From positions 1 to 43,694 of the IMG/VR virus record IMGVR_UViG_3300010885_019521: a stretch of DNA of 43,694 bases, one strand, 5' to 3'. The stretch is from a virus. Every line of letters begins with the position of its first letter. Position 1 is the stretch's first letter. Below, piece after piece: positions 1-43,694 of the stretch. The notes beneath the pieces are model-generated. The model did no database searches, was not told the DNA's origin, and worked only from the letters and a program-made list of their open reading frames with translations. The translations under genes and the position numbers were made by a program.

Positions 1-8
1 AACTTGGC

Positions 9-16
9 TGTAAATA
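9..16 (+). promoter_or_regulatory. Putative T4-like late promoter (TGTAAATA)
   Basis: TGTAAATA lies about 42 bases before the ATG of the first gene and shares its TAAATA core with motifs in front of most transcription units here. The following bases (TAAATACATCGA) are repeated exactly at 7960-7971, ahead of a giant structural gene. In T4-like phages late genes use a sigma-gp55 TATAAATA box with no -35 element. Two mismatches in the first half make this a weaker call. Confidence 0.35.
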
Positions 17-57
17 CATCGACAGCCTTGCCGCATCTAATTAAGGAGAAAACCGCA

Positions 58-1059
58 ATGTCTAACAAGTTTGAACAACTATTAGATTATCTTGTCAACG
101 AAGAAATGGATAAGGCCAATGAATTATTCCATGAAATCGTTGTAGAGAAGTCTAGAGAAATTTACGAAAATATGATCGCTGAAGAAGCGGACGAAGATGA
201 ATTAACCAAAGAAGCCCAACAAGACGACATGGACGAATCCATGGCCGAACCTGTTGAAGAAGAAACCACACTAGAAATTGGTGGGGATCAAGCTGATGGC
301 CTACCAACTGATACTATGGATCCAATGTCTATGGGCATGGACGATTCAGAAGATGAAGAGCCAGGTATGGACGGCGACCTAGGTGGTATGGGTGGCGGAA
401 GTTTAGAAGATAAAGTATTCGATCTAGAAGCTGAATTTGAAAAACTACAAGCTGACTTTGCTGCTCTTAAGGGCGACGAAAAGAGTGAGCCAGAGCACAG
501 CGACGGTGAAGCTGATCCAGAATTTGGACCTTCAGACGACGATGAAGGCGGCGACGAAGACGGCGAAGACGGCGACGAAGAAAAAGAAAACATGTACAGC
601 GAACGTATGCTTACCCGTGAATATGTTGAGAAAGTCGGCAACGATTGGGACAACAAAAGTTCAATGAGAACACCAGGTCCAGTAGGTTCTGGCTCAGGTG
701 ACAAAGCTGGACAGACATCTGTTGATGGTAAAAGAAGTGTAGTTAGCTCTGCTAGCGGACGTCCTACAACCAAAGCCTCTGCACACAATATTCTACAAGG
801 TGGAGTAGGTGAAGGCAACAATACAGGAACAAGTCCAAATGGTAAAACAGGTGGTCTAGTTGGTAATGTCAAAGGTGAATTTACCAATGGCGGTACACAC
901 AATGTTAACAATGTTAAGTCCGGTGTTAAAACACTAAAAGGACAAACAGGTTGGCCTAACAACAACAAATCAGCTGGTCCAGTAGGTTCTGGGTCAGGGG
1001 ACAAAGCAGGACAGACATCTGTAACAGGTACCAAGTCTATCCTAGACAAAGCCCAATAA
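58..1059 (+). CDS. Acidic prohead core-like protein
   Basis: A 333-residue, very acidic protein directly upstream of the gp21 protease, where T4-like phages carry prohead core proteins gp67/gp68. The start at 58 is chosen over an upstream in-frame ATG at 4 because AAGGAG sits at 43-48, about 9 bases before it. The N-terminal ~45 residues are predicted helical (FEQLLDYLVNEEMDKANE), the middle is rich in Asp/Glu and Gly/Met, and the last ~120 residues are low-complexity Gly/Ser/Thr/Asn. The peptide GPVGSGSGDKAGQTSV occurs twice, 100 residues apart, the second copy near the C-terminus. An I-A-E motif near residue 40 fits the (L/I)-x-E rule for gp21 cleavage. The scaffold-core role is inferred from position and composition rather than from a catalytic motif. 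It could instead be a head-associated protein of another kind. Confidence 0.7.
   Translation: MSNKFEQLLDYLVNEEMDKANELFHEIVVEKSREIYENMIAEEADEDELTKEAQQDDMDESMAEPVEEETTLEIGGDQADGLPTDTMDPMSMGMDDSEDEEPGMDGDLGGMGGGSLEDKVFDLEAEFEKLQADFAALKGDEKSEPEHSDGEADPEFGPSDDDEGGDEDGEDGDEEKENMYSERMLTREYVEKVGNDWDNKSSMRTPGPVGSGSGDKAGQTSVDGKRSVVSSASGRPTTKASAHNILQGGVGEGNNTGTSPNGKTGGLVGNVKGEFTNGGTHNVNNVKSGVKTLKGQTGWPNNNKSAGPVGSGSGDKAGQTSVTGTKSILDKAQ
676..722 (+). repeat. 47-bp direct repeat, copy 1
   Basis: This segment recurs at 976-1022, exactly 300 bases downstream, with three mismatches. Both copies are in frame and encode GPVGSGSGDKAGQTSV. Confidence 0.9.
976..1022 (+). repeat. 47-bp direct repeat, copy 2
   Basis: Second copy of the 676-722 repeat, located at the 3' end of the same gene. 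It keeps the same reading frame and encodes the same 16-residue peptide. Confidence 0.9.
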
Positions 1060-1072
1060 TTGAGAATTTGAG

Positions 1073-1699
1073 ATGCTATATCTTAGAGAACATTTAAGTT
1101 TTGATCAAGCAGGAGTCGTATTAGAGTCCGATGACAAGGATGGCAAGAACCTTTATCTAAAAGGTATTGCCATCCAAGGCGGTATTCGCAATGCTAATCA
1201 ACGGGTTTACCCAGTTGACGAGATTGAGCGAGCTGTAAAAACTCTAAATGATCAAATACAAGAAGGCTATAGCGTTCTCGGAGAAGTAGATCATCCTGAT
1301 GATCTAAAAGTAAATTTAGACCGTGTGTCCCATATGATTACTCAAATGTGGATGGAAGGTCCAAATGGTTATGGAAAGATGAAAATCCTTCCTACTCCGA
1401 TGGGCAACTTAATTAGAACAATGCTCGAAAGCGGTGTAAAACTTGGCGTAAGTTCACGTGGCAGCGGTAACGTTAGCGACATGAGTGGCCATGTATCTGA
1501 TTTTGAGATTATCACTGTTGATATAGTTGCACAACCTAGTGCGCCAGGAGCTTATCCTACACCGGTCTATGAACACCTGATGAACAGTCGTGGTGGCAAT
1601 AGAGCAGTAAGGGTGGCACACGAGGTAAAAGAAGATCCTAAAGCCCAGAAGCATCTCCGTGAGGCGATGCTTAACATAATAAATGGTTTAAAAACCTAA
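1073..1699 (+). CDS. 21: Prohead core protein protease gp21 (peptidase S80-like)
   Basis: A 208-residue serine protease that matures the T4-like prohead by cutting scaffold and capsid precursors after (L/I)-x-E. Visible family features are G-E-V-D-H-P with candidate catalytic His74, G-V-S-S-R-G with candidate nucleophile Ser127/Ser128, and an Asp near 150 in F-E-I-I-T-V-D-I-V. This fits the herpesvirus-like His/Ser/Asp protease fold. Length is close to T4 gp21. It follows the core protein by 13 bases and is followed by gp22 and gp23, the canonical order. The ribosome site is weak, so translation may be coupled to the gene before. The C-terminal ~40 basic residues may be an autocleaved tail (inference). 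Confidence 0.95.
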   Translation: MLYLREHLSFDQAGVVLESDDKDGKNLYLKGIAIQGGIRNANQRVYPVDEIERAVKTLNDQIQEGYSVLGEVDHPDDLKVNLDRVSHMITQMWMEGPNGYGKMKILPTPMGNLIRTMLESGVKLGVSSRGSGNVSDMSGHVSDFEIITVDIVAQPSAPGAYPTPVYEHLMNSRGGNRAVRVAHEVKEDPKAQKHLREAMLNIINGLKT

Positions 1700-1710
1700 G
1701 GAGACAAGCG

Positions 1711-2811
1711 ATGTTGGACGCATTCAAGAAGCTGGTCGAAAGTGGCATGATGTCAGAGGACGTAAAGTCTGAGATTGAAACTGCATTTAATCAGAAAATT
1801 CAAGAAAACCGCGATCTAGTCACCGCTGAACTACGTGAAGAGTTTGCCCAACGATACAGTCACGATAAGACTGTTATGGTTGAGGCACTTGACAAAATGA
1901 TCAGCGAGAGATTGGTCGCAGAAATGGCTGAGCTTGCAGAAGATAAGAAATCTTTAATTGAAACTAAAGTAGCTTATCAACGCAAGATGAATGAAGATGC
2001 TAGTGTACTAGAATCTTTTATCATGAATCAGCTAGGTAAAGAACTTGTAGAATTCCAAAATGATCGTAGAAAAGTTAGCGAGAATTTTGAAAAACTAGAA
2101 CAGTTCATTGTAACTGCACTAGCAAGAGAGATTAATGAATTTGCCGTTGACAAACGTGATCTAGCCGAAACGAAAGTTAAACTAGTACGTGAAGCAAAAT
2201 CACAATTTGATGATCTTAAGAAACAATTCGTTACACGCAGTGCCGCAATTGTGAAAGAGACTGTAGAACAAAAATTAACATCAGAAATGAGACAACTCAA
2301 AGAAGATATCGATTCTGCACGTCAAAACGCATTCGGTCGCCGTTTATACGAAGCATTTGCACAAGAGTTTAGCACAAGCTATCTAAACGAAAAATCTGAA
2401 ACAGCAAAACTGTTAAAGATTATTGAGAAGAAAGATGTTGAGCTAGCTGAAGCAAAATCTGTTGTTACTGAAAAAGCAAAATTAGTAGAATCTAAGGATC
2501 GCGAAATTCGCGTTGCTCAAGATGTTGCTAAACGCAAAGAAGTAATGGCAGAACTGTTAGCACCGTTAGGTGCTGAACAAAAGGGAATCATGAAAGAATT
2601 GCTAGAGTCTGTACAGACTGCAAAACTTAATGAATCGTTTGACAAATACCTACCAGCAGTTATGGAAGGCAACATCAAGAAAGTTACTAAGGCTCCTGCC
2701 AAAGAGATGATTACTGAAGGTGCAGAAATAACTGGAGATCGTGAAAATAAACAGCCACAGGTAGGCTTAGATAACATTTTAGATATCCGCAAATTAGCGG
2801 GTCTAAAATAA
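1711..2811 (+). CDS. 22: Prohead core scaffold protein gp22
   Basis: A 366-residue, highly charged, almost entirely helical protein (long Glu/Lys/Leu/Ala heptad-like stretches) between gp21 and gp23, matching the major prohead scaffold of T4-like phages. Residues about 75-160 contain imperfect coiled-coil repeats with E-F-x-x-D-x-R-x-x and L-x-E-T-K-V patterns. The C-terminus ends in a compact segment (GLDNILDIRKLAGLK) of the kind that binds the shell or portal. Several (L/I)-x-E sites, such as L-A-E and L-I-E, would allow degradation by gp21. The start has a strong AAGGAG at 1698-1703 overlapping the gp21 stop. It acts inside the prohead and is normally removed before DNA packaging. Confidence 0.92.
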   Translation: MLDAFKKLVESGMMSEDVKSEIETAFNQKIQENRDLVTAELREEFAQRYSHDKTVMVEALDKMISERLVAEMAELAEDKKSLIETKVAYQRKMNEDASVLESFIMNQLGKELVEFQNDRRKVSENFEKLEQFIVTALAREINEFAVDKRDLAETKVKLVREAKSQFDDLKKQFVTRSAAIVKETVEQKLTSEMRQLKEDIDSARQNAFGRRLYEAFAQEFSTSYLNEKSETAKLLKIIEKKDVELAEAKSVVTEKAKLVESKDREIRVAQDVAKRKEVMAELLAPLGAEQKGIMKELLESVQTAKLNESFDKYLPAVMEGNIKKVTKAPAKEMITEGAEITGDRENKQPQVGLDNILDIRKLAGLK

Positions 2812-2837
2812 TTTAATATTCAAGGAGAAGACATAAA

Positions 2838-4013
2838 ATGTCACAACTATTAAATGAAAGATGGTCAGAGACCAAAGAAGCTCTGCTTGAAGGCCTATCA
2901 GGTAACCGCAAGTCTTCTATGAGCGTTTGCTTAGAGAATACACGCAAGTACTTGGCTGAAAGTGCAACTTCTGGAGCTACAAGCTCTGGTAATATCGCAA
3001 CACTTAACCGTGTTATCCTTCCAGTAATTCGTCGTGTTATGCCGACAGTTATTGCTAACGAAATCGTTGGTGTTCAGCCAATGACAGGCCCAGTTGCCCA
3101 GATCCACACTCTACGTGTTCGCTATGCTGATACCAGCAGTGGTGACAGCGTAATGGCTGGTGAAGAAGCACTAAGCCCATTCAAAATTGCTGCTGGTTAC
3201 TCTGGCGCAGGTTCTACTGGTAAGGCTCAAACAACAGCCGTACTAGAAGGCCAACCAGGTAAGCGTATGAGCATTCAAATCTTGAAAGCACCAGTCGAAG
3301 CCAAGTCACGCAAGCTATCAGCTCGTTGGACATTCGAAGCTGCTCAAGATGCTCAAGCAATGCAAGGTATTGACATCGAAGCAGAAATCATGGCTGCTCT
3401 TGCTCAAGAAATCACAGCTGAAATTGACCAAGAAGTTCTAGCTTCTTTACGTAGTCTAGGCACAGTTGAACAAACTTATGACCAAGCTAGCGTATCTGGT
3501 ACAGCTACATTCGTTGGTGATGAACACGCTGCTCTAGCTGTTCAAATCAACCGTGTTGCTAACTTGATTGCACAGCGTACACGTCGTGGTGCTGCTAACT
3601 GGGCTGTTGTTTCTAACCAAGCTCTTACAATTCTACAAAGTGCTACAACAAGTGCATTTGCTCGTACCACAGAAGGTACATTCGAAGCTCCTACAAACAC
3701 CAAGTTTGTTGGTACATTGAACAATGCAATGCGTATCTATGTTGACGCATATCTTGCTGATACAGACGACAACAACCAATGTCTAATTGGTTACAAAGGA
3801 CCATCTGAAGCAGATGCAGCGGCATTCTATTGCCCTTACATTCCTCTAATGAGTTCTGGTGTTGTTCTTGACCCAGCAACCTTTGAACCAGTAGTTGGCT
3901 TCTTAACACGCTACGGCTATGTTGAGTTGACAAACACTGCTAGTTCTTTAGGTAACGCTGCTGACTACCTAGGCAAAGTGGCTATCACTTCTGCTAACGT
4001 TAGCTTCCGTTAA
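2838..4013 (+). CDS. 23: Major capsid protein gp23
   Basis: A 391-residue HK97-fold major capsid protein of the T4 gp23 family. It forms the hexameric shell around the gp22 core. The N-terminal delta domain ends in R-K-Y-L-A-E/S at residues 36-42, which fits the gp21 rule, so mature protein probably begins at Ser42. Characteristic segments include V-I-L-P-V-I-R-R-V-M-P near residue 57, an R-x-R-Y-A-D-T stretch, and A-N-W-A-V-V-S-N in the second half. It is clearly shorter than T4 gp23 (about 520 residues), suggesting loss of T4-specific insertions. Start supported by AAGGAG at 2822-2827. A strong terminator follows at 4034, and no gp24-like paralogue is next to it. Confidence 0.97.
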   Translation: MSQLLNERWSETKEALLEGLSGNRKSSMSVCLENTRKYLAESATSGATSSGNIATLNRVILPVIRRVMPTVIANEIVGVQPMTGPVAQIHTLRVRYADTSSGDSVMAGEEALSPFKIAAGYSGAGSTGKAQTTAVLEGQPGKRMSIQILKAPVEAKSRKLSARWTFEAAQDAQAMQGIDIEAEIMAALAQEITAEIDQEVLASLRSLGTVEQTYDQASVSGTATFVGDEHAALAVQINRVANLIAQRTRRGAANWAVVSNQALTILQSATTSAFARTTEGTFEAPTNTKFVGTLNNAMRIYVDAYLADTDDNNQCLIGYKGPSEADAAAFYCPYIPLMSSGVVLDPATFEPVVGFLTRYGYVELTNTASSLGNAADYLGKVAITSANVSFR

Positions 4014-4033
4014 TCCAAATAGGATTACAATAC

Positions 4034-4060
4034 AAAACCCGCTTCGGCGGGTTTTCTTTT
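4034..4060 (+). terminator. Rho-independent terminator after gp23
   Basis: A perfect 9-bp stem, AAAACCCGC with GCGGGTTTT, closes a TTCG tetraloop (4043-4046) and is followed by a T-rich tract. It lies 20 bases after the gp23 stop. It should end or attenuate the highly expressed head transcript. Confidence 0.95.
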
Positions 4061-4069
4061 GGACGTAAA

Positions 4070-4077
4070 AATAAATA
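4070..4077 (+). promoter_or_regulatory. Putative late promoter (AATAAATA)
   Basis: AATAAATA differs from the T4 late consensus at one base and lies right after a terminator, so a new transcript here makes sense. It ends only 4 bases before the ATG at 4082. Initiation at the usual distance would give an almost leaderless mRNA. Confidence 0.5.
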
Positions 4078-4081
4078 GACC

Positions 4082-4762
4082 ATGATACCAATCATAGAAT
4101 TTAATCCTAATCCTTTTACTGATCACCTTAAACAAAACTGGAAAGGCATTAGAGACGAGTACTACTGGTACTTAAAAAAACACGGCATCATGGACGAGAA
4201 TAATGTTATAACACAGAAAAAACTTCAAGATCATAATCCGTTGCCTAATTCAAACGACAGTTTATATACAAAAGAATGGACCAGCGATGGATTCTTTGTT
4301 AGACCAAATATCTTATGTGAAGATCAGCAGGCAAGAATACATTGGGGAGACGAGCCCTATCGGATGAAACCTGAAATATATGAATGTCCTAATATTTTAC
4401 ACATATACGAAACATGGAAAGAACATCTGGGGTCAATAGTGTTTAATATAAGTTATCCTGGCTCAGTATTAAATCATCACTACGGAGTTGACCCTCAATA
4501 TATCAGGATGCATGTCTGTATTAAAACAGAAGAACATTGTACATTTGATGTTGAGAATTATAGACGAGGCTGGAAGGACGGAGATGTTTTTGGTTTTGAT
4601 GATGCAAATTGGTTTCATGGAACAAATCACAGTGTAGAAGGCAAACACGAACGAATTATATTACTAGTTGATATTGCTAAAACACTAGTAAAACCTTGGG
4701 CAAAGACTTGGCCAGTACGTGATAAACGCCCGTTAGAGACTGTAAAAATTAATCCCTGGTAA
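4082..4762 (+). CDS. Aspartyl/asparaginyl beta-hydroxylase-like 2OG-Fe(II) dioxygenase
   Basis: A 226-residue enzyme resembling the AspH family, which hydroxylates Asp/Asn side chains using 2-oxoglutarate, O2 and Fe(II). The C-terminal half has the double-stranded beta-helix motifs: N-H-H-Y-G at 131-135, I-R-M-H at 141-144, G-D-V-F-G-F-D-D-A-N-W-F-H at 167-179, and E-R-I-I-L-L-V-D-I at 190-198. His133 and His179 are likely Fe ligands and Arg191 the 2OG anchor. As in animal AspH, the usual carboxylate ligand position is Gly (H-Y-G). The N-terminal ~100 residues are unassigned. No Shine-Dalgarno is seen; the start follows a late-promoter-like box closely. It sits between the head genes and the fibre cluster. 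The substrate, virion or host protein, is unknown. Confidence 0.85.
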   Translation: MIPIIEFNPNPFTDHLKQNWKGIRDEYYWYLKKHGIMDENNVITQKKLQDHNPLPNSNDSLYTKEWTSDGFFVRPNILCEDQQARIHWGDEPYRMKPEIYECPNILHIYETWKEHLGSIVFNISYPGSVLNHHYGVDPQYIRMHVCIKTEEHCTFDVENYRRGWKDGDVFGFDDANWFHGTNHSVEGKHERIILLVDIAKTLVKPWAKTWPVRDKRPLETVKINPW

Positions 4763-4765
4763 ATA
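4758..4765 (+). promoter_or_regulatory. Putative late promoter (GGTAAATA)
   Basis: GGTAAATAC overlaps the stop of the hydroxylase gene and lies 79 bases before the next ATG. It matches only the TAAATA core shared with the other sites. The leader downstream holds a small GCGG/CCGC hairpin (4794-4807). Confidence 0.35.
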
Positions 4766-4843
4766 CACTGTTCGCTCTTAATTGAGAGTTTATGCGGCAC
4801 CCACCGCGTAGGCCTAGAACGCCAAACACAAAGGAGAAAACAA

Positions 4844-5770
4844 ATGGGACGTCCGATTCAAAAGAAATATTTTGGTAATACAAATTACCCGTATGACAAT
4901 GACAGCACTGGTGGATTTACAGGTCTAGGGGGCGAAGGTGTTGCCTCAGTTACAATCAGTAACAGCGGTACTAACTATTCTGTAGGTACAGTGGGAGCAT
5001 TTTCTGCACCTAATATTGCAGGCGGTGTACAAGCTCTAGGTACTTTAGAAATTATTGGTACTGGAGCACTTCGCGGTAAAATTATGAGTGTAACTGTTAC
5101 TGAACCTGGTACAGGTTATACAGCAGCACCTACATTTACCTTAACTACAGCAACTGCCGTTACATCTGCAACAACAGGTACTAACGGTGCAACAAGATTA
5201 TACCCGGCAGCAGTCACTGGTATTGTTGTTGGTATGTTAGCTGTTGGTGCTAACGTAGGTACAAGTTCTTACGTAACAGCAGTAGGTGCAAACTATGTTG
5301 ATGTAAGTGCAACAAATGCAAATACTGTTAACGCTTCGGTAAAATATCAAGACAATGGTATTGGTTTTGCTAACACTGTTGCAGCAACATCTTCAAAAGT
5401 TGATGCTATTACAATTACATCATATCTAACCACAGGCTCAAGTGCTGTTAGTGGTGGCGATATTATGAAACAAGTTGGTTCACGTCGTTACAAAGTACGT
5501 AACAGTCAAGGCGTTGGAGTAGTCAAACTAACTACAGGTACCAACGGTGCTGGAACACTAGCTGCAGGACAAATGAGTGTTGTTGGTACTGACTGGGGTG
5601 GTTCAACATACTACTTTGAAAAAATCAATGCTAATACTGGTCGTGTGTTTACAAGAACTAGTACTAGTACTGCTGTATTCTCAGACGGTCAACTTGCTAA
5701 ATGGACCATTGGTGCTGCTACAGGTACAACTGTTGCAACTGCACTTATTTCAATCTCTCATACAATTTAA
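4844..5770 (+). CDS. Virion structural protein, turn-repeat type
   Basis: A 308-residue Gly/Thr/Ala/Val-rich protein without catalytic motifs. It begins M-G-R-P-I-Q-K-K-Y-F-G, like structural proteins of marine T4-like phages, and carries two beta-repeat elements of the type V-x-S-V-T-I-S-N-S-G-T-N-Y and M-S-V-T-V-T-E-P-G-T-G-Y-T-A-A-P-T in its first third. The last third (K-Q-V-G-S-R-R-Y-K-V-R-N to the end) looks like a separate beta domain. Start fixed by AAGGAG at 4832-4837. It has its own leader and terminator, so it is probably expressed at a high level by itself. A capsid-decoration or neck/tail role is possible; only the structural assignment is reasonably supported. Confidence 0.65.
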   Translation: MGRPIQKKYFGNTNYPYDNDSTGGFTGLGGEGVASVTISNSGTNYSVGTVGAFSAPNIAGGVQALGTLEIIGTGALRGKIMSVTVTEPGTGYTAAPTFTLTTATAVTSATTGTNGATRLYPAAVTGIVVGMLAVGANVGTSSYVTAVGANYVDVSATNANTVNASVKYQDNGIGFANTVAATSSKVDAITITSYLTTGSSAVSGGDIMKQVGSRRYKVRNSQGVGVVKLTTGTNGAGTLAAGQMSVVGTDWGGSTYYFEKINANTGRVFTRTSTSTAVFSDGQLAKWTIGAATGTTVATALISISHTI

Positions 5771-5783
5771 ACTCAATTGTATA

Positions 5784-5813
5784 ATAAGAAAAGGGCTTAG
5801 GCCCTTTTCTTAT
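5784..5813 (+). terminator. Strong intrinsic terminator hairpin
   Basis: A 13-bp perfect stem (ATAAGAAAAGGGC with its complement) closes a TTAG loop 13 bases after the stop of the 4844 gene. The right arm includes CCCTTTTCTT, giving the U-rich 3' side. Confidence 0.92.
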
Positions 5814-5818
5814 GATCT

Positions 5819-5826
5819 GCTAAATA
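5819..5826 (+). promoter_or_regulatory. Putative late promoter (GCTAAATA)
   Basis: GCTAAATA lies immediately after the terminator hairpin and 18 bases before the next ATG, with an AAAGGAAA ribosome site between. This terminator-then-box arrangement repeats the one after gp23. Confidence 0.45.
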
Positions 5827-5844
5827 TGTATAAAGGAAATCTGC

Positions 5845-6873
5845 ATGGCAACGGACGTAATTAGATACTCTGGTGATTTAAAAATAGCAACTGCTGTTGG
5901 CGGAACTATGACGTTTGACACCGGCGTCAATACTGGCAGTGTGATTATCACCGGTAATCTAACTGTAAGAGGAACGCAGACTTATATCAGTTCTACAAAT
6001 ACCAATGTTACAGATAACATATTAGTTTTGAATTCTGGCGAAACCAACGGCTATGTAACCTTGGGTCAAGCAGGTATAGTAATTGATCGAGGTAATAACG
6101 CTAGCTCAACTTCGTCAGCACAGTTAATCTATGACGATACACAACCGTGGTCTGCTTATAGATATACTGCTACAACTGGAACATCATATTCAGGACAATG
6201 GGTTGTTAAAGCACAAAATAAATTAAGTGCGATTCAAGTCTCAGCAATTAGGTTTGACGGACTGGGTCCTGAGAATGACGGTAGATTAAATTTACTTGGC
6301 CGTGGTGTAGTAGGTATGTTGTCCGTTGCAGGACAAAATAATTATGCCAGTCGTGTTACACATGATGATGATATTCCAAACAAGTCTTATGTTGATAATC
6401 GACCGTTTAATGGTTTGGCTACTTCAGCCGAATGGGCAGCGGTTTTAAAAGAAAGCACCGGTTCGGACACTTCTATAGTACCAGCCGACAGTGCATTTTC
6501 TGGAGTTCCTAGTAAAATAACTACTTACATTGATGGTGTAACCAATATTATTGTACAACAAGGCACTGTTCAGTTTACCGGATTATCATTTATTGGTAAT
6601 ACAATTAGACCAAATACTAACAACACTAACCTAACTCTACAAACACAGGGTACAGGTACGGTTGTTGTAAATAATGGACTGACAATTGGTTATAGTGCAG
6701 CAGCTCCTCAACCAAATGCTACCAGTGTAAAAATTTATACAACATCAACTCTAGGTGCTGGCAGTACAGGAATTATGTTTACAACATTAGATAGAAGAAC
6801 AATACCATCTAGTACTGCCCGTGGAGAATTAATTTCAGCAAGAAAGGCACTTGTCCTTTCAATAATATTTTAA
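5845..6873 (+). CDS. Fibre-like virion structural protein
   Basis: A 342-residue protein with beta-strand-rich composition. Residues about 30-85 contain a module of the form G-N-L-T-V-R-G-T-Q-T-Y-I-S-S-T-N-T followed by V-T-D-N-I-L-V-L-N-S-G-E and I-V-I-D-R-G. Related versions occur in the 1082- and 2137-residue proteins downstream, so it belongs to the same fibre/adhesin family. The segment T-H-D-D-D-I-P-N-K-S-Y-V-D-N near residue 175 is typical of fibre-type repeats in T4-like marine phages. The start has AAAGGAAA about 8 bases upstream. It is followed after 9 bases by the 6883 gene, suggesting one operon. The exact structural position is unknown. Confidence 0.65.
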   Translation: MATDVIRYSGDLKIATAVGGTMTFDTGVNTGSVIITGNLTVRGTQTYISSTNTNVTDNILVLNSGETNGYVTLGQAGIVIDRGNNASSTSSAQLIYDDTQPWSAYRYTATTGTSYSGQWVVKAQNKLSAIQVSAIRFDGLGPENDGRLNLLGRGVVGMLSVAGQNNYASRVTHDDDIPNKSYVDNRPFNGLATSAEWAAVLKESTGSDTSIVPADSAFSGVPSKITTYIDGVTNIIVQQGTVQFTGLSFIGNTIRPNTNNTNLTLQTQGTGTVVVNNGLTIGYSAAAPQPNATSVKIYTTSTLGAGSTGIMFTTLDRRTIPSSTARGELISARKALVLSIIF

Positions 6874-6882
6874 GGATTAGAA

Positions 6883-7203
6883 ATGGCAATCGCAAACGCA
6901 CAACTAAGTTCATCAGCAAAGACTCCAGTTTTTGTGGCCGCAGGAGAAAACGCAGTTACTTGTATTATATTTTGTAATACCAGTTTAACTACAGATGCAA
7001 CAGTATCTGTTTGGTTAGTACCTGCAACAATACCTGCCAGTGCAGCTAATCAAATTATCAATGAAATATCTGTTCCAGCAGGTGAAACTTTCAGTATTGA
7101 CACAGAACGATTTATCATGGAAGACAGCGATAGTATACAAGCTCAAGCTAGTCAAAACTTAATTGTAACTGCTACTGTAAGTTACGTTTCAACAGGCCAG
7201 TAA
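6883..7203 (+). CDS. Small virion-associated protein, paralogue of the 14590 gene
   Basis: A 106-residue, mostly beta protein. Its last third (S-V-P-A-G-E-T-F-S-I-D then F-I-M-E-D-S-D-S-I-Q-A) corresponds to V-P-P-N-D-S-A-S-L-I-T and M-I-L-E-A-Q-D-S-I-R-A in the 14590 product, so the two are diverged copies. Each lies shortly before a giant fibre gene. No catalytic residues or signal peptide are visible. AAGGATTAGAA precedes the start. A small capsid/fibre-decorating beta-sandwich or an attachment adaptor would fit, but this is inference from size and context only. Confidence 0.6.
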   Translation: MAIANAQLSSSAKTPVFVAAGENAVTCIIFCNTSLTTDATVSVWLVPATIPASAANQIINEISVPAGETFSIDTERFIMEDSDSIQAQASQNLIVTATVSYVSTGQ

Positions 7204-7204
7204 G

Positions 7205-7924
7205 ATGAAATTTTATAAAAGACAATCATTAAACTCTCATAGTCCGCAAGACAATACATTTGCTGTTGAGCAAGACGGCCGAGCAATTATTGACACTACA
7301 CAGAGTTTGAGACTACCTAGAGGTATTATTAGCCAGCGACCTACTGACACAGTACCTGGACAGATTAGACAAAATTCAGAATTATCTGAAATTGAAACAC
7401 TGGTTAATGCTGTATGGGAACGTAATCGTACTGTGCGTCCAGGAACAATTACTGTACAAAATTTAGGCAGCGGAAACTATTATAGTAATATTTTTGGTCC
7501 TTTGAATTCTGACTATCAACCTAGTTATGATAAAAGTGCAGCGAATATACAAGTATATGTTGATAATGTATTTCAAATTCCTTTTACAAATTACGATATA
7601 ACTAATGACCCAAGTCCAGTGTCAGCGGAGACAACAGCTACAAGTACCGCAACTAGCTCTATACTTTATCTTGATAATGTTATAAATGTTCAACCAGGAT
7701 GTACTGTTAGCGGTTCTGCTTCACTAAGTCCGGGCACAACAGTACTTGGAACACTTACTGGAACAACTTGGGTTGAAATAAGCAGTCCATTAGTCGGCAA
7801 CATTAATCCAGCTGTTAATCTAACGTTTTCTTTTAATACCGGTAGCTATATTGCGTTCACAGGTGACGTCCCTGCAAAACCAGTTGTGGCTGTATTAGGC
7901 TACGACGGTTACTTCCCTCCATGA
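7205..7924 (+). CDS. Virion structural protein of unknown position
   Basis: A 239-residue protein starting one base after the stop of the preceding gene (TAAGATG), so translation is probably coupled. The first ~75 residues are polar and partly helical, including R-Q-N-S-E-L-S-E-I-E-T-L-V-N-A-V-W-E-R-N-R. The remainder is Thr/Ser/Gly-rich beta sequence ending in V-L-G-Y-D-G-Y-F-P-P. It ends the operon of 5845-7924. A docking or connector role for the fibres is plausible because the N-terminus differs from the repeat-type neighbours. No recognised domain. Confidence 0.55.
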   Translation: MKFYKRQSLNSHSPQDNTFAVEQDGRAIIDTTQSLRLPRGIISQRPTDTVPGQIRQNSELSEIETLVNAVWERNRTVRPGTITVQNLGSGNYYSNIFGPLNSDYQPSYDKSAANIQVYVDNVFQIPFTNYDITNDPSPVSAETTATSTATSSILYLDNVINVQPGCTVSGSASLSPGTTVLGTLTGTTWVEISSPLVGNINPAVNLTFSFNTGSYIAFTGDVPAKPVVAVLGYDGYFPP

Positions 7925-7957
7925 TTTGGGCCTATAAAGCACAAATATTACTTTCCA

Positions 7958-7965
7958 AATAAATA
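7958..7965 (+). promoter_or_regulatory. Putative late promoter (AATAAATA)
   Basis: AATAAATA followed by CATCGATGCC lies 92 bases before the ATG of the 2173-residue protein. The leader between them contains a GCCAG/CTGGC hairpin (7973-7987) and a GGGAG ribosome site. The extended TAAATACATCGA string is the same as at 11-22. Confidence 0.55.
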
Positions 7966-8056
7966 CATCGATGCCAGCGTGTCTGGCAGAGTTATACTGT
8001 GGTAAACCCGCAATGCAAGGTGGTTATCCGTGAAACTCGGTGTATAGGGAGCAATA

Positions 8057-11000
8057 ATGGCCGTAGGTCGTATTACAGGCCCGCTACTCGCAAGCAATCT
8101 GCGAAGAGACGGTGTCGACATAGCGTTTGAAACAGATCTACTGTACCTTGATGTAGTCAATGGCCGTATTGGCATCAAGAAAGATACACCCCTATTCGAG
8201 TTAGATGTAAACGGCACAATCAACGCCCATAGGATAATTGTTAATACTGCCACTATTGGCCTAGTAACAATTACCAGTACTACTTCTAGTAGTACAATGT
8301 CCACAACATACGGACCAATCTCAATCATTCCAGGCGGAAATGATCAAATTAATTTAGATGCAAATACTTTTGTTAAAGGCGATTTGCATGCCACCGGTGA
8401 TATTACTGCTGACGGAAATATTCGATTAGGTGATACAACAGGCACTGATACACTGATAATTGATGCCGAAATCAAATCTGATGTGTTACCTTATATTAGC
8501 ACAGGCTCAGTTGAATTTGTTGGAACAACCACCGCAACAATTTTTGTTACTAACACTAACATAGTTTCTGAATTTAGTTTAGGTAATACTAGTTCTTATT
8601 GGAACAACTCATATTTAGAAAATATTTTTACACGCCAGATTGACACTGCTGGCACTGCAACTGATATACAATTCTTTCCAGACATTCCGTTATTAGAAAG
8701 AACACTGAATAAATCAGTGACCATTAATGGGGATATTCGTGTTTACGGCGGAAATCCAATTGGTACGTTCCCAGTTGTAAACAACATTCTATATGTAAAT
8801 GAAAACGGTAGTGACGACAATGACGGCCGTGCAATGGACTCTAGTCGTGCATGCCGTACAATTACTGGAGCAACTAATAGTCCTTATTTTAAACAAGGCA
8901 CAATTATTAGAGTAGCGCCGGGATACTACGCTGAAAATAATCCAATTAGATTATTGCCATATACATCGGTAGTTGGAGACAGTCTTAGAGCAGTGTTTGT
9001 TGAAGCAATGAATAAGACAGTAGACTTGTTCCATGTTAATTCTGGAGTATATATCACTGGTATGACTATGTTAAATCTTCGCAGAGGAGAAGTAACTAGA
9101 TATGCACCAGGTGGTGCAGGAACTTATACTACAGGGGCATATTGTGTGGCCTTCCCCCCATTACTTGATGATCCTATTGATGTATTCCACAGTCCTTATA
9201 TTCAAAACTGTACCAATCAATCAGGTCCTTGGTTGTATGACGGTACAATGTTTTTACCAAATCAGACTGTACAAATTCCTTTAGTGGTTGCAACTTCAAC
9301 TTATATTGCAAATACTACTTCATTATTAGTAACAATACAGCCAGAAATTACTGCACAGCAACTAGAAATTGGAATGTCAGTTAACGGATCTGGAATAACA
9401 ATTGACGTTGATGTACCCGTTGCTACAATTGAATCTATTGAAAATCCAATTAATGGATATCGCTCTGCAAAATCATTACTAACTTTAAATAAAGAGTTCA
9501 TTAAAGATGAAGTGATTGCTTATGTTTACAATACATTTCCTGGATTCAGTTTTGACGAAACTGTTTGTCGCAGAGACACAGGATATATTGTTAATGCACT
9601 GATAAATGATGCCATACTAGGTGGTAATCAACAAATAGTTGAAGCAGGCCGTGCATATTATGAAGGCAACGTTCAAATACTAGGTGACGAACTAGGCCCG
9701 ACAATAGCTGCTTTTAGAAGAATTAAAGATATTTCTTTAGATATTGTTGATAATGTTTCTGTAGTTAAAACTACAGGCAACTCTGCAACTCAAACTATTA
9801 ACACTTCAACTACTGGTGGTGCAATAGCTCAAGAAAATATTGTCATGCTAATAGATTTATTAGTTGACATATTAGAAAATAATGCAGGTTATGAAAATGC
9901 TGCTGCATTACTTAACGCTAATCGAGGATTCATTCAAGCTGAGACAGTGGCATTTGTAAACGAAACTTATGTAGGACAGCCTCTACCAAGTTTTACATAT
10001 GACAGAGGTAAATGTTTTAGAGATGTTGGGTACATTGTTGATGCTGTTGCTAATGATTTATTATACGGTGGTAACCAACAGTCTGTAGCAGCCGGTGTTG
10101 CTTATTGGACTGGAAATACTAGTTTAATACCTGGAGAAGTGGACGAAACAATAGCAGGGTTTACATATCTTGCATCAATCGTTAGAGATATAGTTTTACA
10201 AAATGAATTCAAAGACGGATACCAAACAACGGTTACGCAGATAACAAATTTAACCACAGGTAGTAATGCGGCTATTGAGTTAGTTGCTCGAAATGTTGGT
10301 ATTATCAATGATATCTTAACTAACGGAGCAGACGCTGCACCAACTGTTATTAATAATTCGTTAACGCCTAGTTCAATTCCTGGAGTTACTGCTAGTTATA
10401 ATTTAATTGTTGCAAATAAAAATTTCTTACAACACGAAGTTGTCAAATACATCGATGTCACGTTTACAAATTTAGATTTTGAATACAATGCTGTTAAGTG
10501 TGCTCGCGATACAGGATTAATTTTAGATGGGCTAGTATTAGACTTAGTTTATAACAGCAACAGTCAAAGTACGTTTGCTGGACTACAATATTGGGACCAC
10601 GGTAGCACAGTGATTCCTGGAGAAGAAACAACTACAACAAACGCATTTGCATATTGTAAAACTGCAACTCAAGCATTGTTAGCAGCAAACACTTCTCTAA
10701 GTACATCGTCATCGATCTTATTAGGACAGAAATTTGATGTATTCTTAGGTATATTGAACACTGGAACTAATGGAGTAACTGATATTATTGTTCCTAACGG
10801 CGTCATTAATTCAATGTTACAGCCTGTGGTTGACTACATACAATCTGAAAAATTGAATATAATTCAAGATACTATTGATTGGATTGAAGCAAATAAAACT
10901 CCAGGATTCACTTATGACGATACAAAATGTCGAAGAGACATTGGCTATGTATTAGATTCAGTATGCATGGACATATTACGTGGCGGCAACAGACAAAGTG

Positions 11001-14000
11001 TACAAGCAGGTGTTTATTACTTTGGATATGACACAACCAGCACAGTACTAATTAACGAAATTCCTCAAACTAATGCAGCTTATAAGTTCATGAAATCGTT
11101 AATTGACAAAGTTGTACAACGAGTTACTGTTACAAAAACTTATCAATCATTAGTTGAACAAAATACAGATCCTGTTGGAGCAACTGTACAAGAGTCTAGA
11201 GCAATTAGCAACAACATCGATCTGATTAGAGATATAATTAGAAAAGGACCTGCGGCTGCTCCAGAAAGAACACCGTTACCATTAACCCCTACTACTTCGA
11301 CTAACATTGCCCGTGCATACGACATACTAACTGTAAATAGAGATTTCATTGTTGCAGAAGTAGTTGAATTTGTCAATGCAACTTTTATTCAACCATACGC
11401 ATTTAATTATAATGAAAGCAAGTGTTTTAGAGATGTGGGATTAATTGTTGATTCTATTGCTACAGATATTATTCGTCGATCAAATACTAATTCATTAGAA
11501 GCAGGTTTAGCCTACTGGGACGGTGCAGTTAGTGTTATTGAAGGACAATTAAAAGAAACATCTGGAGCAATTCAATATGCAAAAACAATAGCTCTAGATG
11601 TTATTGCAAATAATCCTGTTACAAGTTTCTATCAAAAGTCTGTAATTTATACTATACCAGGCACTACCTCCACTACTAGTACTAGCGTAGTACAACAAAA
11701 TATTAATTCTCAATTGCCAGGCGGAGAAGTTGCAAGAGATTTAGTGGACAGTAACTTTAATGCAATTACTACCATTATACAGAATGGTCCTGCATACGCA
11801 CCTACAAGTACAAATTCAACCCTTACACAATTTATTATTAATCTAAGCACTGTAACTAATAGTTCAGCGGTAGAAGACATTTTATATTTTGGAGAAACTT
11901 CAGTTTACCCAGTTGAAGATAAAAAAATGCCAGGAGAGTGGAGTGAAGACGGCTATGCTGACAGAAGAATTGATCCTAATGGTTCAGGCGGCGGCGCCCT
12001 AGTAGACGGAAATGCTCCATCTCGTCGTAGTCCAATTAATTCTTTTGTATTTGATGCGTTTACACAAATTACTCAAGGCGGTCGAGGCATCCATATCATT
12101 AACGAAGGGTACGCACAGCTAGTATCTGTGTTTACAATTTTTTGTAATGTTGCCGTTGAAACTGCATCAGGCGGCATTGCTTCAATTACTAATTCAAACA
12201 ATAACTTTGGTGACTTATGTTTGTTATCTACTGGTTACGGTTCAAGAAAGTTCGGCGGAACTATTTACAATCCGGCTAATCTTGCCTATAACGAATTAAC
12301 TAATGCGTTTGAACCAAATGAATATTTCCCTCAAGGATATTTCCCAACCAATCAACAAGTATGTGTATTTGTTCCCGACCCTGCAAACAGACCTCACATT
12401 AGTTTAGTAATGGAAGTAGTTCCTCCTGATCAATATGTTAACTATGACGGTCAAACTGTTCCGTATGTTAACGAACAAGGATTCCCAGGATTCTTAACAG
12501 CAATTGTTAACACTTCAAGTCTAACAACCAGTAGTTATACCATTGAGGCAGTAGATGTTACAGGTGTTGCGGTTGGCCAAACTGTATACATACGTGACCA
12601 ATTTGGCTATGAAGCAGACGACAACGGTGCAGGAACTCCATACTTATCAACTGGTACTATAGTAATTGATGTAACATATCAAACCATTACTTTAAGCAAT
12701 CCTATTCTTCAAGGCGGCGGCCAATATGCTAACAATAACTATTTTAATATCTACTGTTGTGGCAATGCTTATTATAATGTTATCACAAGTAAAACTTCTG
12801 CAAGTCCTTATCCAACTGGACAGAGTAAAATTTTAGGACAAGAAACTGAGACGATTGACGCAGTTAATTACTTAAGAAACACTGCGATTTCTATAGTTAA
12901 TAATCAACCCGTAAACGCGATTAACAACACTACAGAACAAACTTTTAATTTATTAAAAACAGGCAACGGCACTGAATCGTTTATACAAGACCAATTAGGA
13001 ATTATTACAAATGTGATACTTTCAGGACCTCAAGCAGCTCCTGCAGAAACTACAACTGGTACACTATTAACTAATAGATCAGGAGCAATTAGCTTACTTG
13101 AAGCAAATAAAATTTTCTTACAAGATGAAGTAGTTGCATATACTGATACAATATTTGGCGGATTTACATACGATGAAGGCAAGTGTTCAAGAGATACAAA
13201 ATTAATTATTGATAGTATTGCTATAGATATGCTATATCCTGGAACAAGCCAAAGTACTTTTGCTGGCTTACAATATTGGGATCAAAGTGAAAGTGCAATA
13301 CCTGGCGAAGAAACTACTACAACAAATGCTATTACCTATGCTAAGGGACTAGCCGCAACAGTTGCATTAAGTGCAGGAGGATCAACTCCGTCTGGGATTG
13401 TTACTTCAAGATTTAACGATGTTTTAAGTATTATTGCATCTGGAACTGTAGGAATAACCGATGCTATTACATCTAACGGATTACCAAGTACTAATGTTAA
13501 TACACTAGCAGCGTATACTGCTGTTGTTAATAATACATCAACTATTATTTCTCAAACGATTTCTTATATTAATTCTAATAATCCAGGATTTGTATATGAT
13601 CAAACAAAGTGTCGTCGAGACTTACACTATATTTTAGATAGTGTAGCATTTGATTTGAAACACGGCGGTAATAGACAGAGTGTAATGTCAGGAGTCTACT
13701 ATTACAATTATAATAGTACTAGTACTGCTATCACTAACGAGATACCTCAGACAGTTGCTGCCTATAATTTTATTAAAGCAATTATTGGAGATGTAATTAC
13801 AGGAACTCCTATATCACCAAAGTACCAAACAGTTGAAGTTCAGATAACAAACTTAACTCCGGCAACTGTCGCAGAGACCGCTACATTACAATCTAAAATT
13901 GATATAATTACAGACATCATTGCCAACGGCCCTGATGTTGCAGGACCAAAAGTTCCTGTAGGACTAACAATATCAGCAAACACTAGCACAGTAAATGCAT

Positions 14001-14578
14001 TTAGTTTACTAATGGCTAACAAAAATTTTATTGCCGCAGAAGTAATTGCTTATATTGCAAATGAGTTTGGCGGCTTACAATACAACAAACAAAAATGTCG
14101 TAGAGATGTTGGCCTAATGATAGATGCATTGATTGCAGATTTATCTACTGGCGGAAACTTTAGAAGTGTTGAAGCAGCAAAAACATATTATAGCAAAGAC
14201 GGAACATATCATATTGTTACATTAGAAGATAATGTAAGAAATCAATTATTATTTGTTGACGGTAGTACAGTTAATTTCTATCAAAGAAGTTATCAAAGTG
14301 CCAGCGGTTACTTATTTGAATATTGCGGTGCAGGCACGCAGTACGGTGCATTGCCTCAGGTAGGTAGAGTAGATCCAAATCAGACTAAAGAAGTAGTTCA
14401 GTTAAATAATGGTAAGGTGTTCTTTACCTCAACTGATCAAAACGGCGATTTTAGAATCGGACCAACACTTGTTATTAGTCAAGCAACTGGTGTACTATCC
14501 GGAAGAACATTTGAAAAGAGTTTATTCGCACAGATGACCCCGTTCATCTTAGCGGTTGAAGCAGGTGGTGGAGAATAA
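8057..14578 (+). CDS. Giant modular fibre-like protein with KCxRD repeat arrays (2173 aa)
   Basis: A 2173-residue structural protein. Residues 1-240 resemble N-termini of marine phage fibre proteins (G-I-K-K-D-T-P, L-G-N-T-S-S-Y-W-N-N). Residues ~244-405 are a beta-helix-like block starting L-Y-V-N-E-N-G-S-D-D-N-D-G-R. Five copies of a repeat with K-C-x-R-D follow (Cys at 504, 653, 815, 958, 1123). A second beta block spans ~1277-1578, three more repeats follow (Cys 1710, 1852, 2014), and a cap covers ~2049-2173. Each repeat has helix-like N-K-x-F-I-x-x-E-V-V-A-Y, then Y-D-x-x-K-C-x-R-D-x-G and a Y-W or Y-Y-Y element. The ribosome site is GGGAG before 8057. A close paralogue starts at 14999. 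A host-recognition fibre is inferred; no enzymatic motif was found. Confidence 0.75.
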   Translation: MAVGRITGPLLASNLRRDGVDIAFETDLLYLDVVNGRIGIKKDTPLFELDVNGTINAHRIIVNTATIGLVTITSTTSSSTMSTTYGPISIIPGGNDQINLDANTFVKGDLHATGDITADGNIRLGDTTGTDTLIIDAEIKSDVLPYISTGSVEFVGTTTATIFVTNTNIVSEFSLGNTSSYWNNSYLENIFTRQIDTAGTATDIQFFPDIPLLERTLNKSVTINGDIRVYGGNPIGTFPVVNNILYVNENGSDDNDGRAMDSSRACRTITGATNSPYFKQGTIIRVAPGYYAENNPIRLLPYTSVVGDSLRAVFVEAMNKTVDLFHVNSGVYITGMTMLNLRRGEVTRYAPGGAGTYTTGAYCVAFPPLLDDPIDVFHSPYIQNCTNQSGPWLYDGTMFLPNQTVQIPLVVATSTYIANTTSLLVTIQPEITAQQLEIGMSVNGSGITIDVDVPVATIESIENPINGYRSAKSLLTLNKEFIKDEVIAYVYNTFPGFSFDETVCRRDTGYIVNALINDAILGGNQQIVEAGRAYYEGNVQILGDELGPTIAAFRRIKDISLDIVDNVSVVKTTGNSATQTINTSTTGGAIAQENIVMLIDLLVDILENNAGYENAAALLNANRGFIQAETVAFVNETYVGQPLPSFTYDRGKCFRDVGYIVDAVANDLLYGGNQQSVAAGVAYWTGNTSLIPGEVDETIAGFTYLASIVRDIVLQNEFKDGYQTTVTQITNLTTGSNAAIELVARNVGIINDILTNGADAAPTVINNSLTPSSIPGVTASYNLIVANKNFLQHEVVKYIDVTFTNLDFEYNAVKCARDTGLILDGLVLDLVYNSNSQSTFAGLQYWDHGSTVIPGEETTTTNAFAYCKTATQALLAANTSLSTSSSILLGQKFDVFLGILNTGTNGVTDIIVPNGVINSMLQPVVDYIQSEKLNIIQDTIDWIEANKTPGFTYDDTKCRRDIGYVLDSVCMDILRGGNRQSVQAGVYYFGYDTTSTVLINEIPQTNAAYKFMKSLIDKVVQRVTVTKTYQSLVEQNTDPVGATVQESRAISNNIDLIRDIIRKGPAAAPERTPLPLTPTTSTNIARAYDILTVNRDFIVAEVVEFVNATFIQPYAFNYNESKCFRDVGLIVDSIATDIIRRSNTNSLEAGLAYWDGAVSVIEGQLKETSGAIQYAKTIALDVIANNPVTSFYQKSVIYTIPGTTSTTSTSVVQQNINSQLPGGEVARDLVDSNFNAITTIIQNGPAYAPTSTNSTLTQFIINLSTVTNSSAVEDILYFGETSVYPVEDKKMPGEWSEDGYADRRIDPNGSGGGALVDGNAPSRRSPINSFVFDAFTQITQGGRGIHIINEGYAQLVSVFTIFCNVAVETASGGIASITNSNNNFGDLCLLSTGYGSRKFGGTIYNPANLAYNELTNAFEPNEYFPQGYFPTNQQVCVFVPDPANRPHISLVMEVVPPDQYVNYDGQTVPYVNEQGFPGFLTAIVNTSSLTTSSYTIEAVDVTGVAVGQTVYIRDQFGYEADDNGAGTPYLSTGTIVIDVTYQTITLSNPILQGGGQYANNNYFNIYCCGNAYYNVITSKTSASPYPTGQSKILGQETETIDAVNYLRNTAISIVNNQPVNAINNTTEQTFNLLKTGNGTESFIQDQLGIITNVILSGPQAAPAETTTGTLLTNRSGAISLLEANKIFLQDEVVAYTDTIFGGFTYDEGKCSRDTKLIIDSIAIDMLYPGTSQSTFAGLQYWDQSESAIPGEETTTTNAITYAKGLAATVALSAGGSTPSGIVTSRFNDVLSIIASGTVGITDAITSNGLPSTNVNTLAAYTAVVNNTSTIISQTISYINSNNPGFVYDQTKCRRDLHYILDSVAFDLKHGGNRQSVMSGVYYYNYNSTSTAITNEIPQTVAAYNFIKAIIGDVITGTPISPKYQTVEVQITNLTPATVAETATLQSKIDIITDIIANGPDVAGPKVPVGLTISANTSTVNAFSLLMANKNFIAAEVIAYIANEFGGLQYNKQKCRRDVGLMIDALIADLSTGGNFRSVEAAKTYYSKDGTYHIVTLEDNVRNQLLFVDGSTVNFYQRSYQSASGYLFEYCGAGTQYGALPQVGRVDPNQTKEVVQLNNGKVFFTSTDQNGDFRIGPTLVISQATGVLSGRTFEKSLFAQMTPFILAVEAGGGE
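9430..11720 (+). repeat. KCxRD repeat array, five copies
   Basis: Five protein-level repeats with cysteine codons at 9566, 10013, 10499, 10928 and 11423. Spacing is 149, 162, 143 and 165 codons, alternating shorter and longer units. DNA identity between copies is visibly low, so the array is old and under protein-level selection. Confidence 0.85.
13060..14200 (+). repeat. KCxRD repeat array, three copies
   Basis: Three further copies with cysteine codons at 13184, 13610 and 14096 (spacing 142 and 162 codons). They lie between the second beta block and the C-terminal cap of the same protein. Confidence 0.85.
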
Positions 14579-14589
14579 AGGAGATATAA

Positions 14590-14976
14590 ATGGCATTAAT
14601 TCCATTAAACACGTTTAAGACAAAGACAAAAGTATTAGATACAAATACAACAGCAACAGCATACGTAGCACCTATTGGTGTCACTAGCATTGTACTCATG
14701 GCACAGGTTGCTAATGTTGATGCAAACAATGCACATACAATTACATTCAGTCATCATAGACGATTTAGAGTGTTGCCCGATGCACAGGGTAACAATGCTC
14801 AGGATCCAAATGTGACAACAGAATTGGTTATGGATTTTGAAGTTCCGCCAAATGATTCTGCTAGTTTAATTACAGGTAAAATGATTTTAGAAGCACAAGA
14901 CAGCATTAGAGCATATTCTGACACAGCTGGTACAATGAAATTAGTATTAAGTATTCTTGAAACAGCTAATAACTAA
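14590..14976 (+). CDS. Small virion-associated protein between the giants
   Basis: A 128-residue protein with a strong ribosome site (AAAGGAGATATAA) 11 bases after the previous stop. The core reads I-V-L-M-A-Q-V-A-N-V, then V-M-D-F-E-V-P-P-N-D-S, then M-I-L-E-A-Q-D-S-I-R-A. It is related to the 106-residue product of 6883. It carries an extra polar segment (H-H-R-R-F-R-V-L-P-D-A-Q-G) not in that copy. No signal peptide, membrane segment or catalytic motif. Its position between two paralogous giant fibres suggests it is a subunit or assembly partner of them (inference). Confidence 0.6.
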   Translation: MALIPLNTFKTKTKVLDTNTTATAYVAPIGVTSIVLMAQVANVDANNAHTITFSHHRRFRVLPDAQGNNAQDPNVTTELVMDFEVPPNDSASLITGKMILEAQDSIRAYSDTAGTMKLVLSILETANN

Positions 14977-14998
14977 GATATTTTAAAAGAGAAATCTG

Positions 14999-17900
14999 AT
15001 GCCACGTTTATTAAGTAATAGAAAACCAGTTCTTCGACCTGAAGATCTAAAAGCAGATAGATGGGATTATTTAAATCTCCAGAATGCCCAGCCTGCATTG
15101 GGTTTGGCACCTGCTAATAATGCTGGCTATACTTTGCAAACAGATGCAGACGGAAAAGTTACATGGTCTGATACATTAGGTCGTTTACAATTTGAAAATC
15201 AAATTATTGGAGCTACAGAACAAAACGTCGATATTGAAATCACTAGTTTAGATACTAATTCTGATATTGTATTATCTCCTTACCAACAAGTCAGAATTCG
15301 TGGCGATCTAGCAGTAGATCAAAATGTAGAAATTACCGGCGACATAACAGTTACTGGAAATCCGTTAGGTACTTTTCCTATCAATGACAGAACTTTGTAT
15401 GTTACTCCTAACGGTGATGACCGCAATGACGGAACAGCACTCGATGCTAGCCGTGCTTGCCGTACAATTAGCGGTGCTGTTCGCAGCCCTTTCTATACAG
15501 AAGGTACTACTATTAAGGTAGCAGCCGGTGTATATTTTGAAGATAATCCTATTCCTCTAAAGAGAGATAGTTCTGTTTTAGGTAACGATTTAAGAACAAC
15601 ATTTGTTGAACCTTTAAACAAAGATTTAGATTTATTCCATGTAAATTCTGGTGTATATATTGCACAGATGCAGATGCGTAATCTACGTAGAGGTGCTGTA
15701 GAAAGATACGCACCAGGCGGCGCTGGAACTTATACTACAGGTGCTTACTGTGCAGCATTTCCTCCTAATTTAGAAAATCCTATTAACGTATATCATAGTC
15801 CGTACATTCAAAACTGTACCAACCAATCAGGTCCCTGGTTAAAAGATGGTACAATGTTTGTACCTAATCAAATTGTACAAATTCCTGTAGGTGCCGGCAC
15901 TTCAACTTGGGTAGCAAATGTTAATACTATTACTGTAACTCTTTTTACTGGCACAGTTGCAGTTGGTATGGCAGTTAATGATGCTGCCAACGAAGGTTAT
16001 AGAAATGCTCAACTGTTATTGCAGGCTAACAAGCAATTTTTACAAAGTCAAACAGTGGCCTATGTTAATGACACATATCCTCTATTAGATTATAACGAAG
16101 CACTCTGTTATCGAGATGTAGGTTATATTATTGATGCAGTTTCAGGTGATGCTAGATTTGGCGGCAATAAACGAAGTATTGAAGCCGGCCTAGCTTATTG
16201 GAGAGGCAATATTAGTTTAATTGAAGGACAACAAAACGAAACTGCCGATGCTATCAATTATCTACGTGACGTAAGTTTAGAAATTATCACCAACACTACT
16301 GTTACAAACATTTTTAACACGTTGACCAATCAGGTTCTTAATTTAAATTACGACAAAGGTGCAGTTGTTTCAACTCGAGTATCTAGTAGTTTTGGAGTAA
16401 TAACTTCAATTATACAAAACGGTGAAGGTGCTGTTCCAAATACCGTTGAAGATTTGTACGGATTAATTTACCCAAGCGGCTTAAGTCCTAACAGTCCAAA
16501 TTCTGCATCTACAATTACTTCGATTACTACGGTTACTACAGGCACTTACTTAATAACATTAAGTACTGCCACAGTATCACCTAGCGACAATGCTACATTG
16601 TATTTTGGGGAAACATCAGTTTATCCTTTCTTAGATGCTGATATACCAAGTGAGTGGACATTAGCAGACGCCGACGGCATATTTGCAGATCGTCGACTAG
16701 ATCCTAACGGGTCAGGCGGTGGTGCCCTAGTAGACGGCAATGCACCATCATTGATCTCTCCAATTCAATCGTTTGTTTTTGATGCGTTTACACAATTAAA
16801 TCAAGGCGGTATTGGCATCCATATTATTAATAATGGATATGCACAGCTAGTATCTGTGTTTACTATTTTCTGTTCCAACTCAGTGTTAGTTGAAAATGGC
16901 GGCATTGCTTCTATTACCAACTCCAACGCCAACTTTGGTGATCAATGCTTGACTGCAAAAGGCCTAGGTAAATTGGCCTTTCAAGGATTTGTTCGCAACC
17001 CTGCATATCCAACTAATGTACCAAACGGAGAATACTATCCTTTAGGTTATTGGCCAAACAAACAACAAATGGAAGTGTTTATCCCTAGTGATCGGGATAG
17101 ACCCCACATCGGTCAAGTTATGGAAGTTGTTCCTCCAGATACATACAGAAATTATGAAGGTCAACGAGTTCCATTTATAAACGAAGCAGGATACCCCGGT
17201 TACCTAGCGGTCGTTGCAAATACGTCAACCATTTCCACTGGAAGTTATACAATTAATGATATTGATGTTACAAGTATTGCTGTAGGTCATACGCTATATG
17301 TTCGAGATGTATTAGGAAATGAAACTAGTCCAGAAAACGGACAGCCATATGTGACTACAGGTACACAAGTTGTTGATGTTAACTTCAGAAGTGTAACATT
17401 AGACAGACCAATATTAACTGGTTATTCAGACCCTGACAATTTTTCAAATTATTTTAATTTATATTTTTGCGGGAATGCTTATTACACAGTGTTATCGAGT
17501 CAAATAGATTATTCGTTATCAACAACAGTAACTAATCAATCAACACTTGTTCCGGGACAAGAAACTACTACATCATTAGCAATTAGTTATGCTAAAAATC
17601 TTGCAACAAGAGTAATTCAAAATATTCCAGTAGACGGTTTTGTCTACGACATTGACCAATGTGAAAGAGATACTGGATTAATTGTTGACAGTATTGCTCT
17701 TGATACGTTATATCCCACACCTGAATTCAGTCAAAGTAATTTTGCTGGATTACAATACTGGAATCAAGATCGATACATAGGAACAATTGGCAATGAAATT
17801 ACCACAACAACAAATGCTATAAGATATGTAAAACAACTAGCACAGAAAATTGTTCAAGGCATTACCACAGGCACACGTTATCAAAGCACAGTGACTCAAA

Positions 17901-20900
17901 TTACAAGTTCTACAGTTGCAAGCCTAACTGAAGCAACTGTTGTTGCCAACGATTTTGAAGTTATTATAGATATTCTTGTAGATGGAATAGCCGGAGTGAC
18001 TGACAAAATCGTTACTAACGGAGTTATTTCTACATCCACAGGAACCTTAACGGCCTATAATTTACTTACCGCTAATAAAAACTATATACAAAGAGAAGCA
18101 GTAGCATACGTGGAATCTACTAAAACACCTGGATTCGTTTATGATCAGGCCAAGTGTCTACGTGACGTAGGGTATATGGTTGACAGCGTTGCATTTGATT
18201 TATTAAGACCAAACAATAACAAAACACCAAGCAATAAGCAAGCGATTCAAAGTGGAGTATTATATTACGGATATAATTCTACTTCGTCACAAATTACAGG
18301 TCAGATTCCTCAAACAATTCAAGCATTTACATATATTAAAGACCTTGTGCCTTATATTGTACAAGGTATTACTACTTCAACACCTTACCAAGATTATGTT
18401 ACACAAGTTGTTAATTTAACCACAGCTTCGTATGGAATTGTGCCCACAATTCAAAATTATCTTGATCATATCATAATGATTATTGATATGGGTCCTAGTA
18501 TGGCCAATGCTAGTGTTCCAATTAGCCTTACTAAATCTGTAAGTCCAAATGCACAAGCTGCTTATGATCTGCTAAAAGCAAATACAGAATTTATCAAAGC
18601 AGAATTAACAGCCTTTATTAATTTTCAAAATCCATTAGGCCCTTATCAATCTGAATATCCTCAGGTATTTGATGCTGAATTAACAGGCGGAAGTAATGGT
18701 GTTACATCAGTTATTGATAAATTTGATATTATTTCTAACATAGTTAAAGATGGTTCCGAAAGCAGCCCTCCTATACAACGTCCAAGACAGTATGTAACTA
18801 CGGATCAAGGTGTTTTAAATGCCAAAAAACTATTAGATAAAAATCGTTTGTTTATTCAAGCAGAAACAGTAGCGTATGTTGACAGTCTGTGGCCTAGTAA
18901 ATTTAGTTACGACCCGGCCAAGTGTTCACGAGATACAGGTTTAATTGTTGACGCACTGGCTCAAGACTTGTTATTCGACGGCACAAGTCAAAGTGCATTT
19001 GCAGGTATTCAATACTGGAATCAAGGTTTAACTGTTATTCCTGGAGAACAGACTACAACTACCAATGCTATCAAATACTTAAAGACTGTAGCACAAAAAG
19101 TTATTACAAATAATACATCGTCATATCGATATCAAAATACTGTAACACAAATTGTAAGTACAGTCACTAGCTCTACAGCAGCCATTTCGTTAGTACTAGG
19201 AACAAAATTTGATGTAATAACTGATATATTGACTAATGGTACTGAGGGAATTACAGATAGAATTATACCAAATAGTTTAGAAGCAAGCACAACTGTTCCT
19301 GTAACATCCGCATATAGTTTGTTACAGTCTAACAAAGAATACCTACAACACGAAGTTGTAGCATGGGTTGAAGCAAATGCAAACTTTGTTTACGATTCTG
19401 TTAAATGTGCTAGAGATACAGGATTAATTGTTGATGCAATTGCCTTAGACTTACTATATCCAACTACGCACGATAGTCAAAGTACATTTGCTGGTTTACA
19501 ATATTGGAATCAAGGAAATTACACAGGAGATATTCTTAACGAACTAACAACTACAACTAATGCTATCATTTATCTAAGTGGCCTAGCACAAAAAGTTGTG
19601 GTTAACAATAAGTCTGGAACTCGTTATCAAAATACTTTAACACAAACAACTTCTACGCTGGTAGCAACTGCCGGCGAAGCCGCAATCATCGGTAATGACT
19701 TTGGTGTTATTATCAATATTTTAAACACAGGTACTGCTGGCGTAACTGATATTATAGTACCTAACGGTAGATCAAGTATCAATACTGCTACAATAAATGC
19801 TTATAATTTATTGTTGTCAAATAAAGATTATTTGATAGCAGAAACTATTGCCTACGTAGAAGCAAATAAAGCTCCCGGGTTTGTTTATAGTAAAACTAAG
19901 TGTGCTCGTGATACTGGTTATATGATCGACAGTGTTGCGTTTGATTTACTACATGGCGGTAATAAACAAGCTGTGCAAAGCGGAGTGTTATACTATGCTC
20001 ATCTAAGTACTAGCACTGCGATTGTAGGAGAAATACCTCAAACAACAGCAGCATATAATAGAATTAGAGAAATATTACCAAATATTTTAAACGGTATAGA
20101 AATTACACCGAGTGTAGGCAATACTACTCAACAAATTGTATATATGTTGCCCGCTAGTGCTACACAAATTGCAAAAGCACAAGCTAAAGTTGATAAAATT
20201 ACAAATATTATTAACAATGGACCAATTGTTGCATCAACACTGACATCAATAAGTCTAACTGCCAGTGCAGATCCTTATGCAGATTGTGCATATGATATAC
20301 TTGTGGCCAATAGAGAGTTTATTAAAGACGAAATTATTGCATATATTGACAGTAATTTTACAGGATTCTCTTATGATAAAGTTAAATGTTTCCGTGATGT
20401 AGGCTATATGATTGACAGTGTGTCATTTGATTTATTATATGGCGGTAATAAACAATCAATTCAAAGCGGAGTTTATTATTACGGATATGACAGTACTAGT
20501 ACTGCCATCGTAGGTGAAATTCCTCAAACAACTAGTGCTTATAACTTCATTGAGCAGATTGTTGGCGATATTGTAACAGGAACATTAATTACTGATCCTC
20601 AACAAACTACTGTTGCCCAGATAACTAGTTTGAATTATACTTACAATCAAAACAAATGTGAAAGAGACACAGGTATTTTAGTTGACAGTTTTGTAACAGA
20701 TTTATTGTTTAGAGGTAATGGCTATACTCAAAGTAACTTCTCTGGCTTGCAGTACTGGAATCAGAGCGGCTATACAGGTGATATTAGAAATGAAATCACT
20801 ACTACAACTAATGCAATTAAGTTTTTAAGTTCTTTAGCACAACAAGTAGTTGTTAACAACACTTCTACTAGTACAGTTGTTAGATATCAAAACACTGTTT

Positions 20901-23308
20901 CTCAAGTTACTAATTTAACTACAGCAACTTATGATCAAGTTTATCGTATAAGAGATGACTTTAAAGTTATCACTGATATATTATCAACAGGTACTGTAGG
21001 CGTAACTGATCGTGTAATTGCTAACGGTGTTGATCCTGTTTCTAATGATGCTCAATATGCTTATAATATATTACAAGCTAACAAGGCATATTTACAAGCA
21101 GAAGTTGTTGCGTATGTTGAAGCTACTAAACGTCCTGGATTTATATACGATCAAACCAAATGTCTACGTGACGTAGGCTATATGGTTGACAGTGTTGCAT
21201 TTGATGTTTTATATGGCGGTAACAGACAAGCAATTCAAAGCGGTGTTTACTACTATGGATTCTCTGGAACTAGCTCTGCAATACCTGGAGAAAGTACGCA
21301 AACTCTTGCAGCTTATACAAGATTGCGTGATATACTACCTAGCATTGTTACAAATCAAACAATTACTAAGAGTCCCAATAATACTTTAACACAAGTAACT
21401 AACTTAACTAGTTCAACCGTAGGTCAAAGTACATACCTAGTTGGCATGGTAGACTTAATTACTGATATTATTACTAATGGTCCAAGTGCGGCTGAGACAC
21501 AACTACCAGTCAGCTTAACAATGAACACTGCTACTGAAGTTACAGCCGCAGTAGATATATTAATTGCTAATAGAGAATTTATTAAACAAGAAATTGTTTC
21601 TTATATTAACTATGAATTTTTAGTAGGTACTGACACTGAAGCACAACTAATAAGAGACAATGTTAATTTCATTAATAGAATTATTGAAAGCGGCCCTGAC
21701 GAAGTTACAGTAAAAGAACCAATCGGGTTATTAGCTAATCAAAATCGTAGAGTACAAAATGCAGCTAAATTATTAAATGCTAACAGAAACTTTATACGTG
21801 CTGAAACTATTGCTTATATTAATAACACTTACAACACAGGATTCTTATACGATAAAACAAAGTGCAAGAGAGATACAGGACTAATTGTTGATAGTATTGC
21901 ATTTGATTTATTGTATAACGGAACTACTGAAAGTACATTTGCTGGACTACAGTATTGGAATCAAGCAGACTATACTGGAACAATTAAAGGCGAAATTACT
22001 ACAACTACTAATGCAATTCGTTACATCAAAGAACTAGTTGGAAAAGTAATCCTTAAAGAAACAGTCGAAGTTACAACTGGCAACACGTCGACACAAGATG
22101 TATCTTTACCAATAGGCACTTCCGGAGTTGCGGCAGAAGTTACCGGAAATGTTGACGTAATATTATCAATATTAACCAACGGAACTGCCGGAGTAACTGA
22201 TGCTATTGTTCCGAACGGAGCAGTAAAAACTTCTAGCGATGTAGTTAATAGCTACAATCTACTACAGGCAAATAAAGCATTCATTCAAAATGAAGTCATT
22301 GCTAGGATTGATTATGACAACACTGAATTTGAATATGATAGAACTACTTGCCGTAGAGATGTAGGGTATATTATTGACAGTCTGTCATTTGATTTACTAC
22401 ACGGCGGCAACAGACAAAGTATTACATCTGGGGTATACTACTATGGATTCAATGCAGCTGACACTGCAATTGACGATCAAATACCTCAAACTACTGCGGC
22501 CTACGAAAGAATCAAAGAAATGATTAACAGCATTGTTCTTGGACAGGCTGTAACGACATCTTATCAGTTTAAAGTTCCGCAGGCATTCAATGATAATATT
22601 GCAACTTCTGTAGAAGTCACAGCACTGGGAACTAAAATTGATAATATTACAAATATTATTAATAATGGTCCGAGTGTGGCACCTGCACAGCAACCAATTA
22701 GTCAAACAGCCAGCACTGCTACAACAGTTATTAATGCATTTAATTTATTATTAGCAAATAGAAATTTTATCAAAGCTGAAGTTGTTGCGTATATTGATGC
22801 AATTTACACTGATACACCTAACTACGATAGGGACAAGTGCTTCCGTGATATGGGTGCAATTGTTGATGCCGTAGGTTACGACTTAGTTTATGGCGGAAAT
22901 TATAATTCTGTAAACACAGGTAACGGTTATTTTAATCGTAAAGGTCAGTATCATATTGTTAGACTAGAACAAAATGTTACAGATCCAACATTGTTTGTTG
23001 ACGGCGCAACAGTGAGGTTTTATCAGCAGAGTTATATTTCTGCTTCAGGATATCTGTTTGAATATGTAGGTGCCGGCACACAGTATGGTGCGTTACCGCA
23101 GGTTGGTACAGCTGACCCTCAACAAAGCAAAGAAGTAGTCCAGTTAAATAATGGCAAGGTGTTCTTTACATCAACAGATCAAAACGGAGATTTCCGTATA
23201 GGACCAACATTGGTAATTAGTCAAAGCACTGGAGTCTTAAGTGGACGAACATTCCAAAAGAGTTTGTATGCTGAAATGACACCATTTATCTTGGTGGTAG
23301 GAGCATAA
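14999..23308 (+). CDS. Giant modular fibre-like protein with KCxRD repeat arrays (2769 aa)
   Basis: A 2769-residue paralogue of the 2173-residue protein. Order: N-terminal docking-like region (1-130); beta-helix-like block ~132-300 (T-L-Y-V-T-P-N-G-D-D-R-N-D-G); one repeat (Cys370); second beta block ~535-837; eleven repeats (Cys 888, 1053, 1309, 1470, 1635, 1797, 1887, 2055, 2289, 2451, 2614); C-terminal cap ~2649-2769. Repeats fall into type A (C-x-R-D-V-G-Y, S-G-V-Y-Y-Y-G) and type B (C-x-R-D-T-G-L, A-G-L-Q-Y-W-N-Q). Units before Cys1309 and Cys2289 carry an extra half-module, and the 1797-1887 interval is truncated to 90 residues. The cap and beta blocks match the first giant at DNA level as well. 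The ribosome site is weak (AAAAGAGAAA). Probable host-contacting fibre. Confidence 0.75.
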   Translation: MPRLLSNRKPVLRPEDLKADRWDYLNLQNAQPALGLAPANNAGYTLQTDADGKVTWSDTLGRLQFENQIIGATEQNVDIEITSLDTNSDIVLSPYQQVRIRGDLAVDQNVEITGDITVTGNPLGTFPINDRTLYVTPNGDDRNDGTALDASRACRTISGAVRSPFYTEGTTIKVAAGVYFEDNPIPLKRDSSVLGNDLRTTFVEPLNKDLDLFHVNSGVYIAQMQMRNLRRGAVERYAPGGAGTYTTGAYCAAFPPNLENPINVYHSPYIQNCTNQSGPWLKDGTMFVPNQIVQIPVGAGTSTWVANVNTITVTLFTGTVAVGMAVNDAANEGYRNAQLLLQANKQFLQSQTVAYVNDTYPLLDYNEALCYRDVGYIIDAVSGDARFGGNKRSIEAGLAYWRGNISLIEGQQNETADAINYLRDVSLEIITNTTVTNIFNTLTNQVLNLNYDKGAVVSTRVSSSFGVITSIIQNGEGAVPNTVEDLYGLIYPSGLSPNSPNSASTITSITTVTTGTYLITLSTATVSPSDNATLYFGETSVYPFLDADIPSEWTLADADGIFADRRLDPNGSGGGALVDGNAPSLISPIQSFVFDAFTQLNQGGIGIHIINNGYAQLVSVFTIFCSNSVLVENGGIASITNSNANFGDQCLTAKGLGKLAFQGFVRNPAYPTNVPNGEYYPLGYWPNKQQMEVFIPSDRDRPHIGQVMEVVPPDTYRNYEGQRVPFINEAGYPGYLAVVANTSTISTGSYTINDIDVTSIAVGHTLYVRDVLGNETSPENGQPYVTTGTQVVDVNFRSVTLDRPILTGYSDPDNFSNYFNLYFCGNAYYTVLSSQIDYSLSTTVTNQSTLVPGQETTTSLAISYAKNLATRVIQNIPVDGFVYDIDQCERDTGLIVDSIALDTLYPTPEFSQSNFAGLQYWNQDRYIGTIGNEITTTTNAIRYVKQLAQKIVQGITTGTRYQSTVTQITSSTVASLTEATVVANDFEVIIDILVDGIAGVTDKIVTNGVISTSTGTLTAYNLLTANKNYIQREAVAYVESTKTPGFVYDQAKCLRDVGYMVDSVAFDLLRPNNNKTPSNKQAIQSGVLYYGYNSTSSQITGQIPQTIQAFTYIKDLVPYIVQGITTSTPYQDYVTQVVNLTTASYGIVPTIQNYLDHIIMIIDMGPSMANASVPISLTKSVSPNAQAAYDLLKANTEFIKAELTAFINFQNPLGPYQSEYPQVFDAELTGGSNGVTSVIDKFDIISNIVKDGSESSPPIQRPRQYVTTDQGVLNAKKLLDKNRLFIQAETVAYVDSLWPSKFSYDPAKCSRDTGLIVDALAQDLLFDGTSQSAFAGIQYWNQGLTVIPGEQTTTTNAIKYLKTVAQKVITNNTSSYRYQNTVTQIVSTVTSSTAAISLVLGTKFDVITDILTNGTEGITDRIIPNSLEASTTVPVTSAYSLLQSNKEYLQHEVVAWVEANANFVYDSVKCARDTGLIVDAIALDLLYPTTHDSQSTFAGLQYWNQGNYTGDILNELTTTTNAIIYLSGLAQKVVVNNKSGTRYQNTLTQTTSTLVATAGEAAIIGNDFGVIINILNTGTAGVTDIIVPNGRSSINTATINAYNLLLSNKDYLIAETIAYVEANKAPGFVYSKTKCARDTGYMIDSVAFDLLHGGNKQAVQSGVLYYAHLSTSTAIVGEIPQTTAAYNRIREILPNILNGIEITPSVGNTTQQIVYMLPASATQIAKAQAKVDKITNIINNGPIVASTLTSISLTASADPYADCAYDILVANREFIKDEIIAYIDSNFTGFSYDKVKCFRDVGYMIDSVSFDLLYGGNKQSIQSGVYYYGYDSTSTAIVGEIPQTTSAYNFIEQIVGDIVTGTLITDPQQTTVAQITSLNYTYNQNKCERDTGILVDSFVTDLLFRGNGYTQSNFSGLQYWNQSGYTGDIRNEITTTTNAIKFLSSLAQQVVVNNTSTSTVVRYQNTVSQVTNLTTATYDQVYRIRDDFKVITDILSTGTVGVTDRVIANGVDPVSNDAQYAYNILQANKAYLQAEVVAYVEATKRPGFIYDQTKCLRDVGYMVDSVAFDVLYGGNRQAIQSGVYYYGFSGTSSAIPGESTQTLAAYTRLRDILPSIVTNQTITKSPNNTLTQVTNLTSSTVGQSTYLVGMVDLITDIITNGPSAAETQLPVSLTMNTATEVTAAVDILIANREFIKQEIVSYINYEFLVGTDTEAQLIRDNVNFINRIIESGPDEVTVKEPIGLLANQNRRVQNAAKLLNANRNFIRAETIAYINNTYNTGFLYDKTKCKRDTGLIVDSIAFDLLYNGTTESTFAGLQYWNQADYTGTIKGEITTTTNAIRYIKELVGKVILKETVEVTTGNTSTQDVSLPIGTSGVAAEVTGNVDVILSILTNGTAGVTDAIVPNGAVKTSSDVVNSYNLLQANKAFIQNEVIARIDYDNTEFEYDRTTCRRDVGYIIDSLSFDLLHGGNRQSITSGVYYYGFNAADTAIDDQIPQTTAAYERIKEMINSIVLGQAVTTSYQFKVPQAFNDNIATSVEVTALGTKIDNITNIINNGPSVAPAQQPISQTASTATTVINAFNLLLANRNFIKAEVVAYIDAIYTDTPNYDRDKCFRDMGAIVDAVGYDLVYGGNYNSVNTGNGYFNRKGQYHIVRLEQNVTDPTLFVDGATVRFYQQSYISASGYLFEYVGAGTQYGALPQVGTADPQQSKEVVQLNNGKVFFTSTDQNGDFRIGPTLVISQSTGVLSGRTFQKSLYAEMTPFILVVGA
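17520..22930 (+). repeat. KCxRD repeat array, eleven copies
   Basis: Cysteine codons at 17660, 18155, 18923, 19406, 19901, 20387, 20657, 21161, 21863, 22349 and 22838. Most units are 161-168 codons apart. Exceptions are 256 and 234 (extra half-units) and 90 (deleted half-unit at 20387-20657). A twelfth, isolated copy is at 16106, in front of the second beta block. Confidence 0.88.
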
Positions 23309-23309
23309 C

Positions 23310-25025
23310 GTGGCATCATTATTAAGCGGAAACGTAAAGAACCCAACATCTCCTAGTGGCTATACAGGTCTAGGTGGCACACAGGTAGCTTTGGGTAACA
23401 CTCCTACTACCTCAACTGGTTATACTATTATCACGGTTAATAGTATTGCAACATATTCTAATACGTTACAAAATTTACAATTTAAAACAGACTTTTCCAC
23501 AGAAACTAGAATCACAAGTCAGTTACCAGATGGTAACATAATGATAGAAACTACCGGAACTGGCACTATCTATTTGTTAGGCAATGTTAGTATTCCAAGA
23601 TTAGATGCTCAGACAGCATTTAAAGGACCTGTCAAAGCAGCAACTACTGCCAGTGTTGACCTTATTGGCGGAGCACCAAACATAGTCGACGGTTACTTGT
23701 TAACAACTAGTGATAGGGTGCTGGTTAAAGATCAGGTCGATGAAGCTGAAAATGGTATATATGTTGTATTAAATCTAGGTGTGGGATCAAACGGTACATG
23801 GGAAAGAGCCACAGATGCAGACACTTCTGCGAAATTAGCACAGGCCATTGTTAGTGTTTCAAGAGGCGACACTCTAGCAGGCAGATATTTCTATACTGAC
23901 TTTACTTCTAATTTAACCTTAGGTGTTGATCCAATAAAATGGTACCAACTTATTGCCGATAAACTAGATCAGAATATAACAAATAAAAATATTGATTCAA
24001 CAAATATTGGTGCTACTGCTCCAGGTTACGGTGCATTTAACGACTTACGTGCAACTAGTACAGCAACATCTACGGGTACAAATAGTGGAGCATTGATTGT
24101 ATCAGGCGGTATTGGTATTGCTGATAATATGCACTTAGGCGGAGTTGCTTATATCGACAACGGAACTAGTGCTACTTCAACGTTTTCAGGAGCAATGATT
24201 GTTCAAGGTGGCTTAGGAGTAAACGGTGCAGGTTATTTTAGATCATTGTATGTAGACGGAGTACCTGTTAATAATCCTATATGGAATGGCGGCACAATCA
24301 GTAGCCCTTTCTACGTAGCAAATATTGAAGGTGCTACTAGCACTAACACAGGTGCTTTAAAAGTATTAGGCGGCGTTGGCATCGGCGGAGACTTGTTTGT
24401 TGGCAAGAGTATTACACTCGAAAGTATAAAACCAACAGAACGTGTTTATTTCCGTATGCGAAATACCGCTACAAATGGACAAAGTTATACATGGGAAGTT
24501 GGCGGAAACAACTTTGCAGGACAATCTGGTGCTAATCTACGTGAAGGCAGTTTGACATTATTCAGTGATACTGCCAATACTTTTAGACTAGCAGTGGTCA
24601 AATCAAACGGAAATGTATTAATTGGACCACAGACAGACAACGGTGTAGATAAGTTACAAGTTTCAGGAAGTGTTAGATTTGGAGATGGTCAGCTGTTTAC
24701 ACGCAGTACCAACATAAATAACACAAGTACTACAGTGATAGACAGTTTCCCGGCTGCGAATTATAGAACTGCAAAGCTCTTAGTTCAAATTTCGGATGGT
24801 ATAGGACCTGGAACAAAATTTCATGTTGTAGAAATAGTTATATTAGCAGACAATGACGGCAATGTTTATAAGTCTGAATATGGTATTATTACTACAGGAG
24901 GAGCAGTAGGAGTGTTTGACGTAGATTATGATATAAGCGGTAATGGTCTGGTTAGATTATTATTCAGTGCATCGTCTGCTTCTGCAAAACAAATTAAGGT
25001 ACTGAGAACCAGCATCAGCAGGTAA
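23310..25025 (+). CDS. Tail-fibre-like protein with TGAL repeats (571 aa)
   Basis: A 571-residue protein with a GTG start one base after the preceding stop, supported by AGGAG at 23299-23303. The N-terminus has S-N-T-L-Q-N-L-Q-F-K, matching S-D-T-L-G-R-L-Q-F-E in the 2769-residue protein, so they may dock at the same site. Residues ~105-215 are a known phage-fibre module (A-A-T-T-A-S-V-D-L, D-R-V-L-V-K-D-Q, E-N-G-I-Y-V-V, G-T-W-E-R-A-T-D-A-D). Three T/S-G-A-x-x-V-x-G-G-x-G repeats follow (~265-375). The C-terminal ~110 residues form a domain also found at the end of the 1082-residue protein. It is probably a trimeric fibre subunit, though the trimer state is inferred. Confidence 0.72.
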   Translation: MASLLSGNVKNPTSPSGYTGLGGTQVALGNTPTTSTGYTIITVNSIATYSNTLQNLQFKTDFSTETRITSQLPDGNIMIETTGTGTIYLLGNVSIPRLDAQTAFKGPVKAATTASVDLIGGAPNIVDGYLLTTSDRVLVKDQVDEAENGIYVVLNLGVGSNGTWERATDADTSAKLAQAIVSVSRGDTLAGRYFYTDFTSNLTLGVDPIKWYQLIADKLDQNITNKNIDSTNIGATAPGYGAFNDLRATSTATSTGTNSGALIVSGGIGIADNMHLGGVAYIDNGTSATSTFSGAMIVQGGLGVNGAGYFRSLYVDGVPVNNPIWNGGTISSPFYVANIEGATSTNTGALKVLGGVGIGGDLFVGKSITLESIKPTERVYFRMRNTATNGQSYTWEVGGNNFAGQSGANLREGSLTLFSDTANTFRLAVVKSNGNVLIGPQTDNGVDKLQVSGSVRFGDGQLFTRSTNINNTSTTVIDSFPAANYRTAKLLVQISDGIGPGTKFHVVEIVILADNDGNVYKSEYGIITTGGAVGVFDVDYDISGNGLVRLLFSASSASAKQIKVLRTSISR

Positions 25026-25041
25026 ACGTAAGGATATAAAA

Positions 25042-28000
25042 ATGTCATTAACTAGAGATTTCGTCGTAAAAGAAGGCTTACAAGTTCAAGGAACGACACA
25101 GTCTGCCTTGACTTCATCAGGAGCACTGTTGGTTGCTGGCGGAGCTGGAATTGGCGGCAACATCAACATTGGCGGATCTATTAAACGTACAGGTGCTATC
25201 ACTGGCGGCACGTTTGCTACAGGCGCTCAATTAAGTCTAGGTGACGGAACTTTTACAGATACACTTACTTCAGGTCGTGTGACCTGGGGCGTTACAAACT
25301 ATTTTGGCAGTTCAGTTTTAGATACAGTAAGTTTAAACGCAACTTATACCAACGCTACTAGCATTTATATCAAAGGCGCACCAACTGCCGGTAGTAACTT
25401 AACAATTGAAAAAGCCTGGGCGTTATATGCCACTTCTGGTAGTTTCTATATTGGAGAACTGTCTGGTTCGACATCGTCTGCCAACAATCAAGCATTACAG
25501 GTAGCAGGCGGTATTAGTTTTGGTAACGGACTTTATGGTGGGGGTGGTGGTAGTTTATTTGGATATTATGAAATAAACAATAGTGAAATTCTAACTCGTG
25601 CCAATGCAAATCTTGGCGTTATTGAATTCCCTAACGGTATACAAATTACTACCAGCACTAATTCTTATAGTACAACAACTGGTGCTGTAATTATCAACAA
25701 AGGCGGCGGTCTAGGTGTGGGCGGTAACGCATACATTGGCGGATACTTGGCAGTATTGACAACTGCCACTATTCTTGGAACAGAAAACGCAGTTAGCACA
25801 ACAACTGGTGCTTTAAGACTAGCAGGCGGACTAGGCATTGGCCAAGATCTATGGGCTAGAAATGGTTTCTTTATTTCCGGTGCTGCCAATACAGCAACAA
25901 TTGCTGGTAATAGTTTACAAATTGGCAACAGCGGCGGGTTAGGAGTTACAGGATCTGCACGTATTGAAGGCCAAGTCTATATCACAGACACTACTGTTTC
26001 TTCTCAATTAGGTAGAGGTGCATTGATAGTACGTGGTGGTACTAGTATTGAAGGAAAATTAAATGTTGCATCTGTACATGTTAACGATGCAACTTTGGCT
26101 ACTACCCCTAGTAATGCAGCATTAGTAGTTGATGGCGGATTAGGTGTTGCTGGCAATGTAATCATCGGTAACACTGACAGTTCAACAGGTACTACTGCAA
26201 CAAATGCGTTAGTAGTTGACGGCGGAGTATACATCAAACGTGATTTAACAGTTAAAGGTAATACTATTGTCGAAGGCGACTTATTACTATTAGGCACCGG
26301 TGCTCAAGTAACTGTAAATTCAACAAATACTTACATTGTTGATCCAATTATTGAAATTGGCGGCGGTGCCGGCGGTGCAATGCTGACCACACCTGATGTA
26401 TATGACAAAGGTTTATTGATACATTATCAAAATGCTATTAATACATTGACTGATTATCGTGCATTTGTTGGACTAGAAAACACTACTCAAAGATTTATTT
26501 TAAAACAAAGTATTCAACCAGGTGTGAACGGTAGCAATCCATTTGGTGACTATTATACCTCAGGAACTTGGAGTACTTTAGAAGCTGGCAGTATAATTTT
26601 ACGTGATACCACTGAAGCTGTAGACGAAAATACGGGGGCTTTAATTCTTGATGGTGGTATTGGCGTTGCTGGCAAAACTGTTTTTGCTAATACAACAACA
26701 TTTACATCAAATAAATTTAACACTCAAGGTATATCAAACAATGCACTTCAAGTACCCTACGGCGGAATTGGTGCATCATACTTATATGTAACAAACGAAG
26801 GTTGGATTAACGGAGCACAAATTCTTACTACTGGTACTGTTAATAATGGTATTGGTGGTATTTTTACAAACACATTCCAATTTACAAACCTAACACAAAG
26901 TAATAGTACTGATACTGGCGCAGTTACTATTGCTGGCGGTCTAGGTGTTGGTGGAAATGTATATATTGGCGGTAACGAAGTACTATACGGTACATTAAAT
27001 ATCACCAATGATACGCAGTCTGATAATACTACTTCTGGTGCATTAGAAGTAGTCGGCGGCGTAGGCATTGGGAAAAATTTAAATGTTGGCGGCACAGTTA
27101 GCGTAACTGATGCAACTAATAGCACTGCAACCAATAATGGATCGTTAGTCACAGCAGGTGGTGTAGGTGTTGCTAAGAGTCTAACTGTTGGAGGCAATGT
27201 ATCTGTAGCTAATACAGTTACAACCACTGATTTACGTGTAACAGGGACTACAGATAGCACAAGTAAAACCACTGGCGCTGCCACTGTTGCTGGCGGGCTA
27301 GGTGTTGCAGAAACAATTAGAGCTAGCAGAGTAGTATCTGGTACAGCATATATCAACAGCGGAACTACTGCGACTTCAACTGCTACTGGCGATCTAGTAG
27401 TTACAGGTGGAGTTGGCATTGGACAAGATGCATACATTGGCGGAAATGTTAGAATATTATCTACAGTTACTTCGGATAATGTAGGCACAGGAGCATTATT
27501 AGTATCAGGCGGAGTTGGCATTGGAATTGATCTTACAGTTGGTGGGTCAATTACTAGAACTGGCACTGTTACAAAGAATATTATTAATTCATCTGGTGCT
27601 GGGTTGATATTATCTACAGCAACATTTATTGATGCTGGTTCAGTTGGTAGTATCAATAATATTGTAGCAATTAACAGTGTTGGACGTCCAACAATTACAG
27701 CAACACAAAATCCTACCTGGGCAGATGCTGCAACATTCTATATTGATAACGCACCCGCATTTACTAATGGTGATGCAACTAACAAGTGGTCATTGTTTGT
27801 CGCCAACGGTAATGTTAAGATCAATACTACCACAATTAATAATCAAAATACTACTTCTGGTGCATTAGTAGTTGCAGGCGGTATTGGTGTTGCAGGTAAT
27901 ATTACTTCTGGAGCACAAGTCAAAGGTCTAACAGTTAAAGTTGATGACAACTTAATTAGTTCACCTAAGATAACAGGCAAAACAGATTCTACACCAGTAA

Positions 28001-28290
28001 CTATTGACACATATACTGCTAACGCATTTACAACCGCAAAATATCTAGTACAGATTGTTGATTTAGGAACACCTAATAAATTCCATGTTGTTGAACTGGT
28101 TGTTACCTATGATGGATCTAGCGGAGCTCCAGGGACATATATAAGCCAATATGGATTAATTACAAATACAGGAGAATTGGGAACATTTGATGTAACCTAC
28201 GGTGGTGGTACATTATCCGTGGTATTCACTCCTAACTATACTCCAGTAAGCATGAGTTTAAGGGCAATTAGATTAGCAATAATTACCTAA
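25042..28290 (+). CDS. Repetitive fibre-like protein with TGAL repeats (1082 aa)
   Basis: A 1082-residue protein, ribosome site AAGGAT, 16 bases after the previous stop. It is built mainly from about 17 repeats of S/T-G-A-L-x-V-x-G-G-x-G-x-G-x-x-x-x-V-G-G, each about 35-50 residues with the spacing partly variable. Residues ~400-500 carry the module with V-D-P-I-I-E-I-G-G-G and D-K-G-L-L-I-H-Y that is shared with the 342- and 2137-residue proteins. The last ~110 residues (F-T-T-A-K-Y-L-V-Q-I-V-D to the end) are homologous to the C-terminus of the 571-residue protein. No cleavage or enzymatic motif. A beta-solenoid-like fibre shaft is the best inference. Confidence 0.7.
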   Translation: MSLTRDFVVKEGLQVQGTTQSALTSSGALLVAGGAGIGGNINIGGSIKRTGAITGGTFATGAQLSLGDGTFTDTLTSGRVTWGVTNYFGSSVLDTVSLNATYTNATSIYIKGAPTAGSNLTIEKAWALYATSGSFYIGELSGSTSSANNQALQVAGGISFGNGLYGGGGGSLFGYYEINNSEILTRANANLGVIEFPNGIQITTSTNSYSTTTGAVIINKGGGLGVGGNAYIGGYLAVLTTATILGTENAVSTTTGALRLAGGLGIGQDLWARNGFFISGAANTATIAGNSLQIGNSGGLGVTGSARIEGQVYITDTTVSSQLGRGALIVRGGTSIEGKLNVASVHVNDATLATTPSNAALVVDGGLGVAGNVIIGNTDSSTGTTATNALVVDGGVYIKRDLTVKGNTIVEGDLLLLGTGAQVTVNSTNTYIVDPIIEIGGGAGGAMLTTPDVYDKGLLIHYQNAINTLTDYRAFVGLENTTQRFILKQSIQPGVNGSNPFGDYYTSGTWSTLEAGSIILRDTTEAVDENTGALILDGGIGVAGKTVFANTTTFTSNKFNTQGISNNALQVPYGGIGASYLYVTNEGWINGAQILTTGTVNNGIGGIFTNTFQFTNLTQSNSTDTGAVTIAGGLGVGGNVYIGGNEVLYGTLNITNDTQSDNTTSGALEVVGGVGIGKNLNVGGTVSVTDATNSTATNNGSLVTAGGVGVAKSLTVGGNVSVANTVTTTDLRVTGTTDSTSKTTGAATVAGGLGVAETIRASRVVSGTAYINSGTTATSTATGDLVVTGGVGIGQDAYIGGNVRILSTVTSDNVGTGALLVSGGVGIGIDLTVGGSITRTGTVTKNIINSSGAGLILSTATFIDAGSVGSINNIVAINSVGRPTITATQNPTWADAATFYIDNAPAFTNGDATNKWSLFVANGNVKINTTTINNQNTTSGALVVAGGIGVAGNITSGAQVKGLTVKVDDNLISSPKITGKTDSTPVTIDTYTANAFTTAKYLVQIVDLGTPNKFHVVELVVTYDGSSGAPGTYISQYGLITNTGELGTFDVTYGGGTLSVVFTPNYTPVSMSLRAIRLAIIT

Positions 28291-28298
28291 TATAAATA
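28291..28298 (+). promoter_or_regulatory. Late promoter, exact TATAAATA
   Basis: An exact match to the T4 late consensus, beginning right at the stop of the 1082-residue protein and 33 bases before the next ATG. It implies that the 2137-residue fibre gene starts its own transcript. Confidence 0.7.
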
Positions 28299-28331
28299 TT
28301 CGACAAGCCGTCAAGTGGAAAGGGAAACTGA

Positions 28332-31300
28332 ATGGCACAAGCTGATTTCATCGTTAAAAACGGTGCGGTAATCCTTAATGGTCAAACTGCAACGTCAACT
28401 AGCACAACAACAGGTGCTCTGGTCATTCAAGGTGGCATAGGTCTATCTGGCAATTCAACCTTTGGCGGCAAGTTAAACATAACAAATGCCACAAGCTCAA
28501 CAAATTCAACTACAGGTGCATTTACTGTCTTAGGTGGCGCAGGATTCTACAGTGATGTTAACATAGGCGGAGGTTTAAGAGTCGGCGGAGTTGACTTAAT
28601 GACCTACGATGGAACAATATATTATGTTTCAGATGCTACAGGTAATGACGGCAATGACGGACACAGAATACAAAGTGCATTTCGTACAATTAAATACGCA
28701 TTGAGTCAAACAAATGTTGGAGACACAGTTTTTGTTGAAGCAGGTAATTATCAAGAACAATTTCCATTAACTGTTCCTAAAGGAGTAAGCATACGTGGCG
28801 CTGGACTACGCGAAGTTTATGTTTATCCCACAACTGCTACAAACACTCAAAGTGCTTTTTTACTCAACGGTGAAACAACTATCAGTGACTTTACTGTTGG
28901 CGGTTTTTACAAACCAGGATATGCATTTAAATATGCAAATTCAGCAACTATCACAACACGCAGTCCATATGTAGAAAGATTTTCAGTAATTACTAGAGGA
29001 TCAAATCCTACAGCCAATGACCCTTACGGTTTTGACAGCAACGATGCAGGTGGCGGTGCATATCTTGACGGTAGTCAGGTGTCGGCAAACAGTTTAGAAG
29101 CAGCATTTTTATTTAATGAAGCAACATTTATCACGCCAAGTTCGACTGCGGTGTATATTACCAACGGTACTAGAGTTGAATTATTAAACGGGTTTAGTTA
29201 TTTTTCAGACAAAGGTATAGTTGCAACTAGTGGTAGTACAGGTTGGGGCGGCCAAGGTAGAACAAGACTAAGATTAGCAAATACCACTGGTACATTTACT
29301 GTAGGACATAATTTATATTACATTGGCAGTACTGGCACTGTGCTAGCCAGTGGTGTAATTAATCAAGTGACTCCTGAATATGTTTACCTAACTGGCAAGG
29401 CCAGCGGATTTGTTGAAGCAGCTGATAGAACTGGTAAGACTGTTAACGTACTTGGCAACACACAAGTCAGTAGCTTCCAAAAGAAATTTGGAACAGCATC
29501 TGCACGTTTTACCACAGACGGGGACTTATTAGAAATTGGTAGTGATGCTGATTTACAGTACGGTTTCAGTACATATACTTTAGAAGCATGGGTTCATTTA
29601 ACTGCAAATGGCAGAAAACAATATATTATCAACAAAGGTAATACTGCTGCAACTGCGTTTGGTTTATATTTAGAAACTAGCAATAAACTAACAGGTCAAC
29701 ACGGTACAACAGTATTCACAGCAACCACAGTACTCAGCACAGGCACTTGGTATCATGTAATGATGAGCAGAGATTCTGCAAATCAAAACAGATTGTTTGT
29801 TAATGGTGTACTAGAAGCCACAACCACCGCATCAGCTAATGTTACAAATTCTGATAATTTAACAATTGGTGGTTATTCTGGAACAAGTAACCTGTCATTA
29901 AGAGGTTATCTTGATGAAATACGTGTTAGTACTGTGGCTAGATACACCAATAGTTTTACAGTACCCACAGCGTCTTATAATTCAGATGTAAGTACTACAA
30001 TTTTAATTCACGCTGACGGTGCAGACGGCAGCATCAATATTACAGATGACGGCCTAGGTAGTCAAAATGTTTATTCTACCACAGCATCATATACTGCCGC
30101 AGTGGTTGCCAGTGCTCAACAAATTACTCTAGCTGACTATAGACAGTTCGGCGGTGAAATGCGTAGTATTGGTTCAGCTGTGTGTTACGGTAATTATGGT
30201 ATATATGCAGACGGCGAAGGTATCGACTTAAAAGCAATTGCTTTTAATATGAGCTACATTGGTAGCGGAAAAGATTTTACCAACGATCCAAATCTAGCAG
30301 TACAAGCCAATGAGATTGTTGCACTAAATGGCGCTAAAGTTTACTATCAAACAGTTGACCATTTAGGAGATTTCCGTGTTGGTCCCGAATTCCGTATTAA
30401 TCAACGTACAGGCAATGTTGATTTTGGTACGGCAAACTTTAATTTAGGCCCTTTATCTAGTTTAACAATCAGTGACGGAGTTAATTCGTCTGTGTTAACT
30501 CCAACCAGTATTCAAATTGGTCAGTTGTTATTCTCAGGTAGTAGAATACAAACCAGCAGTGGTAATTTAACTATAGATCCTGCAGGCACACTAGTAACAA
30601 TTGAAAGCGATTTACAGGTTAACGGAGCATTAAATTTTACTGGACAAATTTTAGCTACTAGTGTTGCAAACAGCACGTCAACTACAACTGGTGCATTAGT
30701 AGTAAGCGGTGGAGTCGGTATTGCTAAAGATCTAGTTGTGGGAGGCAATACATATCTTCAAGGTGATTTATATGTAGACGGCGATCAATTTCAACTTAAT
30801 AGTAATAATTTAAACATTGGCGACAAAACTATAAGTTTAAGTACAGGTGCATTTACTGCATCAATCGCTGCTCTAAGCGGTTTACAAATTGGACCATCAG
30901 CAACTCCTCACATTACATGGTTATATGACGGTGTTAATAATTGGGTATCAAGTAACGGTATTAAATCAACAAATACTTTAACAGTTATTTCTTCCGTTAA
31001 TGCTATTAATACAACAACAGGTGCTTTACAAGTTGCAGGTGGCGTTGGAATTGGTGGAGATTTATACGCTAAGAATGCCTACGATAGTTTAGGAAAATTA
31101 ATTTCTACAGGTACTATTGCTAGCTATGCAGTTACTAATTTATCTGCAGGTGCAGATATTAATCTAACTGCTAATGTTGGTGCTGTTACTGTTTCAAACA
31201 CTTCAACATTACAAACTGTCACGGCAAGGGGTTCTAGTACAAATGTAATTGTTCGTTTTTCAAATACAACTAATTCAATTGGCACAGACACCGGCGCTGT

Positions 31301-34300
31301 TACTATTGCAGGCGGCTTAGGAGTAGGTGGCGATATTTACGGCACTGGAATTTACAGTAATGGTAGTGCCGTGGTTACTGTAGGTACTATAGGTAGTCTT
31401 GGAGTCACTGCAATAGTTGCGGGCACAGATACTGCGGTTAGTACTTCAACTGGTGTAGTCACAGTTTGGAATACCTCAACATTACAAACAGTTACATCAA
31501 GAGGTTCGACAACTACAGCTAAGATCAGTATACTAAACAATACTGCATCAACATCAACAACAACCGGAGCCTTAACTATTGAAGGCGGTCTAGGAGTTGG
31601 TGGAGCTATATATGCTAAAGGAACTATCTATTCTAATGGATTTCCAGTGCTTATTGCAGAATCTGACACATTGCAGTCAGTTACTGGAAGGGGTAACACA
31701 ACAGATAGACCAATACTCATTACTAATACTGCCAGTTCTACTGCTACTAGTTCAGGGGCATTAATTGTCACTGGTGGTGTAGCCGTTGGAGAAAATTTAA
31801 GTGTTGGCGGATATGCAGCTATTACAGGAAATGCCACAGTTAGTGGCGATGTAGCAGTAGAAGGTGGAACAGTTTCACTGAATGCAGTATCTAACGAAAT
31901 TATTTCAACTACTGGCGATGTTAATATTATTACAACTGTTGGTAAAATTGGAATACGTTCGGTTCCTGGTGGATTAATATCACTAACTGCTACTAATATT
32001 GTACTAGATGGAAAAACATCCATCTTAAGTTCTGCAACATCTACAGGCACAACAACCGGAGCACTAACGGTTAATGGAGGAGTTGGAGTTAGTGGTGAAA
32101 TATATGCTGGTAATATGTTTGCCAACGGTAGTCAAGTTTTAACCAATGCAACACTTGGCTCATATGGTGTGATTTCTATCAGCACAGGCTCTGGAATATC
32201 AATTAACACGTCAACTGGTGCTGTAACAATCACATCAGTAGATACTCTTGAGTTAGTGACTGGTAGAGGTAATAGTACCACAAATCCAATTTACATAACC
32301 AATGTAACAGATTCAACTGGAACAAACACAGGAGCACTGATAGTCAGTGGCGGTACTAATTTACGAGGAAATTTAAATGTTGCTGGTAATACAACAGCAA
32401 CGAATGTGTTAATTAATAATACTTTAACAGTATATGGTACTATTCAATCATTTAACACTATCAATTCTACAGGTACTACAACTGGTGCTGTAATACTAGT
32501 AGGAGGATTAGGTGTTGGGAAAGATCTATATGCTGCAAACATATATGGTACTACAGTTTATGATAACAACAAACGAGTAGTTACAGATGTAACACCTGTA
32601 GCTGGATCGGGCATCAGTATTTCAGGATTAACCAGTGTCGGCCCTAGCGTAACTTTTAATATAAACAATACTGGTGTTATAGCATTACAAGGCTCTACAT
32701 ATATTGGTATAAGTTCTGCAACTGGTATTATTTCGTTAACTAATCTAGGGGTACAAACATTAACTGCTGGAACAGATACTGTAGTAAGTTCTAGTACCGG
32801 CACAATTACTATTTGGAACAACAGTACACTACAATCAGTGACTGATCGAGGTAACACTACCAATCGAGCAATTAGTATTTCAAACGCCACTGATGCCAAT
32901 ACGTCAACTGCTGGCGCATTAATTGTTTCAGGCGGTGTTGGCGTTGGTAAAAATTTAATTGTTGGAGCCAATGCAACAATTTACGGAAATTTACAAGTAT
33001 ACGGAACCTCCACTTATGTAAATTCTACACAAACTGTGATTGTTGACCCAGTAATAGATATTGGTACTGGCCCAAACAACACCGCACTTGGTGTTAATGA
33101 TGGATTTGATAGGGGTCTACTATTACATTACAATACTACAGCTTCACTAAACACAGCATACGATAATCATTCGTTCATAGGCATGGATAATGCCACACAG
33201 ACATTTGTTTATAAGACAAATATCTATCCGGGTGCAGGACAGACATTTCCGTCATTGTTTAGTAATACAGGAACATTTGGCGATGCAAAATTTGGTAGTC
33301 TACAACTAACAGCCGCAACCAGTGCTACAAGTACCACAACAGGTGCATTGGTTGTTACCGGTGGAGTGGGAATTGGTGGTAATTTATATGTTAACAACAC
33401 AATCTATTCTGGAGGTCTTGAAGTACTAACAACATCGAGTCTAGGTTCAGGAGGCGTTGGTGTTAGTACAATATTTGCAGGCACAGACACTGCGGTCAGT
33501 GCTAATTTTGGCGCAGTTACTATATGGAATACCAGTACACTACAATCAATAACCAATCGAGGTGCTGCAACATCTAACGTAATTACGTTAACAAACACCA
33601 CCCCTTCATCAAATACCAGTTCTGGGGCATTAATTGTCTATGGCGGAGTAGGCATTGGCGGTAATTTATATGTGGCTAACACCAGTTTTGTTTCTGGTGC
33701 TCAAATTATAACTACCGCAACTATTGGTTTATTTGCAGTATCTAGTCTTACTGCTGGCACAGATACCGCAATCAGTACATCAACTGGTAATATAACCGTA
33801 TGGAACACTAGTACATTACAGTCAATCACTAACAGAGGATCAACTACCACTAACGCTATTGCAATCACTAATACTACAACATCAGTGTCAACCAGCACAG
33901 GTGCATTGGTTGTAGCAGGTGGTGTCGGTATTGCCAGTGATGTATATATTGGCAAAACATTATCTGTAAACGCTGTTGGTTCAAAGTTACTTATAGACGG
34001 TGGCAATGGAATTATAGCCCAAGCTGGCAGTAATTTAAGATTACAAGCAGGAGCAAATGGTGCATCGAGTACGCATGGTAATTTAGTATTATCAAACAAC
34101 GGCGGCGTTACCATATCCGGCGGAAACAGCTATCTTTACACAGGCACCAATGTTGGTATTTGGTTAAACGGTGGATACGGTGAAGTGTATGTTGGTAAAA
34201 ATACTGTAGCTTCGTCATCAACTTTCGGTGCTTTTGTTGTAACTGGCGGCGCGGGTATTGGTAAAAATATATTAGTAGGTTCTGGCGCAATAACTAGAAC

Positions 34301-34745
34301 TGGCGCAGTACAAAATGCTTATGCCAGTGGAAGTTTTGCTGTTGACGGCGACGCCCAAGCTGGCATTTACGTCCTAAGACGATCAATAGCTTCTACAACT
34401 CCTACAGCACTAACATCAGACGGTGCCACAGCATCTGGATCAAATCAAATTGTTTTACCAAATGATTCAACATTTGCTTTTAGAATTCTTGTTAGTGTTA
34501 GAGCCATAACCAGCAACCAAGCTGGGGCCTGGGAATTTAACGGAGTTATTACTAGAAATACTGGCGTAGCAACTACAACTTTGAGAGTAGTTAACAAAAC
34601 TAAAATTTGGTCAAGCGTTGCAGGATATGACGTAAATGTTGTTGCAGATGTTACAAACGGTGCTTTACAAATTTTAGCTAACGGTGCAGATGCCAATACT
34701 GTGAGATTTGTGGCAAAAGTTGATACCACAGAAGTGACCGGTTAA
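28332..34745 (+). CDS. Giant fibre with beta-helix, LamG-like and TGAL repeats (2137 aa)
   Basis: A 2137-residue protein, ribosome site AAAGGG. Residues 1-95 hold two TGAL repeats. A pectin-lyase-like beta-helix starts ~96 (Y-Y-V-S-D-A-T-G-N-D-G-N-D-G, F-R-T-I-K-Y-A-L). Residues ~380-565 form an inserted LamG/concanavalin-like sandwich (F-G-T-A-S-A-R-F, Y-T-L-E-A-W-V-H-L, G-T-W-Y-H-V-M-M-S-R-D, G-Y-L-D-E-I-R-V-S). A cap ~607-703 (G-D-F-R-V-G-P-E-F-R-I) is related to the giants' C-termini. Residues ~770-1995 are ~13 TGAL repeats interleaved with seven S/D-T-L-Q-x-V-T-x-R-G units. The C-terminal ~140 residues (P-T-A-L-T-S-D-G to T-T-E-V-T-G) form a domain recurring at ends of marine phage fibres. 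The lectin-like domain suggests surface-glycan binding (inference). Confidence 0.78.
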   Translation: MAQADFIVKNGAVILNGQTATSTSTTTGALVIQGGIGLSGNSTFGGKLNITNATSSTNSTTGAFTVLGGAGFYSDVNIGGGLRVGGVDLMTYDGTIYYVSDATGNDGNDGHRIQSAFRTIKYALSQTNVGDTVFVEAGNYQEQFPLTVPKGVSIRGAGLREVYVYPTTATNTQSAFLLNGETTISDFTVGGFYKPGYAFKYANSATITTRSPYVERFSVITRGSNPTANDPYGFDSNDAGGGAYLDGSQVSANSLEAAFLFNEATFITPSSTAVYITNGTRVELLNGFSYFSDKGIVATSGSTGWGGQGRTRLRLANTTGTFTVGHNLYYIGSTGTVLASGVINQVTPEYVYLTGKASGFVEAADRTGKTVNVLGNTQVSSFQKKFGTASARFTTDGDLLEIGSDADLQYGFSTYTLEAWVHLTANGRKQYIINKGNTAATAFGLYLETSNKLTGQHGTTVFTATTVLSTGTWYHVMMSRDSANQNRLFVNGVLEATTTASANVTNSDNLTIGGYSGTSNLSLRGYLDEIRVSTVARYTNSFTVPTASYNSDVSTTILIHADGADGSINITDDGLGSQNVYSTTASYTAAVVASAQQITLADYRQFGGEMRSIGSAVCYGNYGIYADGEGIDLKAIAFNMSYIGSGKDFTNDPNLAVQANEIVALNGAKVYYQTVDHLGDFRVGPEFRINQRTGNVDFGTANFNLGPLSSLTISDGVNSSVLTPTSIQIGQLLFSGSRIQTSSGNLTIDPAGTLVTIESDLQVNGALNFTGQILATSVANSTSTTTGALVVSGGVGIAKDLVVGGNTYLQGDLYVDGDQFQLNSNNLNIGDKTISLSTGAFTASIAALSGLQIGPSATPHITWLYDGVNNWVSSNGIKSTNTLTVISSVNAINTTTGALQVAGGVGIGGDLYAKNAYDSLGKLISTGTIASYAVTNLSAGADINLTANVGAVTVSNTSTLQTVTARGSSTNVIVRFSNTTNSIGTDTGAVTIAGGLGVGGDIYGTGIYSNGSAVVTVGTIGSLGVTAIVAGTDTAVSTSTGVVTVWNTSTLQTVTSRGSTTTAKISILNNTASTSTTTGALTIEGGLGVGGAIYAKGTIYSNGFPVLIAESDTLQSVTGRGNTTDRPILITNTASSTATSSGALIVTGGVAVGENLSVGGYAAITGNATVSGDVAVEGGTVSLNAVSNEIISTTGDVNIITTVGKIGIRSVPGGLISLTATNIVLDGKTSILSSATSTGTTTGALTVNGGVGVSGEIYAGNMFANGSQVLTNATLGSYGVISISTGSGISINTSTGAVTITSVDTLELVTGRGNSTTNPIYITNVTDSTGTNTGALIVSGGTNLRGNLNVAGNTTATNVLINNTLTVYGTIQSFNTINSTGTTTGAVILVGGLGVGKDLYAANIYGTTVYDNNKRVVTDVTPVAGSGISISGLTSVGPSVTFNINNTGVIALQGSTYIGISSATGIISLTNLGVQTLTAGTDTVVSSSTGTITIWNNSTLQSVTDRGNTTNRAISISNATDANTSTAGALIVSGGVGVGKNLIVGANATIYGNLQVYGTSTYVNSTQTVIVDPVIDIGTGPNNTALGVNDGFDRGLLLHYNTTASLNTAYDNHSFIGMDNATQTFVYKTNIYPGAGQTFPSLFSNTGTFGDAKFGSLQLTAATSATSTTTGALVVTGGVGIGGNLYVNNTIYSGGLEVLTTSSLGSGGVGVSTIFAGTDTAVSANFGAVTIWNTSTLQSITNRGAATSNVITLTNTTPSSNTSSGALIVYGGVGIGGNLYVANTSFVSGAQIITTATIGLFAVSSLTAGTDTAISTSTGNITVWNTSTLQSITNRGSTTTNAIAITNTTTSVSTSTGALVVAGGVGIASDVYIGKTLSVNAVGSKLLIDGGNGIIAQAGSNLRLQAGANGASSTHGNLVLSNNGGVTISGGNSYLYTGTNVGIWLNGGYGEVYVGKNTVASSSTFGAFVVTGGAGIGKNILVGSGAITRTGAVQNAYASGSFAVDGDAQAGIYVLRRSIASTTPTALTSDGATASGSNQIVLPNDSTFAFRILVSVRAITSNQAGAWEFNGVITRNTGVATTTLRVVNKTKIWSSVAGYDVNVVADVTNGALQILANGADANTVRFVAKVDTTEVTG

Positions 34746-34750
34746 ACATG

Positions 34751-34758
34751 CATAAATA
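34751..34758 (+). promoter_or_regulatory. Putative late promoter (CATAAATA)
   Basis: CATAAATA lies 5 bases after the stop of the 2137-residue protein and 20 bases before the next ATG. It has one mismatch to TATAAATA. Confidence 0.58.
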
Positions 34759-34778
34759 TGGAATAATGATAGCAAACT

Positions 34779-37700
34779 ATGTCAATTAATTTAGATACAA
34801 ATCAACAAGGCAGTGTTACCCTAATAGGACCCTCAACAGGTACAGTCTCTTTGACTTTACCAAGTTCAGCAAATACCAGCGGATGGGTTTTATCTACAGA
34901 CGGAACTGGTATTTTAGGATTTATTCCTCCAGGAACTGGTGCTTCTGGAATTAACGGTGCTACTGGTGCAACAGGTGCTACTGGTATTACAGGGTCTACT
35001 GGCGCTACTGGATCAACCGGTCCTATAGGTTCAACAGGTGCTACAGGTTTGCAGGGATCTACTGGTTTACAAGGTGGCACAGGTGCAACAGGTTTAACTG
35101 GATCAACAGGAGCCGGCGGAACTATTGGCGCTCAAGGTAGTACAGGTGCTACTGGTCTTCAAGGTGCAACTGGTGCAACTGGTTTTACTGGTGCAACGGG
35201 CGGGGCTGGTGTTGAAGGTGCAACTGGTGCTACTGGATTACAAGGTGCTACTGGTGCTATTGGATCAACAGGTGCTACTGGTGCTACTGGCCCGGCGGGT
35301 GCTACCGGTGCTGCTGGTGGTGCAGGTTCTCAAGGTGCTACTGGTCTGGGATATGATGTAACATCTGCTAGCTCATTTACCCTATCAACTGGTAGTAAAA
35401 CTTTTACAGTGAACAAAGCTAATGCCTATGTTATTGGCAGTCGAGTGCAAGTTACATATACTTCAATTACCAGCAATTTTTTACAAGGTGTTATTACTGG
35501 AATTGCTGGCCTAAACATAACAGTCCTTGTTGACCTAGTCAACGGATCAGTTGGTGCAGGTCCTTACGCTAGTTGGACATTTAGTGTAACAGGACTAATT
35601 GGTAGTACTGGTGCCACCGGTACTGCTGGATCGTCAGGGGCAACAGGGGCAACAGGACCTGGCGGTACCGCAGGAAATCAAGGATCAACTGGTGCCACTG
35701 GGCAACAAGGTAATTTAGGATCAACTGGTGCTACCGGTCCAATTGGTGCTACAGGCGGTGCTGGCGGTGTTGGTAATCAGGGAACAACAGGTGCTACTGG
35801 ACCAACTGGCGCAACTGGCGCAACAGGTGCAACTGGATTTACAGGCTCAACTGGTGCTACCGGTCCAAGCGGTACTGGCGGCTCTACTGGAGCTACAGGT
35901 ATTGGTATAGCTGGAGCAAATGCCTGGACCCCTCAATATACAGCTAACATTATTACCAGTACAAATTATACCGTTTATACCAAAGTAGGCGGAACTAACG
36001 GATCTTGGGACGGACAAGTTTATTCTGTAGAAGGATTTACTCGAGGTGCATTTGCAGCAGCAATGGTTGATACAACAACCAGTCGAGTAATGTTTGGCTT
36101 AAATTCGGATCCAGCAAACAGCACAAACTTTGTTGATCTTGATTATGCTTTCTATTTCAACCAAGGATCATTAGTAGTATACGAAAGTGGTGCCAGTGTA
36201 TCTACCTACGGAGCATACACTACATCAACCAGCTGTTTGATTGTATATGACGGTGCAACTGTTCGATATTACGTTAACGGAGTACAGCATTACAGCACTC
36301 CTCGAGTAGTAGGCAATGCACTGTATTTTGATTCTTCATTTAACACTGCAAATGCACAGTTGAAAAATGTAGCTTATGGCGCTGCCGGCGAACAAGGTGT
36401 AGGTGGTTCTACAGGTTTTGGTTATGACGCAGGTGCAGCTAATCAGGTTATATACAAAGACGCTAGTAACTTAGTTGCTGGCTCTGCAAACTTAACATTT
36501 GACGGCACTAATTTAAGTTTACAAGGCGCATTAAGATTTGACAGTAAGACCAGTTGGGATCATACTGAGACAGTTTATTCAGGCGGCCCAAATCTAGCAT
36601 ATCATGTGCTTAAATCAGGATTCAAAAGTGCCAGTTTCTTAGATGAAAACTTCTATGCAGGTACTAACGGTATTACAGCGTATAATAATTCTGGCGGTAC
36701 TAACGTTACCTTAAGTCGTGTAGCAAGTCCTAGTGGAACTCCTACAACATCCGGTTTTGTTTTACAGATTGTACACAACGGTACAACAACCAGTCCGGGC
36801 TTTGGCGGATTTAGATTTGGCGCGGCCACTCGTGCTAATGCTATAATTGTTGCAAGATTTAAAGCACAACTAGCAGTCGGCTACACTATTAATTTTGCAA
36901 CCAATGCCGCAGGTACAAACTATCAAGGATACTGGTGTACAAATAACGTTGGAACAGGCAAGTGGGAAGAATATGTTTACGTAGTAATCTGTGGCGATAC
37001 AGGCACTTTTAGCACTACGCATTTATTCTATCTATCTGGTAGCCCAACACCTAGTGCAGGCACTCCATTAACATGGTATATCTGTTCAGCTAGTATCTAC
37101 GATATTACAGATCAACGAACTGATATACTTTACCTTGATCGAGCAGCATCTACTGCCAACATCAAAGGTTACGGACAAGGCGACATTGTTGTTGACTCAA
37201 AAGACAACACAGGCCTTGTTGGCTTACAATACTATCATACAGGCAATGTTGTAGTTGCAGGTGGTGGTGGTAAAGTACGTGTTGGTGGAACAACAGCACC
37301 TGTAGAAACTTTAGATGTTTCAGGCGGCGGCGCATTTATCAATTATCTACGTGTTACAGCAGGAAGTGGCGCACAGAATATCTTAATTGGTAATCAAGAC
37401 GGAGCCGGTGCAGCAAGGCCAGCAGTAATTCAAGGGTCAAATGCAACAATATATTTTGGCACAGGAACATCTTGGACCGGCTCCGGCGGCAGTATTAACA
37501 ATTATGCCTATTGGTCACTAGCTGGTAGTAGTTTATCGGGCGGTGCTGGTACTACGCCAACACTGATTATCAATCCAAGCGGTAGTAGCTGGAGTCAAGG
37601 TATACGAGTTAATCCTAGCAGTGTTGATACGGTATCTTCAGTGTCGTTCCCTGTAGTAGCCAACGATCAAACAGCATGGACAGTTGGAAAATTAGCCACA

Positions 37701-40700
37701 GTAACTTATAGCGATGCATTTGCTGTATTAAAGAACGGATTTACTGGAGGTGTTGCTGCAAGAGCAGATGCTGCCTTTGATATCAGCGCCAGCACAGGTC
37801 GTACTACATTTGGTTATAATCCGTATGTTGGCGCTAACGTAGTATGGCATGCAGGAAATTTAACAAACTTAAATCAACTTACTAACCCTGGTTTTGCACT
37901 AGCCAACGGTGACGTTCAATTTAATACCGTAAACAGTACCTATGGTTACTTTAGTGGCTTGAATATGATCAACGCTGGTAACTACAGCGGCAGTGCAACA
38001 CCTGTAACAGGTTATCTAATTACCACTAATATTCCTGCTACACAGTTTCATATGCCTAAGATTATCATCGAAGGTTATGCCAACGGTGACAGTGAGCCAA
38101 TAAACATAGAACTAGTCTATCACTTTACTCCACAGAATGCCAGTACAGGTGCATTTACTGGATATAAATGTTATTATACAGGTTGGGATCCTGGCACAGT
38201 TAGTCTAGCACTAAACGCCAGCAATAACATTGTAATACACATGAGCAGTAATGCGTACTACATTCGTTTTTCTGTGAGCTATGTCAGCGATAGTTTAGGT
38301 ATTGCTTATAGACAATGGGCAGTAACTGAAGCTGCATGTCCTGCTACTAAGAAAGTGTCAATAACACCTTTCAAAGTTTGGACTAGCAATAACTTAACTA
38401 ACCTAAGTCAACTGACCAACGGTCCTGGCTATGTAAGTTCATACTATACAGCACCACTAGACTTCCGAGGCGGAAGCCACATGTTCCATTCTAGCGGGCG
38501 CGGCGCATCTGAAATTAACACAGGCACCTGGGCTATGCAGGTTGGACCTGCTACACAGCGTATTACCACAGCTGGTAGTTATTATGCAGGTATTGCGTTT
38601 AATCATAACTTAAACTACAGTGGTGGCACATTAAACAGTGACAGCGGAACTAATAACGTTGCACCACATGCATGGGTTGGTTTGAGATTATATGACGTAT
38701 CTGGTTCAGAGCGTAGTTATTTGGTCTTTGCTACAAAACCAGGTACTGGATCTACGAATACAGGTACTAATATTCCTGTTGAAAGAATGGCCATTGACCC
38801 AATCAACGGCTACGTAGGTATTAATCAAACCGTTCCTGCATATTATCTCGATGTAAACGGCACAGTTAGACTAGCAACCAACAGTTATATTCCTAGAACT
38901 TATGTACAGTCAAGTGACTTTGCTCAGTTAACCGCAAACTCACCAACTTACGGACTAGGCACATCAAACGTTATAGGTTGGGACAGTTTAAACACAATGA
39001 TGCAACTGTCCGGCGGCTACGGACTACGACTAAGAAGTCAAAATAATTATCTAGATGTTGGCGGTTCAGGTGACAATGTAAGAATCAACGGTAATATTAT
39101 TCTACACGCAGGTAACTTTACTGGCTATACATTGTCTGCAAGCACCAGTAGTACTATCACAGGAAATCTTACTGTAGCAGCTGGCTATAGTTTTGTTGCA
39201 GCAGGAACTAATAATAACGGTGGCTTTGCAATGGCCAATAATAGTGTCTATTATGGTTTAATGTGGAACTATGCTGCCAATGATTGGCGTATAGGTTACG
39301 GTAGTGTTATTTCTCAGCAAAACTGGAATATGCGTTGGGACAACACCGGCATTGCCTGGAGTAATTTAAGTCATCGTGCTCCGTTATTCTATGATTCAGA
39401 CGATACTGGCTATTATGCAAATCCAGCCGGTAGATCTATTATGGCATCATTGAATCTTGCCAGCGCCACTGTGATTTCCAGCGGTATACTTAACGTCTAC
39501 GGCGGCGGTGCTACTGGTGTAGGCTGGGGTACAGGATTTAACATAGGTGACAGTACAAATTATACTAGTACTATACAAGATGCTGGTGTAAATCGTACAA
39601 GAAATTTTGGTACTGGAGGTTGGGATTGGTACAATAGTGCTGGTACTAGATCTTACTGGGGCGATGACGCCGGTAATTTTACCGCACTAACATCTTCAAG
39701 ATCACCAATATTCTACGACACCAATAACACTGCTTATTATACTGACCCTGCTACTTCAAGTGTAATGCTTGATCTTGATATTCGAGGCGAAGTCTACAAC
39801 GACGGTTGGTTCCGTAACGATACCAGCGGTAAAGGTCTGCGTAATACTGCATCCGGTGCTGAGTGGTATTCAAACAGCGGATACTGGAAAATGCATTCAG
39901 CTGGCAATGCCTATGGAGGTATCGCAGCCTATGCAACATACGAAGCTACCCTAAAAGGCTATCTCGGTTATTGGGATGCTAACGGTTTTGGATTGTTAAA
40001 CAGTTCAGGTAACTGGCAGGTACGTATTGAATACGGCAATGCCAACATGGAACTGTATCGTATTACCTATTTGGATGATGCACGAGCCAACATCTACTAT
40101 GATAGAGCTAACACAGCATATTACAGTGACCCGGCTAGCACTGGTAACATCAATGTAGAAACTTCAAACCAGCTTAATTTTGGTCTATTAAACAACAAAT
40201 ATCAAGGTGGTAACAGTGGTATAGCAACACAGCCATATGCCATCTATCAGGAAACAGGCGGATGGACTAGCCCGTACCCAGATTTGAGAATTGCCAACCA
40301 CACTGGTCTTAAATTTGGTGCCAACCCCAGCTACGAAGGCATGCGTTTCTACAGCGATTACGATATGAGTTCGCTGTTGTTTCAGGTCAACGGCGGCAGT
40401 AACTATCTGTACAAATATGTTTGGATGTACACCAATACCACTGGATTTTATAGTGATACCAACGGTGCTCATTGGTATCCAAACAATGCCAGCTATGGTT
40501 CATGGCGCAGTGACGGCACTAGAAACGGATGGGGCGGCATTGAATTCAACGGTCACACCAGTCTAATGATGAACGATGATAGCTACGGTTTCCATAGAAA
40601 TGCTCAGGGTTGGAGATTCTATGTCACTGGTGGTAACGGCTACTTCCCAGGTGAAGTTACTGCTTATTGGTCAGACCGAAGACTAAAAGAAAATATTCGA

Positions 40701-41024
40701 GCACTGGATTCCGGAGAAGGACTAGCACTAATTGATAGATTAGTACCTTCTAGATTTACCTGGAAAAAAGAAGCTGAATATGTTACTCAAGATGCTGTAT
40801 ATGGCGGGCAAGAAGAGGTAAGTATGATTGCTCAGGAAACTCAAGCAGTCTTGCCTGTAGCAGTAAAAGTTAACAAAGTTGGTAAAAAACACATAATTGA
40901 CGGGGAAGAAATCAAAGATTATCTAACCATTAATTATGATAAAATTACTCCATATCTTGTACAGGCAGTTAAAGACCTTAAACGAGAAATTGATGAATTG
41001 AGACAGCAGTTAAAAGGAAAATAA
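34779..41024 (+). CDS. Collagen-like tail fibre with S74 chaperone (2081 aa)
   Basis: A 2081-residue tail fibre. Residues 54-189 are 45 unbroken Gly-X-Y triplets and 272-374 about 34 more, mostly G-A-T, G-S-T and G-L-Q, so a trimeric collagen helix is expected. A small beta domain separates the blocks. Residues ~380-535 look like a lectin/SPRY-type sandwich ([17 protein letters not shown]). Two other beta domains follow. Three Y-D-x-x-N/D-T-x-Y-Y-x-D/N-P repeats lie between ~1540 and 1790. From 1965 ([10 protein letters not shown]) a peptidase-S74 intramolecular chaperone runs to a coiled-coil end; it should self-cleave before Ser1965 after folding the trimer. It is probably a distal host-recognition fibre. 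Confidence 0.9.
34938..35345 (+). repeat. Collagen-like Gly-X-Y block 1
   Basis: Forty-five consecutive in-register Gly-X-Y triplets, with Thr by far the commonest residue in Y. The DNA is made of degenerate GGTGCTACT-type 9-mers, which can slip or recombine. Confidence 0.95.
35592..35900 (+). repeat. Collagen-like Gly-X-Y block 2
   Basis: About 34 Gly-X-Y triplets, again Thr-rich in Y. Prolines occur in X (G-P-I, G-P-G, G-P-T, G-P-S). It is separated from block 1 by an ~80-residue non-collagen domain. Confidence 0.95.
40671..41021 (+). other. Peptidase S74 intramolecular chaperone domain
   Basis: The final 117 codons encode S-D-R-R-L-K-E-N-I, then [24 protein letters not shown] and a terminal coiled coil. 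This is the signature of self-releasing chaperones of phage fibres and endosialidases. The Ser-Asp pair at the start is the expected catalytic dyad. Confidence 0.93.
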
Positions 41025-41026
41025 TA

Positions 41027-41425
41027 ATGGCATTAGTCAAAGCATATGAATTAAAAAACGGACTAACAGCTCCTAACGCTTATCACATTATCACCAAGGT
41101 TGATACTGTTAAGCGACCCAGCGATGATATTGACCCAGCAGGCGCCCGCCCAGAAAATGCACCAGACCATGCATGGAAAGCAGGTTGGTACGGACGTATT
41201 GCCGTGGCAATCTATCTAGATAAAGCAGCTAGAGACGCAGGCAAACCACCAATTGCAGCAATATCTGTTAATCCTACTGATGCACCTTCATTGTTTGAAG
41301 GAGAGCGATCAACTGATCAGAATTTAAATTTTACAATCGATATTAATAGTAGCGATAGTATATTAGATCAAGCCTATGCACATTTAAAAACATTGAGTAA
41401 ATGGCAAGGTGCTACAGAAGCATAA
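41027..41425 (+). CDS. Small protein of unknown function after the S74 fibre
   Basis: A 132-residue protein starting 3 bases after the fibre stop, with AAGGAAAA inside the fibre 3' end as ribosome site. Recognisable elements are a Y-H-I-I-T-K-V-D strand near residue 19, a G-W-Y-G-R-I-A-V-A-I-Y-L-D-K-A-A-R segment, and a helical C-terminus (L-D-Q-A-Y-A-H-L-K). It has no signal peptide or catalytic motif. Because it is tightly coupled to the fibre gene it may be a fibre chaperone or tip protein. That is only a positional argument. Confidence 0.55.
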   Translation: MALVKAYELKNGLTAPNAYHIITKVDTVKRPSDDIDPAGARPENAPDHAWKAGWYGRIAVAIYLDKAARDAGKPPIAAISVNPTDAPSLFEGERSTDQNLNFTIDINSSDSILDQAYAHLKTLSKWQGATEA

Positions 41426-41433
41426 AATAAATA
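41426..41433 (+). promoter_or_regulatory. Putative late promoter (AATAAATA)
   Basis: AATAAATA directly follows the stop at 41423-41425 and lies 21 bases before the next ATG, with GGAGAAA as ribosome site between. One mismatch to the T4 late box. Confidence 0.55.
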
Positions 41434-41454
41434 TAGGAAACGTTTGGAGAAAAT

Positions 41455-41823
41455 ATGGCTATTAACTACACATGGACCGTTACGGGAATTAAGACAACTA
41501 CAGAAGGACAACATCAAAATTCTGTAATTCAAACTTATTGGAAAAAAACTGGCACTGACGAAAACGGAAACACTGGCGAGTTTTCTGGCGCAACTCCTTT
41601 TACCGCAGCCAATGTTGATCCAGCAGACTTTGTTCCGTTTAACGAACTAACTGAGGAAATTGTACTAGGATGGATTAAAGCGGTAGTTGTTGGCGATTAC
41701 GAACGGCATGTAAATGCACAGATATTAAAAAGTTTAAATGCGTCTGCTATTGTAGAACAACCTCTTCCTTGGGATCCAACAAAAGGAGTTGTCGGAACTC
41801 CTCAACCAGCAAATACTCCTTAA
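41455..41823 (+). CDS. YTW-family small phage protein, copy 1
   Basis: A 122-residue protein beginning M-A-I-N-Y-T-W-T-V. It shares its layout with two other genes in the next 1.9 kb: N-terminal Y-T-W strand, V-I-Q-T-Y-W-K-K-T-G-T-D strand, D-F-V-P-F-N-E-L-T-E-E-I-V-L-G-W-I helix start, and a final helix with a hydrophobic-Pro-Trp end (P-L-P-W). This copy appears the most complete. Similar proteins occur among fibre genes of marine T4-like phages to my knowledge, without known function. Own late box and ribosome site. Confidence 0.6.
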   Translation: MAINYTWTVTGIKTTTEGQHQNSVIQTYWKKTGTDENGNTGEFSGATPFTAANVDPADFVPFNELTEEIVLGWIKAVVVGDYERHVNAQILKSLNASAIVEQPLPWDPTKGVVGTPQPANTP

Positions 41824-41845
41824 TTTTTAAGGTATTAACTACGTA

Positions 41846-41853
41846 TATAAATA
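41846..41853 (+). promoter_or_regulatory. Late promoter, exact TATAAATA
   Basis: An exact T4 late consensus match, 22 bases before the ATG of a 61-residue gene, with CGGAG as ribosome site in between. Confidence 0.7.
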
Positions 41854-41875
41854 ATCTCATATAACGGAGTATTCT

Positions 41876-42061
41876 ATGAATAACAAACTACATTTAGAAC
41901 TAGATCTTAACGAATTAAACTTAGTAATGGGCGGCCTAGGTAAATTACCCTACGAGCAATCATTCCAAGTTGTTGATAAAATTCGTCAACAGGTTGCCCC
42001 TCAAATACAAGAGCAGCAACAATCTAATGGATTCACTGCAATGGGTCCTGGTAAAGAATAA
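41876..42061 (+). CDS. Small helical protein (61 aa)
   Basis: A 61-residue protein preceded by CGGAG and an exact late promoter, so it is likely real and well expressed. The central helix-turn segment L-N-L-V-M-G-G-L-G-K-L-P-Y-E-Q-S-F-Q-V-V-D-K-I is typical of small phage proteins seen next to structural genes. The C-terminus is Gln-rich and polar. No function can be assigned. Confidence 0.6.
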   Translation: MNNKLHLELDLNELNLVMGGLGKLPYEQSFQVVDKIRQQVAPQIQEQQQSNGFTAMGPGKE

Positions 42062-42072
42062 ACAAGGATAAA

Positions 42073-42432
42073 TTAGCAACAACCTACACATGGGACATTG
42101 AAAATGTAACAATACTTGATTCCCATAACGGTAACGAAAAAGTAGTTTCTCGTGTTGTCTGGAAATGCACTGCAACAAACGATACAGGAACCTCAAAAAG
42201 TCAAATAGGTGTTGTGGATTTAGATATCAATAACATTTCTACAGACTTTGTTCCTGCATCCCAGGTAACAAAACAGCAAATCATCGATTGGGTAACTGCT
42301 AAAGTTCCTAAAACAATGATAGAAAATGATCTAATGCCAGAAACTACCACTGTGAGTTTCTTAGAGTCTAACTTAACTGACACTATCACAGATCAAATTG
42401 CTGCGGTTGAAGCTCGACAAAACAACAGTTAA
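42073..42432 (+). CDS. YTW-family small protein, copy 2, lacking a normal start codon
   Basis: The open frame reads L-A-T-T-Y-T-W-D-I-E-N-V and continues for 119 codons to the stop at 42430. It matches copy 1 along its length (T-Y-T-W, V-V-W-K-C-T-A-T-N-D, D-F-V-P-A-S-Q-V-T, I-I-D-W-V). The expected ATG before the second codon is TTA, although AAGGA at 42064-42068 is correctly placed. Loss of TG from an ancestral TTATGGCA would explain it. The first in-frame ATG is 42214, which would remove the conserved first half. It could be expressed only from 42214, use a non-canonical start, be a pseudogene, or reflect an assembly indel. Confidence 0.6.
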   Translation, partial: LATTYTWDIENVTILDSHNGNEKVVSRVVWKCTATNDTGTSKSQIGVVDLDINNISTDFVPASQVTKQQIIDWVTAKVPKTMIENDLMPETTTVSFLESNLTDTITDQIAAVEARQNNS

Positions 42433-42440
42433 TATAAATG
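42433..42440 (+). promoter_or_regulatory. TATAAATG box overlapping a start codon
   Basis: TATAAATG has one mismatch at the last base and contains the ATG of the hydroxylase gene at 42438. It may be chance, because a TATAA-ATG run is easy to form at AT-rich starts. Confidence 0.25.
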
Positions 42441-42632
42441 AACGGCGAATGGTCGTATATCAAAGGGTATTTTACTCCCGACGAATGTGACTTTATAATT
42501 TCTCAAGCAGAAAAAATTACCGCATTTGACGGTGTTGTTGGCGATACCGGTTCAGTTGATAATCAATGGCGTAGAAGTACAATACGTCCTATATTAAAAA
42601 ATCAAGATTGGCATTATCTTTTTACAAAGTAG
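42438..42632 (+). CDS. Prolyl-4-hydroxylase-like dioxygenase, N-terminal fragment
   Basis: A 64-residue frame encoding the N-terminal part of a P4H-type 2OG-Fe(II) dioxygenase (W-S-Y-I-K-G-Y-F-T-P-D-E-C-D-F-I-I, then V-D-N-Q-W-R-R-S-T-I-R-P). It lacks all iron ligands and stops at a TAG at 42630, four codons past the conserved W-H-Y-L-F. The next frame continues the same domain without a gap if one base is re-read at the T5 run 42619-42623. The protein is therefore one gene with 42608-43000, split by a frameshift. No clear Shine-Dalgarno precedes the ATG. Confidence 0.65.
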   Translation: MNGEWSYIKGYFTPDECDFIISQAEKITAFDGVVGDTGSVDNQWRRSTIRPILKNQDWHYLFTK

Positions 42633-43000
42633 ATCAAGCAGTGGCAAACATAAACAGAGAATGGTTTAATATTGCCTATGATTTTTTACCTGGAATACAG
42701 TTTGCCTCTTACAACGAGTCAAATCAAGGCTGCTATAAACGGCATCAAGATGTATTCTTAATGTCGCCTAACAATACACATAGGAAACTAAGTTTTACAG
42801 TACAGCTATCAGATCCTACTACATATCAGGGCGGCGAATTAAAATTTTTCGATGTTGCTTTACACCCTGATGGGGCAAACATGCAAGCAAGAGGTACACT
42901 CTGTGTATTTCCTAGCATTATTTTTCACGAAATAACACCAGTTACGAAGGGCGTTAGGCATAGTTTAGCAGGGTGGTACGAAGGCCCTAGATGGAGATAA
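42608..43000 (+). CDS. Prolyl-4-hydroxylase-like dioxygenase, catalytic part
   Basis: The catalytic part of a P4H-like 2OG-Fe(II) dioxygenase. Counting from the TTG at 42608, it has K-R-H46-Q-D48 (H-x-D iron ligands), H107 in I-I-F-H-E-I-T-P-V and R117 in K-G-V-R-H-S-L (2OG anchor), so the full facial triad is intact. G-G-E-L-K-F-F and C-V-F-P-S are typical core strands. The TTG is the limit of the open frame and unlikely to be the true start, because homology continues upstream in the other frame. Expressed as a fusion, it would be ~186 residues. Collagen-like or other virion prolines are possible targets, by inference only. Confidence 0.75.
   Translation: MALSFYKVDQAVANINREWFNIAYDFLPGIQFASYNESNQGCYKRHQDVFLMSPNNTHRKLSFTVQLSDPTTYQGGELKFFDVALHPDGANMQARGTLCVFPSIIFHEITPVTKGVRHSLAGWYEGPRWR
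42619..42623 (+). other. T5 run at a frameshift between two dioxygenase frames
   Basis: The frame from 42438 runs C-T-T T-T-T A-C-A into a TAG seven bases later. The frame from 42608 reads T-T-T T-A-C A-A-A from the same bases. A -1 slip on the T run, or one additional T, joins them into an uninterrupted hydroxylase. Confidence 0.75.
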
Positions 43001-43003
43001 ATA
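42996..43003 (+). promoter_or_regulatory. Putative late promoter (GATAAATA)
   Basis: GATAAATA overlaps the hydroxylase stop codon and ends 5 bases before the ATG at 43009. It has one mismatch, and as at 4070 would give a nearly leaderless transcript. Confidence 0.45.
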
Positions 43004-43008
43004 ATATT

Positions 43009-43332
43009 ATGATTACATATACATGGGAATTTCCAAGATTTTTAGCACACCCTACTCTTAATGGCCTTGCTAATGTAGTACATGGTATTGAGTTTATCCT
43101 ATCTGCAACTGACGGCGAAGGCCATGGCGCTCAAGTGTTTGGAACTGTTGGTCTTTCAGAACCTAATCCAGATAATTATATTCCTTTTAACCATTTAACT
43201 TCGCAGCAAGTTTTAGAATGGGTAGAAGCTTCTATGGGCGAAGAAGTTTTGGGCGATTATAAAGATAATCTTGCTCGACAAATAGAACAACAGATAACAC
43301 CTGTATCTGTCACATTAAACAAACCTTGGTAA
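43009..43332 (+). CDS. YTW-family small protein, copy 3
   Basis: A 107-residue protein starting M-I-T-Y-T-W-E-F. Start 43009 is preferred over the in-frame ATG at 42991 because it puts the Y-T-W motif at the same distance from the N-terminus as in copy 1, and it avoids overlap with the hydroxylase. Shared elements are N-Y-I-P-F-N-H-L-T-S-Q-Q-V-L-E-W-V and the final hydrophobic helix with K-P-W. The central W-K strand of the other copies is replaced by a shorter G-A-Q-V-F-G-T-V-G segment. Its stop abuts that of the opposite Nudix gene. Function unknown. Confidence 0.6.
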   Translation: MITYTWEFPRFLAHPTLNGLANVVHGIEFILSATDGEGHGAQVFGTVGLSEPNPDNYIPFNHLTSQQVLEWVEASMGEEVLGDYKDNLARQIEQQITPVSVTLNKPW

Positions 43333-43694
43333 TTATTGAATAATATCTAATAGCAATTCAATTTTTGTTCTATTAGTTCTATTTGAAAGACTACGCTTAA
43401 CACCTTGATGTAAAGGTTTAGGCCATTGATTTAAATCACACCAAGCATAACCTACATGTTCAGAATTTAGAGTAGGAATAAATTCTTTTTCAACAACCAA
43501 CACATAGGTGTTAAATTGAAATCTTTGATCTTCACTGGTGAATAATTCTAATGGTATAGATTTTTTAATACTAGGAGTTTTTCCTACTTCTTCCTGCACT
43601 TCTCTCATTAAAGCAGCATAAACAGTTGAATCTGTTTCTTCTTTTTTGCCGCCTACAATACCCCAAGACCCTGCAGTCTTGCCTTGATTACGCA
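43333..43694 (-). CDS. Nudix hydrolase, 5' end outside window
   Basis: On the - strand, reading in from the window edge, the frame gives G-S-W-G-I-V-G-G-K-K-E-E-T-D, then A-A-L-M-R-E-V-Q-E-E-V-G, which is a Nudix box (R-E-x-x-E-E-x-G). There appears to be one extra residue between the first Gly and R-E compared with the classical spacing, and the first acidic position is Asp/Glu-shifted. About 119 residues are present and the start lies beyond 43694, so the Met at 43608 (inside the box) is not the true start. Nudix enzymes cleave nucleoside diphosphate linkages; the substrate is unknown. The only - strand gene, converging on the structural block. Confidence 0.85.
   Translation of the reverse strand, partial: RNQGKTAGSWGIVGGKKEETDSTVYAALMREVQEEVGKTPSIKKSIPLELFTSEDQRFQFNTYVLVVEKEFIPTLNSEHVGYAWCDLNQWPKPLHQGVKRSLSNRTNRTKIELLLDIIQ

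Follow-up and report, generated by a model that had tools for sequence, protein, structure and literature searches.

The window, which is the whole stretch of viral DNA analyzed here, is an IMG/VR fragment of 43,694 bases that carries two giant genes with a small open reading frame between them (Table 1). Homology of their products, proteins A and B, to tail fibre families and the place of the genes among baseplate and tail genes identify both as T4-like tail fibre or virion structural proteins. Giant tail proteins of cyanophages, including those of S-PM2, S-CAM1 and P-HM2, belong to the same families (phrog_5342 and phrog_4527; E-values to 1e-109) and contain the same repeated units, but their annotation goes no further than tail fiber or virion structural protein. 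Whereas the isolates searched have 2-12 units, the window proteins have 20 well-kept ones. Besides the repeats, proteins A and B have a central stretch in common, and both end in near-identical C-terminal domains some 100 residues long (phrog_3442; window positions ~14255-14575 and ~23000-23305). The window is mosaic, with a head protein nearest to those of jumbo phages of heterotrophs and baseplate and fibre genes nearest to those of cyanophages. A 2OG-Fe(II) oxygenase gene (42608-43000) ends the structural block.

Table 1. Positions in the window of the two fibre genes, their units and other annotated genes.
Feature	Position	Strand	Basis
Major head protein (gp23-like)	2838..4013	+	phrog_138; tblastn 67-71% identity, closest to jumbo phages of heterotrophs
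Giant tail-fibre protein A, 2173 aa, 8 units of predicted phycobiliprotein fold	8057..14578	+	ORF; phrog_5342 E 4e-103, phrog_4527; units
Unit A1	9440..9886	+	C-x-R-D site, unit profile
Unit A2	9887..10342	+	C-x-R-D site, unit profile
Unit A3, subtype T	10373..10801	+	C-x-R-D site, subtype sequence
Unit A4, subtype Y	10802..11257	+	C-x-R-D site, subtype sequence
Unit A5	11297..11752	+	C-x-R-D site, unit profile
Partial unit in protein A, second half only	12821..13033	+	profile match 27.8 bits
Unit A6, subtype T	13058..13483	+	C-x-R-D site, subtype sequence
Unit A7, subtype Y	13484..13939	+	C-x-R-D site, subtype sequence
Unit A8, continues into C-terminal domain	13970..14425	+	C-x-R-D site, unit profile
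Small ORF between the giants, phrog_1276	14590..14976	+	PHROG match
Giant tail-fibre protein B, 2769 aa, 12 units	14999..23308	+	ORF; phrog_5342 E 7e-109; Pfam Phycobilisome 23.3 bits vs cut-off 22.2
Unit B1	15980..16435	+	C-x-R-D site, unit profile
Unit B2, subtype T	17534..17989	+	C-x-R-D site, subtype sequence
Unit B3, subtype Y	18029..18484	+	inside best Pfam Phycobilisome stretch, aa 1009-1135 of protein B
Partial unit in protein B, first helices only	18539..18631	+	weak: 12.1 bits, domain E 0.007
Unit B4, subtype T	18797..19252	+	C-x-R-D site, subtype sequence
Unit B5, subtype T	19280..19735	+	C-x-R-D site, subtype sequence
Unit B6, subtype Y	19775..20230	+	C-x-R-D site, subtype sequence
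Unit B7, subtype Y, B8 close behind	20261..20566	+	C-x-R-D site, unit profile, subtype sequence
Unit B8, subtype T by sequence, without N-terminal helix of the unit	20531..20986	+	C-x-R-D site, unit profile
Unit B9, modelled by AlphaFold2	21029..21514	+	pLDDT 91.3, pTM 0.87; Z 14-16 vs phycobiliproteins
Partial unit in protein B, first helices only	21527..21622	+	profile match 17.6 bits
Unit B10, subtype T	21737..22192	+	C-x-R-D site, subtype sequence
Unit B11, subtype Y	22223..22678	+	C-x-R-D site, subtype sequence
Unit B12, continues into C-terminal domain common to protein A	22712..23167	+	52% identity to A8
Baseplate wedge (gp7-like) giant, downstream of fibre genes	28332..34745	+	phrog_13163 E 3e-181; tblastn closest to Synechococcus phages

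The number of C-x-R-D sites, 8 in protein A and 12 in protein B against an average of 0.04 in shuffled proteins, agrees with the repeat copies that the sequence-only reading had counted in the two giants. Each site lies at a constant place in a unit of ~142-165 residues. The fixed Cys/Arg/Asp set claimed in that reading was borne out as well: the motif Cys, Arg and Asp never vary in 18 aligned units, nor do a second Asp 11 residues further on and one Gly, one Tyr and one Thr. The one cysteine per unit that it had described holds for the conserved position, but some units have additional cysteines, e.g., at residues 867 and 970 of protein A. Besides the 20 units there are three partial ones, one in protein A and two in protein B.

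The units are of two main kinds: subtype T, with GLQYW, and subtype Y, with SGVYYY. A T unit is followed by a Y unit in 56 cases, Y by T in 10, T by T in 9 and Y by Y in 16, and the alternation of T and Y is seen in both proteins and across phages. Units of the same subtype are more alike across proteins A and B than neighbors of different subtype, which indicates that the subtypes are older than the present arrays. The T-Y succession recalls, by analogy, the alpha-beta pairing of phycobiliproteins.

A relation to phycobiliproteins emerged from several sequence searches. With protein B as query, the Pfam family Phycobilisome (PF00502) was matched with an E-value of 6.7e-5 (23.3 bits, cut-off 22.2), although no stretch passes singly. 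When 132 units were compared with 24,736 Pfam families, 22 matched Phycobilisome (E below 0.1; best 1.1e-5), whereas every other family among the matches listed was matched by at most one unit; for units of isolated phages the figure was 6 of 20. A unit profile searched against PDB sequences gave phycocyanin alpha chains as its top five matches (best E-value 0.0022), with KCxRDxGY in register. Profile-profile alignment with cyanobacterial alpha and beta subunits reached a probability of 92-94% (P 2e-7 to 5e-7) for an alignment of 103-104 columns in which the Cys residues coincide, and the score was 45.6 compared with at most 21.5 for 60 column-shuffled phycobiliprotein profiles. Masking the ten motif columns lowered the score to 16.9 (P 0.06) with the register unchanged. 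Most of the sequence evidence for the link thus comes from the motif region, and the fold match is an independent line. Searches of 291 cyanobacterial genomes at E 0.001, and of 16 at E 0.1, gave no phage-type unit. Cellular phycobiliproteins therefore lie below the direct profile threshold in these searches, and the unit looks phage-specific.

To describe the fold, relatives were gathered from viral contigs, giving 524 usable units, and unit B9 was modeled with AlphaFold2 using an alignment of 132 phage sequences only and no template. The model had a mean pLDDT of 91.3 and a pTM of 0.87. All 50 PDB matches listed by Foldseek were phycobiliproteins (probability 1.00, E-values 0.003-0.04), and the matches listed by VIA-align were likewise phycobiliprotein or phycobilisome chains throughout, with Z scores of 14-16 over about 135 residues at an rmsd of 2.1-2.9 Å; one of them bears no title beyond 'bacterial fluorescent protein'. 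Residues 1-149 of the model align to phycobiliprotein chain residues ~25-177, so that helices A-H are present. The N-terminal X-Y hairpin is missing: residue 1 of the model corresponds to chain residue ~25-30, and the first helix of the unit is helix A. Since this hairpin serves alpha-beta assembly, the unit is not classed as a light-harvesting phycobiliprotein.

The sequence-only reading had recognized no named family in the repeat, a view that a match to a characterized domain was to overturn. Such a match was looked for and found: Pfam, the PDB profile search, AlphaFold2, Foldseek and VIA-align agree on a phycobiliprotein fold with its motif, and we regard both the predicted fold and the chromophore motif as well supported. 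Like the phycocyanin, phycoerythrin and allophycocyanin subunits of PF00502, the unit has helices A-H in the model and K-C-x-R-D-x-G-Y at the phycocyanin alpha position of the profile. It differs from them in the absent hairpin, in an identity of only 12-17%, in its tandem arrangement in a predicted virion fibre, and in the extra invariant Asp 11 residues past the motif, and bilin binding by the unit is a prediction.

In phycocyanin, the pocket Asp interacts with the pyrrole nitrogens of the chromophore, and Arg and Lys interact with its propionates. Judged from profile alignments and aligned ranges, the K-C-x-R-D of the unit appears to fall on the bilin-attachment Cys-x-Arg-Asp at helix E. 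C-X-R-D is a frequent chromophore attachment site of phycobiliproteins, in which the Cys is joined to the A ring of the bilin (PMC10151467). Conservation of the motif was examined in 442 units that lie outside the window and away from the match sites of the pattern search and are hence unselected for it. CxRD is intact in 419 of them (95%), with Cys at 95.5%, Arg at 98.0% and Asp at 99.1%. The second Asp (100%) and the Tyr (99%) are as constant as the motif across the units of relatives; we know of no bilin role for either, and both could be characteristic of the phage branch.

Units are widespread among cyanophages. Searching 50,697 phage records by tblastn with units of S-PM2, P-HM2 and DSL-LC03 gave 326-350 records each, which were Synechococcus phages, cyanophages, Prochlorococcus phages and one marine single-cell virus, and relatives also occur in hundreds of environmental contigs. 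In a profile search of 20 genomes, units were present in 11 (DSL-LC03, S-PM2, P-HM1, P-HM2, P-SSM4, P-SSM7, P-RSM4, Syn9, S-RSM4, S-CAM1 and S-ShM2) and were not detected in P-SSM2, P-SSP7, Syn5, S-CRM01, S-TIM5, Ma-LMM01, HTVC008M, T4 and CBB. S-PM2, S-RSM4, S-CAM1 and DSL-LC03 retain the motif in most units and P-HM1 and P-HM2 in half, whereas in P-SSM4, P-SSM7, P-RSM4, Syn9 and S-ShM2 it has mostly become CxDD or CxTD or disappeared. A rule by which the motif decays wherever the host lacks phycobilisomes fails on Syn9 and S-ShM2, which infect Synechococcus. In the S-PM2 record (NC_006820.1), 16 tRNA genes are annotated inside the giant fibre ORF, where ARAGORN finds none; the tRNAs sit just upstream of that ORF, and the annotated positions look displaced.

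Genes for bilin synthesis accompany the units in some of these phages. Four of 26 environmental unit-bearing contigs encode a ferredoxin-dependent bilin reductase, in each case directly adjoined by a heme oxygenase. A separate set of 24 contigs, picked by head protein, included 14 with units; its only two reductase-bearing members, of 328 and 215 kb, are among these 14, and in each a heme oxygenase lies just upstream of the reductase. The pair thus occurs in six contigs of 109-328 kb in all, which are from large T4-like phages (two are the same phage), and in four of the five unit-bearing contigs of at least 200 kb. CxRD is kept in 64 of 67 units of the six contigs. The fibre genes lie at a distance from the pair; in contig G346, for example, the cassette is at 164 kb and the units are at 315-325 kb. 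The contig reductases are PcyA-like and score below the PcyA cut-off, and assignment to the PcyX type would fit their sequences. No units were seen in thirteen contigs of 21-89 kb selected by their reductase, though fragments this short could miss them, and a single reductase used as query matched only its own two contigs. No bilin genes were found in the 43.7 kb window. Among the isolates, P-HM1, P-HM2, P-SSM2, P-SSM4, P-RSM4 and P-SSM7 have a reductase. CpeT-type (lyase) genes are encoded by 8 of the 11 isolates with units and by 0 of the 9 others, a difference that, like the reductase figures, is confounded by common descent.

Phage hemO-pcyX/pcyA cassettes with the same adjoining heme oxygenase and reductase are shown to work in PMC11480375, which leaves their purpose open and names bilin-binding globins as one possible partner, but apparently proposes no phage-encoded acceptor protein. 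Bilin-biosynthesis-associated globins (BBAGs; PMC10151467) are a close parallel by description: they are paralogs of phycobiliproteins, have CXRD in BBAG-1 and BBAG-3, and share a genome with heme oxygenase and reductase. BBAG genes are clustered with those of the enzymes, whereas the fibre genes are far from the cassette.

On this evidence we lean, with some reserve, towards the view that this phage charges its tail fibres with phycobilins and so forms biliprotein virions. The unit would be a phycobiliprotein-like domain of the bilin-binding-globin type without the X-Y hairpin, set in tandem, often as T-Y pairs, to build up long T4-like tail fibres. At the start of helix E, Lys-Cys-x-Arg-Asp would be a working bilin site, in which the Cys forms a thioether to the phycobilin A ring, the Asp contacts the pyrrole nitrogens, and the Arg and Lys contact the propionates. 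The bilin would come from the infected cell, made by the phage heme oxygenase and ferredoxin-dependent bilin reductase where these are encoded and by the host elsewhere. The virion would then leave with pigmented fibres, with as many as 8 chromophores on each A chain and 12 on each B chain, and may gain fibre stability, photoprotection or light-responsive adsorption.

The fold, the sequence matches, the retention of CxRD in unselected units, the cyanophage distribution, the pigment-gene pairs and the CpeT contrast all favor pigment binding. It is weakened by the motif decay in P-SSM4, P-RSM4 and P-SSM7, which have a reductase, and in Syn9 and S-ShM2. Also against it are the masked-motif P-value, the reductase of P-SSM2 in a genome without units, the 13 reductase contigs without units, the lack of bilin genes in the window, and doubt about a bilin-making host. 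The latter arises because the head protein resembles those of phages of heterotrophs and because psbA and other photosystem genes were not found in the 26 related unit-bearing contigs, so that the environmental clade may infect a host without phycobilin synthesis.

Some of these points are what one would expect if the fold had been co-opted for structure without pigment, as a globin-like fibre spacer in which Cys, Arg and Asp are kept to pack helix E or the B-E loop. The domains repeat as a spacer would, several marine phages have Asp or Thr for Arg with Cys and Asp retained, the second Asp and the Tyr are equally invariant, and the reductase-selected contigs are without units. It would leave unexplained, however, that the motif is identical to the chromophore site in nearly all unselected units and that heme oxygenase-reductase pairs occur in the largest unit-bearing contigs; we consider a spacer possible, though on balance unlikely. 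The host doubt bears on the nature of the ligand too. The pocket might hold another tetrapyrrole or similar compound, such as biliverdin, heme or a host-surface ligand, instead of a phage-made phycobilin, and BBAG-2 globins do bind biliverdin (PMC10151467). This seems improbable given that the units keep the CXRD that BBAG-2 lacks and that characterized relatives of the reductases make phycobilins (PMC11480375).

The sequence-only reading had proposed that the lone cysteines form inter-chain disulfides in a fibre trimer or, with the Asp residues, a metal site. One conserved Cys per unit and the conserved Asp residues would suit either role, but in the matched fold this Cys lies at the bilin pocket, and neither a metal nor a disulfide explains an Arg conserved at 98%. 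Because C-x-R-D is a known chromophore motif of this fold (PMC10151467), we rank both roles below a bilin site and consider them very unlikely. The least probable account is that the likeness in fold and motif arose by chance or convergence in a unit unrelated to phycobiliproteins. Similarity outside the motif is not significant alone, and the cyanobacterial genomes yielded no unit-like sequence, as this account would have it; it is opposed by the independent fold match, with all helices A-H and high Z scores, and by a motif at the same place and in the same register.

If fibres do bind pigment, a bolder and rather doubtful extension is that the fibre acts as a photoreceptor. Light would alter the chromophore or domain and thereby fibre shape or exposure, which would explain why some cyanomyoviruses adsorb only in light, and the bilin genes would serve to load the phage's own virions. 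S-PM2 is reportedly among the light-dependent phages in work of Jia and colleagues from 2010. Units are present in P-HM2 and S-PM2 and were not found in P-SSP7. With three phages of two morphologies, this comparison of unit presence with light-dependent adsorption is a lead only.

We found no relevant report of phycobilisome or phycobiliprotein domains in phage tail proteins in the open-access literature. By that measure, the window units are an unrecognized phycobiliprotein-like branch in virion fibres: what is new is not the kind of domain but where it occurs, how it is arranged and what accompanies it. A virus particle with tandem biliprotein domains is apparently undescribed there as well. 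Such a particle would allow direct tests of the purpose of phage bilin synthesis (pebS, pcyX, hemO) in hosts without phycobilisomes and of how light governs adsorption of some cyanophages. If pigment is bound, the fibres would supply a use for phage-made bilins that has so far been missing, and a hypothesis of light-dependent adsorption that can be tested. The history of bilin-binding globins gains a phage branch with hundreds of sequences.
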